Part shown: piece by piece, positions 1 through 64,000 of the stretch | How the letters are laid out: each line of letters begins with the position of its first letter | Numbering within the stretch: position 1 is the first letter of the stretch | Source of the DNA: Streptomyces sp. SCSIO 30461 | GTDB lineage: Bacteria > Actinomycetota > Actinomycetes > Streptomycetales > Streptomycetaceae | Direction: 5' to 3' | DNA: 64,000 nucleotides | Assembly (NCBI RefSeq): GCF_037023745.1 | Contig: NZ_CP146101.1 | Span: 7,493,501-7,557,500 of the forward strand | The notes under the pieces: model-generated | The model's input: only the letters and a program-made list of their open reading frames with translations | What the model was told of the DNA's origin: nothing | Databases searched by the model: none | Made by a program: the position numbers and the translations under genes

Positions 1-74
1 ACGCCCCTTGTCAAGGACGCCTAAGCACGCCGATGTCCGCCCCTCGGAGAGCGATCACGGGCGATCACTGACGT

Positions 75-1346
75 TCAGGGGGCCGCTTTCAGGAAGGTCT
101 TCCAGCCCCCTGCCGGGGCTTGACCGACTTCCAGACTCCGAAGCCTGGCGAGGACCTTCGGGTCCTGGACGTCCAGCCAGTCGCAGAACTGCCGGAACGA
201 CACCAGACGTACGTCCTTCTTCCCCGCCATCGCCTTCAGGGCTTCCTCGACGGCGTCCATGTAGATGCCGCCGTTCCACTGCTCGAAATGATTGCCGATG
301 AAGAGCGGTGCGCGATTCGACTCATAGGCGCGGTCGAATCCGTTGAGATACGCCTGGGTGGCCTGCTTGCGCCAGCCGGGATAGCGCTCCGGATTCCCCT
401 TGGTGGAGTTGTGCGACTGGTTGGCGAGGATGTTGTAGTCCATCGACAGCACCTCGAAGGAGTGCCCGGGAAAGGGCACCGCCTGGAGCGGCAGGTCCCA
501 CAGCCCGCCCCGCTGCCGCGGCCACTGCTGCCGACCGCCCGGCGAGCTGGCGTCATACCGCCAGCCGAGCTCCTTCGCAGTCGGCAGCAGATTGTCCTGC
601 CCGAGCAGGCAGGGGGTGCGGGCGCCGACGAGTTCCCTGCGGTAGTCGAAGGGCAACGGGTCGATGTCCGTCCAGCCGCTGTTCGTCTTCCACTCGGTGA
701 CGAAGGACACGGCCTGGTCGATCTCACTCCGCCACTGCGCGGAGGTCCAGTTCCCGACCGAGCCGGAACCGCCGCAGAAATGCCCGTTGAAGTGCGTGCC
801 TATCTCGTGGCCGTCCTGCCAGGCCTGGCGGACGTACTTCAGGGTGTCCTTTATGTGATCGTCGCTGAGATATCCGATGTCGGACGCGCCGACCGGGTTG
901 CCCGGCGGCCGGTAGCTCTTCTTCTTCGCCTCGGGCAGCAGATAGATACCGGAGAGGAAGAAGGTCATCGCCGCGTCGTGGTTCCTGGCGAGTTCCAGGA
1001 ACCGCGGGAAGAGGCCGTTGCCGACCTCGCCCGCGCCGTCCCAGGAGAACACCACGAACTGCGGCGGAGCCTGACCCGGCTGGAGCGGCACGGGCTTGTC
1101 CGGTTGGTTGGGCTGCTTCCCGGTGTCGGCGGTCGAACCGTCACCTATGGAACGGAAGGGCGGGGCGGACTTGCCTGGAGAGCCGGATGACGTGCCGTCA
1201 CCCCCCGCTCCCCCGGACCGTCCGGCCCCGCCCTTCCCGTCGTTCGCGTCCCCGGTACCGGATCCCAGGCCGCACCCGGCGATGCCCATCGCCGCCGCAG
1301 CACCGAGTCCCGCCCCGAGCAGGCCCCTTCGGCTGATCTCGCGCAT
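75..1346 (-). CDS. Tat-exported lipoprotein, polysaccharide-deacetylase-like
   Basis: A 423-residue protein starting at the ATG at 1346, which has AGGGACGG just upstream. The N-terminus reads MREISRRGLLGAG, a twin-arginine signal (RR at 6-7), followed by a lipobox ending GIAGC with Cys25, so it is likely exported by Tat and lipid-anchored. A Gly/Ser/Lys-rich linker follows. The mature part has the look of the NodB/polysaccharide deacetylase fold: a strand with FSWDG near its start, a HFNGHF stretch in the middle and NHFEQWNGG near the end. Some canonical deacetylase metal motifs are not obvious, so catalytic activity is uncertain. In-frame codons upstream of 1346 encode no signal-like sequence and were not used. 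Confidence 0.75.
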   Translation of the reverse strand: MREISRRGLLGAGLGAAAAMGIAGCGLGSGTGDANDGKGGAGRSGGAGGDGTSSGSPGKSAPPFRSIGDGSTADTGKQPNQPDKPVPLQPGQAPPQFVVFSWDGAGEVGNGLFPRFLELARNHDAAMTFFLSGIYLLPEAKKKSYRPPGNPVGASDIGYLSDDHIKDTLKYVRQAWQDGHEIGTHFNGHFCGGSGSVGNWTSAQWRSEIDQAVSFVTEWKTNSGWTDIDPLPFDYRRELVGARTPCLLGQDNLLPTAKELGWRYDASSPGGRQQWPRQRGGLWDLPLQAVPFPGHSFEVLSMDYNILANQSHNSTKGNPERYPGWRKQATQAYLNGFDRAYESNRAPLFIGNHFEQWNGGIYMDAVEEALKAMAGKKDVRLVSFRQFCDWLDVQDPKVLARLRSLEVGQAPAGGWKTFLKAAP

Positions 1347-1516
1347 GCTGTCCCGTCCCTGTCGCCTGGCGGTTTCGCCATACCGGCCACGTACAGGCCA
1401 CGCCCGGACTGCCTTCAGTCCACACAAGGCCCGCATACAGGCCGATGTGTTAGATGGCGTGCCGCCGACGAGGGTTCCCGGGACCCGCACCGCAATGCGT
1501 CAGGTGACCCCCGCCG

Positions 1517-2209
1517 CTACGCCCCGAAGGCCTTCGACTTGCCCTTCACGGGCTTGGCCCCGGCCAGCAGATGGGCCGGTACGAGATCGCGGGCGGGCTC
1601 GGAGTAGCCCACGGAGACGATCCGGTCGCCCTGGAAGGTGAAGCTGGTGAGCGAGGCGAGCGTGCACTGCCTGCGGCGCGGGTCGTGCCAGAGGCGGCGG
1701 TGCTCCACATGGCTGCGCAGCGTCCAGATCGGCAACTGGTGGCTGACGAGTACCGCCTCGTGGCCACGGGCCGCGTCGCGGGCCGCCTCCAGGGCCGCCA
1801 TCATCCGGTCAACCTGCTCACGATAGGGCTCGCCCCAGGAAGGCCGGAACGGGTTGGTGAGGTGCTTCCAGTTGCCCGGCTTGCGCAGCGCGCCGTCACC
1901 GACGCCGAAGGTCTTGCCCTCGAAGACGTTCCCGGCCTCGATCAGCCGCTCGTCGGTGTCCAGGATCAGACCGTGCGACTTGGCGATCGGCGTCGCGGTC
2001 TCCTGCGCCCGTTCCAGCGGTGAGGCGACCACATGGGTGATGTCCCGGTCCGCCAGGTGCCCGGCGACCCGGTCGGCCATCTGCCGGCCCAGCTCGGAGA
2101 GGTGGTAGCCGGGCCTGCGGCCGTAGAGCACGCCATCCGGATTGTGCACTTCTCCGTGGCGCATGAGATGAACCACGGTCGTTTCCGTATGGATGTCCAT
2201 GCTGCTCAT
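1517..2209 (-). CDS. histidine phosphatase family protein
   Basis: A 230-residue member of the phosphoglycerate-mutase-like histidine phosphatase superfamily. The catalytic RHG triad of residues lies at 17-19 ([11 protein letters not shown]), and the second histidine is in [14 protein letters not shown] near residues 155-160. Such enzymes remove phosphate from small metabolites through a phosphohistidine intermediate; the substrate cannot be told from sequence. The ATG overlaps the hemL stop by 4 bp (ATGA), so the two are translationally coupled. This pairing of hemL and a phosphatase suggests cotranscription, not necessarily a role in heme synthesis. Confidence 0.9.
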
Positions 2210-3522
2210 GCGGTGGCCTCCGCGGCGGCGCGGGCGGCGGCCGGGAGCGCCGCCGCGATCCGCTCGATCGCCGCGTCGTCATGGGCGGTCGACACGAACC
2301 AGGATTCGAAGGCGGACGGCGGGAGGTAGACGCCCTGCGACAGCATCGAGTGGAAGAAGGCGTTGAAGCGGAACGCCTCCTGCTTCCGGGCATCGTCGTA
2401 GTCGCGCACCTCGTGCGCGGTGAAGAAGACCGAGAACATGTTGCTCGCGGTCTGCAGCCGGTGCGCCACGCCTTCCTCGGCGAGCGCCTCGGTGACGAGT
2501 GCCTGGATCCGCCGGGAGGCCGTGTCGACCTTCTCGTACGCCGCGTCGTCGAGAAGCCGCAACTGGGCGAGGCCCGCCGCGGTGGCGATCGGGTTCCCCG
2601 AGAGGGTGCCCGCCTGGTAGACCGGCCCGGCGGGGGCGAGGTGGCCCATCACATCGGCCCGGCCGCCGAACGCCGCTGCCGGGAAGCCGCCGCCCATGAC
2701 CTTGCCGAAGGTCATCAGGTCCGGCACCACCCCGTCGACGCCGTACCAGCCGGCCTTCGAGGTACGGAAACCGGTCATGACCTCGTCGGAGATGTACAGG
2801 GCGCCGCTCTCGGCGCAGAGGTCCTTCAGCCCCCGGTTGAAACCGGGCAGGGGCGGGACCACGCCCATGTTGCCCGGGGATGCCTCGGTGATCACACAGG
2901 CGATCTCACCGGGGTGCGCGGCGAAGGCGGCACGAACCGATTCCAGATCGTTGTACGGCAGCACGATGGTGTCCCCGGCCTGTGCGCCGGTGACACCGGG
3001 GGTGTCGGGCAGCGCGAAGGTGGCGACCCCGGAGCCCGCCGCGGCCAGCAGCGCGTCCACATGGCCGTGATAGCAGCCGGCGAACTTGACCACCTTGGCG
3101 CGCCCGGTGAAGCCGCGGGCGAGCCGGATCGCCGACATGGTGGCCTCCGTGCCGGACGAGACGAGCCTCACCTGCTCGACCGGTGCGACCCGGGCCACGA
3201 TCTCCTCGGCGAGCGTGACCTCGCCCTCCCCCGGCGTACCGAACGAGGTACCACGGGCAACAGCCGCCTGAACTGCGGCAACGACCTCCGGGTGGGCATG
3301 TCCGAGGATCATCGGACCCCACGAGCAGACAAGATCGACATATTCGCGGCCATCCGCGTCGGTCAGGTACGGGCCGGCACCGGACACCATGAACCGGGGC
3401 GTACCGCCCACGGCACGGAAGGCGCGGACCGGAGAGTTCACGCCGCCGGGCGTCACGAGGGACGCGCGGTCGAAAAGCGTCTGCGAAACTGGGGCGTCAT
3501 AGGGAAAGCTCACGGAATCCAT
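2206..3522 (-). CDS. hemL: glutamate-1-semialdehyde 2,1-aminomutase
   Basis: HemL converts glutamate-1-semialdehyde to 5-aminolevulinate, the second step of the C5 pathway for tetrapyrroles, using pyridoxal phosphate. The 438-residue protein begins [11 protein letters not shown] and carries the family signature [12 protein letters not shown], the [20 protein letters not shown] block and the PLP-lysine region [13 protein letters not shown]. It is full length. An in-frame GTG 45 bp upstream is possible but adds residues unlike the family. The other C5 genes (hemA, hemC, hemD, hemB) are about 40 kb away in this window. The histidine phosphatase gene follows with a 4-bp overlap. Confidence 0.96.
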
Positions 3523-3790
3523 GGTGTCAGAGGCCCCAGGCGTTCTTGCGGACAGGTGTTTCACCACCCCTCCGCGGGGGAGGTCACTGTCACGATGATC
3601 GGGTTGCGCGGCCTGCGCTGTGCGTCATAAAAAGCAGTCGGGTGGAGATATGCATCGCGGTGGCGGACCGGGCGAGGGTACCGACGACCTGGGTCCCGAG
3701 CCTGCCCGGCGGGGGAGGCACCGGCGGCACGGGTCCCCCGAGCCCGTGGAGAGCACGCGCGAGCCCGTACAGAGCAGGAGTGGCCGAGGC

Positions 3791-4228
3791 ATGGGGGTCA
3801 CATACAGATACTTCGGCGCCCCCGACGGCGCCACGGCCGCCCGTGTGCCCATTTCGATGCGCCCGGAAGAGCTCGGCGGGGACGAGCTCGGCATGGGCGG
3901 GATGTTCAGCAAGATCAAGCCCGAGACGATAGCCGCGATGGTCCTCACGGGCATCCAGGGGATGCCCCTCAACAAGGTGCCGCCGCTGGAGCTGGTGGTC
4001 CTGCACCCGGACTACGCGGTGGTCAAGCTCCCCATGACGGTCGTCGACCCGCTGCGCGACATCGGCGAGGAGACGGTCGGCGCCGCCGCCTTCATCTGGT
4101 CGACGGTCCCGGACCGCGGGGGGCCGCGGGACGCTTTCAACGTGTACCAGCTGCTGCACGAGTGGCAGGACTTCAGCCACCGGCTGCATGAGGCGGGGCA
4201 TCAGCCTTATTGCCTTGTATGGCCGTGA
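3791..4228 (+). CDS. conserved hypothetical protein; integration target of the island
   Basis: A 145-residue protein (MGVTYRYFGAPDG...HQPYCLVWP) without a domain I can name; it looks like a soluble actinobacterial conserved protein. The start ATG is preceded by AGGAG. Its last 25 codons are the insertion site of the 21-kb island. The reading frame stays intact because the island supplies a replacement tail: the residues after the 23-bp core (ending YCLVWP) are encoded by codons that differ from the displaced host codons found at 25198-25217 but specify the same amino acids. Integration should therefore not alter the protein. Confidence 0.85.
   Translation: MGVTYRYFGAPDGATAARVPISMRPEELGGDELGMGGMFSKIKPETIAAMVLTGIQGMPLNKVPPLELVVLHPDYAVVKLPMTVVDPLRDIGEETVGAAAFIWSTVPDRGGPRDAFNVYQLLHEWQDFSHRLHEAGHQPYCLVWP
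4184..4206. other. left attachment core (island/chromosome junction)
   Basis: A 23-bp stretch (CTGCATGAGGCGGGGCATCA and three more bases) is identical to 25175-25197. Left of the core the copy has GC-rich host-like codons; right of it the codons are more AT-rich. The other copy shows the opposite pattern, which places the crossover inside these 23 bp. It lies within the end of the coding gene at 3791-4228, not in a tRNA. Confidence 0.88.
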
Positions 4229-4294
4229 GCTGGGGTTTCTTGCGGATCGGGCGGGGTCTTCGGGCCTCGCCCCTGTTGGTGCCGGAGGGGGCCG

Positions 4295-5641
4295 TCAGGC
4301 GGCCAGGGCACATTGAGGGCACATTGGTTTTGCTGGGGGTGCTGATGTGCCCTGGTCGGCGGGCGGGTCGCCGTCGTCTTCCGCCTCGGCTTCCGTTTCC
4401 GTGAAGGCGTCGTCGATCGCCTTGCGGGTGCGGGTCTCACTGGACGGCAGCAGGTGCGTGTACGTCCGCAGCGTGAAGCCCGGGTCCGAGTGGCCGAGGT
4501 ACTCGGAGAGCGCCTTGATGCTCTCCCCTGCATCCAGGAGCACGGAGGCGTAGGCGTGACGTAGAGCGTGCATGCCGTCTTCCGGGGCCGCTTGGAGGTA
4601 GCGCGCGCCGCGCTCGCGGGGAGGGATCACGCCGGCGGCGGCCAGGGCGCGCTTCCAGTCGCCCATGTTGAAGACGCTCCGGTTGTACGCCCGCTCCTTC
4701 GCGTCGACGAAGAGGAGGCGCAAGGTCTTCGGCTCGCCGTCCGGTTTGGCCCAGGGCAGGGTGACGGCGGTCGGCGGGAACTCCTTCATGTGAGCCTTGA
4801 TGGCTGCGGCGAGCTGGGCCGACAGGGGCACTGACCGGATCTTGTTGCCCTTGGGCAGGGCGAAGACGGGCTTCGTACCGACGAGCCGTACCTGACGGTT
4901 GACGTGTATCCAGCCGCCCTTGAAGTCGATGTCCTCGACGGCGAAGCCGAACACCTCGCCCTGGCGAAGGCCGCAGCCGAAGGCGAGCTTGCCGCCAGCC
5001 TGGAAGCGCTTCGGGAGTCCGGCTATCACGGCGAGTACGCGCTCCAGCGGCCAAGGGATGATCCTCTTCTTGGTCGCGGTCGGCAGCTTGACCGACTTCG
5101 CCTTGCAGGGGTTCTTCGGCAGCAGCCCGTCCTCCACGGCCATGCCGAGGATGCTGGAGAGGATGTCGAAGATGCCCTCGATCGTCGACACTTCCAGTTC
5201 GGCGTCCTGCAGCGTGCGAATCCAACCCTGAATGATCGAGGGCTGGTTGAGGGACCGCAGCTCGCGTCGGCCGAGGTGCTCGACGATGTGGTTGCGGACG
5301 GTCGCCTCGTAGCGGAGCGCGGTCGTCGGGCCGACGGAGTTCGCATCGAGCCACTTCTGCGCGTAGGCACCGAGCGTCTGCTTCGTCTCGGCGGGGACGA
5401 CGTAGGAGCCGCGCCGGATCTCGACGTCGACCTCGGCGGCGCGATTGTCCGCCTCGGCCTTCGTGTGGAAATTCTCCTTGCGCTGCCGGCCGTCAAGGTC
5501 GCGGTAGCGGACTTGCCAGCGCTTGCCGACACCGTGGTCGGCGGTGGCGACCATCTGCCGTGTACGGCTCTTGTGTTCGCCGCACTCGGCCTCGGCGGGC
5601 TTGGGGTGGGACTTGTGCCAGCGGTCGTACACGTCAGCCAA
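4295..5641 (-). CDS. int: tyrosine site-specific integrase
   Basis: A 448-residue tyrosine recombinase that should catalyse insertion at and excision from the 3791-4228 gene. I chose the TTG start at 5641 because AGGAGG lies 7 bp upstream (at 5649-5654) and the protein then opens ADVYDRWHKSHPK; the open frame extends 85 codons further but with low-complexity, non-family sequence. There is an N-terminal SAM-like core-binding domain (about 90-190), then the catalytic domain with the first Arg in GCGLRQGE, HALRH, LGHSDPG and the nucleophile in RTYTHLL. The C-terminus is acidic and ends in a short Cys-containing tail. Its 3' end overlaps the left arm repeats. Confidence 0.93.
   Translation of the reverse strand: MADVYDRWHKSHPKPAEAECGEHKSRTRQMVATADHGVGKRWQVRYRDLDGRQRKENFHTKAEADNRAAEVDVEIRRGSYVVPAETKQTLGAYAQKWLDANSVGPTTALRYEATVRNHIVEHLGRRELRSLNQPSIIQGWIRTLQDAELEVSTIEGIFDILSSILGMAVEDGLLPKNPCKAKSVKLPTATKKRIIPWPLERVLAVIAGLPKRFQAGGKLAFGCGLRQGEVFGFAVEDIDFKGGWIHVNRQVRLVGTKPVFALPKGNKIRSVPLSAQLAAAIKAHMKEFPPTAVTLPWAKPDGEPKTLRLLFVDAKERAYNRSVFNMGDWKRALAAAGVIPPRERGARYLQAAPEDGMHALRHAYASVLLDAGESIKALSEYLGHSDPGFTLRTYTHLLPSSETRTRKAIDDAFTETEAEAEDDGDPPADQGTSAPPAKPMCPQCALAA
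4306..4352. repeat. left arm-type repeats (candidate integrase binding sites)
   Basis: Two direct copies of GGGCACATTG at 4306-4315 and 4317-4326 are spaced by 11 bp. An inverted ATGTGCCC lies at 4345-4352. They sit inside the 3' end of the integrase gene, about 100 bp from the left core. The same octamer pair with the same 11-bp period occurs at 25018-25036 near the right end, as expected for arm sites of a tyrosine recombinase. Confidence 0.65.
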
Positions 5642-6300
5642 GAAGGGCCTCCTGGATGGGGTTTGGGGACTGGGGGCGGCGTGGGTCGCGGCGGTGTGCG
5701 TCAGCCACGGGAGCAGCAGGGCTGTGGGAGGAGCGGCGAACTGGTGCTGGGGCCGGCTGGCACGAGGCGTGGGTGCTCGATGGCGCGGGCGGCGTGGAGG
5801 CCAGCGGGGCCTATTTCGACAGGTCGGTTGGGCATGACAAATAGCTGTAACTTGCAGGCGACCGTCGTGGCAAGAGTTAGTTCTTAAACTCTCCAAAAGT
5901 CGCCCGGAGGCGAAGTGGTGTTCGTCTCGTCAAATTCCGGCACATCACGAGCCGTTTTGGCGGGGAGGTTGTGCTACCTTCCCTCCGCGTCAAAGAATTG
6001 GGCGATTTGAGCGACTATCGGATATAATGTCCACTGGGCAAGCCGCGCCACTTCTCAGCACTGGGCGCCGCCTCTGAGCTGCTGAGGTACCGGATTCCAG
6101 CACCTCAGCCGTTCACTTCGCCGCAGAAAATTTCAGTTTCCATGGGAGCGATTTCGGCAACCGGGGATCCGCCCTTACTGTTTTGGTCTTCCCCGGCGAC
6201 ACCGAGGGAAGTGTCCGGGAGTTCCAGAATTCACTCTGGACGCTTCCCAGGCGGTGTGGATGTGTTGCCCACGCCTGCCATCCAAAACCCTGATTCCGAT
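5642..6300. other. integrase/excisionase intergenic region
   Basis: About 660 bp without a convincing gene. On the minus strand it contains the Shine-Dalgarno and leader of the integrase. On the plus strand the AT-richer part around 5990-6030 contains a promoter-like sequence (listed separately). Open frames crossing this area have no recognisable protein features. It is a plausible place for control of integration versus excision. Confidence 0.5.
5998..6028 (+). promoter_or_regulatory. candidate sigma-70-type promoter
   Basis: TTGGGC at 5998-6003 and a perfect TATAAT at 6023-6028 are separated by 19 bp. The spacing is longer than the optimal 17. It points toward the excisionase-like gene at 6301 and the DUF3631 gene. 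A consensus -10 is rare by chance in such GC-rich DNA. Confidence 0.4.
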
Positions 6301-6534
6301 ATGGAGACCTCATTGCCGAACCACTCCCCGCGCCCTGTCGGCGCCGAGCGTGACCAGCTCGCCACTCCCGCCGACGTAGCCGCGTACCTCGGGGTACCGG
6401 TGAAGACCCTCTACCAGTGGAAGTACCGGGGCATCGGCCCCAGCGTCCACAAGGTCGGCCGTCACCTGCGCTACCGCTGGCGGGAGGTGGACGCATGGCT
6501 GGACGCCCAGACGTCGTACGACCTCACAGCCTGA
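6301..6534 (+). CDS. helix-turn-helix excisionase-like protein
   Basis: A 77-residue protein with a MerR/AlpA-type HTH_17 domain over most of its length: TPADVAAYLGVPVKTLYQWKYRG, then a wing with GRHLRYRWREVDAWLDAQ. Proteins of this kind next to an integrase usually act as recombination directionality factors and sometimes as repressors. The ATG at 6301 has no strong ribosome site; a TTG at 6313 (LPNHSP) is an alternative. It is transcribed divergently from the integrase and in line with the replication/mobilization genes. Confidence 0.8.
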   Translation: METSLPNHSPRPVGAERDQLATPADVAAYLGVPVKTLYQWKYRGIGPSVHKVGRHLRYRWREVDAWLDAQTSYDLTA

Positions 6535-6682
6535 CCCCGCCCCTGACGCGGACAACGAAGCGGCCCCCGGCGCGCCAACGCCGAGGGCCGAAGACTCCCC
6601 TGCCGATTGCCCATCCCTGAACGAACGAGCTGGTGAGGGGCGGGACCTTGCCCGTCCTGCCCCTCACCGGAGAGGAACGCCT

Positions 6683-8368
6683 ATGGAGGACTCTACGTCC
6701 CCCAGCACCACGAACACCTCGCCCACCGGCTGGCCCACTCCCGCGGTCCCCGGCGAGGGCGTCCCCTGGCGCCGCCAGGATCAGCAGGACACACGGTCCC
6801 CCGCGTCGGGGACCGTCGAGCACTCGGCGCATGTGGAAGCACACGGGGACCGTCCCCAGCCGCCTACAGATGCCGCTTTTGGGGACCGTCCCCGCGAAGT
6901 GCCCGCTGCTCGGTCCCCGCACGTCCCGGTCCCCGTATCAGCATCCGACACAAACCCGCAGGCCAGCGGCATGAAATCGGGGACCGATCCCCAAGAGACG
7001 GCAGTTGCACCAGGGGACCGTGAGCACGGTCCCCGCCAGTCTCTGGGGACCGATGGTCCCGCTGCGGGGACCGTCCAGCCGGAGGGGACGGGTCCCATCG
7101 ACGCGCGACCGGATCACGAGGCCGGTCCCCGGCCTTCTCGGGGACCGTCAGACCCCGTGAAACGGGGTTCCGGTGAAGGTGCGGAACTACTGGATGAGTT
7201 GCGGGCGGCCATCGGCAAGTACGTCGTGCTGCCCAGTGACGAGGCGCTGACCGCGGTCACCCTGTGGGTGGCTGCCACGCACATCCAGACCGCTCTGCAG
7301 CACGCGCCTCGTCTGGCAGTCGTCGGCCCGACGAAGGGCTGCGGCAAGTCCCGCGTGCTGGACGTGCTCCACGAGACCGTCCACCAGCCGATCATGACGG
7401 TGAACATGTCCACGGCGGTACTCTTCCGCGTCATCGGCAAGAACCCGCGCACGATCCTGGTGGACGAAGCCGACACCATCTTCAGCAAGGCCGGCGACAA
7501 CGAAGAACTGCGCGGTCTGTTGAACGCCGGACACCAGCGCAACCGGCCCGCCTGGCGCATCTCCGGTCCGGAGCACAAGCCGACCCCGTACCCGACCTTC
7601 GCCATGGCCGCGCTGGCCTCGATCGGCGACCTGCCCGACACAATCACGGACCGGGCGGTCGTGCTCCGCATGCAAAAGCGCAAGCCGGGCGAGAAGGTGA
7701 CCCCGTTCCGCTCGCGCTACGCCACACCACAGCTGAACGCGCTCCGGGACAAGCTGGCCGCCTGGCTGGGCCCGCTGCGCGGCACGGCCGGCCGCATGGC
7801 GCCGACCATGCCGGTGGAGGACCGGGCGGCGGACACCTGGGAACCGCTGGTCATCATCGCCGACCTGGCCGGCGACCACTGGCCCGCGAGCGCCCGTGCG
7901 GCCTGCGTGGCGATGACCCGGTACGAGGCCGTCAAGGACGAGCAGACCAACCTGAAGACGCGGCTGCTGCGCGACATACACCGCATCTTCGAGGCACACG
8001 GCAACCCCGAAGCCCTGTCCTCCCTGGATCTGGTCACCACCCTGCTCCAAGACCCCGACGCACCCTGGGCAGAGCACGGCACCAACGGGCTCAACGCCTA
8101 CCACCTGGGCAGAATGCTCCGGGACTTCGACATCCGCCCGGCCAACTACCGGTTCGACAAGGGCAGGCAGGCCAAGGGGTACGCCCGTAACCGGTTCCTC
8201 GACAGCTGGGCCCGACACTGCCCCGACCTCACCGACACGGCGCCCGCCCCCGCGCACGACGCCACACCCGCGCACCTGCCAGCCCAGGGCAAGCCGCCCA
8301 CCGCCCCGGCGGGCCAGCTGCCCATCTGCCTGCCCGGCGGCCCCACCGGCCCCAAACGCGCCCGCTGA
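6683..8368 (+). CDS. DUF3631 ATPase, candidate replication protein of the element
   Basis: A 561-residue protein with a good ribosome site (GGAGAGGAACGCCT before ATG). Residues 1-160 are disordered and rich in Gly, Pro, Asp and Arg, and their DNA carries the octamer repeats described separately. Residues 165-440 match the DUF3631 P-loop pattern: Walker A VVGPTKGCGKS (about 213-223), Walker B TILVDEAD (about 256-263), then SIGDLPDTITDRAVVLRMQKR with a likely Arg finger. DUF3631 proteins are often encoded next to plasmid replication or integrative element functions as helicase-like ATPases. I infer a role in replication or maintenance; no initiator of the RepSA type is seen. Confidence 0.8.
   Translation: MEDSTSPSTTNTSPTGWPTPAVPGEGVPWRRQDQQDTRSPASGTVEHSAHVEAHGDRPQPPTDAAFGDRPREVPAARSPHVPVPVSASDTNPQASGMKSGTDPQETAVAPGDREHGPRQSLGTDGPAAGTVQPEGTGPIDARPDHEAGPRPSRGPSDPVKRGSGEGAELLDELRAAIGKYVVLPSDEALTAVTLWVAATHIQTALQHAPRLAVVGPTKGCGKSRVLDVLHETVHQPIMTVNMSTAVLFRVIGKNPRTILVDEADTIFSKAGDNEELRGLLNAGHQRNRPAWRISGPEHKPTPYPTFAMAALASIGDLPDTITDRAVVLRMQKRKPGEKVTPFRSRYATPQLNALRDKLAAWLGPLRGTAGRMAPTMPVEDRAADTWEPLVIIADLAGDHWPASARAACVAMTRYEAVKDEQTNLKTRLLRDIHRIFEAHGNPEALSSLDLVTTLLQDPDAPWAEHGTNGLNAYHLGRMLRDFDIRPANYRFDKGRQAKGYARNRFLDSWARHCPDLTDTAPAPAHDATPAHLPAQGKPPTAPAGQLPICLPGGPTGPKRAR
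6744..7147. repeat. 14 octamer repeats GGGGACCG/CGGTCCCC (candidate iterons)
   Basis: Exact copies start at 6744, 6794, 6808, 6845, 6881, 6911, 6927, 6979, 7013, 7027, 7045, 7066, 7123 and 7140, in both orientations. Some form inverted pairs (for example 7013/7027 and 6794/6808); others extend to GGGGACCGTCCCC. About 0.01 copies would be expected by chance in 400 bp. They lie entirely inside the disordered 5' coding part of the DUF3631 gene. Confidence 0.75.
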
Positions 8369-8393
8369 CCCGCTTCCCCTGGGTCCGTATCAC

Positions 8394-8515
8394 TGCGTCG
8401 CATCCGTCCCCGCGCAGGTCAGCGCGGGGACGGATGTCCTCACCGGGACGGACTTCTCCGTACCTGCCCGAGTGTCCGTACCTGCCCTGACCAGGCATGG
8501 GACGGATGCGACGCA
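8394..8515. repeat. nested inverted repeats, candidate oriT
   Basis: An outer perfect 17-bp inverted repeat (TGCGTCGCATCCGTCCC at 8394-8410 and its complement at 8499-8515) encloses an inner 14-bp hairpin (8402-8415 and 8422-8435, 6-bp loop). The left arms overlap, so the hairpins are mutually exclusive. TCCGTACCTGCCC is directly repeated near 8457 and 8475. The cluster fills the gap between the DUF3631 gene and mobC, where an origin of transfer would be expected. The inner hairpin could alternatively be a terminator, but no T-run follows. Confidence 0.55.
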
Positions 8516-8555
8516 CGTGACACACGTTCCGCCCCCTCACCACCGGAGCACTCCG

Positions 8556-9158
8556 ATGCACGAACAGCACCACGAACACCCCATGCCCCAGGAACAGATG
8601 GCCACCACCCCCGTCACACGCGCAGCAAGTTGTCGGGTAAGGAGTCCTTACCCGACCCCCGCCCCAGAGGAGGCGGAGGCATCCGGCGCAGGGGCACCGG
8701 AGTCGACCGGCCCGGGGGAGCCGACCGGGACTGGGGGCAGCGAGCCGTCGTCGAGCGTGCCGCGGCAGCCGGCGCAGCGTCGCCGTCTGCGTGACAAGCA
8801 GCTGCGCGAGCACCGCGTCCACCCCCGCTACAACGACGACGAATTCGCCCTCGTCCAGAACGCCGCCGCCCTGAGCCGCATGCAGCCCGGCGGCTACGTC
8901 GCCGAGTGCGCGCTCGCCGCCGCCCGTGCCGACGACCCCACCGCAGCCGTCGCCGACTACCGCGCCATGGTCAAGGCGCTGTTGGCCGCCAACCGGCAGC
9001 TCGGCGGTATCGGCAACAACCTCAACCAGCTCACATGGCACCTCAACAGGGACGGCTCCTGGCCCCACCCCGACACCGTCCAACGGCTCCTGGAGCGCGT
9101 CGAGGCATCCATCGCCGAGGTGGACACCGCCGTCGCCCAGATCACCGAGGGGCGGTGA
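8556..9158 (+). CDS. mobC: MobC-type relaxosome accessory protein
   Basis: A 200-residue protein whose second half fits MobC proteins, which help relaxases open the origin of transfer. It has the arginine-rich REHRVHPRYNDDEFALVQNAA segment (ribbon-helix-helix-like), GGYVAECALAAA, and the family hallmark RQLGGIGNNLNQLTWHLN. The first 75 residues are low complexity. The start at 8556 has GGAGC upstream; an earlier in-frame GTG at 8472 is possible. A start downstream of the 25-bp palindrome at 8632 would give the conserved domain alone. The relaxase gene begins 5 bp after its stop. Confidence 0.85.
   Translation: MHEQHHEHPMPQEQMATTPVTRAASCRVRSPYPTPAPEEAEASGAGAPESTGPGEPTGTGGSEPSSSVPRQPAQRRRLRDKQLREHRVHPRYNDDEFALVQNAAALSRMQPGGYVAECALAAARADDPTAAVADYRAMVKALLAANRQLGGIGNNLNQLTWHLNRDGSWPHPDTVQRLLERVEASIAEVDTAVAQITEGR
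8632..8656. repeat. perfect 25-bp palindrome
   Basis: GTCGGGTAAGGA, one G, then the exact complement TCCTTACCCGAC. It is inside the low-complexity 5' part of the mobC frame. A perfect 12-bp inverted repeat next to mobilization genes suggests a relaxase/MobC recognition hairpin or an operator. Confidence 0.6.
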
Positions 9159-9162
9159 GCCA

Positions 9163-10839
9163 TTGATACCGAAGATCATCCTCGGCAAGGGGCCCCACGC
9201 CACACGCCGCACGATCGGCTACCTCTTCGGCAAAGGCCGGGCCAGCGAACACATCGACCCGCACCTGGTGGCCTCCTGGAACGACTTCGCCCCCGACCCT
9301 GGCCGCAGCCCCCACCGCGACCCCAAGGACGTGGAGGCCCAGCTCGCCGCACAACTCGACCAGCCCGTGAAGATGCTCGGCGACAAAGCACCCAAGCACA
9401 CCGTGTGGCACTGCCCCGTCCGTGCCGCCCCCGAAGACCCGATCCTCACCGACACCCAGTGGGGGGATATCGCCCGCCGGATCGTGGCCGCCGCCGGCAT
9501 CGCCCCCGAAGGCGACGAGGAAGCCTGCCGCTGGGTGGCCGTCCGCCATGCCGACGACCACATCCACATCGCCGCCACCCTCGTACGCCAGGACGGTCGC
9601 CGCCCCCAGCGCGACTTTGACCAGCGGGCCGTCCAGCGCGAAGCCCGCCAGATCGAGGTCGACTACGGACTGAGGCGACTGAAGCCGGGCGACGGCACCG
9701 CCGCCAAACGCCCCACCAGCAAGGAGCACTTCAAGGCCAAACGCCTGGGCCAGGAAGCGGCCACCCGCGAGATCCTGCGCCTGCGGGTCCGCCGCGCCGT
9801 CGCCGCCGCGGCCGACGAGGCCGAGTTCTTCGCCCTGCTGGACGCCACCGGCGTTGCCGTGCGCCTCAAGCTCGGCCCGTCCGGCGACGCCCTCGGCTGC
9901 AACTTCGCTCTGCCCGGCGACACCAATGACAAGGGCGAGCCGGTCTTCTACTCCGGCTCCACGCTCGCCCCCGACCTCTCCCTCCCCAACATCCGCCAAC
10001 GCCTCGTTACCACCAGCCCCGAACCTGTCACCGTCCGCCCGGGCAACCTGTGGCACCAGGCCACCGCCGCCACCGAACGCATCCCCTACCACCTCACCCA
10101 CAGCGACGACCCCACGGCTCACGGACAGCTGGTCGCGCTCGGCGCCGCACTGGACCTCCTGCCGGCCACCGGACCGGCGGTGCTCAAGGCCGAACTCGAA
10201 CAGGCCGCGGCCGCCTTCGAGCGCGCCACCCGCTCCCGCATCGCCGCCGACCTCGACAGCACACGCGTCCTGCGCCGCAGCGTCCAGGCGATCTGGCGCG
10301 ACCGCCCCCAGGACAGGGACGGGGCCGGATTCGCGATGCTTCTGGATGCCGCACTCACCGCGGTGGCGTTCGCGATTCACTGGCACCGCATCCGTCAGCA
10401 CGCACAGCAGGAGGCGGCAGCCGAGCAGGCCCTCCTCCACTTGCAGGTGGCGTACGCGCAGGTCGCCGAGCCGGTCCTGGTCGGCCTCGCCAGCCGGGCG
10501 CCCAGCCCGCAGACCAAACTCCGCTTCGCCCACCACCTCCAGCAGGCGGTACCGGAACACTCCGAGCGCATCCTGGCCGACTCCGCCTGGGACGCACTCG
10601 CCACCGTGCTCGCCGAGGCCGAAGCAGCAGGACACAACGCAGCCACCGTCCTCGACCAGGCGCTCGGACAGCGCACCCTGGATGACGCCCACAGCCCCGC
10701 CCGCGCACTGACCTGGCGCATCCGCCGCCTCGGCGAACGCCATCCGCCCAGTCCACGAGCCGAGGCAGCCCGGACTACGCCCGTCCAGCCTGCGGCAGCG
10801 GCTCCTCCCTCACAGCCCCATTCGGCACGGCGGCGCTGA
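9163..10839 (+). CDS. relaxase (MobA/VirD2-like mobilization nuclease)
   Basis: A 558-residue relaxase that would nick the element's oriT and pilot the strand during transfer. The start chosen is TTG at 9163, giving IPKIILGKGPHATRRTIGYLFGKGRA; GAGGGGCGG lies upstream and the mobC stop is 4 bases before. The three-histidine metal motif is VRHADDHIHIAATL (His129, 133, 135). Tyr20 in TIGYLF is the best candidate nicking tyrosine. After residue 200 the protein is helical and of unknown role. Its stop codon abuts the stop of the convergent flavoprotein gene without a gap. Confidence 0.9.
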   Translation: MIPKIILGKGPHATRRTIGYLFGKGRASEHIDPHLVASWNDFAPDPGRSPHRDPKDVEAQLAAQLDQPVKMLGDKAPKHTVWHCPVRAAPEDPILTDTQWGDIARRIVAAAGIAPEGDEEACRWVAVRHADDHIHIAATLVRQDGRRPQRDFDQRAVQREARQIEVDYGLRRLKPGDGTAAKRPTSKEHFKAKRLGQEAATREILRLRVRRAVAAAADEAEFFALLDATGVAVRLKLGPSGDALGCNFALPGDTNDKGEPVFYSGSTLAPDLSLPNIRQRLVTTSPEPVTVRPGNLWHQATAATERIPYHLTHSDDPTAHGQLVALGAALDLLPATGPAVLKAELEQAAAAFERATRSRIAADLDSTRVLRRSVQAIWRDRPQDRDGAGFAMLLDAALTAVAFAIHWHRIRQHAQQEAAAEQALLHLQVAYAQVAEPVLVGLASRAPSPQTKLRFAHHLQQAVPEHSERILADSAWDALATVLAEAEAAGHNAATVLDQALGQRTLDDAHSPARALTWRIRRLGERHPPSPRAEAARTTPVQPAAAAPPSQPHSARRR

Positions 10840-11394
10840 TCACGGCCGCGCGGACGCCTTGGGAGTGAGCAGCTCCAGCGCTTCCTCCCAGCAGTAGCGG
10901 TCTGCCCCGCCGCCGGCCTTCGGCCGGTGCGGCTCGTACGAACCGATCAGGACGCCCATCTCGCGCAACCGCTCCAGACTCTGCCGGTACGCGGGATGGG
11001 CGGCCTGGGCTGAGTTCACGTACGGCAGGACGGCAGTGGGGAGGCCCATGCCGTACGCCTCGCACAGGATGCCCAGGGCCAGAGTGTCGGATATCCCTGC
11101 CGCCCACTTATTGACGGTATTGAAGGTGGCCGGGGCCACCGCGATGGCGTCGGCGGGTGGCAGCGGGCGAGGATCGTCGGGTGAGCGCCAGGCCGATCGG
11201 ATCGGGTAGCCGGTCTGGGCCTCGACCGCCTCCGTGTCGATGAAACCCAGACCCTGCGGGGTGGCCACCACGCCCACGTCCCAGTTCGCCTCTTGAGCAG
11301 CCGTGATCAGCTTGCCGACGTCGCCGACGACACCGGCCGCGCAGACGACGACGTACAGGAACGGCTTTTTGCCCGGCGCCTGCGGTTCGGTCAC
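10840..11394 (-). CDS. flavoprotein (HFCD family)
   Basis: A 184-residue flavoprotein-family protein: LYVVVCAAGVVGDVGKLITAA is the nucleotide-binding start, ADAIAVAPATFNTVNKWAAGISDTLALGI is the classical flavin-binding block, and LPTAVLPYVN follows. Relatives include cysteine decarboxylases of peptide and CoA biosynthesis (EpiD, Dfp). The GTG start overlaps the WbqC stop by 4 bp (GTGA), so it is the last gene of a four-gene coupled operon with the HTH regulator, YdcF and WbqC genes. Substrate is unknown. Decarboxylation of a small molecule or peptide is a family-based guess. Confidence 0.82.
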   Translation of the reverse strand: MTEPQAPGKKPFLYVVVCAAGVVGDVGKLITAAQEANWDVGVVATPQGLGFIDTEAVEAQTGYPIRSAWRSPDDPRPLPPADAIAVAPATFNTVNKWAAGISDTLALGILCEAYGMGLPTAVLPYVNSAQAAHPAYRQSLERLREMGVLIGSYEPHRPKAGGGADRYCWEEALELLTPKASARP

Positions 11395-12116
11395 GTGAAG
11401 CCCCCCAGAAGCAGTTGGTCTCGTTGGGCCGCCAGCATGGCGGCCAGGACTTCCGGTCCGATCTGGCTCAGCGCCCACAGACTGCTGATCCCTCGGGACC
11501 ACCGCCAGAGTGGGTCTTCCGTCTCCACAGGAGTGTGGAAAGCCAGCACCGGGATGCCGTGGGCATCGAACGGAGCCGGGTCGAGGTAGCGCCAGCCACC
11601 CGTGCCGCAGAGATAGTGGGTACTGCTCGTGGCCACGGCCAGGTCTGCGAGCCGTTCTGATCGGCCTTCCCGAGTCGGGATCGTGCTGCTGTCCAGTACT
11701 TCGCCGCTCCAGCCAAGTGCGGTGAGCAGCGTGATCGTCGACGCCCTGGCGATGCCGGAGACGCGGTCGGTGGTCTCGAACTGATCGAGAACCGCGTCCA
11801 GGACCCCACGCACCGCTGGCCAGTGGCGGCTGCGGCCGTAGTACTGGCGAATCAGCAGGCTGACGGTGCGACGGGAGCGGCTGGGGTCGGCGAGCCGCGC
11901 CCGGCTGATCAGTGTCGTGCGCCCATCGGGCAGGTGCGTGGGGAGCGTGAGCCACTGCTGCCTGGCGGGGCTGTCCAGGGCTGCGAGCCGAGCCCGGTGC
12001 TGATAGTCGCGCCGGGCGAACTGGACGTCGTCGAGGACGATCCACCGGCCGGCGGCGTACAGCTTCGCCAGAGTGGACAGCCGCGGGAACAGGTTCGGTT
12101 GGTGGATCGCGCACAC
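11391..12116 (-). CDS. WbqC family protein
   Basis: A 241-residue protein of the WbqC-like family: CAIHQPNLFPRLSTLAKLYAAGRWIVLDDVQFARRDYQHRARL, with QYYGRSRHWPAV and LGWSGEVLDSS further on. The family is linked to sugar-nucleotide or surface polysaccharide loci in other bacteria, but its chemistry is poorly defined. The GTG at 12116 is chosen because family members begin one or two residues before AIHQPN; the ribosome site (GGGCGGG) is only fair. It lies 28 bp after the YdcF stop and overlaps the flavoprotein start. Confidence 0.82.
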   Translation of the reverse strand: MCAIHQPNLFPRLSTLAKLYAAGRWIVLDDVQFARRDYQHRARLAALDSPARQQWLTLPTHLPDGRTTLISRARLADPSRSRRTVSLLIRQYYGRSRHWPAVRGVLDAVLDQFETTDRVSGIARASTITLLTALGWSGEVLDSSTIPTREGRSERLADLAVATSSTHYLCGTGGWRYLDPAPFDAHGIPVLAFHTPVETEDPLWRWSRGISSLWALSQIGPEVLAAMLAAQRDQLLLGGFT

Positions 12117-12144
12117 CCCGCCCGGCGAACCAGCGTGGGACAGG

Positions 12145-12834
12145 TCAGGTGCCGATGAGGCGGCTGTCGAATCCGTCGCGCAGAAGGCGCTCGTAAGCGT
12201 CATACACATCCCCCGGTACGTCCTGCTCGACGGCGAAGCCGAGCTTCGGGTACTCGATCACCCGTTGCAGGTCGCCGACGAGCATGTCGACGACCAGCTT
12301 CTCGTCGCCGATGGACTTGATGTAGTCGTCCAACTCCAGCGGCTCGGAAGCGCACACGACCTCAGCCTCGGGCCACAGCTTGCGGGAGGTCGCATACGAG
12401 CGGCGTTCCATGTACGGCTTGGAGATGAGCAGCAGCGACTCGACCGCGATGCCGGCCTCGGCCAGCATCTCGCGGGAGAAGGTGACGTTCTGGCCAGTGT
12501 TGGCCGCCTTGGGCTCGACCAGGATCGCCTCGTCCGGCACCCCGAGGCTCAGGGCGTGCTCGCGGTAATGGACGGCCTCACCGCGTGGGAAGCGGGCCCG
12601 GGTGGTGGGGCTGTTGCCCCCGCTGAACACCACGACCGGGAAGAGGCCGGCGCGGTAGAGGTCTGCGGCCGTGGTGGCCACCCCAAGGTCGTGGCTGCCC
12701 AGGCCGATCGCCGCCGAGCAGGGACGCTGCTCGTGGCCCATCTGGTGGTAGTTCCAGATCAGCGTCGCGTCGTGGAACTGCTCGTCGGTGATCTGGCGTT
12801 GCTCGTGCTCCGGCACTGGCACTCCCTGGCTCAT
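12145..12834 (-). CDS. YdcF family protein
   Basis: A 229-residue YdcF/DUF218 protein. Visible motifs: AAIGLGSHDLGVATTAADLYRAG, VVFSGGNSPTTRARFPRGEA, EPKAANTGQNV and LLISKPYMERRSYA. E. coli YdcF binds S-adenosylmethionine; others are envelope-associated. There is no membrane segment here, so it is likely cytosolic. The ATG overlaps the stop of the upstream HTH regulator by 4 bp. Its place in an operon with WbqC and a flavoprotein suggests a small-molecule modification cassette. Confidence 0.85.
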   Translation of the reverse strand: MSQGVPVPEHEQRQITDEQFHDATLIWNYHQMGHEQRPCSAAIGLGSHDLGVATTAADLYRAGLFPVVVFSGGNSPTTRARFPRGEAVHYREHALSLGVPDEAILVEPKAANTGQNVTFSREMLAEAGIAVESLLLISKPYMERRSYATSRKLWPEAEVVCASEPLELDDYIKSIGDEKLVVDMLVGDLQRVIEYPKLGFAVEQDVPGDVYDAYERLLRDGFDSRLIGT

Positions 12835-13874
12835 CCCTGCTGGCCCTTTCGGATGCCCTCGATACTGTGCAGCTGGTGGCTCAACCCGTACTGGCGGGCC
12901 ACCTGTGCCGCCTGATCGAGGACGGACAGCCCATCATTCCGGGTCGCCGCATCCGACAGAAGGATGTGCCCGTATGCGGTGTCCAACCGCACCCGCTGCA
13001 TCGGGGAGTCGACCGTGCCGGTGGTGCGCGCGATGTCGATGTAGTGCAGGGCCTGCTTCAGGTCGCCGACGCCTCGGTGGGCCAGGGCCAGCTTTTGGTG
13101 GGCAACAGACCAGTCCTCCGGCTCACCCAGGTCCTCGAAGGAGCGAGTGGCCTCCACCATGACGCCGGTGGCGTACCCGTTGTTGCCCTCCTTGCTCAGT
13201 GCCGTACCGACCCAGAGCCGGGCCCTGGCACGGTCGCGAGGGCTCAAGCGCTCGTCCGCTGCAAGGAGTTCGTACTGCCGGGCAGAGGCTTCCAGCTGGC
13301 CGGACATTTCCTGAACGACGGCGAGGGAGAGCTCGATCTGAGCCACTCGACGCGGGATATCGAGTTCGGTGAACATGCCGCGGGCGGTCATGTAGGAGTG
13401 CCGGGCGGAGAGCGGGCCGAGGATCGCGCCCTGGTCACGTTGGAGATCGCCGAGCAGCACGAGGGAACGGCCGTAGAAGTAAAGGCCCTTGTCATCCAGG
13501 TGATGGGGGTCGTGCCGGGTCAGCCAGCGGTTCAACAGTGAGGTGGCGAAGGGAAAGTTCTGGCGGCTGACACAGACCACAGCCCGCTCGATGTCCTCGG
13601 TCCAGGTCTCGTAGTCCGCCGGCCGCACGCTCTTCCTGTCGGGGAAGATCAGCGCCTCGAACCTGGCCTGAGCAGCGGAGTCCGCGCGGGCCAGTGCCGT
13701 GTCGAGGATGGCCTGGGTATCCGGGCGGGGATGGGTTGCTGTACCGAGGCTCTCCCACTTGGCGACCGTGCGCAGTGCGACACCGAGGTGCTCTGCGAAT
13801 GCGCGCGTGCTCATACGCAGCGCGGCGCGCAGGGCGCTCGCCTCCCGGCCTGTCCATTGCTGCACACTGACCAC
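12831..13874 (-). CDS. HTH regulator with TPR-like C-terminal domain
   Basis: A 347-residue protein starting at GTG 13874 (GGAGG 6 bp upstream). Residues 10-60 form a Cro/C1-type helix-turn-helix (MSTRAFAEHLGVALRTVAKWE). The rest is helical with TPR-like repeats (for example HQKLALAHRGVGDLKQALHYIDIA). This architecture is common in Streptomyces regulators tied to nearby small-molecule operons. It heads the operon with YdcF, WbqC and the flavoprotein and is divergent from the gene at 13994, so it may control both directions. Confidence 0.87.
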   Translation of the reverse strand: MVSVQQWTGREASALRAALRMSTRAFAEHLGVALRTVAKWESLGTATHPRPDTQAILDTALARADSAAQARFEALIFPDRKSVRPADYETWTEDIERAVVCVSRQNFPFATSLLNRWLTRHDPHHLDDKGLYFYGRSLVLLGDLQRDQGAILGPLSARHSYMTARGMFTELDIPRRVAQIELSLAVVQEMSGQLEASARQYELLAADERLSPRDRARARLWVGTALSKEGNNGYATGVMVEATRSFEDLGEPEDWSVAHQKLALAHRGVGDLKQALHYIDIARTTGTVDSPMQRVRLDTAYGHILLSDAATRNDGLSVLDQAAQVARQYGLSHQLHSIEGIRKGQQG

Positions 13875-13993
13875 GGATGACCTCCCTCCGTCATGTATGG
13901 AAGCACTCTCGGTGACGACGTGGGGCGGGAAGTGCAACGGAAGTACAACAGCAGGTCATTTCGAGGCCGTTCACGACGGCCGACGCTGTGGGC

Positions 13994-14410
13994 ATGGACG
14001 ACGACCTCATCACCGAACGACGCTCCGTCGCCTGCCCCCAGGTCTTCGGCTACCTGCGCCATGTCACCGGCGGCCCGGCCCGCCACGCGGCGCTCATCGG
14101 CTGCCTCACCGAGTACTGCCGGCAGCACGAGCTGACCTTGAGCGGTGTGTTCACCGACCGCGAGGCGACGGTTGCCGTCCGCTCGCCCGCCTTCGTCGGC
14201 CTCCTGGACGCACTCGAATTGCCCGACACGTATGGCGCCGTGGTCCCTTCCCTCAGCCACCTCGGCCCAAGGCGCGTCGTATCCGAGCGGCAGCGGCAGA
14301 TAACAGCAACAGACACCCGTCTGATCGTGGTTCGCCCCATCAGGCCGCCGACGGAACGTGCGCCTCTGTTCGGCGTGAGCTCCGGCCTCCAGCACCAAGG
14401 GGATACGTGA
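13994..14410 (+). CDS. degenerate resolvase-like protein
   Basis: A 138-residue protein that follows the layout of the N-terminal serine-recombinase domain: FGYLRHVTGGPARHAALIGC, LSGVFTDREATVA, SPAFVGLLDAL, AVVPSLSHLGPRR. The catalytic Ser of the usual YxRVS is absent (LRHVT) and there is no DNA-binding domain, so it is probably not an active recombinase. Small proteins of this type are frequent in Streptomyces integrative elements, with unknown role. GTG at 13988 is an alternative start. It overlaps the next gene by one base. Confidence 0.65.
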   Translation: MDDDLITERRSVACPQVFGYLRHVTGGPARHAALIGCLTEYCRQHELTLSGVFTDREATVAVRSPAFVGLLDALELPDTYGAVVPSLSHLGPRRVVSERQRQITATDTRLIVVRPIRPPTERAPLFGVSSGLQHQGDT

Positions 14411-14823
14411 TGTCCGTCCGTGAAGCGCTGCGCAGCGCACCCTTGGTCAACGACGTGCCCGGACTCCGCCTCCTCCGAGTCGGCGAAGGCTGGGACCTCG
14501 TACGCACCCCCGCAGCGGTCGGTTTCCTGGCCCTGGCCCACCTGCGGGCCACTGGCACGGCAATCGGCCCGGTGCTCTACGACGGGCCCAACGAACGCCT
14601 CTACTACGCCATCGACACCGGCACCGCAGGGAGTTGGGGCGACCTGCCGGTCCGGCATCTCACCACCAACTCGTGGCTCGTCGCGCCCAGCCTGCCGTTG
14701 ATCGACGACTGGTTCGGCGGCTGGTGCGAACTGCCCGACGACGAGACCCTCACCAACGCGCACGCCCTCCGTACCGCACTCCAGCACCCGTACGTCGCCA
14801 CGGCTCTGGAGACGGTTCGATGA
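14410..14823 (+). CDS. hypothetical protein of a Streptomyces mobile-element family
   Basis: A 137-residue protein, not recognised with confidence. The pattern GEGWDLVRTPAAVGFLALAHL, VLYDGPNERLYYAIDTGTAGSW and WLVAPSLPLIDDWFGGWCELPDDETLTNA resembles short proteins distantly related to the N-terminal domain of bifunctional primase-polymerases, but the catalytic acidic triad is not visible. It is coupled to both neighbours (1-bp overlap upstream, 4-bp overlap downstream), so it belongs to the operon that leads to the radical SAM gene. Confidence 0.6.
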   Translation: MSVREALRSAPLVNDVPGLRLLRVGEGWDLVRTPAAVGFLALAHLRATGTAIGPVLYDGPNERLYYAIDTGTAGSWGDLPVRHLTTNSWLVAPSLPLIDDWFGGWCELPDDETLTNAHALRTALQHPYVATALETVR

Positions 14824-15056
14824 CCAGCCGCGCGATTATCTGCCACAAGAAGTGGACACTCCAGCCCGACCGGGAACCCGACGCCGAGCCCACCACGTAC
14901 GCGATGCAGTGCGCGGTCTGCGGCGAGACCTCACCGCCGGGCACCGACTTCGCCGAACCGCAGAGCTGGGTGTTCACGCATGGTGGCCGCAATCCCTCAC
15001 ACCATACGTACCGGGAGATCATCACCCGGCCATGGAGGGCCTGGTGGAAGCCGTGA
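14820..15056 (+). CDS. small hypothetical protein with CxxC
   Basis: A 78-residue soluble protein beginning MTSRAIICHKKWTL, with MQCAVCGETS suggesting one half of a metal or disulfide site. It resembles short Streptomyces proteins that recur beside the previous gene type. The start overlaps the upstream stop by 4 bp. No function can be assigned. Confidence 0.65.
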   Translation: MTSRAIICHKKWTLQPDREPDAEPTTYAMQCAVCGETSPPGTDFAEPQSWVFTHGGRNPSHHTYREIITRPWRAWWKP

Positions 15057-15184
15057 ACCACCGTGTCACCGCCCAGGTCACCCGGGCCGCCCGCTACGCC
15101 GGACCACTGCTGATCGTGCTCGTGTCCGCCTCGTGCGGCTTCGTGATCGGCGTGGCCGCCTTGACCGCACGGATCACGCCCTGA
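15053..15184 (+). CDS. single-pass small membrane protein
   Basis: A 43-residue protein from the GTG at 15053, which overlaps the upstream stop by 4 bp. It has a basic N-terminal stretch (NHRVTAQVTRAARYA) and one hydrophobic segment (GPLLIVLVSASCGFVIGVAAL). In-frame ATG 15032 and GTG 15044 are alternative starts. It sits in the run of coupled genes before the radical SAM enzyme. Its role is unknown; it resembles small membrane proteins seen in actinobacterial mobile elements. Confidence 0.5.
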   Translation: MNHRVTAQVTRAARYAGPLLIVLVSASCGFVIGVAALTARITP

Positions 15185-15287
15185 CCCGCGCTTGGAGAAG
15201 GGATCCACCGGCCGAGCGGGCAGCCAACCTGATCGCCGCCCACCACCAGGCCCGACCAACCCCTCGCACCCACCTCGTGGAGGTCCC

Positions 15288-16448
15288 ATGATCGAGACGA
15301 ACACCAGCGCCAAGAGGCCGAGGCGGAAAGCAGCTCCGCAGCTCGTGGCCAGCCCGTTTCTCGCCCAGTACCTCCTAGTCCAGCCCGGCCGGGCGGCCGG
15401 CGTGCGCATCCCGGAGGTCCGCTACGAGGAGCTGTGGGCCGCGGGCGCGGAAGGCCGATCCGTCCCGGACTGGCTGGCCGACGCGGCGCGGGAAGCGTGG
15501 GGGACCGAGTTGCCCGCGTCGCCGGTCGGTGATGTCGTCCTCGTCCGCGAGCGGTCCCGGTACGGGTACGGCAAGGCGTCATGGGAGATCAACCTCGGCT
15601 GTGACTACGACTGCGAGTTCTGCTACCTCGGGGAGAAGCGGTTCGAGGGCCTGGACTGGGCCGGTAAGCAGGCGCTGCTGCAGACGCTGAGGGACGCCGG
15701 TGTCTTGTGGTTGCAGATCACCGGCGGTGAGGCGCTGATCGACCGCGAGTTCGGCGCGGCGTACGAGTACGCCCACCAGCTCGGGATGATGGTCCAGGTC
15801 TCGTCCAACGGTTCCTCGCTGCGGAAGCAGCCGATCCGGGACCTGTTCGCCCGCCACCGGCCGTACCGACTGACCCTGAGCGTCTACGGAGCCACCGCCG
15901 AGACGTACGACAAGGTGACGCGGAACCGCGGGGCGTTCGGCCGGTTCCTGATGGGCCTGGACGCCGCCCGCGAGGACAGGTTGCCGGTCCGCCTGAACGT
16001 GATCGTCTCGGACGGCAACGCGCACGAGACAGACGCGATGGTGTGCCTCGCGAAGTCGTACGGCTTCCCGCACCAGGTCTTCACGAACATGTCGCCCACG
16101 ATCGATGGCGAGGCGAACCCCCTGGCGACGCAGGCACTGGACCATCTCAAAGCCCGTAGCGTCTTCACCGGCTGCAACGCCGGCCACACGTTCTTCCACG
16201 TCAACCCGCACGGCATCGCGTCGATCTGCAAGGTCGGTCGCGACCCAAGCGTGAACCTCATCACTGAGGGCGTCGAAGCCCTCCCCCGACTCGGCGCGGT
16301 CGCCGAGTCCCTACAGCTCCGCACCGGTGGATGCTCCGGCTGCACGAAGGTCGGCACGTGCCGCACGTGCCGACCGCTGGCCAGGCTCTACCAGGAGGCG
16401 GGGGACCGACGAGAGCTCTACTGCCAACATGGAGGTTACGGATCATGA
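15288..16448 (+). CDS. radical SAM/SPASM enzyme, candidate peptide maturase
   Basis: A 386-residue protein with GGAGG 5 bp before the ATG. Residues 20-90 look like a small peptide-binding domain (strand, strand, two helices), possibly RRE-like. The radical SAM core carries the 4Fe-4S motif CDYDCEFC (Cys105, 109, 112) and LQITGGEAL. The C-terminus has Cys296, 314, 349, 352, 358, 361 and 379, the spacing of a SPASM auxiliary cluster domain. SPASM enzymes commonly modify ribosomal peptides. The stop codon overlaps the ATG of a 70-residue peptide gene by 4 bp, the typical arrangement for an enzyme and its precursor. The chemistry is unknown. Confidence 0.85.
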   Translation: MIETNTSAKRPRRKAAPQLVASPFLAQYLLVQPGRAAGVRIPEVRYEELWAAGAEGRSVPDWLADAAREAWGTELPASPVGDVVLVRERSRYGYGKASWEINLGCDYDCEFCYLGEKRFEGLDWAGKQALLQTLRDAGVLWLQITGGEALIDREFGAAYEYAHQLGMMVQVSSNGSSLRKQPIRDLFARHRPYRLTLSVYGATAETYDKVTRNRGAFGRFLMGLDAAREDRLPVRLNVIVSDGNAHETDAMVCLAKSYGFPHQVFTNMSPTIDGEANPLATQALDHLKARSVFTGCNAGHTFFHVNPHGIASICKVGRDPSVNLITEGVEALPRLGAVAESLQLRTGGCSGCTKVGTCRTCRPLARLYQEAGDRRELYCQHGGYGS

Positions 16449-16657
16449 CTCCGCCCACCGCACTCCTGACCCCGCCTCGCGAACCGGTCATGCTCACCAT
16501 CGGCCGACGTCCGGCGGACAACCCGACCAGCGCCCTGCCGGTGCCGCTGATCGCCGCGTCGATCAAGGACGACGAGTTCCAGATCATCGCCGACCTGGAC
16601 GAGGCTGCCGAGGGCGCCGAGTGCAGCTGCTCGGCTGGGGATGACCAGCCGTACTAG
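16445..16657 (+). CDS. 70-residue peptide, candidate RiPP precursor
   Basis: A short protein whose ATG overlaps the radical SAM stop by 4 bp. Residues 1-40 are Pro-rich leader-like; residues 41-52 are acidic and amphipathic (KDDEFQIIADLD); the end carries Cys60-Ser61-Cys62-Ser63 followed by AGDDQPY. This is the layout of a ribosomally made peptide: leader with a recognition segment, then a small Cys/Ser core. The FQIIADLD segment is reminiscent of leader motifs in FxLD lanthipeptides, but no lanthipeptide synthetase is present. A GC-rich terminator follows, so the operon ends here. Confidence 0.7.
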   Translation: MTPPTALLTPPREPVMLTIGRRPADNPTSALPVPLIAASIKDDEFQIIADLDEAAEGAECSCSAGDDQPY

Positions 16658-16705
16658 ATCCATCACGGGCGGCGCCCGTGCCGCCCGCTCGTTCCACCCC
16701 CTCAG

Positions 16706-16740
16706 TGCCGCCCCGGCCTTACCCTGGCCGGGGCGGCATT
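16706..16740 (+). terminator. intrinsic terminator after the radical SAM operon
   Basis: A 13-bp perfect stem (TGCCGCCCCGGCC at 16706-16718, complement at 16726-16738) with a 7-base loop and a short TT tail. It separates the peptide gene from the phosphotransferase. Confidence 0.8.
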
Positions 16741-16772
16741 CCCCGTACCCGAGCACCCTTGAGGAACCGCGC

Positions 16773-17582
16773 GTGTCCATGTCCCGCATCCCCTTCGAAC
16801 AGCTACCCGCCGACGTCCGCCGAGCCGTCGCCGACAAGAGCGGCGCCGTTCACCAAGCGGTGACCGTGCAAGGCGGCATGAACTCCGGCATCGCCTCCGT
16901 CCTGGCGACGAACGGCGGCCGGGTCTTCGTGAAGGGCATCCCGGCCGACCATCCCCAGGTCGCTGCCCAACGCCGCGAGGCAGCCGTCGCTCCGTACCTG
17001 CCGGCATCCTGTCCACGCCTGTACTGGCACCTGGAGTTCGGCGGCTGGAGCTTGCTCGGCTACGAGGTGATCGACGGCCGCCACGCCGACTACACGCCAG
17101 GCTCACCCGACCTGCCGCTCGTGGAAACCGCGCTTGTCGAACTGCAGGGCCTTGCAGCGCCCGCCGGCATTGGGATCAAGGACGCCGTCGACCGGTGGGC
17201 GGACTACGCACCGCCAGGTACGCTGCACTACTTCGAGGGCAACACTCTCCTGCACACCGACTTCGCCCCGGACAACGTCCTGATCACCGGTGCCCGCGCA
17301 CGACTCATCGACTGGGCCTGGCCGACGCGAGGGGCGGCCTGGATCGACCCCGGCGCACTTATCCTCCAGCTCATGGACGCCGGGCATTCGGTGGAGGAGG
17401 CCCTCGCCTTCGCAAGTCGGTTCTCGTCCTGGCGGGACGCAAAGGCCGAGGCACTCGCGGCCTTCAGCTTGGCCACGGCGGCACTGTGGCGGGAGATTGC
17501 TGAAGTGGAGCGGACACCATGGAAGTTGGGGATGGCGAAGCGAGCGGCGGAGTTCGCGCGCGTCCGGGACTGGGCCCTATAG
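16773..17582 (+). CDS. APH-family phosphotransferase
   Basis: A 269-residue protein of the aminoglycoside phosphotransferase/choline kinase fold. The catalytic loop is HTDFAPDNVLI (His, Asp and Asn of the Brenner motif) and the metal-binding Asp follows in LIDWAWPTRG. The N-terminal lobe has RVFVKGI with the ATP-contacting Lys. The GTG at 16773 has GAGGA about 7 bp upstream; ATG 16779 is an alternative. The gene follows the peptide gene after a terminator, so cotranscription is uncertain. Function could be antibiotic inactivation or modification of the cluster's product. Confidence 0.85.
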   Translation: MSMSRIPFEQLPADVRRAVADKSGAVHQAVTVQGGMNSGIASVLATNGGRVFVKGIPADHPQVAAQRREAAVAPYLPASCPRLYWHLEFGGWSLLGYEVIDGRHADYTPGSPDLPLVETALVELQGLAAPAGIGIKDAVDRWADYAPPGTLHYFEGNTLLHTDFAPDNVLITGARARLIDWAWPTRGAAWIDPGALILQLMDAGHSVEEALAFASRFSSWRDAKAEALAAFSLATAALWREIAEVERTPWKLGMAKRAAEFARVRDWAL

Positions 17583-17797
17583 ACGCCACGTACTGGGAAG
17601 GGGGGACGCGTTCGGACGGACTTGCCCGGCTCTCAGCGGTGCTCGTGTCGACGAGGGTGCCGGGGGCCGCTTGGGCTGGCGACGGCGTGATGTCAGTGGT
17701 GACGCCTAGGCTGGATGAGGCAAGTGTGTTGCGCCGTCAGCTCCCATCCTCTGATGCGGTCCGGGGGCGGTCGGCCCGTTCGAATCCGAGGACAACC

Positions 17798-18790
17798 ATG
17801 CAGCTCGCCGACCATTTCAATGAGTTTTTGCGCACCACGGTGAACCTGGGCCAAGTCAAGCTCGACCTTCTCGACACCAGGGTGGAGGCGATCTACCGGG
17901 CGTTGAAGGCGGACGAGGAAATCGGCTCGCTGGTCCTGGGCAAGATTCCGCAGGGCTCATGGGCGCATCGCACGATCATCGACCCGGTCGGCGGGACGGA
18001 GTTCGATGCTGACGTGATGCTGCTGATGGCCGAGAACCCGGACTGGTCACAGAGCCCGAAGACGTATATCGAAGAGGTGTATGCGGCCCTGCATCGACAC
18101 AGCATCTACAAGGACATGCCGCACTCGCGTAAGTGCCGATGTGTGCGGCTGGTCTACAGCAACTCCATGCACGTGGACATCGTTCCTTACGTGATGCTAG
18201 TCGACGGTCGAGAGGTCATCGTCAACCGCGACGAGGACACCTGGGAGAACACCAACTCGCAGGGCTTCAGCACTTGGATGCGCACTCAGGACCAGATCGC
18301 GCAGGGGAATCTGCGCAAGGTCATCCGGTTGATGAAATTCCTGCGCGACCACAAGGGATCGTTCACCGGGACGCGGTCGGTGATCCTGACGACGCTGCTC
18401 GGCAACCAAGTCCATGCCTACAAGAAGTTCTCCGATCCGGGCTACTACCGTGATGTGCCAACTGCGCTCTTGCACATCGTCGCTGACCTGGACACCTATC
18501 TGCAGGCCAACGAGATCAAGCCCTCGGTCGCCGACCCCTCAGGGTCTGGGCTGACCTTCGACCACCGATGGGAGCAGAACACGTACTCCTACTTCCGCGA
18601 CCGCATCCACAAGCACGCCGCCGAGATCCACGACGCTTACCACGCCGAGGACAAGGACACGAGCCTACGGCTGTGGCAGAACCTTTTCGGCCCCGAGTTC
18701 AAGGCCCCGGTTTCGGCAACCAGCGGCTCCAAGTTCCCCGCGGCTGCCACCACGGTCACCGCTGTCGCGCGGCCTGGTCGCGCCGGGTGA
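17798..18790 (+). CDS. CBASS cyclic-oligonucleotide synthase (CD-NTase)
   Basis: A 330-residue cGAS/DncV-like nucleotidyltransferase. The active-site pattern is intact: Gly53-Ser54 in KIPQGSWAHRT, Asp70 and Asp72 in EFDADVML, and the third acid Asp127 in MHVDIVPYV. On phage infection such enzymes make a cyclic nucleotide that activates an effector, here probably the HNH-SAVED protein at 20639-21847. The C-terminus ends PGRAG; in type II CBASS the C-terminal residue is conjugated by Cap2, and a terminal Gly fits. ATG with GAGGA 6 bp upstream. The next gene starts within its stop codon. The cyclic product cannot be deduced. Confidence 0.92.
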   Translation: MQLADHFNEFLRTTVNLGQVKLDLLDTRVEAIYRALKADEEIGSLVLGKIPQGSWAHRTIIDPVGGTEFDADVMLLMAENPDWSQSPKTYIEEVYAALHRHSIYKDMPHSRKCRCVRLVYSNSMHVDIVPYVMLVDGREVIVNRDEDTWENTNSQGFSTWMRTQDQIAQGNLRKVIRLMKFLRDHKGSFTGTRSVILTTLLGNQVHAYKKFSDPGYYRDVPTALLHIVADLDTYLQANEIKPSVADPSGSGLTFDHRWEQNTYSYFRDRIHKHAAEIHDAYHAEDKDTSLRLWQNLFGPEFKAPVSATSGSKFPAAATTVTAVARPGRAG

Positions 18791-20550
18791 GCGGCGGCAA
18801 GAACCGACCCGCCCCGACGGACTGGCAGAGAGAGGCCCTGGCCGAGCTGCGCGAGGCCGCGGCCGAACAGCCTGACGTGCTGCGTCTGGTGGGAGTTCCA
18901 GCCCGCGGCCAGAACGGTGTGCTCAGGGTGACGCTGCGGCTTCACACAGGGCCCTTGGCCACTGCTGACGGCGGCTTGGTTCTGCAGGAGCACGAGGAGT
19001 TCGTCCTGACCTTGCCGGCCTCACCGCTGTCCGCAACCACCGTCGAAGTGGAGCACTGGAGGTTCGCCGGCTACCCGCATGTCCTCCAGGGACGCCGACT
19101 GTGCATCTTCCTGGATCCCGCCCGCGAGTGGGATCCGCTGCGCGGGGGCATACGGGCGTATCTGAACCGGCTGTGGTCCTGGCTGAGCGACGCGGCAGCG
19201 GGCCAGTTCAACGCATCAAAGGCGATGTACCACGCCGTCGGCGGAGTGCTTCACCAAACGCCCGGAACCCCGACGCTGGTCGTACGCGTTCCCGGCCCTG
19301 ACCAGCGAATCCAGACTGGCTACCTGATCGCGCGCACCGAGCACCGACTAGACCTGGCCTACAGTCCGCCCCCGGAAGGCAGGGCCGTACGGGTGCCAGT
19401 AATCACCATTGCGGGAGCGCTGCCGCTCGGCGGCGGCTCAACCTTTGCCGAGCTGCTGACCTACGTGGACAACCCTCCGTTCGATCGCCAGAGGAGAAGC
19501 TCCCCGCAGGCAGTCGCCCAGTCTCCGGCGATCCTGACCACGCTCGCGGCCAGTGCGGCCCGCAACCCCGATGGCTCGCCGCAGTACCTGATCCTGGCAG
19601 TCCCGCACCCTGCGGGCGGCCCGCCCAATCTCTTGGGTGCACGTCTTCCCGCGCCTACCGCGGATGCACTGCGGCGCATGGCCCACGAGCAGGGTTCCGC
19701 GCTGAACATCGACGCCTCCCAGATCCGCCCGGACCTACTGATCGAATGGTGCCCTGTGTCCGATGAACGGCCTGCCGTGACGACACGTCGCGATGACGGA
19801 AGCCTCATCGGGGGCTTCTTGGGGAAACACGTGCATGTCTGGGGCTGCGGCGGCCTTGGCTCCTGGATCGCCGAGTTCGTCGTCCGTGGCGGCGCCTCAC
19901 AGGTGACGGTGTGCGACCCCGGAACAGTCACCGGCGGACTGCTGGTCCGGCAGAACTACGTCGAGGCTGACGTTGGAGCCTCCAAAGCCCAAGCCCTGGC
20001 CCGACGGCTGCGAGCAGTGGATGACACCGTCGCGGTCCACGTCCACGACGGCGTACTGCCCGACGCTACAGCTCTGGCAGGCGCCGAAGTCATTATCGAC
20101 GCGACCGTGAGCATTGCCATGGGCCACATCCTGGATCGCCTCGCGGCTAGCGGGGGACGCCACCCGGTCCTGGCTCAGGTAGCCACCGACACCCGCACCG
20201 GCACCTTGGGCCTGCTGAGCGTCTCCGCGCCCACCACCGCACAGGGGCCCAGCAGCATCGACACTGCCGCCGGGAAGATCGTACTGGCCGACCCCGCCCT
20301 GGAGCTTTACCACCGCCTGTGGCAGGACACCCCGGACGGCGACGAACTTGTACCAACCCGCGGCTGTTCGGTGCCCACCTTCCACGGGGCATCGGCCGAC
20401 CTGGCTGCTGTCGCCGGAACGCTGACGTCCCTCCTGGGGATGCACCTGATCACTCCCGGCTCGGGCACACATCTGATCGCGCTCCCTCACGCAGCCGGAT
20501 CGCCCCATCACCATTTCCTGGCCCACGACCCGACACCGACCACGCCCTGA
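18787..20550 (+). CDS. cap2: CBASS Cap2, E2-E1 fusion conjugating enzyme
   Basis: A 587-residue ThiF-family protein with GTG start overlapping the CD-NTase stop by 4 bp. Residues 1-150 form a ubiquitin E2-like domain with likely catalytic Cys106 in GRRLCIFLDPAREWDP. Residues 345-520 form the E1 adenylation domain (GCGGLGSW at 353-360, VTVCDPGTV, RQNYVEADVGASKA). The E1 catalytic Cys is likely Cys527 in TRGCSVPTFHG. Cap2 attaches the CD-NTase C-terminus to targets and primes the enzyme. No Cap3 (JAB deconjugase) gene is adjacent, which departs from the full type II operon. Confidence 0.9.
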   Translation: MSGGKNRPAPTDWQREALAELREAAAEQPDVLRLVGVPARGQNGVLRVTLRLHTGPLATADGGLVLQEHEEFVLTLPASPLSATTVEVEHWRFAGYPHVLQGRRLCIFLDPAREWDPLRGGIRAYLNRLWSWLSDAAAGQFNASKAMYHAVGGVLHQTPGTPTLVVRVPGPDQRIQTGYLIARTEHRLDLAYSPPPEGRAVRVPVITIAGALPLGGGSTFAELLTYVDNPPFDRQRRSSPQAVAQSPAILTTLAASAARNPDGSPQYLILAVPHPAGGPPNLLGARLPAPTADALRRMAHEQGSALNIDASQIRPDLLIEWCPVSDERPAVTTRRDDGSLIGGFLGKHVHVWGCGGLGSWIAEFVVRGGASQVTVCDPGTVTGGLLVRQNYVEADVGASKAQALARRLRAVDDTVAVHVHDGVLPDATALAGAEVIIDATVSIAMGHILDRLAASGGRHPVLAQVATDTRTGTLGLLSVSAPTTAQGPSSIDTAAGKIVLADPALELYHRLWQDTPDGDELVPTRGCSVPTFHGASADLAAVAGTLTSLLGMHLITPGSGTHLIALPHAAGSPHHHFLAHDPTPTTP

Positions 20551-20638
20551 CCCATCCCATGTGCACTGGAGGATGCGCTGTCGCCAAGGCGAACGGGAAC
20601 GCAGTAACTGGCTATCGGATCGCCAGCGAGTGCCAGCG

Positions 20639-21847
20639 TCAGGGAATCTCCAAGGCTCGTCGATATCCGCTCGGCGTGCGGTCGTAGAGCACCAGCGCCG
20701 GGTGCACTTGGCGGTCGCGTACCCGCCCCAGGCTTACCCCGGCCGAGAGCGGCACCGCGAACAGCACGTGCAGGCGCCGCACCTGCTTGGCGCTCGCCTC
20801 CAGATCCGCGAACAGCGACCGCAGCACCTCCTGGAACTGAGTCAAGGAAACGCGATTGCGCAGCACGTCCGGCGCGGCGGCAACATCAACAGGGCTGATG
20901 CGGTACCGGCGCAGTCCGGCGAGCTGGTGTGGGACCTCCTCGGGCTGGATCGTGCCTGAGATGTTCAGCACGAGCACCGCCTCATGCGCGGGCGGCTGGT
21001 CAACGTCGAGGTGGACCGCGAAGCCGACCGCAGGCGCTGTCGAAGACCACGACCAGGACTCGTCTTCGCGGTGACGCTGATAGACGTCGGTGGGCACGGT
21101 GTCGTCCAGACGGGATCCGAGGTAGACAAGCAGTGGCAGCCGGGCGAAGCCGAAAACACTCAAGTGCGCAACTTTGTCACGGGCGATACCGCGGTTGAGC
21201 TGGTTGTCGATGACCTCGTCGATGACGGCGGTGGCTGCCCGGTAGTAGGGCGAGCCTCCAGTCTCCTCGTCGGGGATGTCACGCAGATCGATCGTCATCT
21301 CGCCGGCCACGTGGCGCAGGTCGATCTCCACGCCGTGCCGCTCATAGGACTCCAGGAATAGTGGGAACCGGTCCCCGGAGGTGATCACCGCGGTAGCGGC
21401 GGTCTGCCGGGTCAGCTCGACTTCCTGGCCACGCACCCGGCCCACCATCCGCAGCACCGTGGTCGCCCGGTCGTCGGCCAGCCCGGTGACGTGCTTGATG
21501 CGGTCCTCGTGAGCGCGTTTGAGCGCGCGCAGCCGTTCCACGGTGAAAACGTCCAGGGTGCCGGAAGCATCGATCTCGTCGTGCTCGTCGGCACAAACCA
21601 GCATCAAGTTGTCGGCGGTGTCGCGCTCCACCAGGTCGTGTTCACCGCGCGGGGAGCCTGCGGTCTGTTGCTGGCCGACGATGTGTGCCAACTCACCCTG
21701 CCGTACGGTGCGGCCCGTCATCCCACCATCGAGCAGATACCTGTTGCAGATCGCGCACCGACCACCACTACGCACCCACACCTCCAAGCGCACAGGCGCT
21801 GGGATGGCCCGTCTCCCGCCGCCCTGCCCGGCAGCCTTCCTCGCCAT
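20639..21847 (-). CDS. cap5: CBASS effector Cap5, HNH endonuclease-SAVED fusion
   Basis: A 402-residue protein whose ATG has GGGAGG upstream. Residues 25-110 form an HNH nuclease with structural Cys31/Cys34 (CAIC), His55 in ELAHIVG, Asn80 in DNLMLVC and His89 in CADEHDEID. Residues 180-402 fit a SAVED sensor domain (HEAVLVLNISGT, RRLHVLFAVPLSAGVSLGRV near the end). Cap5 effectors bind the CD-NTase product through SAVED, oligomerise and degrade double-stranded DNA. It is convergent with cap2 with 88 bp between stop codons, so it has its own promoter, unlike the common single operon. Confidence 0.9.
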   Translation of the reverse strand: MARKAAGQGGGRRAIPAPVRLEVWVRSGGRCAICNRYLLDGGMTGRTVRQGELAHIVGQQQTAGSPRGEHDLVERDTADNLMLVCADEHDEIDASGTLDVFTVERLRALKRAHEDRIKHVTGLADDRATTVLRMVGRVRGQEVELTRQTAATAVITSGDRFPLFLESYERHGVEIDLRHVAGEMTIDLRDIPDEETGGSPYYRAATAVIDEVIDNQLNRGIARDKVAHLSVFGFARLPLLVYLGSRLDDTVPTDVYQRHREDESWSWSSTAPAVGFAVHLDVDQPPAHEAVLVLNISGTIQPEEVPHQLAGLRRYRISPVDVAAAPDVLRNRVSLTQFQEVLRSLFADLEASAKQVRRLHVLFAVPLSAGVSLGRVRDRQVHPALVLYDRTPSGYRRALEIP

Positions 21848-22100
21848 ACGTTGCCTCCCGTCTCGGAGCACGCCTGCCGGAACCATTGTGCGTTCCCGTC
21901 CACGGCCTCCTGGTACAGCCCGGTTTGATTCGCCACTCCCGACAACGACGGGGCCGGGCCTTCTGACCGCGCAACCGCTCTCGATTTCTGGGAACGATCT
22001 CCAGCAAGTCGGGAAGCAATCTTCAGGACCTGTGGTGCCGCAAGTCAGAAACATTCGTGAACAGCCTTCGACCACGCGGGCGTTCTGGGATGATGTTTGT

Positions 22101-22484
22101 ATGACGGTCTGGAAGGTCTTGCGTTGGGCGGGGGCCGCTGTCGGTCTGATCGCTCTGGTCGTGTTCTTCGCCTTGCTGGGACTTGATCGGGCGGATCAGT
22201 TGAGCAGTGTGTTGAGTCTGTTCTTCACAGTGGCCGGGTTCGCGCTGGCCTTGGTGAGCCATTCTCAGCAACAGTCTGCGCGCGGGGCATCTCCCGTCGC
22301 GCGCAGTGGGTCGATCGCATCAAGTGGAAGTGTGCGTGGTTCGAAGGCCATCGACACTGGTTCAGGTGCTCCTCCATCCGTCTGGTCGCCCGCACCCTCG
22401 GGAGGAACGGGGGCGTCGGCTGACAGTGGATCGATCGCGGCTGGCGGCGATGTCGAGGATTCTGAAGCACGGCGGGGCTCGTGA
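22101..22484 (+). CDS. two-helix membrane protein paired with STAND NTPase
   Basis: A 127-residue protein with two hydrophobic segments (about 5-27 and 33-54), then a Ser/Gly-rich cytoplasmic tail. The tail contains ADSGSIAAGGDVEDS, nearly the same as ADSGSIVAGRDVKNS at the start of the next protein. The stop overlaps the next ATG by one base. I do not recognise a family; the shared motif and coupling suggest that it is a membrane partner or effector of the NTPase. Confidence 0.7.
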   Translation: MTVWKVLRWAGAAVGLIALVVFFALLGLDRADQLSSVLSLFFTVAGFALALVSHSQQQSARGASPVARSGSIASSGSVRGSKAIDTGSGAPPSVWSPAPSGGTGASADSGSIAAGGDVEDSEARRGS

Positions 22485-24652
22485 TGGGTCGTCGAAAGCC
22501 CCGTCGTACAAAACGCAGCCATGAGGAACCGGTCCTGTATGCCGACAGCGGCTCGATCGTGGCGGGCCGAGACGTTAAGAACTCCAATTCTTTTCACACG
22601 CACACCACGGTATTGCCCGCAGGAGCATTGAAGAGAGCTCCAAAGCTGGAGGCGCCAACGGGGTTGAGTAACGTGCCGCAGCCACACGGATTCGTTGGGC
22701 GGGACAGTCAACTGGCCATGCTGGATGCCGCGTTCGCAACCTCGGGCGAAGTGATTGTGCAGGCCCTCCATGGCCTGGGAGGGGTCGGTAAGTCCACGCT
22801 CGCCGCGTACTGGGCCACGAAACGATCGCGGAGCTCTCCACAGTGGTGGATCACGGCCGATTCACGAACCTCCCTGGACTCCGGGCTGGCCGACCTCGCG
22901 GTTGCCCTCCAACCTGCTTTCAGGAGCGCGGAGACGGGCGCTGACGAACTGCGGGAGTGGGCTCTTCTATGGCTTGCGACGCATCGGAACTGGCTTATCG
23001 TGCTGGACAACGTTAACGATCCCCAACATATCCGTCCAGTCATCGATCGGGCTGGCCGAGGCGGACGCTTCCTCATCACCAGTCGCCGTGCCACCGGCTG
23101 GCACCAACTTTCCTCTGCCATAGCCCTCGACGTTCTGGAAGCACCTGAATCCATCGAGTTGTTCACTCGAATTCTAAACCACGGAAAGACGAGGACCAGC
23201 GAGGGCGCCGCTGAAGTCTGTGCCGAAGTTGGCTGTCTACCCTTGGCTGTAGAGCAGGCAGCGTCCTACTGCGCAGAGACGGGCATCTCTCCAAGATCCT
23301 ATCTGGAACTGCTCAAGAACAGGCCGGCAGAAATGTTCGCGGCCACCACGGAAAATGGCGAAGCGGACCGTACTATCGCCCGAATTTGGAGTATCACGTT
23401 AGATCACCTCAGGGATACACCTCTAGCTGGCGAAGTACTACGGGTCCTGGCTTGGTACGCCCCTGACGGAATCCCCCGCAGCTTGCTTGACGATCTCCGC
23501 TACCCGCCTGCTCTGCGGGCAAAGATGACACGACTAAGATCTCAGTGCGGGAAGCACGACGCGAAGAGCTGGCGCGGCCGAATCCACCAATTCAGACACC
23601 TATATGCGGAGCAAATGATTGACCCTCTGGCACTAAACAATGCTATCGGGCGATTGGCCGCCTACAGCATGATCGGAGAGCGAGACGGAAATATCGCCGT
23701 TCATCGATTGGTTCAAACCCTCGCCCGGACATCTGACCCAAAAGATCCCCACCGCCAAGCGGGAGATATCGCTGATGCCCATCGAACCGCGAGCAGTTCA
23801 TTGGCGCACCAAATACCAAAACTCACGAGCGATCCCAGCACTTGGCAGGCGTCGCGCCCATTGCTGCCTCACCTGATTGTTCACGCCGAACTTAGCCAAG
23901 GGGAGCTGGAGGGCACTATCACCGCCAGCCTGCTGACTTACGCCTCGGCATTCCTCTATCAGACGGGATCAATCAATCGAAGCATCGCCATTGGGTGCCG
24001 TGCACTTGAGATCAACGAGCGCATGTTGGGCACAAGGCACAGCGACACCTTGGTCGGTCGCAGTAATCTAGCCACGGCCTACTGGGCTGCCGGTGACTTC
24101 AAAACTGCAATCCGGCTAAATGAGACTAACGTCGCCGAATCTGCAACAATCCTTGGCGCAGACCACCCGCAAGCACTTAAATTCCGTTTCAACCTGGCGG
24201 CCACTTATCGCTATGTCGGCGACTTCAAAAAGGCGATTCCCTCACTGCAGTCCACCCTGGCCGACCTTGAGCGTATTCTCGGCGCCGACCACCCCGACAC
24301 CCTAATATGCCGCCATGGTCTCGCGTGCGCCTACCAGGCCATGGGTGACCTTCAGCGAGCGATTCCCTTGCTGCAGTCCACCCTGGCCGACCTTGAGCGT
24401 GCCCTCGGCGCCGACCATCCCGATGCTATTATCTCCCGGGGGAATCTCGCAGGCGCATATCAAGACGCTGGCGACCATAAAAAAGCAGTTTCGCTGTTCC
24501 GGTCCACCCTTGCCGACTGTGAGCGCGTTCTCGGCGCCGAACACCCCCACACTTTGACTAGCCAGAAGAACCTCAAAAATGCATATCAGGCCGCCAAGAC
24601 GCGTAAACGCCCTGATGAATCTCGGTCGGGGAAAGACTGTCGAGAGAAGTAA
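22484..24652 (+). CDS. NB-ARC/TPR STAND NTPase, candidate defence sensor
   Basis: A 722-residue protein. The N-terminal 45 residues carry the ADSGSIVAGRDVKNS motif. The NB-ARC ATPase has FVGRDSQLAML, Walker A GLGGVGKST (about 98-106), Walker B WLIVLDNVND (about 170-179), a sensor RFLITSRR and CLPLAVEQAASYC. The last third contains 42-residue TPR units, three of them highly similar (from 24233, 24359 and 24485). STAND ATPases of this form sense phage or stress signals and oligomerise. The gene is AT-richer than its neighbours and has a TTA leucine codon (23399-23401). GTG at 22481 is an alternative start. Confidence 0.87.
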   Translation: MGRRKPRRTKRSHEEPVLYADSGSIVAGRDVKNSNSFHTHTTVLPAGALKRAPKLEAPTGLSNVPQPHGFVGRDSQLAMLDAAFATSGEVIVQALHGLGGVGKSTLAAYWATKRSRSSPQWWITADSRTSLDSGLADLAVALQPAFRSAETGADELREWALLWLATHRNWLIVLDNVNDPQHIRPVIDRAGRGGRFLITSRRATGWHQLSSAIALDVLEAPESIELFTRILNHGKTRTSEGAAEVCAEVGCLPLAVEQAASYCAETGISPRSYLELLKNRPAEMFAATTENGEADRTIARIWSITLDHLRDTPLAGEVLRVLAWYAPDGIPRSLLDDLRYPPALRAKMTRLRSQCGKHDAKSWRGRIHQFRHLYAEQMIDPLALNNAIGRLAAYSMIGERDGNIAVHRLVQTLARTSDPKDPHRQAGDIADAHRTASSSLAHQIPKLTSDPSTWQASRPLLPHLIVHAELSQGELEGTITASLLTYASAFLYQTGSINRSIAIGCRALEINERMLGTRHSDTLVGRSNLATAYWAAGDFKTAIRLNETNVAESATILGADHPQALKFRFNLAATYRYVGDFKKAIPSLQSTLADLERILGADHPDTLICRHGLACAYQAMGDLQRAIPLLQSTLADLERALGADHPDAIISRGNLAGAYQDAGDHKKAVSLFRSTLADCERVLGAEHPHTLTSQKNLKNAYQAAKTRKRPDESRSGKDCREK

Positions 24653-25174
24653 GGTTGAACTCGCGGTGGCGGGTGGCAATTGGAGCGTGCGAAGTCTTCC
24701 AGCTGTGCGCCAGGCCAACCAGATTCCGCCCGATCGCATCTGGTTGGCCAGCACTGACAGCTGTATCCACGGGACTGCGCGCATGCAGTACCTACCACCC
24801 TGGCGGCATGCGCACGGGGGGGGATCGATCAATACGCCCTCTTGGAGACCGTCTACCGGCCCGCCTAAGTGATCAGTACCGTCCGCCAACTACGTGAGGC
24901 TGGCGTCGTGACGACGGAACCTCGTGCCATCAACGTCAAGACACGAGTGACCCTGGCGGCGGCACCTCCCACCACCAACCCGTCGGCCGAGCAGGGCGCC
25001 CTTTGGGGTGAGCCCGAGGGCACATCCAGGGCACATGAGCCCGGGAAACGGCGTAGACCAGTGAGAACTACCGAGAGACGTTTCCCCTGGTCAGCACACA
25101 CATCGCCAAGAATCCCCAGGTCAGCGCCCTCCCGCCCCCAATCGCTGCATGAATGGCAGGATTTCAGCCATCGT
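24653..25174. other. right-end noncoding region of the island
   Basis: About 520 bp with no convincing gene between the STAND NTPase and the right core. Open frames cross it but have no protein-like features. It contains the right arm repeats (25018-25036). The bases directly left of the right core (25144-25174) mimic the 3' codons of the target gene with AT-richer synonymous codons, as expected of the element's attP. Confidence 0.6.
25018..25036. repeat. right arm-type repeats
   Basis: GGGCACAT at 25018-25025 and 25029-25036, in the same 11-bp period as the left pair at 4306/4317. They are about 140 bp inside the right core. They are likely integrase arm-binding sites. Confidence 0.62.
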
Positions 25175-25197
25175 CTGCATGAGGCGGGGCATCAGCC
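25175..25197. other. right attachment core (island/chromosome junction)
   Basis: The 23 bp are identical to 4184-4206. They are followed by the displaced host 3' end of the target gene (GTACTGCCTGGTGTGGCC then TGA at 25216-25218). Joining 4183 to the core and then to 25198 would restore the empty site. Confidence 0.88.
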
Positions 25198-25326
25198 GTA
25201 CTGCCTGGTGTGGCCCTGATCGCAGGGAGCCGGCTCGGGCGGGAGTACGGCTCCGAGGTCGGCGCGAGTGGCTGCCAAAGCGGCTACGAGCCACCGCGGT
25301 CGATCCATAGCCGCCATGCCGGAGCC

Positions 25327-25659
25327 ATGTGGGAACTCAACGGACGGCCCGTGGAACCCGATGCCCTCCAGGCTCTCGGCCTGACGGACTACGGGCATTT
25401 CACGCGCATGCGCGTCGACAACCGGCGCGTACGCGTCCTTGCCCTGCGCCTGCGCAGGCTGGGGCGGGACTGCGAGACGATCTCCGGTACCGCCCTCGAC
25501 CTCGACCAGGTCCGGCACCACATACGCAACGCCGTCGGAGACAGGGCCGGGATCCTTCGTCTGGTGGTGCGACCCCGAGTCGGAGCGGGGCTTCGGGCGG
25601 ACGGCTTCGGGCGGACGGCTCCGGGTCAGAGCCAGCCGTTGCGGCGGAAACCGCGGTAG
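25327..25659 (+). pseudogene. truncated aminotransferase class IV family gene
   Basis: The first 75-80 residues (MWELNGRPVEPDALQALGL, YGHFTRMRVDNRRVRVLALRL, LGRDCETISG) match the N-terminus of Streptomyces class IV PLP aminotransferase-like proteins, normally about 260-280 residues. The frame then runs into a repeated GGCTTCGGGCGGAC stretch and stops after 110 codons, overlapping the end of corA by 34 bp. The domain with the PLP lysine is missing, so it is very likely non-functional. GGAGCC precedes the ATG. It lies just outside the right junction. Confidence 0.7.
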
Positions 25660-26747
25660 ATCACCAAGCAGGCGACGGCCATGACGCCGAGGACGACCGG
25701 ATAGCCGTAGGCCCAGCGCAGCTCTGGCATGTGGTCGAAGTTCATTCCGTAGACGCCGCAGACCATCGTCGGCACCGCCACGATCGCCGCCCAGGCGGTG
25801 ATCTTGCGCATGTCCTCGTTCTGGGCGACGGTCATCTGGGCCAGGTGCGCCTGCAGAATCGAGTCGAGCAGGGAGTCGAAGCCGTTGATCTGCTCGACGG
25901 CGCGGGCGAGATGGTCGGCCACATCCCTGAAGTACGGCCGTATCTCAGGGGCGATGACCGTGGCGGGCTGGGTGGCGAGGGCTTCCAGCGGGCGGTTCAG
26001 CGGAGTCATCGCCCGCTTGAACTGCAGCAGTTCACGCTTGAGCTGGTAGATACGCCCCGCCTCGCCGCGACCCTTCTCACCGCGACCGGCGTACTCGGCG
26101 AAGACCGCGAGCTCGACCGCGTCTATGTCGTCCTGCACGGCGTCGGCGACGGCGACGTACTCGTCCACGACGAAGTCGGCCACCGCGTGCAGTACGGACG
26201 AGGGGCCCTTGGCCAGTTGGTCGGGCAGGGCCTCCAGGGCCTCGCGCAGCGGACCGAGTGAGCCGTGGCGGCCGTAGCGGATGGTGATGACGAAGTCCCG
26301 GCCGGTGATCACCTTGATCTCACCCGTCTCCGCGACCTCGCTGGTGGTGGTGAGCTGGTCGTGCTTCGTGTAGGAGACGGTCCTGAACACGGCGAGCAGC
26401 ATGTCGTCGTACGGGACGACCTTGGCGCGGTGGTGCGGGTTGACGGCGTCCTCGATGGTGAGCGGATGCAGGCCGAACAGCTCGGCGATCGAAGCGAACT
26501 CGTCCTGTGTCGGCTCGTGTAGTCCGAGCCAGACGAAGCTGTTGCTGCCGGGGGCCGCCTTGTTCTCCTTGCGTACCCGGCGCAGCGCCTCGTCGGCCGG
26601 GCAGCCGCCGGCCTGCCGTACCCCGTCCGAGTAGCCCACGCAGTTGACCACAGAGCTTCCCAGCGGCGAGCGGGCCGGGTGGCTCAGGTCGACGGTCCGC
26701 CGGTACGTACGGCGTACGGCGCGTCGGAGGTTGCGCATCATCGACAA
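25626..26747 (-). CDS. corA: magnesium/cobalt transporter CorA
   Basis: A 373-residue CorA-type divalent cation channel in the cytoplasmic membrane. The signature YGMNFDHMPEL lies at the end of the first of two C-terminal membrane helices (ITAWAAIVAVPTMVCGVYGMNF and YPVVLGVMAVACLVIYRGF). The N-terminal cytosolic domain includes FVWLGLHEPTQDEF and IEDAVNPHHRAKV. I chose the TTG at 26747 (SMMRNLRRAVRR follows) because GGGAG lies about 8 bp upstream and the protein then matches the usual family start. ATG 26741/26738 are alternatives. Confidence 0.92.
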   Translation of the reverse strand: MSMMRNLRRAVRRTYRRTVDLSHPARSPLGSSVVNCVGYSDGVRQAGGCPADEALRRVRKENKAAPGSNSFVWLGLHEPTQDEFASIAELFGLHPLTIEDAVNPHHRAKVVPYDDMLLAVFRTVSYTKHDQLTTTSEVAETGEIKVITGRDFVITIRYGRHGSLGPLREALEALPDQLAKGPSSVLHAVADFVVDEYVAVADAVQDDIDAVELAVFAEYAGRGEKGRGEAGRIYQLKRELLQFKRAMTPLNRPLEALATQPATVIAPEIRPYFRDVADHLARAVEQINGFDSLLDSILQAHLAQMTVAQNEDMRKITAWAAIVAVPTMVCGVYGMNFDHMPELRWAYGYPVVLGVMAVACLVIYRGFRRNGWL

Positions 26748-27009
26748 GGCGGACTCCCGGCGGACTGGCGGTCTTTCGCCGACCACACTCTCCGACACGG
26801 CGGCGGCTTGTCCATGGCGGGGGTCGCGGGCGGGAACGCCGGTGGTACGTGAGCTGACGCCGAGCGTCCATCGCACCATCCGGACATGTTTTTGGACAGT
26901 GAACCTATATTGAGCCGGACGCCATCTCTGCCGATGGCCCGAATGTAAGGCATATGAGAATGCGAAGACGCACCTACGCAACGACGCAGAGACCATGAGG
27001 GGACGGGAC

Positions 27010-27351
27010 ATGGGCGACACGCTGCTGGTCCTGTGCATTCCGCTGACGGTGTGCGCCAGCGGGATCTACGCGGTGTGCGAGAGCTGGTGGCGGCGCCGGC
27101 ATCCGGCGCCGCCGTCGCCGTACACGCACGCCGCCGCCCGGCTGCGGGAGCGGGAGATGCTCGTGGACGCCGAGGCGATCGTGACGGAGGCGTACTCCCG
27201 GCTCGCTCCGTTGTACGCGAACTGCTCGACCCAGAAGCCCGAGAACCCGGAGGACCGCGAGAACCCGGCGAACTCGAGGCCGGATTCCCGTGCGGGCGAG
27301 CCTGACGATGTCGTCAGCGGCCAGGGCTCCACCGCGGGTCACGCCCCGTAG
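27010..27351 (+). CDS. small hypothetical membrane protein
   Basis: A 113-residue protein with one hydrophobic segment at the N-terminus (MGDTLLVLCIPLTVCASGIYAVCESWW) and a charged cytoplasmic tail rich in Glu, Pro and Asn. The start at 27010 has GGGGACGGGA upstream; ATG 26995 would add five residues. It is divergent from corA. No family is recognised. Confidence 0.65.
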   Translation: MGDTLLVLCIPLTVCASGIYAVCESWWRRRHPAPPSPYTHAAARLREREMLVDAEAIVTEAYSRLAPLYANCSTQKPENPEDRENPANSRPDSRAGEPDDVVSGQGSTAGHAP

Positions 27352-27400
27352 TCGCGAGCACCCGCTCGAACGGAGTCGCGCCGTCCGGCACGTCCACCAC

Positions 27401-27445
27401 CCGTGCAGACGCGTGGAAAGCCTCCGTGCAGACGCGCGGAAAGCC
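27401..27445. repeat. 22-bp tandem repeat
   Basis: Two near-identical 22-bp units at 27401-27422 and 27424-27445 (one mismatch), beginning CCGTGCAGACGCG. They lie in the gap before the Mut7-C gene and may have arisen by slippage. Confidence 0.7.
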
Positions 27446-27482
27446 GTGGAAGGTACCCGGTGCCCGGTGGCATGCTGACGGC

Positions 27483-28217
27483 GTGAACGGACCGGAGATC
27501 CACATCAGCTTCGCCCCCGAGCTGCGGCTCTTCGTCGCGGCGGAGCGCCGCCTGGGGCGGACCTCGCTCACCACGGACGGCTCCTCGACGCTGGGGCATG
27601 TCGTGGAGTCGCTCGGCGTGCCGCTCACCGAGGCCGGTCGGCTGCTTGCGGACGGCACCCCGGTGCGGGTCTCGCACATCCCGGCGGCGGGCGAGGACAT
27701 CGAGGTGCTCGGCGTCGAGCGGCCGCAGCAGGTGCCGGGGGCACCGCTGCGGTTCCTGCTCGATGTGCACCTCGGCACGCTCGCCCGGCGGCTGCGGCTG
27801 CTCGGGGTGGACGCGGCGTACGAGAGCGAGGATCTCGGTGATCCGGCGCTGGCCGCTCTCTCGGCGCGAGAGCAGCGCGTGCTGCTGTCCCGGGACCGCG
27901 GCCTGCTGCGCCGCAGGGAGCTGTGGGCCGGTGCGTACATCTACAGCGACCGCCCCGATGACCAGCTCCGGGACGTGCTGCAGCGGTTCATGCCCGCCCT
28001 CGCGCCGTGGAGCCGCTGCACGGCATGCAACGGCGAGCTCGCGGACGCCTGCAAGGAGACCGTCGAGCAGCACTTGGAGCAGGGCACTCAGCGGACATAC
28101 GACGTGTTCGCCCAGTGCCGGTCCTGTGAGCGCGTCTACTGGCGCGGGGCGCACCACTCGCGGCTTGAGGCGATCGTGGAGGAGGCCTTGCGCGAGTTCG
28201 GCGATCCGGTCGCGTAG
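27483..28217 (+). CDS. Mut7-C RNase domain protein with ubiquitin-like N-terminus
   Basis: A 244-residue protein. Residues 1-85 resemble the MoaD/ubiquitin-like domain often fused to Mut7-C (FAPELRLF, VRVSHIPAAGEDIEVLGV). Residues 90-240 are the Mut7-C PIN-like nuclease: FLLDVHLGTLARRLRLLG, LLSRDRGLLRR and a zinc ribbon CTACNGEL...CRSCERVYW. The conserved acidic residues point to RNase activity. The GTG at 27483 is used because upstream sequence is not conserved-looking. No operon partner. Confidence 0.9.
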   Translation: MNGPEIHISFAPELRLFVAAERRLGRTSLTTDGSSTLGHVVESLGVPLTEAGRLLADGTPVRVSHIPAAGEDIEVLGVERPQQVPGAPLRFLLDVHLGTLARRLRLLGVDAAYESEDLGDPALAALSAREQRVLLSRDRGLLRRRELWAGAYIYSDRPDDQLRDVLQRFMPALAPWSRCTACNGELADACKETVEQHLEQGTQRTYDVFAQCRSCERVYWRGAHHSRLEAIVEEALREFGDPVA

Positions 28218-28319
28218 GGCGCTCCCCGCAGACCGGCAGTCCTGCGGGTCCGGCAGTCCATATGGTCCGGAGGTGCGGGGGCCCGGAGTTCCGGAGTTCC
28301 GGAGTTCCGGAGGGGAGCT

Positions 28320-28883
28320 TCAGAAGGTGTAGCGGTCGCCGGTGGCCGGGACCAGCACGATATGCCGGTCGTTCGCGTGGTTGCGGTCGACGGCGCCGCC
28401 GTTCCACACCGTGGTCACAGCGATGACGACCTCCGCGGGCTCACCGGCCAGTCGCAGGCGCAGCGCGCGCCCCGGCCCCGTACTCGCGGCCCTCAGCTCT
28501 CCCGTATGGCAGAGGACCGTCCGGTATCCGACCCACAGGCAGCCGTCCGGCAGCGAGGCGTCGGGCCCCGGCGGCGCCGAGAAGGTCAGCCACACCGTCG
28601 TACCGGGCACGGCGTCCGGTCCGTGGTTCTCGCTCGTCAACCAGACGTCGAGCAGGCCCTCCCACAGCACGGCATGGCCGTGATGAGCCGTGTCGGCTTC
28701 CGGGACCGCCGCCGCGAACGATGCGGGCACCGCACCCGCCGTACCCGCACCGCCCACCGCGTCAGCCGGAGCCGCGCCGGCGCTTCCGGTCGGCATCACC
28801 GCCGCCGTCACGATGGACGCCACAACCAGACTGCTGCGCATGACCCGCATAACCGGCATGATCGAAAGATACCGATCCATCAC
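28320..28883 (-). CDS. secreted hypothetical protein
   Basis: A 187-residue protein with a Sec-type signal (basic start, MRSSLVVASIVTAAVMPTGSAGA) and a mature domain reading DVWLTSENHGPDAVPGTTVWLTFSAPPG, with two Cys in DGCLWVGYRTVLCHTGEL. This resembles a beta-sandwich of the DUF11/CARDB kind. ATG 28883 or MRVMRSS further in are possible starts. GGAGTTCC is repeated three times just downstream (28288-28312). Function unknown. Confidence 0.7.
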   Translation of the reverse strand: MMDRYLSIMPVMRVMRSSLVVASIVTAAVMPTGSAGAAPADAVGGAGTAGAVPASFAAAVPEADTAHHGHAVLWEGLLDVWLTSENHGPDAVPGTTVWLTFSAPPGPDASLPDGCLWVGYRTVLCHTGELRAASTGPGRALRLRLAGEPAEVVIAVTTVWNGGAVDRNHANDRHIVLVPATGDRYTF

Positions 28884-29015
28884 TGATAAGGCAGATCATC
28901 CAACCGCTCGGCGCGTCCCTGATACCTCAGGAGCACCGGGCGCGGGCGGTACTTCACACCGTCCGCCTATCCTGACCTTTGGCCACTGGTTCGATCATCT
29001 GCCCGAGGAGCCGTC

Positions 29016-29786
29016 ATGACCGCCGCCCCCGTCGCCGTCGTCACCGGAGCGAGCAGCGGCATCGGCGCCGCCACCGCGCGGACGCTGGCCGCCGCGGGCT
29101 ACCACGTGTTCCTCACCGCCCGGCGCAAGGACCGGATCGAGGCCCTCGCCACCGAGCTCACCGAAGCCGGCCACCAGGCCACGCCCTACGCACTCGACGT
29201 CACCGACCGGGACGCGGTCGACGCCTTCGCCGCGTCCCTCGACGGCGCGGGCCGGGAGGTCAAGGTGCTGGTGAACAACGCGGGCGGTGCCCATGGCGCC
29301 GATCCGGTGGCGAGCGGCGATCCCGCCGACTGGCAGCGGATGTACGACACGAACGTGCTGGGCACGCTCCATGTCACCCAGGCCCTGCTCCCCGCCCTCA
29401 CCGCCAGCGGCGACGGCACGGTGGTCGTGCTGTCCTCCACCGCCGGCCACGGCACCTACGAGGGCGGCGGCGGTTACGTGGCCGCCAAACACGCCGCCCA
29501 CGTACTCGCCGAGACCCTCCGGCTGGAGATCGTCGGCACACCGGTCCGGGTGATCGAGATCGCCCCCGGCCTGGTGAAGACCGAGGAGTTCGCCACGACC
29601 CGGTTCCGGGGGGACACCGAGAAGGCCGCGAAGGTCTACGCGGGAGTAGCTGAGCCCCTCACCGCCGAGGACGTGGCCGACACCATCGGCTGGGCGGTCA
29701 GCCGTCCCTCCCACGTCAATATCGACCTGCTGATCGTCCGCCCCCGCGCGCAGGCGTCGAACACCAAGCTCCACCGGGAGCACTGA
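29016..29786 (+). CDS. SDR family NADP(H)-dependent oxidoreductase
   Basis: A 256-residue classical short-chain dehydrogenase. The cofactor motif is TGASSGIG (about 10-17), NNAGG lies near 88, the catalytic Ser is in VLSSTAG and YVAAKHAAHV carries the Tyr and Lys. The Arg residues after the first strand (FLTARRKDR) favour NADP(H). It resembles YdfG/serine 3-dehydrogenase-type enzymes. The start has GAGGAGCC upstream. Monocistronic, divergent from the secreted protein. Confidence 0.92.
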   Translation: MTAAPVAVVTGASSGIGAATARTLAAAGYHVFLTARRKDRIEALATELTEAGHQATPYALDVTDRDAVDAFAASLDGAGREVKVLVNNAGGAHGADPVASGDPADWQRMYDTNVLGTLHVTQALLPALTASGDGTVVVLSSTAGHGTYEGGGGYVAAKHAAHVLAETLRLEIVGTPVRVIEIAPGLVKTEEFATTRFRGDTEKAAKVYAGVAEPLTAEDVADTIGWAVSRPSHVNIDLLIVRPRAQASNTKLHREH

Positions 29787-29876
29787 CCCTCACGCCGGTC
29801 GCGGGGAGAGACGGCCGAGGCCGCGGGAGCGACCGACGGAGGGACGACCGACGGGCGGCCAAGCCGGCTCCAGGGC

Positions 29877-30185
29877 TCAGCCCGCGCTGCGCGCGGTCGT
29901 CTTCGATCGCTGCCTGGCCATCCGGCGCTTGAGCGCTCGGCGCTCGTCCTCGCCGTAGCCGCCCCACACTCCGGAGTCCTGGCCGTACTCCATGGCCCAG
30001 GCCAGACACTCCTCCCGGACCGGGCAGCCGCGGCACACGGCCTTGGCCTCCTCCGCCTGGAGCAGCGCCGGGCCGCTGTTGCCGATCGGGAAGAACAGGT
30101 CGGGGTCCTCGTCGAGACATGCGGCGTCCTGTCGCCAGTTCTCGCGCTCCACGGGAAGTACCTCCTCCACGTCGCTGTCACACAT
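29877..30185 (-). CDS. WhiB family transcription factor
   Basis: A 102-residue Wbl protein, WblE-like. The four iron-sulfur cysteines are in DAACLDEDPDLFFPIG and AVCRGCPVREEC, followed by the turn GVWGG and a basic C-terminus (ERRALKRRMARQRSK) for DNA or sigma contact. Wbl proteins bind a 4Fe-4S cluster and the principal sigma factor to control development or redox responses. ATG 30185 (MCDSDVEEVLPVERENW) is chosen; the frame extends 16 codons upstream. Divergent from the hydrolase with a 240-bp spacer. Confidence 0.92.
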   Translation of the reverse strand: MCDSDVEEVLPVERENWRQDAACLDEDPDLFFPIGNSGPALLQAEEAKAVCRGCPVREECLAWAMEYGQDSGVWGGYGEDERRALKRRMARQRSKTTARSAG

Positions 30186-30423
30186 TGCTTTCGTCGACGC
30201 TCTCTCTGCCGCTCCTCTTCGGCTCGCCGACAAGCGGAAGCTGAAACACCGATTCGCCTACGCATCACACATCTGGCTGAAAGCCGGGTCCCGGCAACGA
30301 CCGTCGGCGCCACCACCAGTAACACCCAACCTCACGCCATCACTTTCCGTAATCATCGAGGAGCCGCGTCCGTTCGGCCGAATCCCGCTCGCGGGCACCG
30401 GCCGGCCACGATGTCGTCGGGTC

Positions 30424-32013
30424 ATGCACATATCCGGGCCGATGGCCGCTCTCACCGCCGCAGCCGCCCTCAGCTACTCCCTGAGCGCACCGACCGACGG
30501 CGCCCCCGCGGCCGCGGTGGAGCTGGACTGGCAGCCCTGCGTCCAGGCCAGTCCATACAACTGTGCGACCGCGACGGTGCCGCTGGACTACGCCGAACCC
30601 GGCGGGCGGGCCATCGAGCTGGCGGTGGTGAAGCGCAAGGCAACCGGCCCGGGGCGGCGCATCGGAACGCTGTTCTTCAACCCGGGCGGCCCCGGCGGAC
30701 CGGGCACCATCCAGATGCCGCAGTTGTACGACGCCTTCCCGCGCGAGGTACGGGAGCGGTTCGACATCGTCAGCTGGGACCCCCGCGGGATCGGCAGCAG
30801 CACCGCCGTGAACTGCTTCGCCAGTCCCGCCGACGCCACGGCATGGGCGGCGCGCAAACCGGCCGGATTCCCGGTGGGCGAGCAGGAGCGGAGGACCTGG
30901 ATCACCGCGTACCAGGATCTGGCCCGCCGCTGCCACGAGCGGGACCCCGAACTCCTGCGGCATGTGTCGACCGCCGACACCGCCCGCGATCTCGACCGGC
31001 TGCGCCAGGCGGTGGGCGAGCGGCAGCTCAGCTACCTGGGGATCTCATACGGAACCTATCTGGGCGCGACCTACGCCGGCCTCTTCCCCGGCAACATCCG
31101 CGCCATGGTCCTCGACAGCAATGTGGACCCGCGCGCCTGGACCGGCGACACGGACGACGACTCCCCCCGGACGACCACCTTCCTGCGGATGGGGTCGGAC
31201 CGCAGCGCGGCGGCGGTCCTGGACAGGTTCCTCACCCTGTGCGGGTCCACCGATAGCGCCCACTGCGCCTTCTCCGCGGGCAGCCCCCGGGCGACACGAG
31301 AGAAGTTCGACCGGCTGACGCGCCGACTGCGGGAGCACCCCGTGGGCGGGTGGACCTACGGCCGCACGGCCGGCGACACGATCAACAGCCTCTACGCGGT
31401 CCACCCCGGCTGGGCCGACCTCGCCGGGCGCCTGCAGGAGCTGTGGCTCGGCCGCGCCCCGCAGCCCGCCGCGCAACCGCCCGCGCAACCGGTGCGCGAG
31501 CCGGAACCGTACCTGGGCGATGAACAGGCGGCAGCCGTGCTGTGCTCCGACAGCCCCAACCCTCGTGACACGGGTGCCTACCACGCCCTTGAGGAGGCCG
31601 GCGCCCACCTGACGGGTGACGCGGGGCGCTACTGGACCTGGGCGGCGGAGCCCTGCGCTTCCTGGCCGGCAGTCGCCGCCGACCGCTACCGCGGGCCGTG
31701 GGACAAGCCGACGGCACACCCGGTACTGGTGATCGGCACCACTGACGACCCCTCGACTCCCTACTGGGGAGCGCAGGCCATGGCCGCGACCCTGGCCGAC
31801 GCCCGGCTCCTCACGCATGACGGCTACGGGCACACCGCGCTGGTCAACCCCAGCAGCTGCGTCAAGGCACATGTGAGCCGCTACCTGATCGGCGGCGGCC
31901 TCCCACCGAAGGGCACGAGGTGCCGCCAGGACGGGACTCCGTTCTCCGAGTCACGTCCGGTCGGCGGGCTCGCCACCGGCGGCGGCGGGACGGCGGGCGA
32001 CGCCGCACCGTGA
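30424..32013 (+). CDS. secreted alpha/beta hydrolase, TAP-like C-terminus
   Basis: A 529-residue exported hydrolase of the tripeptidyl aminopeptidase/SlpD family. A short signal region (MAALTAAAALSYSLSAPTDGA) is followed by the mature enzyme: oxyanion FFNPGGPGGPG, WDPRGIGSS, nucleophile LGISYGTYLG, Asp in TTDDPSTPY and His in YGHTALV. Four or more Cys pairs suggest disulfides. Such enzymes release N-terminal tripeptides or hydrolyse esters outside the cell. The ATG at 30424 gives the usual signal length. Confidence 0.88.
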   Translation: MHISGPMAALTAAAALSYSLSAPTDGAPAAAVELDWQPCVQASPYNCATATVPLDYAEPGGRAIELAVVKRKATGPGRRIGTLFFNPGGPGGPGTIQMPQLYDAFPREVRERFDIVSWDPRGIGSSTAVNCFASPADATAWAARKPAGFPVGEQERRTWITAYQDLARRCHERDPELLRHVSTADTARDLDRLRQAVGERQLSYLGISYGTYLGATYAGLFPGNIRAMVLDSNVDPRAWTGDTDDDSPRTTTFLRMGSDRSAAAVLDRFLTLCGSTDSAHCAFSAGSPRATREKFDRLTRRLREHPVGGWTYGRTAGDTINSLYAVHPGWADLAGRLQELWLGRAPQPAAQPPAQPVREPEPYLGDEQAAAVLCSDSPNPRDTGAYHALEEAGAHLTGDAGRYWTWAAEPCASWPAVAADRYRGPWDKPTAHPVLVIGTTDDPSTPYWGAQAMAATLADARLLTHDGYGHTALVNPSSCVKAHVSRYLIGGGLPPKGTRCRQDGTPFSESRPVGGLATGGGGTAGDAAP

Positions 32014-32128
32014 CCGCCGCCAGTTGCCCGGCAGCGTACGGCCCCCTGCACATGCCCGACCCCAACCCGAACAGGACACCGACCAAAGCCACTCCGGCAG
32101 GCCGCGTGGATCAGCGCCCCCCACGTGG

Positions 32129-32462
32129 GTGACCTACTTCGACGAGACCAAGCTCATTGTCGACACCGGCATCACACACGGGCAGCTCGGCGAGGCAGCG
32201 ACCGCTGAGCCTCTGATCGCCGACGCCTTGAGGCGGGAGAACAGTGCCAATCAGCGAGGACGCGCATTCCACGCGTTCTGGCTCGCCCGGACACAACTCA
32301 GCCTCGGCAAGTTGGACCAGGCGTGCCAGACGGCGACGGACGCATTGGGGCCCGCTTCCTCGGTCGCCTCAGAGCGTGTGGCCGGGCACCTGCGCGAGTT
32401 CTATGACGAGCTTGCCCCGTACCGGCGGGAACCCGTAGCCGTGGCTTATCTGGACACTTTCA
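32129..32462 (+). pseudogene. C-terminal fragment of a TPR-type regulator
   Basis: YFDETKLIVDTGITHGQLGEA, RGRAFHAFWLARTQLSLGKLDQACQTA and VAGHLREFYDELAPYRREP match the C-terminal TPR part of Streptomyces HTH regulators as I know them, but the N-terminal HTH domain is absent and no start with a ribosome site is visible. It is probably a remnant. It borders the decayed patch with the NADAR and integrase genes. Confidence 0.6.
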
Positions 32463-32535
32463 TGGTCTCCGGGAGGGACTCACACGGCCGTGTGTCACTC
32501 CCCCGAGGCGATCCATGTCCGACAGTTTCTGCCGT

Positions 32536-33660
32536 TCACAACTGCGTGTTCAGCTTGCCGGCCGCCAGTTCGGAGCGGACCAGTTCAAGCAGCCGTCCCA
32601 TCCAGTTGCGGCCATCCAGTCCGTGCTGGCCCCAGAACGTCGAGTCCATATCGTCGTAGATCACTCGCGTTGTTCCCGTGCTCGTCAGTGCTTCGGCGAG
32701 GTCGGGGTGCTGGTTGAACTTCGCACGCAGCAGGTCCGCCATGATCGCCATCCGTGCCTGGGGCCAGCCGTCGCGCAGGGTGGCGCTCTTGGCAAGTTTC
32801 TGCGCGGCGTACGGGGTGCCAGCACGAAGGATCTCAGCCTGACGAGGCTCCTCGACAACCGACAGCGCCCAGTAGGCATGCGTGACGGTCGGGTAGGTCA
32901 GATCACCTACAGTAACGGGCGCGGGGAACTCGTTGCGCAGCACCAGTTTGCCTGGATCCTGCGGCCAGCCGCGCGGAAAGACCGTGTGGTTAATGAGGAC
33001 GCTGGTCTCGACGGGTTCTGTCTGGCCGTCCACAGGCGTCTTGTCGGCGAAACGCTGGCGCTGCTGCTCCCGGTCGGTGAAGTACTGCAGGGCCTCGGCA
33101 TGCATGTCCCCGGTGACTACTTCGTCCTCACCGTGGACTTCGAGCGGCTGCCCGGGTCCTGCCACCAGCACCCGCAGCGGCCAGTCCTTGGAGTCCATGT
33201 CACCGAGGGCGTAGATCCGCAGGTGTTCGGGGATGGCTTCGTAGGCTTCGCGAAGCGCCGCCCGATTGTCCTCAGTCGGCTGGCTCAGGAAGGTGTCCAG
33301 GGTGGCCAGGCAGCGTGCCGTGGAGTCCGGTCGGCCGTTGAGCTGGTCGATGTCGTCGCGGACCTCGCCGAGCAGCATCTCGGGGGTCAGCCACATCTCC
33401 GGCTCGGCGAACGTCCACGATGCGAGGTGATGGGCCGATGCCTGAGCGCCGTCAGCCAAGTCGGTGGCCACCCAGCCGGATGCGAGCTTGCCGGCGAACT
33501 CCTCCAGGGTCACCAGCCCCCAGCAGTCGACCATCCCGTCGGCGTAGATCAGCAGGTCGGTGAGGAAGTACGTCCCCGCATTGCGGATGAAGGCGTGCCG
33601 CCAGGTTCCCTCGATGCGTTCGCCATCCACGTTCCGCCATGTCCACCGTCGTATCGCCAT
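32536..33660 (-). CDS. NADAR-domain protein with unknown N-terminal domain
   Basis: A 374-residue protein. Residues 240-370 form a NADAR/YbiA-like domain (RNEFPAPVTVGDLTYPTVTHAYWA, KLAKSATLRDGWPQARMAIM, DDMDSTFWGQHGLDGRNWMG). NADAR proteins act as N-glycosidases in riboflavin metabolism or remove ADP-ribose from DNA or nucleotides, including as antitoxins. Residues 1-230 are unrecognised. The frame continues upstream without a stop into the C-terminal tail of the integrase pseudogene, so GTG 33690 is another possible start; neither has a clear ribosome site. No ADP-ribosyltransferase toxin gene is adjacent. Confidence 0.75.
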   Translation of the reverse strand: MAIRRWTWRNVDGERIEGTWRHAFIRNAGTYFLTDLLIYADGMVDCWGLVTLEEFAGKLASGWVATDLADGAQASAHHLASWTFAEPEMWLTPEMLLGEVRDDIDQLNGRPDSTARCLATLDTFLSQPTEDNRAALREAYEAIPEHLRIYALGDMDSKDWPLRVLVAGPGQPLEVHGEDEVVTGDMHAEALQYFTDREQQRQRFADKTPVDGQTEPVETSVLINHTVFPRGWPQDPGKLVLRNEFPAPVTVGDLTYPTVTHAYWALSVVEEPRQAEILRAGTPYAAQKLAKSATLRDGWPQARMAIMADLLRAKFNQHPDLAEALTSTGTTRVIYDDMDSTFWGQHGLDGRNWMGRLLELVRSELAAGKLNTQL

Positions 33661-33693
33661 GGCCGACAGGGTAGTGGTTTCCGCGATCACGTG

Positions 33694-34551
33694 ATCGGTC
33701 CGGCGACGCTGTGTGGTTGGCTCGTCGCGGGGTTCGCCGAGGTCATCCAGGAGGCCGGCGATGCGGTCGGCGATCCGCTGGTGGCGTTCGATCTCGCGGT
33801 CCCAACCACGGTCCCGGGCGTCGGCGATCAGTTGCCGTTCGACGCAGAGGCGTTCCCGCAGCCGGGGCGCGTACTGGGGTGTCGTGACGAACTTTGCGCA
33901 GCTCAGGTAGAGGTCGCACTCGCAGGGACCTTCCTGGGGCAGGCGCAGGCAGCGGCCGAGTTCGAGTTCGGTCTTGTAGAAGTTGGTCTTGAGTCAGTCC
34001 AGCGCGTCCTGGTCGAGTTGTCCGGAGGGCAGGGTGTCGGCGAGCGGACCGGCGATGACCGCGCCGGGCGTGAGCACGGCCTGGTAGTCGGCCAGGACCG
34101 TGGGGTCGGAGATGTGCGTGTAGGTCATCGACATGCCGGGGCTCTTATGGCCGAGGACCTTCATGATGGTCTGCATGCGAGCCCCCTTCTCGGCAAGCTG
34201 GGTGCCCAGGGTGTGCCGGAAGCGGTGGGGGTGGATCGCGGGTTTGCCCACGCCGTTGAGGATGCCCAGCTCCTGGCAGATGGCGCGCAGCGGGTTGGCG
34301 AAGAGGTAGTCGGGGCCCGCGAGGCGGCCGTTGCGCAGGAACAGGTAGCGCACCGGGCGTCCGAGATCGGGGTCGTGGATGCCTCGGTCGTGCTGGGCCT
34401 GCCGCAGGGCGACAAGCGCGCGGATCGCCTCGGCGGCCTCCTCGTGCAGCGGAACGGTGCGTTCCTTGAGGGCCTTGCCGGCCGCGAGTCGCAGCCGCGG
34501 GGTGCCGTCCGGGTAGGCGTCGAGGCAGCCACCACAACTAAGCAGCGACAG
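33694..34551 (-). pseudogene. tyrosine integrase remnant with in-frame TGA
   Basis: The frame reads the C-terminal catalytic part (KALKERTVPLHEEAAEAIRAL, HPHRFRHTLGTQLAEKGA, LGHKSPGMSMTYTHI) to a TGA at 33994-33996. It then continues in the same frame with LKTNFYKTELELGRCLRLP and CECDLYLSCAKFV, a tail that I recall as typical of this integrase family. The usual residue at the stop position is Trp, so TGG to TGA is likely. The N-terminal part is missing. It is probably the scar of an older element. Confidence 0.75.
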
Positions 34552-34552
34552 A

Positions 34553-34774
34553 CTACTGGGGGAGCTCCCACGCCCACGCGTCCGTGATGAAGCGGTGCCG
34601 CCACATCATCAGGATCTCTCGCTTGTCGTTGATCACGACGGCCACGGCCAGGTGCCGGAGCTTGACGACGTGGCACTCTCACCGGCGCCCGTCCGGTTGC
34701 TCCACATCGGTCAACCACAAGTTGACCCACTGGTTCTCGTAGATCGGACGTTCCCCGTGGATCTTCCACTGCAT
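34553..34774 (-). pseudogene. NUDIX hydrolase 5' fragment
   Basis: From the ATG at 34774 the frame reads MQWKIHGERPIYENQWVNLW, a TGA after DGRR, then HLAVAVVINDKREILMMWRH and ITDAWAWELP before a TAG. This resembles the start of Streptomyces NUDIX hydrolases, but the NUDIX box itself is lost. The end of the fragment coincides with the start of integrase similarity, which suggests a deletion or recombination joint. Confidence 0.65.
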
Positions 34775-34938
34775 CGCTGCTGCCCCTCTCGATCAGCCCC
34801 AGCATCGCAGAGGAGGTCCCCTCGGGGGCCACGTTGAGACGAATTCGCGTCAGCTTGACGAATACAGGAACGGCGTGCAGGTGCTGACCCGAGGCCAGCC
34901 GTCAGAAGATCGGCCCGCAATCAGCGGGGACAACAAAG

Positions 34939-34961
34939 CCCCGGACACAGAGTCCGGGGCC
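34939..34961 (-). terminator. terminator of rtcB
   Basis: A 9-bp GC stem (34939-34947 with 34953-34961) and a 5-base loop. On the minus strand it is followed by TTTGTTGT. It lies 25 bp after the rtcB stop. Confidence 0.8.
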
Positions 34962-34986
34962 TGTCGATCAGGTGGAGTGCTGGACG

Positions 34987-36243
34987 TCAGCCCTTGACGC
35001 AGATGACCTGCTTGAGCTTCGCGACGACCTGCACAAGGTCCTTCTGCTGATCCATCACCTGACTGATCGGCTTGTACGCAGCCGGGATCTCATCCACGAC
35101 ACCGGAGTCCTTGCGGCACTCGACGCCCCGCGTCTGCTCTTCCAGATCCTTCGTGGAGAACTTCCGCTTCGCCGCGTTCCGGCTCATCCTTCGGCCAGCA
35201 CCGTGCGACGCCGAGTTGAACGACTTCGAGTTGCCCAGGCCCCGAACGATGTACGACTCCGTACCCATGGACCCGGGGATGATCCCCCACTCCCCCGAGC
35301 CCGCACTGATCGCTCCCTTACGGGTGACCAGCATGTCCATGCCCTCGTACCGTTCTTCACTGACATAGTTGTGGTGGCAGCTGATCACGCCAGGGCGGTA
35401 CTCAACGGTCCTCATCCGACCTTCGGCATCTTCCTGCTGGCAGGAGATCACCGGCTCGAAGGTCACCCGTGCCTTGCGGAATTCACGGCGGACGACCTCC
35501 TGGAACAGCCCCATCATGATCGCGCGGTTGTAGCGCGCGTACTCCTGCGCCCAGAACAGGTCGTTTCGGTACGCCGCCATCTGCGGGGTGTCCGCGACGA
35601 ACACCGCGAGGTCGCGGTCGATCAGGCCCTGGTTGTGCGGAAGTTTCCGGGCCTCGCCGATGTGGTACTCGGCGAGCTCCTTGCCGATGTTTCGCGAACC
35701 CGAGTGCAGCATCAGCCACACCGTTCCGCTCTCGTCGACGCAGAACTCCACGAAGTGGTTTCCCGCACCGAGCGTGCCCATCTGCTTGGTGGCCCGCTCG
35801 CGGCGGAACTTCACGGCGTCGGCCACATGGTCGAAGCGGGACCAGAAGTCGCCGAAACCACTCGCGGGGAACCCGTACACCCGGCCCGGGTCGACAGGGT
35901 CCGCGTGCATTCCGCGGCCCACCGGGATGGCCTGCTCGATCTTGGAGCGCAGTCGGGACAGGTCGCCGGGCAGGTCGTTCGCGGTCAGCGAGGTCTTCAC
36001 GGCCGACATACCGCAGCCGATGTCGACGCCGACGGCGGCGGGGCAGACGGCGCCGTGCATCGCGATCACCGAGCCAACCGTCGCGCCCTTGCCGAAGTGG
36101 ACGTCGGGCATCACCGCGAGGCCCTTGATCCAGGGCAGTGTGGCGACGTTGCGCAGCTGCTGCATCGCGACGTCCTCGACCGTGGCCGGGTCCGTCCACA
36201 TCCGGATCGGGACCTTCGCTCCAGGCACCTCTACATACGACAT
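34987..36243 (-). CDS. rtcB: RtcB family RNA-splicing ligase
   Basis: A 418-residue RtcB ligase, which joins 2',3'-cyclic phosphate and 5'-OH RNA ends using GTP and Mn2+. Metal and active-site motifs are present: GVDIGCGM, GAGNHFVEF, LHSGSRNIGKELAEYH, ISCHHNYVSEE and the guanylylated His region HGAGRRMSR. The start chosen is ATG 36243 (MSYVEVPGAKVPIRMW). Length fits the family. No archease gene is adjacent. Confidence 0.93.
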   Translation of the reverse strand: MSYVEVPGAKVPIRMWTDPATVEDVAMQQLRNVATLPWIKGLAVMPDVHFGKGATVGSVIAMHGAVCPAAVGVDIGCGMSAVKTSLTANDLPGDLSRLRSKIEQAIPVGRGMHADPVDPGRVYGFPASGFGDFWSRFDHVADAVKFRRERATKQMGTLGAGNHFVEFCVDESGTVWLMLHSGSRNIGKELAEYHIGEARKLPHNQGLIDRDLAVFVADTPQMAAYRNDLFWAQEYARYNRAIMMGLFQEVVRREFRKARVTFEPVISCQQEDAEGRMRTVEYRPGVISCHHNYVSEERYEGMDMLVTRKGAISAGSGEWGIIPGSMGTESYIVRGLGNSKSFNSASHGAGRRMSRNAAKRKFSTKDLEEQTRGVECRKDSGVVDEIPAAYKPISQVMDQQKDLVQVVAKLKQVICVKG

Positions 36244-36528
36244 ATCCACTCGATTCCCCCGAAAAGCTTTATAACGCAAATCCGCGTCCAGGGCCGACAA
36301 AGGGGATGGGCGACCGGCGTTCACGGCTGCGCGTGCGATACACATTGTGTCCACCGGCCCGCAGCGGGCGGCAAGCAGTTTTCCCGCGACAGGCCCCGGC
36401 AGACCCGTCCGCAGACCGGTCCGCAGCCCCGTCGGCAGACCCGCAGACGGGGCCCGCGAACGGACTCGCGGCGGACCCTGCGAGCTGAGCAGCCCATCGG
36501 CGCGGGACGAGAGAAGAGGAGCGGCACT

Positions 36529-37401
36529 GTGCAGCGCAAGGCGGCAAAGGCGTACGTACCCGCGCTGGCGGCGCTCCTCGCCGTGCTCGCCGCCGGCTGC
36601 ACCTCGGGGGCCGGCGACAGTAGGTCCGGCGACGACACCAAGCCGGGCAGCTCCAAAGCCCCTGCCGCCGCCCCCGGCAAGTACCGCACGCTCTACGAAC
36701 CCTGCGGAGCGGTCCCCGCAGCCACCCTCCTGGAGATGCTCCCCGGCGCGGCCGAACTGCCCGCGGACCAGCAGTCGAAGGCCGTACAGGGCACGCCCGC
36801 CATCACCTACGACACGGACCGCAGGGTCGGATGCAGTTGGAAGGCCGACGGCACGGAGGCCTCACACCGGTTGCGGATCGACGTCGAGCGCGTGGTGTCG
36901 TACGACCCCGCCGTCAGCGACGACGACCAGGCACAGGGGGTCTACGCCCGCAAGCAGGAGGCGGCACAGCTCCCCGCGCCCGTCGTCGGCCCCCGCGAGG
37001 AGACGGCCCAGCGGTCCGGGACCCCCGGCGGCTCCACGAGCCCTGCGGGCGGCACGACCCCGGGCACCCCCGCGCCCGAGGAGAGCCCCTCGGGCGCACC
37101 CCGCGCCGCGAGCTCTCCGAGCACCTCCGGCTCCCCGGACGCGACGGCCACTCCCGACGGGCTCGAACCCCGCGAGCTCGACGGACTCGGCGACGCGGCA
37201 TTCATCGACGATGTCCTCACACGCTCCGGTTCCACCGCCCAGCGCCGCACGGTGAGCGTGGTATTCCGCACATCCAATGTGATCGTGACCGTCGAGTACG
37301 CGGAGCAGCCCGGCCGCATCACGGAGGTGCCCGACAGCGGGGAGCTCCAGGAAAAGGCGCAGGCCCTGGCCCGGAATCTGGCCGAGCGCTTCAACGACTG
37401 A
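36529..37401 (+). CDS. DUF3558 lipoprotein
   Basis: A 290-residue lipoprotein. GTG start with AGGAG 8 bp upstream; the signal LAALLAVLAAGC gives lipidated Cys24. The DUF3558 region (PCGAVPAATLLEML, VGCSWKADG, VVFRTSNVIVTVEYAEQPG) is interrupted by a 90-residue Pro/Ser/Thr/Gly linker. DUF3558 proteins are actinobacterial cell-surface lipoproteins of unknown role. A paralogue follows at 37559. The upstream 285 bp contain degenerate GCAGACC repeats (36385-36455) and no gene. Confidence 0.85.
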   Translation: MQRKAAKAYVPALAALLAVLAAGCTSGAGDSRSGDDTKPGSSKAPAAAPGKYRTLYEPCGAVPAATLLEMLPGAAELPADQQSKAVQGTPAITYDTDRRVGCSWKADGTEASHRLRIDVERVVSYDPAVSDDDQAQGVYARKQEAAQLPAPVVGPREETAQRSGTPGGSTSPAGGTTPGTPAPEESPSGAPRAASSPSTSGSPDATATPDGLEPRELDGLGDAAFIDDVLTRSGSTAQRRTVSVVFRTSNVIVTVEYAEQPGRITEVPDSGELQEKAQALARNLAERFND

Positions 37402-37558
37402 CCCGCCCGCACCCCCCTCGCGCGAGGCGCGGCGGGCCACGGTCGGCGCCAGGTCGCGATCTTCCCCGACACCGCCGCCCGCGTAACGTGTCCGGCGTAC
37501 CGTGGCCGCACCCGCCGGCTCGCACCGGCGGACCGTACGACTCACGACTGAAGGAACC

Positions 37559-38293
37559 ATGCACCGATCAGCCCCGCGACTCACCCGCATACTCGCCTGC
37601 GCCGCCGTCCCGGTGATGCTCGTCGTCGCCGGCTGCTCGTCGGATTCGGACACTGAGAGCAAGACGGGTAAGTCGGGCAATTCCCCTGGCGGCTCGTCCC
37701 AGCAGTCCCCGGCCCCCAAGGAGTCGGCCGCGACCGTCGCGCCGGCGAAGTACGCCAAGCTGCCCGCCCCGTGCAAGTCGCTCAGCACCAAGACCGTCGA
37801 GGACCTGGTGCCCAAGGTCAAGAACAAGGCCGGCACCGAGGGCACCTCAAGCGACTCCGGCCTCCGCGGCGGCTGCTCCTGGAACGGCCTTGAGGACAAG
37901 GGCGTCAAGGGCTCGAACTACCGCTGGCTCGACGTCTCCTTCCTCCGCTACGAGTCCGACGCGAGCCTCGGCAGCGGCCAGCAGCGCGCCCAGGAGGCGT
38001 TCAAGAAGGCAGTTGCCAAGACCGCGGCCACGGACGGCGCCAAGAAGGTCGCGAAGTCCACTGCCACGGGCGTGGGTGACGAGGCGGCCGCGGTCGCGTT
38101 CGAGCTCAAGAAGACGGACGAGACCTTCAGGTACGCGACCATCGTGGCCCGCACCGGCAACATCGTGGTGACCCTCGGCTACAACGGCGCCGGTTACGCC
38201 GGGGCCAAGTCGCCCGACGCCGGCGACCTCATGAAGGACGCGGTCAAGGCGGCCAAGGAAGCGACGTCCGCGGTCGCCGCGGCCAACAAGTAG
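37559..38293 (+). CDS. DUF3558 lipoprotein, paralogue
   Basis: A 244-residue lipoprotein with signal VPVMLVVAGC (Cys26) and AAGGAA before the ATG. It has the same domain plan as the preceding gene (APCKSLSTKTVEDLVPK, LRGGCSWNGL, ATIVARTGNIVVTLGYNG) but lacks the long internal linker. It is Lys/Ala-rich at the end. The two probably arose by tandem duplication and may act at the same surface site. Confidence 0.87.
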   Translation: MHRSAPRLTRILACAAVPVMLVVAGCSSDSDTESKTGKSGNSPGGSSQQSPAPKESAATVAPAKYAKLPAPCKSLSTKTVEDLVPKVKNKAGTEGTSSDSGLRGGCSWNGLEDKGVKGSNYRWLDVSFLRYESDASLGSGQQRAQEAFKKAVAKTAATDGAKKVAKSTATGVGDEAAAVAFELKKTDETFRYATIVARTGNIVVTLGYNGAGYAGAKSPDAGDLMKDAVKAAKEATSAVAAANK

Positions 38294-38539
38294 CCGCCGC
38301 CGACTCACCGGCGCCCCGGGGCCGGGTGCCGTGCCGGCCCGGCCCCGACGTCCAGGGGGGCACGCGGGCGGTCGGCGGGCATCGCCACCTGCCTGGAGGC
38401 CCGGGTTCCGGAAACATGTGCCAGGCTTGGCCCGCGTCCGGGCACGGGGCACGCGCCCATGGCGCACCGGGTGGCCCGGATGGGCGGTGCGGTCTGAGCG
38501 CCGGAACTGGATATCGGGCTTGATGGGAGGGGGTCGCGG

Positions 38540-39823
38540 GTGGCCGCGATGCAGCTGACACGCACGCACCGGATACTGATCGGCGTCGTCGTGGCCGGTG
38601 CGGTGATCATCGCCGGGATCGGCTTCGCCGGGTCGTACGCCGCCGTGCGCGAGCTTGCCGAGCAGAAAGGATTCGGCAGCTTCTCCCTCGTCTTCCCGAT
38701 CGGTATCGACGCGGGCATCTGCGTACTCCTCGCGCTCGACCTGCTGCTGACCTGGATCCGTATCCCGTTCCCGCTGCTTCGCCAGACGGCGTGGCTGCTG
38801 ACAGCCGCCACGATCGCGTTCAACGGCGCCGCCGCCTGGCCGGACCCGCTGGGCGTCGGCATGCACGCCGTGATCCCCGTGCTGTTCGTGGTCTCGGTCG
38901 AGGCCGCGCGACACGCGGTCGGCCGGATCGCGGACATCACCGCCGACAAGCACATGGAGGGCGTCAGGCTCACCCGCTGGCTGCTCTCACCGGTGCCCAC
39001 CTTCCGACTGTGGCGCCGGATGAAGTTGTGGGAACTGCGCTCCTACGACCAGGTCATCAAGCTGGAGCAGGAGCGGCTGATCTACCAGGCGCGGCTCCAG
39101 GCCCGGTTCGGCCGGGCTTGGCGGCGCAAGGCCCCGGTCGAAGCGCTGATGCCGCTGCGGCTGGCCCGCTACGGTGTACCGCTTGCCGAGACGGCCCCGT
39201 CCGGGCTCGCGGCAGCCGGAATCGACCCCGTACTGCTGCCGCCGAACCCGGCGGTCACCGCGGCTTCGGCGCCGGAACTCGAACCCACCAGAGCAGCCCA
39301 AGCCCAGGCGCAACCCCGGGCCCAAGCGCCGGTCGCAGGCGCCGAGCAGGACACGAGCCAGTGGTTCGCCACCCCCAAGAACGTCGAGTACCAGGGCGGC
39401 TACGACCCGAACTTCGAGCAGCCCACCTACACTCCGGTCCCGGAATACGAGGCTTGGTACGAGGAGCAGCCGCAGCAGGTCCCGGTCCCTCGGCAACGCA
39501 CTGCAGAGCCCGCGACCTCTCCCGCGCCCCAGCCCGCACCCGAGGCCGCGTCCGAGGCCGAGGCGCGGTTCCGGGTTCCGAACGGGGCAGGCGGCACGCG
39601 CCCCCTGGGTGAGGGAGTGCAGGAAGCACTGCCGTCGGAGGAGAACCTGTACCAGGTGTTCCGGCAGTCGATAGAGGGCGAGGGCATGCCGACGCCCGGC
39701 GCGTTCGCGTCGAACGTCGAGGCCGCGTACGGGCTGCGCCTACCGGCCCGCGATCTGAGCCAGCACTACGAGCGGTTCGCGGCACGCCTCAACAACGAAC
39801 TGATGGAAGACCACATCGCCTGA
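38540..39823 (+). CDS. DUF2637 membrane protein
   Basis: A 427-residue protein with four hydrophobic segments in residues 10-130 (ILIGVVVAGAVIIAGIGFAG, FSLVFPIGIDAGICVLLALDLLL, AWLLTAATIAFNGAAAW, VIPVLFVVSVEAARHAV), the DUF2637 or SpdA-like domain. Then a basic region (RLWRRMKLWELRSYDQVIKLE), a Pro/Gln-rich linker and a C-terminal conserved part. Family members appear in chromosomes and conjugative elements of Streptomyces. GTG start with GGGAGGGGG upstream. Confidence 0.85.
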   Translation: MAAMQLTRTHRILIGVVVAGAVIIAGIGFAGSYAAVRELAEQKGFGSFSLVFPIGIDAGICVLLALDLLLTWIRIPFPLLRQTAWLLTAATIAFNGAAAWPDPLGVGMHAVIPVLFVVSVEAARHAVGRIADITADKHMEGVRLTRWLLSPVPTFRLWRRMKLWELRSYDQVIKLEQERLIYQARLQARFGRAWRRKAPVEALMPLRLARYGVPLAETAPSGLAAAGIDPVLLPPNPAVTAASAPELEPTRAAQAQAQPRAQAPVAGAEQDTSQWFATPKNVEYQGGYDPNFEQPTYTPVPEYEAWYEEQPQQVPVPRQRTAEPATSPAPQPAPEAASEAEARFRVPNGAGGTRPLGEGVQEALPSEENLYQVFRQSIEGEGMPTPGAFASNVEAAYGLRLPARDLSQHYERFAARLNNELMEDHIA

Positions 39824-40016
39824 GGCCTGCCCGCTGACGGCGGTTCTCCTCCCACGGACGACCTCGGACGACCTCGGACGACCATGCTCTCCAGCCTCGG
39901 CGAACAGCGGCGGCACCGTGGGGCGCGCGTGCGGCACCGCTCCGGATCCGTGAGCCGCGCCGATGTGCCCTCACCGGACATCCCACCGCTGGACGGACCA
40001 TGCGCGGACAGCGGAC

Positions 40017-40059
40017 AAGGGCCCCGGTCGCACCGCGTCCCGGTGCGACCGGGGCCCTT
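40017..40059. terminator. bidirectional terminator, 19-bp stem
   Basis: AAGGGCCCCGGTCGCACCG at 40017-40035 pairs perfectly with 40041-40059, with a 5-base loop. It separates the convergent DUF2637 gene and lysS. Confidence 0.88.
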
Positions 40060-40071
40060 GCGGGCACGGCG

Positions 40072-41814
40072 TCAGGCCGCGAGCAGCTTGCGCACCCGGT
40101 CGGCGCCCACGGCGAGCAGCAGCGTCGGCAGCCGGGGGCCGGTCTCCCGGCTGACGAGCAGGCGGTAGAGCAGGGCGAAGAAGGACCGCTGGGCGACCTT
40201 CAGCTCCGGGGTGGGCTTGGCGTCAGGCGCCAGACCCGCCATGATCTTCGGGACGCCGTAGACCAGCGTCGTCAGGCCGTCGAGCGACCAGTGCGAGTCC
40301 AGGCCGTCAAGCAGCAGCCGCAGTGACTGCCGGCCCTCGTCGTCCAGCGAGCCGAGCAGCTCGGTGTCGGGCTCGGAGCGCACGACGGTGCGGGCGTCGG
40401 CGGGGACCTGGGTGGTGATCCAGTTCTCCGCGCGGTCGAGCCGGGGCCGGACGACGTCCAGGGAGCTCAGCGGGTTGGCCGGGTCGAGCTCGCTGAGGAT
40501 CCGCAGGGTCTGCTCGTCGTGGCCGGCCGTGATGTCCGCGACCGAGGCGAGCGTGCGGTACGGCAGCGGGCGCGGGGTACGCGGCAGCTCGCCCGCCGCG
40601 GTACGGACCGCGCGCGAATGCGCCGCGGCGTCGGCCGGGAGCGCCGAACCGTCGGCGACCTTGCCCTCCAGCTTGTCCCACTCGTCGTACAGGCGCTGGA
40701 TCTCCTGGTCGAAGGCGATCTTGAAGGACTGGTTGGGCTTGCGGCGTGCGTACAGCCAGCGCAGCAGCGGCGCTTCCATGATCTTCAGCGCGTCGGCGGC
40801 CGTCGGCACCCCGCCGCGGGAGGACGACATCTTCGCCATGCCGGAGATCCCCACGAAGGCGTACATGGGGCCGATCGGCTGGACTCCGTCGAAGATCTCA
40901 CGGACGATCTGCCCGCCCACGACGAAGGACGAACCGGGCGAGGAGTGGTCCACACCGCTGGGCTCGAAGATCACGCCCTCGTAGGCCCAGCGCATCGGCC
41001 AGTCGACCTTCCAGACCAGCTTGCCGCGGTTGAACTCGCTCAGCCTGACCGTCTCGGAGAAGCCGCAGGCCGTGCAGGAGTACGTCAGCTCGGTGGTCGC
41101 GTCGATGTACGAGGTGACCGTGGTGAGGTCCTTCTCGCAGTTGCCGCAGTACGGCTTGTACGGGAAGTACCCCGCGGAGCCGCCGCTGCCGTCGTCCTCG
41201 CTCGCCGCTCCGGAGCCCTCCGCGGCCTCCAGCTCGGCCTCGTCCACCGGCTTCTGCTGCGGCTTCCTACCGGGAGCCTTGCCCTTGGTGCGGTACTGGT
41301 CGAGGATCCCGTCGATCACGACGCGCTGCTTCATGGCGTGCAGGATCTGCTCGCGGTAGGCACCCGTGGTGTACTGCTCGGTCTGGCTGATCGGGTCGAA
41401 CTCGACACCGAGCTCGGCCAGTGACTCGACCATCGCCGCCTTGAAGTGCTCGGCCCAGTTCGGATGCGGCGAGCCCTCGGGGGCGGGCACCGAAGTCAGC
41501 GGCTTGCCGATGTGCTCGGCCCAGGCGGACTTGTCGATGCCCGGGATGCCGTCCGGGACCTTGCGGTAACGGTCATAGTCGTCCCAGGAGATGACATGAC
41601 GGACTTCGTGCCCACGCCGGCGGATCTCGTCGGCGACCAGGTGCGGCGTCATCACCTCACGCAGATTGCCCAGATGGATGGGGCCGGACGGGGACAGGCC
41701 AGAGGCAACGACGACCGGTTTCCCGGGCGCACGCCGTTCCGACTCGGCGATGACATCGTCCGCGAAACGGGAGACCCAGTCGGTCTCGGTGCTGCTCTGA
41801 GCCACGATCGGCAC
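40072..41814 (-). CDS. lysS: class I lysyl-tRNA synthetase
   Basis: A 580-residue class I (archaeal-type, LysK) lysine-tRNA ligase. The HIGH-like motif is in SGPIHLGNLRE and the KMSKS-like motif is AKMSSSRGG; a zinc site is formed by YCGNCEKDL and CTACGFSE. Charges tRNA-Lys with lysine. The GTG start at 41814 gives MPIVAQSSTETDW. It is divergent from argS with a 312-bp spacer. Actinobacteria often hold this class in addition to a class II enzyme, which is not in this window. Confidence 0.95.
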   Translation of the reverse strand: MPIVAQSSTETDWVSRFADDVIAESERRAPGKPVVVASGLSPSGPIHLGNLREVMTPHLVADEIRRRGHEVRHVISWDDYDRYRKVPDGIPGIDKSAWAEHIGKPLTSVPAPEGSPHPNWAEHFKAAMVESLAELGVEFDPISQTEQYTTGAYREQILHAMKQRVVIDGILDQYRTKGKAPGRKPQQKPVDEAELEAAEGSGAASEDDGSGGSAGYFPYKPYCGNCEKDLTTVTSYIDATTELTYSCTACGFSETVRLSEFNRGKLVWKVDWPMRWAYEGVIFEPSGVDHSSPGSSFVVGGQIVREIFDGVQPIGPMYAFVGISGMAKMSSSRGGVPTAADALKIMEAPLLRWLYARRKPNQSFKIAFDQEIQRLYDEWDKLEGKVADGSALPADAAAHSRAVRTAAGELPRTPRPLPYRTLASVADITAGHDEQTLRILSELDPANPLSSLDVVRPRLDRAENWITTQVPADARTVVRSEPDTELLGSLDDEGRQSLRLLLDGLDSHWSLDGLTTLVYGVPKIMAGLAPDAKPTPELKVAQRSFFALLYRLLVSRETGPRLPTLLLAVGADRVRKLLAA

Positions 41815-42126
41815 GTCCTTGGATGCTCGGGCGAATGCTTGGTAGGGCGGGTATGGGGCTGGTGCGGGACCTGTGTGGGACTTGCTCCCCGCTCCCGGGG
41901 CTGAACCCTGTCGAGTCCGGCTCGGTCATTCTCCCAGACGAATCCGTGGGCCCGGAGGTTGTCCACAGGGCACCACGAGCCCGATCGCCGCGTCACGCGG
42001 TTTTCCACAGGAGCAGCGAGGGCGGGAGAAACGGGTTGCCACCCCGTGGGACACTTGACTACCGATTCAGTCACCGGCCGGACACGGTCGGCGCCCCTCA
42101 TCGACAACCGACAGGAACGGAAGCTC
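41815..42126. other. lysS/argS divergent spacer with DnaA-box-like sequences
   Basis: The 312-bp gap must hold promoters for both synthetases. It contains TTGTCCACA at 41959-41967 and TTTTCCACA at 42001-42009, both matching DnaA-box consensus closely. No T-box leader or small gene is visible. Confidence 0.55.
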
Positions 42127-43896
42127 ATGGCCTCGGTCCCTTCCCTCGCTTCGACCGTGCAGCAGCGCCTCACGGACGCCCTTTCGGCAGCTCTGCCGGA
42201 AGCCGGCTCCGTCGACCCGCTGCTGCGACGAAGCGACCGGGCCGACTTCCAGGCCAACGGCATCCTGGCACTCGCCAAGAAGCTGAAGGGCAACCCGCGC
42301 GAGCTGGCGACCAAGGTGGTCGACGCGATCCCGGCCGGTGACGTGCTGAAGGACATCGAGGTCTCCGGACCCGGCTTCCTGAACATCACGATCTCCGACG
42401 AGGCGATCGTGAGGACCCTCGCCGCCCGGGCAGCCGACGACCGCATCGGCGTTCCGTTCGCGGCCGGCGCCGGCACCACGGTGATCGACTACGCCCAGCC
42501 GAACGTGGCGAAGGAGATGCACGTCGGCCATCTGCGTTCGGCGGTGATCGGCGACGCCATGGTGCAGATCCTGGAGTTCACCGGCGAGAAGGTGGTCCGG
42601 CGGCACCACATCGGCGACTGGGGCACCCAGTTCGGCATGCTCATCCAGTATCTGATCGAGCACCCGCACGAGCTGGACCACGAGGACGAGGCCGCCGTCT
42701 CCGGCGAAGAAGCCATGTCCAACCTCAACCGCCTCTACAAGGCGTCGCGGGCTCTGTTCGACTCCGACGAGGAGTTCAAGGAGCGGGCCAGGCGCCGGGT
42801 GGTGGAGCTCCAGTCCGGCGACCGGCAGACACTCGCCCTCTGGCAGAAGTTCGTGGACGAGTCGAAGATCTACTTCTACTCGGTCTTCGACAAGCTCGAC
42901 ATGGACATCCGCGACCCCGATGTCGTCGGCGAGTCCGGCTACAACGACATGCTGGCCGAGACCTGCCGGATCCTCGAGGAGTCGGGGGTCGCCGTGCGCT
43001 CCGAAGGCGCGCTGTGCGTGTTCTTCGACGATGTGAAAGGACCGGACGGCAATCCGGTGCCGCTGATCGTCCAGAAGTCGAACGGCGGTTACGGCTACGC
43101 GGCCACGGACCTGTCCGCGATCCGCGACCGGGTGCAGAACCTCGGCGCCGACTCCCTGCTGTACGTGGTGGACGCCCGGCAGTCGCTGCACTTCAAGATG
43201 GTCTTCGAGACCGCCCGCAGGGCCGGCTGGCTGAACGACGAGGTCAAGGCCGTCCAGCTGGCCTTCGGCACGGTCCTCGGCAAGGACGGCAAGCCGTTCA
43301 AGACCCGCGAGGGCGAGACGGTGCGGCTGGTCGACCTGCTGGACGAGGCGATCGACCGGGCCACCTCCGTGGTGCGCGAGAAGGCCGGCAAGGTCGGCCT
43401 GAGCGAGCGGGAGATCGTGGAGAACGGCGCGCAGGTCGGCATCGGCGCGGTGAAGTACGCCGACCTGTCGACCTCGGCGGTGCGGGACTACAAGTTCGAC
43501 CTGGATCAGATGGTGTCGCTCAACGGCGACACATCCGTCTACCTCCAGTACGCGTACGCCCGAATCCGGTCGATCCTGCGCAAGGCGGGCGACGCGAAGC
43601 CCGCCGCGCACCCGGAGCTGGAGCTCGCCCCGGCCGAGCGCGCACTCGGGCTGCACCTGGACCAGTTCGGCGAAGTGCTCGCCGAGGTGGCCACCTCGTA
43701 CGAACCGCACAAACTGGCCGCGTACCTCTACCAGCTGGCCACCCACCTGACGACCTTCTACGACCAGTGCCAGGTCATCAGCGCGGACAACACGGTGGAG
43801 GTCTTCGAGAACCGGTTGTTCCTGATCGACCTGACCGCCCGCACGCTGCACCAGGGCATGGCGCTGCTGGGCATCCGGACCCCCGAGCGCCTCTGA
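42127..43896 (+). CDS. argS: arginyl-tRNA synthetase
   Basis: A 589-residue class I synthetase that charges tRNA-Arg. The HIGH motif is in [18 protein letters not shown]; the N-terminal Add-1 domain and the C-terminal DALR anticodon domain ([37 protein letters not shown]) are complete. KMSKS is degenerate ([12 protein letters not shown]), as in many ArgRS. The ATG at 42127 has GGAACGGAAG upstream. Confidence 0.96.
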
Positions 43897-43921
43897 CGCG
43901 GCGGCGCCGGTCGGACACACG

Positions 43922-43970
43922 ACACAGGGCGGCCCCCGGCAATCGAGTATCGCCGGGGGCCGCCCTGTGT
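43922..43970 (+). terminator. argS terminator
   Basis: A perfect 19-bp stem (43922-43940 with 43952-43970) beginning ACACAGGGCGGCCCCCGGC, with an 11-base loop. It lies 25 bp after argS and may also end the convergent DUF1876 gene. Confidence 0.88.
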
Positions 43971-44001
43971 CCGGCACCTGTCCGGTCGCCGATCGGTCAC
44001 C

Positions 44002-44271
44002 TCACCTCAGGGGGTGCGCGGAGCGACCCGTGGCCTCCTCTATCTCGTCATGCGCCTTGTCCAGCAACTGGCTCGCGATGTCCTTCAGCGCCCGGCCGCC
44101 CGCGATCTCCTCGCCGACTCTGAGCTGTCCCGGGTCGGAGGGGTGACGGTTGGCGTTGCCATGGCCCCGCACCTCCGTACCGTCGGCGAGGCGGAGCATC
44201 GCGGCGGCCTTCGTCTTGTCGCCGTCCTCACGGAATTCCATCTCGACATGCCATCCGGTGAGCGTCTCCAT
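44002..44271 (-). CDS. DUF1876 (dsRBD-like) protein
   Basis: An 89-residue protein, the full family length: GWHVEMEFREDGDKTKAAAMLRLADG, RGHGNANRHPSDPG, VGEEIAGGRALKDIASQLLDKA. DUF1876 is an actinobacterial family with a dsRBD-like fold and no established function. ATG with GGAGGTGATC upstream. Convergent with argS. Confidence 0.9.
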   Translation of the reverse strand: METLTGWHVEMEFREDGDKTKAAAMLRLADGTEVRGHGNANRHPSDPGQLRVGEEIAGGRALKDIASQLLDKAHDEIEEATGRSAHPLR

Positions 44272-44342
44272 GAGAGATCACCTCCAGCGGTATCACTCAC
44301 CACCAGTTCCCAGAGTGCGCCGTCCGGCCGATGATCACCACG

Positions 44343-44528
44343 TCACTGGGCGACCCACTCCTTCTTGTCGGGCCAGTAGTCGTACACCTTGCGCGCCCCG
44401 ATCGCACGGGGTGCTGAAGGGTTTGCCGCCCCTGCCTTGATGATCACCGTGTCCTTCTCGTCGCCCCTGGTCCAGCCGAGCGCCCTCAAACGTCGGGCGT
44501 CGGGCATCAGATGCCCGACGCCGGACAC
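44343..44528 (-). CDS. small hypothetical protein
   Basis: A 61-residue basic protein ending ARKVYDYWPDKKEWVAQ. The GTG at 44528 or the ATG at 44507 could start it; neither has a clear ribosome site. The latter start lies in a perfect palindrome (44498-44520). It follows hemB by 12 bp, so cotranscription with hemB is possible. Family unknown. Confidence 0.5.
   Translation of the reverse strand: MSGVGHLMPDARRLRALGWTRGDEKDTVIIKAGAANPSAPRAIGARKVYDYWPDKKEWVAQ
44498..44520. repeat. 23-bp perfect palindrome after hemB
   Basis: CGTCGGGCATC, one A, then GATGCCCGACG. It lies between the hemB stop and the body of the small downstream gene and contains that gene's alternative ATG. It could form a translation-blocking hairpin. 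Confidence 0.6.
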
Positions 44529-44540
44529 GGTCGAGAGATG

Positions 44541-45539
44541 TCAGTCGCGGTCGAGCTTCTGTGCGACCTCCGTCGCCCAGTACGTCAGGATCATCTGCGC
44601 ACCCGCCCGCCTGATCCCCGTCAGGGCCTCCAGGATCGCCTTGTCGCGGTCGATCCAGCCCTTCTCGGCCGCCGCCTCGACCATGGCGTACTCACCGGAG
44701 ATCTGGTACGCGGCCACCGGCACGTCCACCGCGTCCGCCACCCGTGCCAGCACATCCAGATACGGCCCCGCGGGCTTGACCATCACCATGTCGGCGCCCT
44801 CCTCAAGGTCGAGGGCCAGCTCGCGCAGGGACTCGCGCAGATTCGCCGGGTCCTGCTGGTAGGTCTTGCGGTCGCCCGTCAGGGAGGACCCGACGGCCTC
44901 GCGGAACGGCCCGTAGAAGGCCGAGGAGTACTTGACGGTGTAGGCGAGGATCGAGACGTCCTCCTTGCCGATGGTGTCCAGGGCATCCCGGACTACACCG
45001 ACCTGACCGTCCATCATCCCGCTGGGGCCCACCACGTGGACGCCTGCATCCGCCTGGACCTGCGCCATCTCGGCATACCGCTCCAGTGTGGCGTCGTTGT
45101 CCACCCGGCCATCGGCGTCCAGCACACCGCAGTGGCCGTGGTCGGTGTACTCGTCCAGACACAGGTCCGACATGATCACGAGCTCGTCGCCGACCTCGTC
45201 CTTCACGGCTCGGATGGCGGTCTGGAGGATGCCGTCCGGGTCGGTGCCCGCGGTCCCCGCCGCGTCCTTCTTGGCGTCCTCAGGCACACCGAACAGCATG
45301 ATCCCGGAGACACCGGCTTCCCGAGCCTCGACGGCGGCCTTACGCAGCGTGTCCAGCGAGTGCTGGACCACTCCGGGCATCGCAGCGATGGGCACCGGCG
45401 CGCTCACCCCCTCCCGGACGAACGCGGGAAGGATGAGGTCCGCCGGATGGAGCCGGGTCTCGGCGACCATGCGGCGCATCGCGGGGCTGGTACGCAGCCG
45501 TCGCGGCCGCGCGCCGGGAAAGGATCCGTACACAGTCAT
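44541..45539 (-). CDS. hemB: porphobilinogen synthase (delta-aminolevulinate dehydratase)
   Basis: A 332-residue enzyme that condenses two 5-aminolevulinates to porphobilinogen. Metal-site region [15 protein letters not shown], first Schiff-base Lys region [14 protein letters not shown] and catalytic Lys in [12 protein letters not shown] are all present. Full length from ATG 45539 ([16 protein letters not shown]). It is separated from the rex-hemACD operon by 213 bp and probably has its own promoter, though direction and function link them. Confidence 0.95.
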
Positions 45540-45752
45540 ACGGCCCACGTTACGCCCGTCCTGTGCGCGCACTTACCGACAGTGCGCCGGTGCACCCGCG
45601 GCCCCACCGCCTTCACGACGCCACGGACGACGACGCGCACGAGTGCCCATACGCACGGACACATGCGCGGACGTGCACAAGGACCCACACGGCGCCGTAT
45701 ATGACGAAGAGGCCACGGGGGCATGCCCGTGGCCCCTCACACGCCACTCAGC

Positions 45753-47420
45753 TCACGTCGTACGCCGCCGCCGCGCACCCGGCCGCCGCTCGCTCGGCCG
45801 GGTCACCGGGTCGCCCGCCTCGAGAGCGGCCTCCCGGCGCTGTGCGCCGAACTGCGCCAGCGCCTCAGCCAGCTTGTGCACCGAAGGCTCGGGCGACAGC
45901 ACGTCCACCCGCAGCCCGTGCTCCTCCGCGGTCTTGGCGGTTGCGGGGCCGATACAGGCGATCACGGTGACGTTGTGCGGCTTCCCGGCGATGCCCACCA
46001 GGTTGCGCACCGTCGACGACGACGTGAAGAGCACGGCGTCGAAACCGCCGCCCTTGATCGCCTCACGGGTGTCCGCCGGTGGCGGCGAAGCCCGCACCGT
46101 GCGGTAGGCCGTGACGTCGTCGACCTCCCACCCGAGCTCGATCAGACCGGCGACCAGGGTCTCCGTGGCGATGTCGGCCCGCGGCAGGAACACCCGGTCG
46201 ATCGGGTCGAAGACCGGGTCGTACGGCGGCCAGTCCTCCAGCAGTCCGGCCGCCGACTGCTCACCGCTGGGCACCAGGTCCGGCTTGACGCCGAAGTCGA
46301 TCAGCGCGTGCGCGGTCTGCTCGCCCACCGCGGCGACCTTGATCCCCGCGAAGGCGCGGGCGTCGAGCCCGTACTCCTCGAACTTCTCGCGCACCGCCTT
46401 GACCGCGTTGACGCTGGTGAAGGCGATCCACTCATAGCGACCGGTCACCAGGCCCTTGACCGCTCGCTCCATCTGCTGGGGCGTGCGCGGCGGCTCGACG
46501 GCGATCGTCGGCACCTCGTGCGGCACAGCGCCGTATGAGCGCAGCTGGTCGGAAAGCGAGGCCGCCTGCTCCTTGGTCCGCGGTACGAGCACCCGCCAGC
46601 CGAACAGCGGCTTGGACTCGAACCACGCGAGCTGCTCACGCCGGGCCGGGGCACTGCGCTCGCCGACCACGGCTATGACCGGCCGGTGCCCCTCGGGCGA
46701 CGGGAGCACCTTCCCCTGCTTGAACACCTGGGCGATGGTCCCGAGCGTCGCCGTCCACGTCCGCTGCCGCGTGGTCGTACCGGCCACGGTCACCGTCAGC
46801 GGGGTGTCGGGCTTGCGCCCGGCCGCGACCAGCTCGCCTGCCGCGGCGGCCACCGCGTCCAGCGAGGTGGACACCACGACGGTGCCGTCCGAGGCGCCGA
46901 CCTCGGTCCAGCAGCGCTCGTCGGCCGTTCGCGCGTCGATGAAGCGCACATCGGTGCCCTGGCCGTCGCGCAGTGGCACACCCGCATAGGCGGGCACACC
47001 CACGGCGGTGGCGACACCGGGGACGACCTCGAACGGGATGCCCGCGGCTGCGCAGGCGAGCATCTCCTGGCCTGCGTTTCCGTCGAGCCCGGGGTCACCG
47101 CCCACCGCACGCACGACCCGCTTGCCGCCCCGTGCGGCCTCCATGACAAGATTGGCCGCATCCCTCAACACAGGGACATCAGCGGTTGTTGACGCCTCGT
47201 CAAGAACCGTCAGCTCCGGCGTGCTCACGCCTGCCCGCGCATGGCCGCGAACGACCTCCAGGACATCGGGCTCGGCGATCAGTACGTCCGCGCCCGCCAG
47301 CGCCTCGACGGCGCGCAGCGTCAGCAGCCCCGGATCGCCGGGACCGGCGCCGAGGAAGGTGACATGGCCCCGTGCGGAGAACGCCGAAAAGGCGGATGTG
47401 GCAGTAGTGGTGGGGCTCAA
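45753..47420 (-). CDS. hemD: bifunctional uroporphyrinogen-III methyltransferase/synthase
   Basis: A 555-residue fusion. Residues 15-260 are a SAM-dependent tetrapyrrole methylase (HVTFLGAGPGDPGLLTLRA, AVGGDPGLDG, VVPGVATAVGVPAYAG). Residues 275-530 are uroporphyrinogen-III synthase (VLVPRTKEQAASLSDQL, EWIAFTSVNAVKAV, FTSSSTVRNLVG). It closes uroporphyrinogen III and can lead to precorrin-2 for siroheme or cobalamin. The TTG start overlaps the hemC stop by 4 bp. Such fusions are usual in actinobacteria. Confidence 0.94.
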   Translation of the reverse strand: MSPTTTATSAFSAFSARGHVTFLGAGPGDPGLLTLRAVEALAGADVLIAEPDVLEVVRGHARAGVSTPELTVLDEASTTADVPVLRDAANLVMEAARGGKRVVRAVGGDPGLDGNAGQEMLACAAAGIPFEVVPGVATAVGVPAYAGVPLRDGQGTDVRFIDARTADERCWTEVGASDGTVVVSTSLDAVAAAAGELVAAGRKPDTPLTVTVAGTTTRQRTWTATLGTIAQVFKQGKVLPSPEGHRPVIAVVGERSAPARREQLAWFESKPLFGWRVLVPRTKEQAASLSDQLRSYGAVPHEVPTIAVEPPRTPQQMERAVKGLVTGRYEWIAFTSVNAVKAVREKFEEYGLDARAFAGIKVAAVGEQTAHALIDFGVKPDLVPSGEQSAAGLLEDWPPYDPVFDPIDRVFLPRADIATETLVAGLIELGWEVDDVTAYRTVRASPPPADTREAIKGGGFDAVLFTSSSTVRNLVGIAGKPHNVTVIACIGPATAKTAEEHGLRVDVLSPEPSVHKLAEALAQFGAQRREAALEAGDPVTRPSERRPGARRRRTT

Positions 47421-48394
47421 AGTGCTCGCTCCCCCATAAGACCGGCCGCACCCTTGGCAAGCATCTCGTCCGCGAGTTCGCGGCCGATGGCCACGGCTGC
47501 GTCATGCGACATGGGTACGGGACCGGTGGTGGACAGCTGCACCAGCGTCGAGCCGTCGGTGGTACCGACGACTCCGCGCAGGCGCAGTTCATGAACATCC
47601 TGTGCGTCGGCCGACAGGTCGGCGAGTGCACCCACAGGTGCGCTGCAACCGGCCTCCAGGGCGGCGAGCAGGGAACGCTCGGCGGTCACGGCGACCCGGG
47701 TGTCCGGGTCGTCGAGTCCGCCCAGCGCGGCGGCCAGGTCGGTGTTGCCCGAAAGGCATTCGACCGCCAGAGCGCCCTGGCCGGGGGCGGGCAGCACGGC
47801 GTCGACCGACAGGAAGTCGGTCACCTCGCTGATCCTGCCGATACGGTTCAGCCCGGCCGCGGCAAGCACCACGGCGTCCAGCTCCCCGTTCCGCACGTAT
47901 CCGATGCGGGTGTCGATGTTCCCCCGGATCGGCACGGTCTCGATCTCCAGCCCGAGCGCCCGTGCGTGAGCGTGCAGCTGGGCCGTCCGCCGCGGCGAGC
48001 CGGTGCCGATCCTGGCGCCGTTCGGCAGCCGGTCGAAGGTCAGCCCGTCGCGTGCGATCAGCACATCCCGCGGGTCCTCGCGGAGCGGGATCGCCGCCAG
48101 CGTCAGCTCGTCGGGCTGCGCGGTCGGCAGGTCCTTCAGCGAGTGCACCGCGAAGTCCACCTCGCCGGCGAGCAGCGCGTCCCGCAGCGCGGTGACGAAC
48201 ACGCCGGTGCCACCGATCTGCGCGAGGTGCTCACGGGACGTGTCGCCGTACGTGGTGATCTCGACGAGCTCGACGGGTCGGCCGGTCAGCCGGGTCACCG
48301 CCTCCGCCACATGCCCGGACTGAGCCATGGCGAGCTTGCTGCGCCTGGTCCCCAGCCTCAGAGCCTTGCCGGCCCTCTCGGCCTTCTCGGTCAT
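47417..48394 (-). CDS. hemC: hydroxymethylbilane synthase (porphobilinogen deaminase)
   Basis: A 325-residue enzyme that polymerises four porphobilinogens. Motifs: LRLGTRRSKLAMAQ, VHSLKDLPT, GTGSPRRTAQL, LPAPGQGALAVE and the dipyrromethane cofactor Cys in EAGCSAPVGALA. Its ATG overlaps the hemA stop by 4 bp, and its stop overlaps the hemD start, so it is the middle of a tightly coupled heme operon. Confidence 0.96.
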   Translation of the reverse strand: MTEKAERAGKALRLGTRRSKLAMAQSGHVAEAVTRLTGRPVELVEITTYGDTSREHLAQIGGTGVFVTALRDALLAGEVDFAVHSLKDLPTAQPDELTLAAIPLREDPRDVLIARDGLTFDRLPNGARIGTGSPRRTAQLHAHARALGLEIETVPIRGNIDTRIGYVRNGELDAVVLAAAGLNRIGRISEVTDFLSVDAVLPAPGQGALAVECLSGNTDLAAALGGLDDPDTRVAVTAERSLLAALEAGCSAPVGALADLSADAQDVHELRLRGVVGTTDGSTLVQLSTTGPVPMSHDAAVAIGRELADEMLAKGAAGLMGERAL

Positions 48395-49761
48395 ACTCGC
48401 CCTCGGTTCTTGACGTCGGCGTCGTTCAGGTCGGCCCGGCTGACGGCGGCGACCGTCTCCGGGTCGAGGTCGAAGAGTGTGCGCAGCGCGTCCGCGTACC
48501 CGGCGCCGCCGGGCTCGGCCGCGAGCTGCTTGATCCGTACGGTGGGTGCGTGCAGCAGTTTGTCGACCACGCGGCGCACGGTCTGGGCGACCTCGGCACG
48601 CTGCCGCTCGTCCAGGTCGGGGAGCCTGCCATCGAGGCGGGCGACCTCACCGGCGACCACGTCGGCGGCCATGGCACGCAGCGCGACCACGGTCGGGGTG
48701 ATGTGCGCGGCGCGCTGGGCCGCGCCGAACGCGGCCACCTCGTCGGCGACGATGGTCCGCACCTGGTCCACATCGGCGGCCATCGGAGCGTCCGCCGAGG
48801 CTTCGGCGAGCGACTCGATGTCCACCAGCCGGACCCCGCCGATGCGGTGTACGGCAGCGTCGATGTCACGGGGCATGGCGAGGTCGAGCAGCGCGAGCGG
48901 TGCCCCGTCGCCGTGTGCCTCGCGGTTCTTCAGCGCGGCCTCGACCGCTTCCACACCCAGCACCAGGCCGGTCGCACCGGTGCAGGAGACCACGATGTCG
49001 GCACGTGTCAGCTCGTCACCGGCCGCCGCCATGTCGGCGGTGCCGGCGCGCACGCCCGTACCGCCCGGCTCGGTCAGGATCCGGACCAGCCGCTCGGCAC
49101 GCTCACGGGTCCGGTTGGCGACGACCACCTCGGCCACTCCGGCGCGTGCGAGAGTGGCGGCGGCCAGCGAGGACATCGACCCCGCACCGATGACCAGGGC
49201 GCGCTTGCCCCGCGCCCAGGCGTGCACATCGGCACCCTGGGCGAGCTGTTCGAGCCCGAAGGTGACGAGGGACTGCCCGGCCCGGTCGATCCCGGTCTCG
49301 CTGTGGGCCCGCTTGCCGACCCGCAGCGACTGCTGGAAGAGGTCGTTCAGCAGTCGGCCCGCTGTGTGCAGGTCCTGGCCGAGTGCGAGGGCGTCCTTGA
49401 TCTGGCCGAGGATCTGGCCCTCACCGATGACCATGGAGTCGAGTCCGCAGGCCACCGAGAAGAGGTGGTGGACGGCGCGGTCCTCGTAGTGCACGTACAG
49501 ATAAGGGGTCAGCTCTTCCAGGCCGACGCCGCTGTGCCGGGCGAGCAGCGTGGACAGCTCGGCGACCCCTGCGTGGAACTTGTCGACATCGGCGTACAGC
49601 TCGATGCGGTTGCAGGTGGCGAGCACGGACGCCTCGACGGCGGGCTCCGCGGCGAGGGTGTCGTGGAGCAGCTTGACCTGCGTGTCCGGGGACAGTGAGG
49701 CACGCTCCAGCACGCTGACCGGGGCGCTGCGGTGACTGAGTCCGACGACCAGGAGACTCAT
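48391..49761 (-). CDS. hemA: glutamyl-tRNA reductase
   Basis: A 456-residue NADPH enzyme that makes glutamate-1-semialdehyde from glutamyl-tRNA, the first committed step of the C5 pathway. Motifs: GLSHRSAPV, catalytic Cys in LATCNRIELYAD, GEGQILGQIKDA and NADP-binding VIGAGSMSSLAA. ATG 49761 overlaps the rex stop by 4 bp. Expression should therefore follow Rex control. Confidence 0.96.
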   Translation of the reverse strand: MSLLVVGLSHRSAPVSVLERASLSPDTQVKLLHDTLAAEPAVEASVLATCNRIELYADVDKFHAGVAELSTLLARHSGVGLEELTPYLYVHYEDRAVHHLFSVACGLDSMVIGEGQILGQIKDALALGQDLHTAGRLLNDLFQQSLRVGKRAHSETGIDRAGQSLVTFGLEQLAQGADVHAWARGKRALVIGAGSMSSLAAATLARAGVAEVVVANRTRERAERLVRILTEPGGTGVRAGTADMAAAGDELTRADIVVSCTGATGLVLGVEAVEAALKNREAHGDGAPLALLDLAMPRDIDAAVHRIGGVRLVDIESLAEASADAPMAADVDQVRTIVADEVAAFGAAQRAAHITPTVVALRAMAADVVAGEVARLDGRLPDLDERQRAEVAQTVRRVVDKLLHAPTVRIKQLAAEPGGAGYADALRTLFDLDPETVAAVSRADLNDADVKNRGRV

Positions 49762-50636
49762 GCCGGCATCACGGCGGGAACATCCCCGTCGGGTCCTTTC
49801 CGGCCGGATCCGGTGGTGGTTGCCGTGCCCGAGCCGGTTCCGGCATCGGTGCTCGGCCCGGCGCCCGCCGCGGCCCCGGCACCTGCGGCGTCCTCGGGGT
49901 TCCCGGGGTTCGCATGACCCCCGGCGGGCGCGGCCACCGGCGGTACGGCGGCGGGCGCCTCGCCGTCCGTGTCCTCGCCGGCCTTGCGCTGCTCGTGGAA
50001 CGCGAGGATCTGGAGTTCGATCGACAGATCGACCTTGCGTACGTCGACCCCGTCCGGCACCGAGAGCACGGTGGGCGCGAAATTGAGGATGGAGGTGACA
50101 CCCGCGGCGACCAACCGGTCGCACACCTGCTGGGCGGCCCCCGCGGGCGTCGCGATGACCCCGATGGAGACGCCGTTCTCCGAGATGATCTTCTCCAGCT
50201 CGTCCGTGTGCTGGACCGGGATCCCGGCGACAGGCTTCCCGGCCATCGCCGGATCCGCGTCGATCAGCGCGGCCACCCGGAAGCCCCTGGAGGCGAAGCC
50301 GCCGTAGTTGGCGAGGGCGGCGCCGAGGTTGCCGATCCCGACGATCACGACCGGCCAGTCCTGAGTCAGGCCGAGCTCGCGGGAGATCTGGTAGACGAGG
50401 TACTCGACGTCGTAGCCGACACCGCGGGTCCCGTACGAGCCGAGGTAGGAGAAGTCCTTCCGCAGCTTCGCGGAGTTCACCCCGGCGGCCGCGGCCAGTT
50501 CCTCCGATGAGACCGTGGGCACGGAGCGCTCCGACAGCGCGGTCAGCGCGCGCAGGTACAGCGGAAGCCGGGCGACGGTGGCCTCGGGAATTCCTCGGCT
50601 ACGAGTCGCCGGTCGGTGAGTTCGGCCAGTTGCCAC
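49758..50636 (-). CDS. rex: redox-sensing transcriptional repressor Rex
   Basis: A 292-residue repressor that senses the NADH/NAD+ ratio. The GTG start at 50636 has AGGAG upstream and gives ATGRTHRPATRSRGIPEATV, the known Streptomyces start. Winged helix: SSEELAAAAGVNSAKLRKDFSYLG. Rossmann domain: VVIVGIGNLGAALANY. The C-terminus is extended and ends GPDGDVPAVMPA. Rex represses respiratory genes and its own rex-hemACD operon when NADH is low; a matching operator lies at 50713-50730. Confidence 0.96.
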   Translation of the reverse strand: MATGRTHRPATRSRGIPEATVARLPLYLRALTALSERSVPTVSSEELAAAAGVNSAKLRKDFSYLGSYGTRGVGYDVEYLVYQISRELGLTQDWPVVIVGIGNLGAALANYGGFASRGFRVAALIDADPAMAGKPVAGIPVQHTDELEKIISENGVSIGVIATPAGAAQQVCDRLVAAGVTSILNFAPTVLSVPDGVDVRKVDLSIELQILAFHEQRKAGEDTDGEAPAAVPPVAAPAGGHANPGNPEDAAGAGAAAGAGPSTDAGTGSGTATTTGSGRKGPDGDVPAVMPA

Positions 50637-50712
50637 GGTGCTCCTGCGGGATGAGCGAGGCTGTAGGCGGCCGTACGTCCCAGGACCGCCCCGTCGAATG
50701 CAGGCTATGTCT

Positions 50713-50730
50713 TTGTGAACGCGTGCACAA
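50713..50730. promoter_or_regulatory. Rex operator (ROP)
   Basis: TTGTGAACGCGTGCACAA, an inverted repeat that differs from the Rex consensus TGTGAACGCGTTCACA at one position. It is 77 bp upstream of the rex start codon and points to autoregulation of rex-hemA-hemC-hemD. Confidence 0.85.
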
Positions 50731-50910
50731 AGATGGTGTCCGCTTTGTCCGACCAAAGTGACCGGGGTCACGCGGACTGAAAGCGGGATTCCGGAACCAC
50801 TCGCCGCTCCCGGCCGTGGAATTCCCGATGGGGGCATCGCGCTCCACACTCCTTGCACCCACGCCCACGAGACACCGGCAAAACGCCCACGATGGTAACC
50901 CCCTTTCGGG

Positions 50911-51195
50911 TCACGCCCCCAGCTCACGGCGGAGCCGGTCCGGGTCCACCCGCCAGAAGGTGTGCTGCTCACCGTCCACGAGTACGACCGGGATCTGCTC
51001 CCAGTACGCCCGGTGCAGCTCCGCGTCACGCGTGATGTCCTTCTCCTCCCACGCGGCCCCCGTCTCCGCGCAGACCCGCTCGACCACCGCCCTGGCGTCG
51101 TCGCAGAGATGGCACCCGGGCTTTCCGATCAGGGTCACGACCCGTTCGGCGGGGTTCTTCTTCGCTTGTCTCGCGCGCCGCAGCAGAGGACTCAT
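50911..51195 (-). CDS. glutaredoxin family protein
   Basis: A 94-residue thioredoxin-fold protein of the DUF836/glutaredoxin-like type, with the redox pair in GKPGCHLCDDARA and the cis-Pro in EQIPVVLVDG. It could reduce disulfides or bind thiol partners. ATG 51195 is used (MSPLLRRARQAKKNPAERV). It lies upstream of rex in the same direction and is divergent from the HAD gene. Confidence 0.88.
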   Translation of the reverse strand: MSPLLRRARQAKKNPAERVVTLIGKPGCHLCDDARAVVERVCAETGAAWEEKDITRDAELHRAYWEQIPVVLVDGEQHTFWRVDPDRLRRELGA

Positions 51196-51390
51196 GCCCC
51201 CATTCTCCGCCCCGGCCCTCTACTCGCGGTCGCACCGACTAGTTGGTGAACGTGCTTTCGGCCACACATACGAAGCGCCGCCGACACCGCTGACGCCGGT
51301 GATCGCGCTTAACGACCCGGCCACGCAGAGTTCACGCCTTCGCATCCCCGCGAGTCGGGAAGTGGCGGACGGACTGGCTATGCTCACGCC

Positions 51391-52344
51391 ATGGCCGGAC
51401 TGGGATGGCTCACCCCCCGCAGGCGCTCCGCCACCGCACGGAGCGTGCTGGCAGGCGAGGCCGCCGCCGAGGCTGCCCGCAAGACCTCGCAGCAGCTCGC
51501 AGCCGATGCCGAGACGGCGGTCGGCGAGGGTGAGGAGTCACAGCGGCGGGAGCCGGACTTCCCGGTCGTCGGAGACTCCCTGGCCGCCGCCTTCTTCGAC
51601 CTGGACAACACCGTCATGCAGGGCGCCGCGATCTTCCACTTCGGCCGGGGGCTGTACAAGCGGAAGTTCTTCCAGCGCCGCGAGCTGGCGAGGTTCGCCT
51701 GGCAGCAGGCGTGGTTCCGGGTCGCCGGAGTCGAGGACCCCGAGCACATGCAGGACGTGCGCGAGTCGGCGCTGTCCATCGTCAAAGGGCACCGGGTCTC
51801 GGAGCTGATGTCGATCGGCGAGGAGATCTACGACGAGTACATGGCGGACCGCATCTGGCCCGGCACGCGTGCGCTCGCCCAGGCGCACCTCGACGCCGGC
51901 CAGAAGGTGTGGCTGGTCACCGCGGCGCCCGTGGAGACCGCGACGATCATCGCCAGACGGCTCGGACTGACCGGCGCGCTCGGCACGGTCGCCGAGTCCG
52001 TCGACGGCGTCTACACCGGGAAGCTGGTGGGTGAGCCGCTGCACGGCCCCGCGAAGGCCGAGGCGGTGCGCGCGCTGGCCGCGGCCGAAGGCCTGGACCT
52101 CGGGCGCTGCGCGGCGTACAGCGACTCGCACAACGACATCCCGATGCTCTCGCTGGTCGGCCACCCGTACGCGATCAACCCTGACACCAAGCTGCGCAAG
52201 TACGCGCGGGAGCGCGACTGGCGGCTGCGGGACTACCGCACGGGCCGCAAGGCGGCGAAGGTCGGCATCCCGGCCGCCGCCGGTGTGGGCGCCCTGGCGG
52301 GCGGTACGGCGGCGGCGGTCGCGCTGCACCGACGGCGCCGCTGA
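51391..52344 (+). CDS. HAD-IB family hydrolase (SerB-like)
   Basis: A 317-residue haloacid dehalogenase-type phosphatase. Catalytic FFDLDNTVMQGA (about 67-78), LVTAAPVE and YSDSHNDIPML complete the three HAD motifs. Fused C-terminal hydrophobic segment (AAAGVGALAGGTAAAVAL) may anchor it to the membrane. The substrate is unknown; homologues resemble phosphoserine phosphatase. Conserved near rex/bldN in Streptomyces to my knowledge. Confidence 0.9.
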   Translation: MAGLGWLTPRRRSATARSVLAGEAAAEAARKTSQQLAADAETAVGEGEESQRREPDFPVVGDSLAAAFFDLDNTVMQGAAIFHFGRGLYKRKFFQRRELARFAWQQAWFRVAGVEDPEHMQDVRESALSIVKGHRVSELMSIGEEIYDEYMADRIWPGTRALAQAHLDAGQKVWLVTAAPVETATIIARRLGLTGALGTVAESVDGVYTGKLVGEPLHGPAKAEAVRALAAAEGLDLGRCAAYSDSHNDIPMLSLVGHPYAINPDTKLRKYARERDWRLRDYRTGRKAAKVGIPAAAGVGALAGGTAAAVALHRRRR

Positions 52345-52924
52345 CGCGCGGGGCGGCCACCCGCGCCCGGAGCCGCGCCACCCCCGGCCCGCGCCCTCAC
52401 ACCCGTCCCGCACCCATCACCTGCGCCCGCACGCACACGCGCCCGAACAATTCCGAACGAATTTACGCCGAGCTAAGCCACCCACTGCCCACTCGTGCCC
52501 GCAACCGCTTGGACGGTGGGCACATTCGCACGAATTCCCCGCTGGTTCATTCGTCCGGGTGCGTTCACCCCGTTCCCCGCGGACACCACGCCGACCGCGA
52601 CCACCCCGGAGCACACGTCACGCCGCATTCCGCCGTACACCCCCCGCACGCCCGTGGCCAGCGTCGTTGCGGGCACATGAACACAACGCGTGACGTACAA
52701 AAGCAGATCTCGAAGCATTTCGATCGGCAATCGATCACAAATTGCCGCTACATCCGTCGCTTTGTCGTAACAGAAGCGACGGAATCGATGATTTGAGCAA
52801 CTGGGTGTAGCGCTGCCTGTACGAAGCGTTATTCTCCTCAGACGCATTAAGGACCCCGCACGTCGCCATGACGAGTGAACGGTCCCGCACTGCACGTGAT
52901 GGAAGCTCTGCCTCTGGGAGTCCC
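52345..52924. other. long upstream region of bldN
   Basis: About 580 bp without a convincing gene, AT-richer toward bldN. It contains an inverted repeat CCGTCGCTT (52754-52762) with AAGCGACGG (52774-52782). Developmental regulators are likely to bind here. No small coding frame with a ribosome site is evident. Confidence 0.5.
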
Positions 52925-53764
52925 GTGTACCCACACGTCGGGGTTGACGCCTCGGGCCTGGCTACGCTGCGCGCAACGGTCGCCGACCACTTGCGCGGCT
53001 TCGTCCCCACCGCGTACGCCGTCCCCGCCTTCGCCACGCCGAGCCCAGCCGCCTTCGGCCCTGTCGGCCCCTGCTACGCCCTCACGGGTGGCATCGAGAA
53101 GGGGCCGGCACGCAGCGGCGTCGTCGACGGGCGCGGCTCCGGCGACGGACGGGAGCTCGCCCGCAGGGGCGGTCGCGGCAGTTCGGCCACCACCCGCCGC
53201 CCCAGCGCGGACAGCGACAGCGCGCGCATGATGGACCTGGTCGAGCGGGCCCAGGCAGGTGAGGCGGAGGCCTTCGGCCGGCTCTACGACCAGTACAGCG
53301 ACACCGTCTACCGCTACATCTACTACCGAGTCGGCGGCAAGGCGACGGCGGAGGATCTCACCAGCGAGACCTTCCTGCGCGCGCTCCGGCGCATCTCCAC
53401 CTTCACCTGGCAGGGCCGGGACTTCGGCGCCTGGCTGGTCACCATCGCTCGCAACCTGGTCGCCGACCACTTCAAGTCGAGCCGATTCCGACTGGAAGTG
53501 ACCACCGGGGAGATGCTCGACGCCAACGAGGTCGAGCGCAGCCCCGAGGACTCGGTGCTGGAGTCCCTCTCCAACGCCGCACTGCTCGAAGCGGTACGCA
53601 AGCTCAACCCCCAGCAGCAGGAGTGCGTCACCCTGCGCTTCCTCCAAGGCCTCTCGGTTGCCGAGACCGCGCGGGTGATGGGCAAGAACGAAGGTGCGAT
53701 CAAAACACTTCAGTACCGGGCCGTCCGCACCCTGGCCCGGCTGCTCCCCGACGATGCCCGCTGA
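52925..53764 (+). CDS. bldN: RNA polymerase sigma factor BldN
   Basis: A 279-residue ECF-type sigma factor needed for aerial hyphae. From GTG 52925 the protein begins YPHVGVDASGLATLRATV, the N-terminal pro-region (about 85-100 residues) that is removed in S. coelicolor. Region 2 (FGRLYDQYSDTVYRYIYYRVGG, ATAEDLTSETFLRALRRI) and region 4 (LNPQQQECVTLRFLQGLSVAETARVM) are intact. GGGAG is upstream; GTG/ATG starts 57 bp further up are alternatives. Its anti-sigma gene rsbN follows after 316 bp. Confidence 0.95.
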   Translation: MYPHVGVDASGLATLRATVADHLRGFVPTAYAVPAFATPSPAAFGPVGPCYALTGGIEKGPARSGVVDGRGSGDGRELARRGGRGSSATTRRPSADSDSARMMDLVERAQAGEAEAFGRLYDQYSDTVYRYIYYRVGGKATAEDLTSETFLRALRRISTFTWQGRDFGAWLVTIARNLVADHFKSSRFRLEVTTGEMLDANEVERSPEDSVLESLSNAALLEAVRKLNPQQQECVTLRFLQGLSVAETARVMGKNEGAIKTLQYRAVRTLARLLPDDAR

Positions 53765-53921
53765 TCTCCCGGTCATGGAGATCGCCCCCACCGCACCCTG
53801 CATCCCCGCCTCGCGCCCATTTCGTGTACCGCCCCCACGCACCAGCCCCCCACGCCGTCCCGTCCCTTCAACTCACCACCCGTGAGCGGCTGATGACGCA
53901 CTGGTCCGATCATCCTTCGCG

Positions 53922-53950
53922 CGTAACCCAACTGCCGAGCCGCTCGTTGT
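53922..53950 (+). promoter_or_regulatory. candidate BldN-dependent promoter of rsbN
   Basis: CGTAAC at 53922-53927 and CGTTGT at 53945-53950, 17 bp apart. From memory these fit the -35 and -10 described for sigma-BldN targets such as rsbN and chaplin genes. It is about 130 bp before the rsbN start. Confidence 0.6.
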
Positions 53951-54080
53951 GCGGAATGCAGACTCCCTGCGGTCACGTCACGCCCGCGGCCACTCACTCT
54001 TTCGTGTGGATGCGCTCAAGGTGTGCAACCTTCCGGACCCCCCGAGGAGTCGACCGTCATGATGAGAGGAGGTGCCGCCA

Positions 54081-55313
54081 GTGATCGCGAACGTTTCGGC
54101 ACACCGGCGGGCGAACGCCTTCGCCCAGGCCCTGGAGGATCAGACACTCCTGGGCGCGGCGGCCGAACAGCCTGACACTTCGGCAGAACCGGCCGAGCGG
54201 ACACGGCTGTTGGCCCTGGCGAACGGCCTCGGCGAGCTGCCGAAGCCCGAGTTGGATCCCGAGGTCAAGGTGGTGCAGCGAGCCCAGCTCGTCGCCGCCA
54301 TGGAAGCCATGCTCCTGGAGGGCACGGCGCTTGAAGGAGGTGCGCCCGCAAGCCCAGCCGTACCGGGGCAGCGAGGCTCCGGCCACGGCGCCCACCGGGC
54401 ATCGCAGCTCCGGAAGCTGAAGCCGCGCTCCCGCTGGGCCAAGGGCCTCGCGGCGGGCGGCCTCACCGTCGGAGTCGCCGCCGGCGCCTTCGGCGGAGTG
54501 GCAGCCGCCAGCTCCGATGCCCTCCCGGGGGACTCCCTCTACGGGCTGAAGCGGGGCATGGAGGACTTCAAGCTGGGGATGGCGGACGACGACGCCGACC
54601 GCGGCGGTATCTACCTCGACCAGGCGTCCACCCGGCTCAGCGAGGCCCGTCGGCTGATGGAGCGCGGCCGGTCCGGGCAGCTGGACCATGAGTCGCTCGG
54701 CGAGGTCAGGCGCGCGCTGACAGGCATGCGCCACGATGTCTCCGAGGGCCACCGCCTGCTTCACCAGGCATACGAGCGGGACGGCTCGCTCGCCCCGATC
54801 GCGGCTCTGTCCTCGTTCTCCCACTCCCACCGCGAGGTGTGGAACGGGCTGCGCGAACGTCTCCCGGTCCAGCTCAACGACGTCGGAAACGAGGTGAACT
54901 CGGTCTTCGACGCCATAGACCAAGAGGTCGGCCCGCTCCGTTCGCTGCTGCCCGCCACACCTGGTCAGGCAAGCACCGGACCTCAGCGCGGCGGAGCCAG
55001 TCCGGAAAGCTCCGGCAGCTCCACCGGTTCGTCCGGTGCGGGCCAGTCCTCGCCTTCCTCGCCCACCATGGGCCAGGGACAGGCACAGGACGACACGCAG
55101 CCCACCCCGTCGGATTCCGGCTACTCACCGGAAGACGAAGGGCTGCTCGACGGCGGCACTGGCGATCTGCTCGACCCGTCGGACGACATGGTCACCCCGC
55201 CATTCTCATCCGACGCCAATCCGACGCCGCCCATGCCGGATGTCACCATCCCACCGCTGCTGCCCGGGCTGCTGCCGGATCTCGGGCTCGACGTCGAGGA
55301 CGACGACGGCTAG
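54081..55313 (+). CDS. rsbN: anti-sigma factor RsbN (DUF5667)
   Basis: A 410-residue membrane anti-sigma factor of BldN. N-terminal cytoplasmic domain (MIANVSAHRRANAFAQALED, from GTG with AGGAGGTG upstream), one membrane segment (GLAAGGLTVGVAAGAFGGVAAA, about 130-151), then the extracellular DUF5667 domain (LPGDSLYGLKRGMEDFKL, RLSEARRLMERG). The last 110 residues are Ser/Pro/Gly/Asp-rich. Known in S. venezuelae to hold BldN inactive. Placement directly after bldN confirms the pair. Confidence 0.93.
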   Translation: MIANVSAHRRANAFAQALEDQTLLGAAAEQPDTSAEPAERTRLLALANGLGELPKPELDPEVKVVQRAQLVAAMEAMLLEGTALEGGAPASPAVPGQRGSGHGAHRASQLRKLKPRSRWAKGLAAGGLTVGVAAGAFGGVAAASSDALPGDSLYGLKRGMEDFKLGMADDDADRGGIYLDQASTRLSEARRLMERGRSGQLDHESLGEVRRALTGMRHDVSEGHRLLHQAYERDGSLAPIAALSSFSHSHREVWNGLRERLPVQLNDVGNEVNSVFDAIDQEVGPLRSLLPATPGQASTGPQRGGASPESSGSSTGSSGAGQSSPSSPTMGQGQAQDDTQPTPSDSGYSPEDEGLLDGGTGDLLDPSDDMVTPPFSSDANPTPPMPDVTIPPLLPGLLPDLGLDVEDDDG

Positions 55314-55343
55314 CAGCGGTCGACCGCGAGTGAGACCAGCAGC

Positions 55344-55380
55344 GAGTGGGGGGAAAGGCTGTGGGCCTCTCCCCCCACTC
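55344..55380 (+). terminator. terminator after rsbN
   Basis: An 11-bp stem (GAGTGGGGGGA at 55344-55354 with 55370-55380). A second inverted repeat (55399-55413 with 55439-55453) overlaps the end of the convergent acyltransferase gene and could terminate it. Confidence 0.7.
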
Positions 55381-55445
55381 GTGTGTCTTCCTCTGAGCTC
55401 TTCTGAGGTCTTCGCCCGGTCTTCGCCCGGTGCCGGAAGAAGACC

Positions 55446-56594
55446 TCAGAAGAAGACAGAGCGCCGCTGCACCAGCAGTTTGTACAGCGTGTGCTGGATC
55501 TGCTCCCGCACCTGGTCGGTCAGGTTGAACATCAGCATCGGGTCCTCCGCCGCTTCCGGCGGATAGCCGTCGGTCTCGATCGGCTCCCCGAACTGGATGG
55601 TCCACTTCGTCGGCAGCGGCACCGCACCCAGCGGCCCCAGCCAGGGGAAGGTGGGCGTCAGCGGGAAGTACGGAAAGCCCAGCAGCCGCGCCAGTGTCTT
55701 CGCGTTGCCGATCATCGGATAGATCTCCTCAGCCCCGACGATCGAGCAGGGCACGATCGGCACGCCCGCCCGCAGCGCCGTCGAGACGAAGCCGCCCCGC
55801 CCGAAGCGCTGAAGCTTGTAGCGCTCGCTGAAAGGCTTCCCGATGCCCTTGAAGCCCTCGGGCATCACCCCGACGACCTCGCCCTGCCTCAGCAGCCGCT
55901 CCGCGTCCTCCGTACACGCCAGCGTGTGCCCGGCCTTGCGCGCCAGTTCGTTTATCACCGGCAGCATGAAGACCAGATCAGCGGCCAGCAGCCTCAGGTG
56001 CCGGCCCGCAGGGTGGTTGTCGTGCACCGCGACCTGCATCATCAGCCCGTCGAGCGGGAGCGTCCCGGAGTGGTTGGCCACCACGAGCGCCCCGCCGTCC
56101 GACGGGATGTTCTCGATGCCCTTCACCTCGACCCGGAAGTACTTCTCGTACAGCGGGCGGACGAGCGACATCAGCACCTGGTCGGTGAGCTCCTTGTCGT
56201 AACCGAACTCGTCGACCTCGTACTCGCCGGTGAGCCGGCGGCGCAGAAACGCCAGTCCGCCGGCGATACGGCGGTCCCAGCTGCCGCGGCCTTCGGTATC
56301 TGGTCCAGCCGCCGCCGTGGTCGTCGTACCGCCGCCCCCCGTGGCGCCCACGGCGCGCACACCGTTCACGGAGCCCGCGCGGTCAGCCGTGCCCGCGAAC
56401 GCCGCCTCGGCCCCCTCAGTACCCTCGGCACCTTCCGATTGCCCCGGCACCGCGCCGGAGGGCACCTCGCGCATCGCCACCGCCTCGGCGGGGGGCCTTC
56501 GCAGGCTTGCCCCGGGGCGCCGCCGCACCGGGCGCTGCGACGCGCCCGTGCGTGACCGGTCGTCGTCGAACGGAATGACCTTGGCGTCCGCCAT
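55446..56594 (-). CDS. lysophospholipid acyltransferase (PlsC-like)
   Basis: A 382-residue protein. Residues 1-110 are a disordered, Ala/Gly/Thr-rich extension. Residues 150-370 form the glycerophosphate acyltransferase fold: NHSGTLPLDGLMM (the HX4D site), MPEGFKGIGKPFSERYKL and VPCSIVGAEEIYP. It probably acylates lysophosphatidate or a lipid-linked substrate at the membrane. It follows the epimerase gene in the same direction after a 109-bp gap, so the two may share a lipid or sugar-lipid pathway. Confidence 0.88.
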   Translation of the reverse strand: MADAKVIPFDDDRSRTGASQRPVRRRPGASLRRPPAEAVAMREVPSGAVPGQSEGAEGTEGAEAAFAGTADRAGSVNGVRAVGATGGGGTTTTAAAGPDTEGRGSWDRRIAGGLAFLRRRLTGEYEVDEFGYDKELTDQVLMSLVRPLYEKYFRVEVKGIENIPSDGGALVVANHSGTLPLDGLMMQVAVHDNHPAGRHLRLLAADLVFMLPVINELARKAGHTLACTEDAERLLRQGEVVGVMPEGFKGIGKPFSERYKLQRFGRGGFVSTALRAGVPIVPCSIVGAEEIYPMIGNAKTLARLLGFPYFPLTPTFPWLGPLGAVPLPTKWTIQFGEPIETDGYPPEAAEDPMLMFNLTDQVREQIQHTLYKLLVQRRSVFF

Positions 56595-56703
56595 CGTTGA
56601 CTGCGCTCCTTATATCTGGCGCTACCGGTTGTCTTCGCGCTGTCCGGCGCCGCTGGTACGACGCGGCTGCGGTCCCGCGAGGGACAGGCTGAGCCCGAGG
56701 TGC

Positions 56704-57756
56704 CTAGGCCGAGCCCGTCGTCGTTCGACCCATCAGCGCCGGCAGCACGCCAAGCCCGTCCACGGCCCTCGCCACGCTCTCGGGCGGCAGCAGCCCGGGT
56801 CCCCGGCTGCGGGCGAAGTCGGCGAAGGCCTCTGCCGTCGTATAGGCGGGCGTGAAGCCGAGCGTCTCGCGCATCTGGACCGTGCTCACCACCCGGCCGT
56901 GGGTGAGCAGTCGGATCTGCTCAGGCGAGAAATCGGTGACGCCGACGGTACGCAGCGCCGAACCGACCCAGGTGACGGCGGGCAGCAGAACCGGCACCGT
57001 GGGACGCCCGAGCCGCCGCGAGCACTGCGACAGCAGCAGCACCCCGTCGCCCGCGATGTTGAACGTCCCGCTGTTGAGCGTGCCGCGCCGGGGCTCATGG
57101 GACGCGAGCCCCAGCACCTCGATGACATCGTCCTCGTGGACGAACTGGAGGCGCGGATCGTAGCCGAACACCGTCGGCAGCACCGGCAGCGAGAAATAGT
57201 CGGAGAGCGGGGAGTCGGCCCGGGGCCCGAGGATGTTGGCGAAGCGCAGCACGCACACCGCCACATCAGGCCTGCGGCGTGCGAAGCCCCGGACGTACCC
57301 CTCTACCTCCACAGCGTCCTTGGCGAAGCCGCCGCTCGGCAGTGACTTGGCCGGGGTGGTCTCGGTGAACACGGCCGGATCGCGGGGAGCGGAGCCGTAC
57401 ACGCTGGTGCTCGACTTCACGACCAGGCGCTTGACGGTCGGGGACTTCTGGCAGGCACCGAGCAGCTGCATGGTGCCGATGACGTTGGTCTCCTTGACCA
57501 CGGCTCTGCCGCCCGAGCCCAGGGGGGTACCCGTGACGTCCATGTGCACGACCGTGTCGACCCCGTGCTCGGCGAGCACGCGCGCTATGGCGGGCTGGCG
57601 GATGTCCGCACGGACGAAGTCGGCGCCGCCGAGCGGATGCTCGGGCCGCACCGCGTCCACGCCGACCACTCGGTCCACTTCGGGGTCCCGCTGGATACGT
57701 CGCACGAACCGGCCCCCGAGCTGCCGGGCCACACCGGTGACGAGCACGACCTTGCC
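56704..57756 (-). CDS. NAD-dependent epimerase/dehydratase
   Basis: A 350-residue extended SDR. The N-terminal Rossmann motif is VVLVTGVARQLGGRF; the usual YxxxK is not obvious, with KSSTSVYGSAPRD and FAKDAVEVEGYVRGF in the region, so atypical chemistry is possible. The TTG at 57756 (GGAAGG upstream) is preferred since the protein then begins right at the Rossmann strand; ATG 57852 is an alternative. Next to the acyltransferase gene. Confidence 0.85.
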   Translation of the reverse strand, partial: GKVVLVTGVARQLGGRFVRRIQRDPEVDRVVGVDAVRPEHPLGGADFVRADIRQPAIARVLAEHGVDTVVHMDVTGTPLGSGGRAVVKETNVIGTMQLLGACQKSPTVKRLVVKSSTSVYGSAPRDPAVFTETTPAKSLPSGGFAKDAVEVEGYVRGFARRRPDVAVCVLRFANILGPRADSPLSDYFSLPVLPTVFGYDPRLQFVHEDDVIEVLGLASHEPRRGTLNSGTFNIAGDGVLLLSQCSRRLGRPTVPVLLPAVTWVGSALRTVGVTDFSPEQIRLLTHGRVVSTVQMRETLGFTPAYTTAEAFADFARSRGPGLLPPESVARAVDGLGVLPALMGRTTTGSA

Positions 57757-57995
57757 CAAGATCAGCGCCTTCCGTTCGCTTCTCCCCCTACGCGTCACCG
57801 TAGCGGGTTGATGTTGCGCTGTGATGACCGCGAGCCGGTCTTCACGGCTCATTGCCCCCAACGCCGTACGGCGCGGCAACGCGAACACGCGAGGACGTGG
57901 GTGTCGCACACCGGCCCGAGCGACACCGACGCCGGTGCGAGCGCAACGCGAACGTATACGCGGGCCGTGGAGTGCGACACGAGCCACAAACGCAC

Positions 57996-58030
57996 CGCGG
58001 CCCTCCCACCGGGTCGGTGGAAGGGCCGCG
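57996..58030 (-). terminator. terminator after the bS22 gene
   Basis: CGCGGCCCT at 57996-58004 pairs with AGGGCCGCG at 58022-58030; an inner CCACC/GGTGG extends the stem around a GGGTC loop. It lies 20 bp downstream of the bS22 stop on the minus strand. Confidence 0.75.
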
Positions 58031-58050
58031 AATACACCTGCAGCTGTCGC

Positions 58051-58149
58051 TTACTTCTTGTTGCGACGCTGCACGCGCGTGCGCTTGAGCAGCTTGCGGT
58101 GCTTCTTCTTAGCCATCCGCTTGCGCCGCTTCTTGATAACAGAGCCCAC
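58051..58149 (-). CDS. 30S ribosomal protein bS22 (AURKAIP1/COX24 domain)
   Basis: A 32-residue, very basic protein, [19 protein letters not shown] followed by a tail ending RVQRRNKK. This is the complete length of the actinobacterial small-subunit protein bS22, which sits near the decoding region. GTG start with GAGGG upstream. The gene is too short for most automatic calls. It is followed by a strong terminator. Confidence 0.93.
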
Positions 58150-58259
58150 GACTACCCTCGCTCACTTCTTCTCACTCGGTGCGGGGCGTCTGGGCCCACA
58201 CGACCTACGTCGGCCTAGCCTACCCGCCTGAGCGACGCGCTTGTAACCGAGGGGATGTC

Positions 58260-58469
58260 TCAGGCGGATTCGACCCCCACAAAGGACTCGCGGAGATACT
58301 CGTGAACCGCCTGCTCCGGCACCCGGAAAGACCTCCCCACCCTGATGGCCGGCAGATGACCGCTGTGCACCAGCCGGTACACCGTCATCTTCGACACCCG
58401 CATCACCGAGGCGACTTCCGCCACGGTCAGAAACTTGACCTCGTTGAGAGGCCTTTCGCCAGCAGACAT
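58260..58469 (-). CDS. BldC-like helix-turn-helix DNA-binding protein
   Basis: A 69-residue protein of the MerR-like excisionase/BldC type: FLTVAEVASVMRVSKMTVYRL, then the wing SGHLPAIRVGRSFRVPEQAVHEYL. BldC proteins bind DNA cooperatively at developmental promoters. It is a chromosomal protein here, not linked to an integrase. ATG 58469 (MSAGERPLNEVKF) is used. It lies 110 bp upstream of the bS22 gene in the same direction. Confidence 0.88.
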   Translation of the reverse strand: MSAGERPLNEVKFLTVAEVASVMRVSKMTVYRLVHSGHLPAIRVGRSFRVPEQAVHEYLRESFVGVESA

Positions 58470-58597
58470 GACCCACCTGTACCTTCCGCGCACGACGCCC
58501 ACCGGCTTCCCCTCCGGTGACTCTTCGTCGCGGTGCGCTCACTCACCAGACTAGGGGCGGGTGGTGCGAGTGGGGAAGAGGAGCAGCCTTCAGCCGT

Positions 58598-59413
58598 TTA
58601 CTGTGACAGACACGCTCGATTGAGTACATAGCGAGTAAGCGGCCGGTAGTAATCGGACCGCACAGCGTCATCAAGCGGAACGACGACCGCGATCCGCCCC
58701 TCGGCCTCCCCGACGAACAGCGCCGGATCGTCGGTGTCCGCCAGCCCGATGGCGTCGAACCCGAGCTGACCTGCGCCGCAGACCCAGCCGTGGTCCCCCA
58801 CGACCAGCCCCGGAAGCGGCCCTCCGGCCTCCGCCAGACACTCCAGAGCGGCCCGAATCGGGAGCGGTGAGTGGGTGTGCGCACCGAGCCGCCGACCGGC
58901 GTCCCGCGCGTGCGGTTCTCGCACCAGGGCAACTCCCCGTACGTAGTCGAGGTTGTACGTGCGTACCCCGAACCGGGTCGTTATGTCGACACATCGCCCC
59001 TGCGCTGGTGTGAGGACGTCACAGCCCGCCGCCGACAGAGCGTCTGCCAGCTCGGCGTAGAACCCCAGGAGACGGTGCGGATGCCCGGTCCCGAACAGCA
59101 CCGGCGTCCGCTGCCGGGCGGCCTCGGCCACTCGCGCGGCGAAGGCATCGAGACCGTTCAGCGTCCGCTCGGGATTGATCACATCGGGACCGGAGACCTC
59201 GGCGGGATCGTCCGAGACACCGCACTTGTCGGCCATCAACGCGATCAGATCCCGTTCACTCCATACCCATTCGGGATCGAGTCCGAGCGTGACCCGGGGG
59301 TCCCTGGCCGCGAACAGCCGGTAGCTGCGCAGACTCTCCTCCCTGGAGGTGGCCACCGGACCCGCGAGCCGCGCCGCCAACAGATGCGCTCGAAGCGCTC
59401 CCCTGCTCAACAC
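58598..59413 (-). CDS. phosphatase-like protein of unknown substrate
   Basis: A 271-residue protein, probably of the phosphatase-like family conserved next to acuC in Streptomyces. Visible stretches: SYRLFAARDPRVTLGLDPEW, ALMADKCGVS, VLFGTGHPHRLLGFYAELADAL, PGLVVGDHGWVCGAGQLG. GTG 59413 (LSRGALRAHLLAARLAGPV follows) is chosen by similarity of the following residues to relatives; an upstream start is possible. GGTGHP-like and VVGDHG segments suggest a phosphohydrolase or amidohydrolase. Confidence 0.6.
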   Translation of the reverse strand: MLSRGALRAHLLAARLAGPVATSREESLRSYRLFAARDPRVTLGLDPEWVWSERDLIALMADKCGVSDDPAEVSGPDVINPERTLNGLDAFAARVAEAARQRTPVLFGTGHPHRLLGFYAELADALSAAGCDVLTPAQGRCVDITTRFGVRTYNLDYVRGVALVREPHARDAGRRLGAHTHSPLPIRAALECLAEAGGPLPGLVVGDHGWVCGAGQLGFDAIGLADTDDPALFVGEAEGRIAVVVPLDDAVRSDYYRPLTRYVLNRACLSQ

Positions 59414-59583
59414 CCCCCGATGCTCCCGCAGGCACAGCACCCGCGCCGTGAATCCCGGGCAAATCCGCACAGTCGGCGTAACGCACCGCCCCTTGTTCGC
59501 CCCCACCACGGTTCACGGTGCGCAGCCGCGTCCGAACCCCCGCGGTGTGGCCGGACTCACGGCCAGAGCCTCCGGAACGGCCC

Positions 59584-60759
59584 CTATGCCAGCAGGCCCC
59601 GCAGCGGGAACGCGGACCGCCTGGTCGCCATTACGGCCTGGTCGAGTCGGTCCGCCGGGTCGTACCCGCTCTCCCACTCCCGCCACACGGGAGTCAGTCC
59701 GTCCGTCATACGCCCGGGCCCCAACTGCCGGGTCCGCGCGTAGACCTCGTCGCGCCACTCCTGCGGCACCTCGGACTCGGGATCCACCGGGGCGTGCGCC
59801 GCGATCGCCGCGAGATGCGTCCACGACCGCGGCACGACATCCACCACCGCGTATCCGCCACCGCCGAGAGCGAGCCATCGCGCGTCTTCGACGTGCTCAT
59901 GAGCCAGGCTGTGGCAGGCCTCCTGCACGAGCCGCTGGGCGTCCAGCGAGACCGCCAGATGCGCCAGCGGATCCTCGAAGTGTGTGTCGGCCCCGTGCTG
60001 GGTCACCAGCGCCTGCGGCCGGAAGTCGGCCAGCAGTTCGGGTACCACCGCGTGGAACGCCCGCAGCCAGCCTTGGTCGCCGGTCCCGGCCGGAAGAGCG
60101 AGGTTCACGGCCGATCCCTCTGCCGCGCCCTCACCACCCGTCTCCTCGGGCCAGCCCGTACCGGGGAACAGCGTCCGCGGATGCTCGTGCAGCGAGATGG
60201 TCAGCACCCTCGGATCGTCCCAGAACGTCGCCTGCACCCCGTCGCCGTGATGCACGTCGACATCCACATAGGCGACCCGCTCGGCTCCGAGTTCCAGCAG
60301 CCGCGCGATGGCGAGGGAAGCGTCGTTGTAGATACAGAACCCGGACGCCGCCCCTGGCATGGCGTGGTGCAGCCCTCCGGCGAAGTTCACGGCGTGCGCG
60401 GCTTCCCCGCGCCACACCGCCTCGGCGGCACCCACGGACTGCCCGGCGATCAACGCGGCCACCTCGTGCATCCCGGCGAAGGCCGGATCGTCCATGGTGC
60501 CCAGACCGTATGCCTCGTCGGCGGCCCCCGGATCCTGGGACGCGGTCCGCACCGCCGCCACATAGTCCTCTCGGTGGACCAACCGCAGCGTCGACGGACC
60601 CGCGGGTTTGGCCGCCACCACGTCGAGCGCGCGATCGAGTCCGTACGCCCGCACCAACCCCATGGTCAGTGCGAGCCGTACCGGATCCATCGGGTGGCCG
60701 GGGCCGAAGTCATACTTCGTGACCGCCTCGTCCCACATCAACCGTGCGCGACCGCTCAT
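59584..60759 (-). CDS. acuC: acetoin utilization protein AcuC (histone deacetylase family)
   Basis: A 391-residue class I-type zinc deacetylase. Zinc and catalytic residues appear in GGLHHAMPGAASGFCIYND, YVDVDVHHGDGVQ, QHGADTHFEDPLAH and LGGGGYA. It removes acetyl groups from lysines, in Bacillus from acetyl-CoA synthetase. ATG 60759 (MSGRARLMWDEAV). Its start overlaps the end of the MFS transporter gene by 50 bp. Confidence 0.93.
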   Translation of the reverse strand: MSGRARLMWDEAVTKYDFGPGHPMDPVRLALTMGLVRAYGLDRALDVVAAKPAGPSTLRLVHREDYVAAVRTASQDPGAADEAYGLGTMDDPAFAGMHEVAALIAGQSVGAAEAVWRGEAAHAVNFAGGLHHAMPGAASGFCIYNDASLAIARLLELGAERVAYVDVDVHHGDGVQATFWDDPRVLTISLHEHPRTLFPGTGWPEETGGEGAAEGSAVNLALPAGTGDQGWLRAFHAVVPELLADFRPQALVTQHGADTHFEDPLAHLAVSLDAQRLVQEACHSLAHEHVEDARWLALGGGGYAVVDVVPRSWTHLAAIAAHAPVDPESEVPQEWRDEVYARTRQLGPGRMTDGLTPVWREWESGYDPADRLDQAVMATRRSAFPLRGLLA

Positions 60760-61939
60760 GAACGCCACCGTATCGGTCGGGCTCCGCCGCGAACGAGCGG
60801 GCATACAGCAGTGTCACAAGCACCAGGCACATCGGCACAAGCATCGCGCCCCGATAGTTCCAGGCGTCTCCCAGCGCACCGACCAGTGGCGAGCCGATCA
60901 GGAAGCCCACGTAGTTGAAGATGTTCAGCCGTGCGATCGCCACGTCGCTGGCGCCGGGGAACAGCCGCCCGGCGGCGGCGAAGGTCTGCGGCACGACGAC
61001 ACACAGCCCGAGGCCGAGCAGGGTGAACCCCGCCAGTCCCGTCCATGCCCCCGGCGCCACCGCGACCACCGCGAAGCCCAAAGCAGCCAGCACCGTCCCA
61101 CAGCGCACCACGGCCACCGCGCCGAAGCGCCGCACGCCCAGGTCCCCGACCGTCCGGCCCAGCAAGGTCGTCACCATGTAGGCGTTGTACGGAACGGTCG
61201 CCAACTCCTCCGAACTGCCCAGTACGTCCTGGAGGTACTTGGCACTCCAGTTGGAGACCGTCGAGTCCCCGATATACGCGAACGTCATCACCAGGCACAG
61301 CGGCAGCAGCAGTGAGAACGCCACGGGCGAACCGCCACCGCTCCCCACTCCTTCCGGGTCCCCGGGCCCTCGACCCGCGTCCCGGTACCAGTTGCTGCCG
61401 ACGAGTGCCGCCGGCAACAGCACCGCCACCACCGGCAGATACAGCGCCACCAGCGGAAGTTCCCAGTGCGCACCGGCCCAGGCCAGCGAGGCACCGGCGA
61501 TCCCGCCCAGGCTGTACACGGCGTGGAATCCGAGCATGATGCTCCGGCCGTACTCCCGCTGAAGACGCACCCCGAGCATGTTCATCGCCGCGTCCAAGGC
61601 CCCGACGGCCAGCCCGAACGCCCCCAGCGCCACGGCTGCTTGCCACAACTCCGTGCCCGCGCCCACGCCCAGCAGGGCCAGCAGCACGATCGGCTGGGAC
61701 CAGCGCAACACGGCACTCGGGCGTATGCGCGCCACTGCCTTCTCCGTGGCCACACTGCCCACACCGGCCAGGATCGGCACGGCGGCCAGGAAGACCGGCA
61801 GCAGCGCGTCGGATATGCCGTACCGGTCCTGGATCGCGGGTATCCGGGTCACCAGCAGGGCGAAGGTCACACCCTGCGCACCGAAGCTGAGCGCCAGCGA
61901 AGTCCGGCCGTGCCGAAGTGCCGCTTGAGCCATGGTCAT
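60710..61939 (-). CDS. MFS transporter
   Basis: A 409-residue major facilitator with about 12 hydrophobic segments (for example LLPVFLAAVPILAGVGSVATE, IVLLALLGVGAGT, LGFHAVYSLGGIAGASLAW, VFTLLGLGLCVVVPQTF). It resembles sugar or drug permeases of the YbjJ type. The ATG at 61939 (MTMAQAALRHGRTSLALSF) or 61933 are possible starts. It is upstream of acuC in the same direction with overlapping ends; substrate unknown. Confidence 0.88.
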   Translation of the reverse strand: MTMAQAALRHGRTSLALSFGAQGVTFALLVTRIPAIQDRYGISDALLPVFLAAVPILAGVGSVATEKAVARIRPSAVLRWSQPIVLLALLGVGAGTELWQAAVALGAFGLAVGALDAAMNMLGVRLQREYGRSIMLGFHAVYSLGGIAGASLAWAGAHWELPLVALYLPVVAVLLPAALVGSNWYRDAGRGPGDPEGVGSGGGSPVAFSLLLPLCLVMTFAYIGDSTVSNWSAKYLQDVLGSSEELATVPYNAYMVTTLLGRTVGDLGVRRFGAVAVVRCGTVLAALGFAVVAVAPGAWTGLAGFTLLGLGLCVVVPQTFAAAGRLFPGASDVAIARLNIFNYVGFLIGSPLVGALGDAWNYRGAMLVPMCLVLVTLLYARSFAAEPDRYGGVHERSRTVDVGRGGHEV

Positions 61940-61982
61940 GGCCGCACAGCGTAAGGCGCTCAACTACCCCTGGGTAGATGGA

Positions 61983-62627
61983 TCACAGGATCAATCCGGG
62001 CAGCTCAGCCATGTCCCCGAAGTATCCATTGGCACCGTCGAGCTTCCCGGCCGATGTCATCGCGGTGAACGCGTACACATCCATCCCCGCGGCACGGGCC
62101 GCGGCCACCCCTAGGGGGCTGTCCTCCACCACCACACATCGCTCGGGAGCGACCCCCATGCGCTCGGCCGCATACAGGAACAGATCCGGCGCCGGCTTGC
62201 CCCGGCCCACGTCCTGAGCGCTGAAGGTGTTCCCGTCCCGGAACCAGGTGTCAAGCCCTGTCCTGCGGTGCCCGACCCTGATCCGCTGATGGCTCCCCGA
62301 CGAGGCCACGCAGTACGGGACCCGGTCGGCCACGAGTTTCTCCAGCACCGCACCCGCTCCCGGTACGGCCTGGAGTCCTTGCTCGAAGGCGGCGAACGTC
62401 CGCGCGTGCAGGGTGTCGTCGAAGTCCTCGGGCAGCGGCTTCCCGGTCCGCTCCCGCACGAGGTCGTGGATCCGGTGCACGGCGGAGCCCATGTAGTCCC
62501 GTACGGACTCCTCGTACGAGGTGGGATGGCCAAGCTCCGTCAGATACTTCGCGAGGATCGTGTTGGCGATCGGCTCACTGTCCACGAGCACGCCGTCGTT
62601 GTCGAAGATGACCAGGTCGTAGCGCAT
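61983..62627 (-). CDS. HAD family hydrolase (phosphoglycolate phosphatase-like)
   Basis: A 214-residue HAD phosphatase with all motifs: FDNDGVLVDSEP (8-19), ASSGSH, GKPAPDLFLYAAE and VVEDSPLGVAAA. It fits the beta-phosphoglucomutase/phosphatase-like subgroup with a small helical cap. Substrate likely a sugar phosphate. It is the last protein gene before the rRNA operon end. Confidence 0.92.
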   Translation of the reverse strand: MRYDLVIFDNDGVLVDSEPIANTILAKYLTELGHPTSYEESVRDYMGSAVHRIHDLVRERTGKPLPEDFDDTLHARTFAAFEQGLQAVPGAGAVLEKLVADRVPYCVASSGSHQRIRVGHRRTGLDTWFRDGNTFSAQDVGRGKPAPDLFLYAAERMGVAPERCVVVEDSPLGVAAARAAGMDVYAFTAMTSAGKLDGANGYFGDMAELPGLIL

Positions 62628-62719
62628 GGGTCCAGACTAGGAAGTCGACAGCAGCCAGCGCACGGCGCCCATACGCACATGGCAGGGATGCCACTGAGCC
62701 GGTACTGAACGCAGAAATG

Positions 62720-62752
62720 CCTCAACCCCCGGACATGGTCCGGGGGTTGAGG
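62720..62752 (-). terminator. rRNA operon terminator
   Basis: A perfect 15-bp stem (CCTCAACCCCCGGAC at 62720-62734 with 62738-62752) and a 3-base loop, 10 bp after the 5S 3' end on the minus strand, followed by CATTTC. Confidence 0.9.
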
Positions 62753-62762
62753 CTGAAGAATT

Positions 62763-62881
62763 GTTCGGCGGTGTCCTACTCTCCCACAGGGTCCCCCCTG
62801 CAGTACCATCGGCGCTGAAAGGCTTAGCTTCCGGGTTCGGAATGTAACCGGGCGTTTCCCTAACGCTATGACCACCGAAAC
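62763..62881 (-). rRNA. rrf: 5S ribosomal RNA
   Basis: On the minus strand the sequence begins GTTTCGGTGGTCATAGCGTT and ends CACCGCCGAAC, matching Streptomyces 5S rRNA in start, end and about 119-base length. It includes the usual GGGAAACGCCCGGTTAC and TGTGGGAGAGTAGGACACC parts. It is downstream of the 23S gene by about 80 bases. Confidence 0.97.
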
Positions 62882-62960
62882 ACTATGAAGATATCCAACA
62901 CAAACCAGCAAACAGCCTGTTCGTTACTTCAGAACTAACACAGTGGACGCGAGCAACTGA

Positions 62961-64000
<1,040 letters not shown>

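Follow-up and report, generated by a model that had tools for sequence, protein, structure and literature searches.

A candidate radical SAM peptide cassette with an exchangeable kinase or acetyltransferase partner, carried by putative mobile elements and phages of Actinomycetota

The locus

The window (the whole stretch of 64,000 nucleotides of Streptomyces sp. SCSIO 30461 analysed here) contains three consecutive genes on one strand, encoding a radical SAM/SPASM-type enzyme, a small peptide and an APH-like kinase, which are collected in Table 1 together with the features surrounding them. In a first-pass annotation, made from the sequence, the first two genes had been proposed as a candidate RiPP system; their coordinates (15288..16657) proved exact, and the enzyme stop does overlap the peptide start, as had been stated. 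The pair of enzyme and peptide has stood; the kinase or acetyltransferase gene, the mobile surroundings and the occurrence on phages had all been missed.

Table 1. Features of the cassette and its surroundings, in window positions
Feature	Position	Strand	Details
Left 76-nt direct repeat, putative attachment site	4153..4228	+	repeat search
Tyrosine integrase of the putative element	4295..5632	-	PF00589, 61.3 bits
DUF3631 protein, MobC/NikA-like protein and a third protein without Pfam hit	7157..10839	+	profile search
Divergent HTH-type protein	12831..13937	-	HTH_23 only, 16.3 bits, below cut-off
Radical SAM/SPASM-type peptide maturase	15288..16448	+	386 aa; ATG 15288, stop 16446-16448
Probable N-terminal leader-binding (RRE-like) domain	15339..15557	+	residues ~18-90; predicted model and structure alignments
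CX3CX2C motif (C105/C109/C112)	15600..15623	+	motif and alignment
Seven-cysteine SPASM-like region, C296 to C379	16173..16424	+	alignment
Precursor peptide, 70 aa	16445..16657	+	ATG 16445, stop 16655-16657; ATGA overlap with enzyme
Conserved core CSCSAGDDQPY (Cys, CX3D, QP, Tyr)	16622..16654	+	homologue comparison
Strong hairpin, 12-base arms, no T run	16707..16737	+	between peptide and kinase genes
APH-like kinase, 267 aa	16779..17582	+	possible alternative GTG start 6 bases upstream
Complete type II CBASS	17798..22075		cyclase (CD-NTase) +, E1-E2 +, SAVED-HNH effector -
Right repeat copy, 87% alike, putative attachment site	25144..25219	+	repeat search

Homologous units were collected by a genome scan, the best 80 of 223 places being taken as loci. 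Together with further genomes, viral contigs, one phage and one plasmid, these formed a pool of 194 rows, which fell to 149 once identical enzyme ends had been removed, rows without the C-terminal end of the enzyme being left uncounted. As two rows from the same genome (L174 and L190) have identical peptide DNA, they were counted once, leaving 148 distinct loci.

The enzyme

Radical_SAM (PF04055) was the sole Pfam family reported in the enzyme, with 41.9 bits versus a cut-off of 29.5, and the Pfam SPASM model gave no reported match at E up to 1. The CX3CX2C motif and the seven C-terminal cysteines recognized at first pass (positions 296, 314, 349, 352, 358, 361 and 379) are present, and all ten cysteines are invariant in an alignment of 62 sequences. 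The SPASM spacing is CX9-15GX4C, CX2CX5CX3C, C, the fourth interval thus being CX3C; in the enzyme this interval, the last of the second group, is CX2C. Among the matches shown (the best 25 of 47 and the best 25 of 40 families), the enzyme lies far under every curated NCBIfam cut-off, with 52.2 bits versus 625 for the StsB model (NF045574), 32.2 versus 300 for SkfB, 27 versus 850 for AlbA, 59.1 versus 265 for MftC, 39.5 versus 381.35 for PqqE and 42.7 versus 180 for the curated viperin model, while the PADLOC model pVip gave 50.4 bits.

In the predicted structure (pLDDT 82.9), the N-terminal part is made up of three strands followed by helices (strand-strand-strand-helices at residues 19-83). 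SkfB and SuiB could be aligned with this model from residue 17-18 onwards, over nearly the whole length, and nearly all the other structure rows begin near residue 90, two NifB rows starting at 31 and 35. CteB, which likewise has a leader-binding domain, aligned only from residue 91-92. As far as the model goes, the first 90 residues of the enzyme are probably a leader-binding domain.

The precursor peptide and its core

A peptide gene directly follows the enzyme gene in 148 of 148 distinct loci, which answers in the affirmative the check suggested at first pass, namely whether the peptide is kept beside homologous enzymes. The calls were made over the 149 rows, 138 by a pattern devised after examples had been seen and 11 by eye, one row being the duplicate. 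Judged by these loci, the pairing of enzyme and peptide is beyond chance.

The best-conserved portion of the peptide is its C-terminal core, which coincides with the CSCSAGDDQPY end already pointed out. Comparison of the window peptide with 22 homologues of the same length gave 75 synonymous versus 10 non-synonymous codon differences in the last 12 codons, and 161 versus 393 in codons 1-43. By this measure the core is under strong purifying selection and the leader is free of it; a fixed core with a drifting leader is the reverse of most antagonistic RiPPs. Across 81 peptides, those of the window, of the paralogue and of 79 of the 80 scan loci, one Cys is invariant and is followed, 1-3 residues on, by [D/E][D/S/N][N/Q/V/A][P/V][Y/H/F]; the search pattern itself required the Cys and most of the tail letters. 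Departures occur among the eleven tails identified by eye, such as SSDQVYNN, GNDNPY and DDNPN.

Two core forms can be distinguished: a long one, CxCxAGDD[N/Q]PY and its kin, and a short one, GC[G/S/N][D/E/N]DNPY, often with one additional residue. After removal of the duplicate, and with L166, filed as long by the script, moved to the short group, 106 of the 107 long cores have an acid ([D/E]) at the CX3 spacing, the exception (L135) having CX4D, and all 41 short cores have Asp at CX2; in most cores [N/Q]P-Tyr comes after the acid. On these spacings, a thioether between the conserved Cys and the acid (CX3[D/E] or CX2D) may tentatively be favoured as the chemistry, and since the short cores lack CX3D, such a rule requires two ring sizes. 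The class V lanthipeptide route, phosphorylation of Ser/Thr followed by elimination, is improbable here, given that Ser and Thr are missing behind the Cys in most short cores. The window peptide and four others matched no NCBIfam or Pfam model, nor did six more peptides searched in NCBIfam only, and the UniRef label of one homologue (P0125), 'ATP-grasp-modified RiPP', found no support in NCBIfam.

Fit between enzyme and core

Several enzyme residues change with the form of the core (L166 being treated as short in these counts). At position 170, all 22 short-core rows with data have E/D, 16 further short-core rows being without that part of the enzyme, and none of the 94 long-core rows does; position 172 is L in 23/23 and 4/94, position 235 is acidic in 34/39 and 0/105, and position 264 is E in 37/39 and 2/106 short-core and long-core rows, respectively. 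In the enzyme model all four fall within strands predicted for the radical SAM barrel. Columns outside the barrel strands (383, 384, 1, 284 and 252) separate the core types equally well or better, and therefore part of the signal reflects clade and length, partly through gaps, columns 383, 384 and 1 being at the ends of the enzyme. On a tree of 144 rows built with FastTree, the distribution of the short core requires 4 changes, and short cores form two separate clades in an IQ-TREE tree of 79 rows, in which one deep fork is weak. As residues of the barrel strands track the type of core, the peptide is the probable substrate of the enzyme. This covariation is the best available evidence, and gives strong grounds for believing that the enzyme acts on the peptide core. 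The candidate RiPP system first proposed has thus gained support from the pairing, from the covariation of enzyme and core and from the alignment of the N-terminal domain with SkfB and SuiB.

The partner gene

The third gene varies between loci. In the 80 scan loci the gene after the peptide encodes an APH-like kinase (61), a GNAT (15), both (3) or neither (1), and in the 148 distinct loci the corresponding figures are 101 with the kinase only, 5 with kinase and GNAT, 38 with the GNAT only and 3 with neither, one further locus running into a contig end. The kinase of the window scored 18.1 bits with Pfam APH and a copy in another locus (L073) 24.1 bits, versus a cut-off of 23.2. No convincing PDB relative was found by sequence (best E 0.33); a search by fold did yield one, the predicted model (pLDDT 95.9) resembling APH enzymes and choline kinases. 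The protein combines the APH/choline kinase fold with the catalytic Lys, Glu, HxDxxxxN and Asp, where K52, E67, H159, N166 and D178 are invariant and D161 nearly so. For the alternative partner, the GNAT domain PF00583 was detected in two proteins, with 28.4 and 31.5 bits versus a cut-off of 20.7.

The identity of the partner is reflected in the tail of the peptide. All 106 loci with a kinase have a tail Tyr, while in the 41 loci without one the residue is His (27), Phe (6), Asn (3) or Tyr (5), that is, Tyr has been replaced in 36 of 41, the contig-end locus, also Tyr-tailed, being omitted from these counts. The five that keep Tyr have either a GNAT (L077, L094 and L124) or neither partner (L100 and L170, the latter having just an enzyme fragment); L164, with no kinase and no GNAT, has a Phe tail. 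Fisher's test of kinase versus Tyr gave 2e-29 for 107 and 41 loci taken as independent, a value which overstates the tie, because the loci are related and kinase presence and Tyr each change about 5 times on the tree. Since Tyr tracks the kinase, the Tyr near the C-terminus is probably its phosphate acceptor, and the simplest reading of these comparisons, for which there is a strong case, is that the APH-like kinase would phosphorylate the peptide at this Tyr.

Between the peptide and kinase genes lies the hairpin that had been read as a terminator. A strong hairpin is indeed there, and the feature is a recurrent one, the 100 nt 3' of the peptide stop folding with z below -2 at 63 of 80 sites (those of the window and 79 scan loci), compared with 2 of 40 control windows within the enzyme gene. 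As it precedes the kinase gene and has no T run, the hairpin need not mark the end of the operon, and may attenuate read-through rather than close the unit.

The element and its cargo

The 76-base repeats delimit about 21 kb of the window (4153-25219), a putative integrative element which would carry the cassette. Besides the integrase and the three proteins at 7157..10839, the third of which we take to be a relaxase, they enclose a gene for an HTH_17 protein. Flavoprotein, WbqC-like and DUF218 genes of the element recur beside the cassette in relatives. Near its right end (24233-24484) there are two tandem copies, 73% alike, of a 126-base unit.

The type II CBASS is, by sequence comparison, neighbour cargo on the same putative element, separate from the cassette. 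With an E limit of 0.001, none of the CBASS models matched enzyme, peptide or kinase. The cassette is also unlikely to have CBASS as its own system, since relatives carry other genes in the slot directly behind it: a different CBASS with a SAVED-TIR-JAB effector in L042 (12550-16792), perhaps the mark of a defence exchange slot, a PDC-S37/helicase-like gene in L035, a HerA-like gene in L096 and a methyltransferase/specificity gene in L104. In a selection of ten slot ORFs, picked by eye from five loci and without a control set, PADLOC models matched seven at 1e-8 and none matched the other three.

The divergent HTH-type protein of the window, a possible regulator, belongs to a cluster with members in 18/80 scan loci. 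Upstream of the enzyme, 34/80 loci have HATPase_c_2 genes and 34/80 have divergent HTH-type genes (for instance L043 7552-8001 and L062 5902-7191; the HTH-type one that was tried had no Pfam hit), and may be regulators. The absence of an adjacent protease or exporter, already remarked on at first pass, holds in the window and extends to the relatives, as no such family was seen to recur beside the cassette when 1174 ORFs around 80 loci were clustered and read by eye; one ABC-transporter cluster occurs in 6/80 loci and an MFS-like cluster in 4/80.

Phages, plasmids and distribution

The isolated Streptomyces phage Success carries the whole cassette as gp03-gp02-gp01 (L137 7013-9127), respectively the enzyme (45%), a 38-aa peptide with GCGDDNPYN and the kinase (41%); it also encodes a tyrosine recombinase. 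The three genes, annotated as oxidoreductase, hypothetical protein and kinase, are located at the genome end, and gp10, about 4 kb off, is annotated as a metalloprotease. The enzyme is further encoded on fifteen IMG/VR contigs, some of them near-copies, with a kinase partner in 7 and a GNAT in 8, and in six viral contigs that were scanned, with proteins chosen by hand, an endolysin lies in the flank of five and a portal gene in that of the sixth. Of the eight plasmid records that match, one is chromosome-sized (11.85 Mb) and another, phiDSM40276, is a linear element of 20.9 kb. In the scan loci, an integrase, mobilisation or phage gene was found in the fetched flank of at least 22/80, a lower bound because few marker queries were used, and phage structural or lysis genes in that of only 3/80.

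The scan loci belong to Streptomyces, Kitasatospora, Frankia, Nocardiopsis, Glycomyces, Catellatospora, Amycolatopsis, Actinomadura and others. With E limited to 1e-30, the enzyme was detected in 56/295 genomes for the genus and in 17/394 for the class (5 of 137 genera); for the phylum, at the stricter E of 1e-40, the figure was 6/396 (1 of 236 genera). A list of 935 proteins resembling the enzyme at E up to 1e-10 includes some outside this family.

Comparison with known systems

SkfB, the sporulation killing factor maturase, is not known to have a kinase or GNAT partner, and the window enzyme is 16% identical to it (PDB 6efn). The StsB family sactipeptide maturase (NF045574) is, like the predicted cassette enzyme, of the radical SAM/SPASM type and matures a small peptide. 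Ranthipeptide or PapB-type thioethers, PapB having the spacing CX3D/E, share the CX3[D/E] of the long cores; here, in contrast, short cores have CX2D, and there is one motif per peptide. In paeninodin-type lasso peptides a kinase of the cluster, which belongs to another family than the cassette kinase, modifies the C-terminal residue of the RiPP, a Ser; these products are of a different RiPP class, and Tyr is the residue predicted here. One article (PMC12360287) describes anti-phage lanthipeptides of Actinomycetota, intracellular RiPPs adjoining defence systems in Streptomyces. They differ from the cassette in chemistry, and an anti-phage effect of the latter is conjectural; no lanthipeptide synthetase was seen by eye to recur near it in the ORF clusters of the 80 loci.

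In the literature searched, mostly without subscription journals, neither the core strings nor a description of the cassette was found, nor any paper that names a precursor peptide together with both a radical SAM enzyme and an aminoglycoside phosphotransferase. The cassette appears, therefore, to be an undescribed family of ribosomal peptide products, whose new features with respect to radical SAM RiPPs are the exchangeable kinase or acetyltransferase partner and the mobile carriage.

Proposed mechanism and alternatives

We consider it fairly probable that the unit is a three-gene RiPP cassette of mobile elements and phages, in which the core is modified, the Tyr is phosphorylated and the product stays in the cell. 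The precursor would be translated through the ATGA overlap, the hairpin possibly leaving it more abundant than the kinase. Its leader would then dock on the N-terminal RRE-like domain of the enzyme, so that the radical SAM/SPASM centre could alter the C-terminal core, most likely by forming the Cys-acid thioether. In a further step the APH-like kinase would phosphorylate the Tyr, lineages lacking it being mostly Tyr-less and most of these having a GNAT. The weakest step is the last, in which the product would act within the cell that makes it and so help the host of the element, for instance in countering phages. The lack of a conserved protease or exporter, the near-fixed core and the phage carriage make an intracellular product the most likely outcome. 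An intracellular effector would also be in keeping with the defence neighbours, an association counted without a control set, and its purpose is a matter of speculation. The fullest version, an intracellular RiPP class of actinobacterial phages and elements with a Cys-Asp crosslink and a Tyr phosphate (or a GNAT modification) which protects the host from competing phages, we hold to be doubtful. If true, it would amount to a RiPP defence other than lanthipeptides and, to our knowledge, to the first Tyr-phosphorylated radical SAM peptide.

The exchange of kinase and GNAT could instead reflect self-immunity, the partner phosphorylating or acetylating a toxic peptide product and so inactivating it, much as in antibiotic resistance or in toxin-antitoxin systems. 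APH and GNAT proteins are of antibiotic-inactivating types and replace each other, the fold matches of the kinase include the corramycin phosphotransferase, a kinase that confers resistance to a peptide antibiotic, and the unit travels on mobile elements and phages. However, loss of the kinase mostly brings an exchange of the Tyr, which would leave the toxin free unless a GNAT steps in, one locus (L164) has neither partner, and no conserved exporter was seen by eye; we regard self-immunity as rather unlikely. Nor need the reaction be a thioether: an oxidative decarboxylation or a C-C bond at the C-terminal aromatic residue, yielding a cofactor or signal as with mycofactocin or PQQ, is suggested by the presence of AhbD, MftC, NirJ and BlsE, several of them decarboxylases, among the nearest models, and by the near-fixed C-terminal end, reminiscent of PqqA and MftA. 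Such a reaction seems unlikely, as the scores lie far under the cut-offs (65 versus 500 and 59 versus 265 bits) and stem mainly from the shared barrel, while the aromatic position varies (Tyr, His, Phe, Asn) and has one further residue behind it in many short cores, and the Cys never varies.

That the peptide stays unmodified, as a small regulator or partner of an enzyme whose substrate, for instance a nucleotide, is to be sought elsewhere, would suit the weak viperin similarity of the enzyme and a CxC-DD tail able to hold a metal. It is nevertheless very unlikely given the probable RRE-like domain, which aligns with SkfB and SuiB, a viperin score of 42.7 bits against a cut-off of 180, and barrel-strand residues that switch with the core type. 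The upstream HATPase and divergent HTH-type genes, each in 34/80 loci, might further recall a housekeeping or developmental Streptomyces peptide present on mobile DNA only incidentally, which is hardly probable in view of the patchy spread (56/295 genus, 17/394 class and 6/396 phylum genomes), the phages and plasmids that act as carriers and the MGE markers flanking at least 22/80 loci.

On the preferred reading, that of a mobile cassette with an intracellular modified product, a substrate and a reaction open to testing could be assigned to hundreds of enzymes in actinobacteria, and the ties of kinase to Tyr and of barrel residues to core length would translate into exact predictions for mass spectrometry. 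Furthermore, carriage by phages and elements, together with CBASS or other defence neighbours, would make a role in phage conflict testable in Streptomyces. The chromosome of the strain analysed here (8.05 Mb, one contig) bears a second unit at 290 kb, 50% identical over its larger piece, in which the enzyme is spread over two frames, the partner is a GNAT and the peptide ends in AECSCDAGDDNPH (L004 1340-3572).
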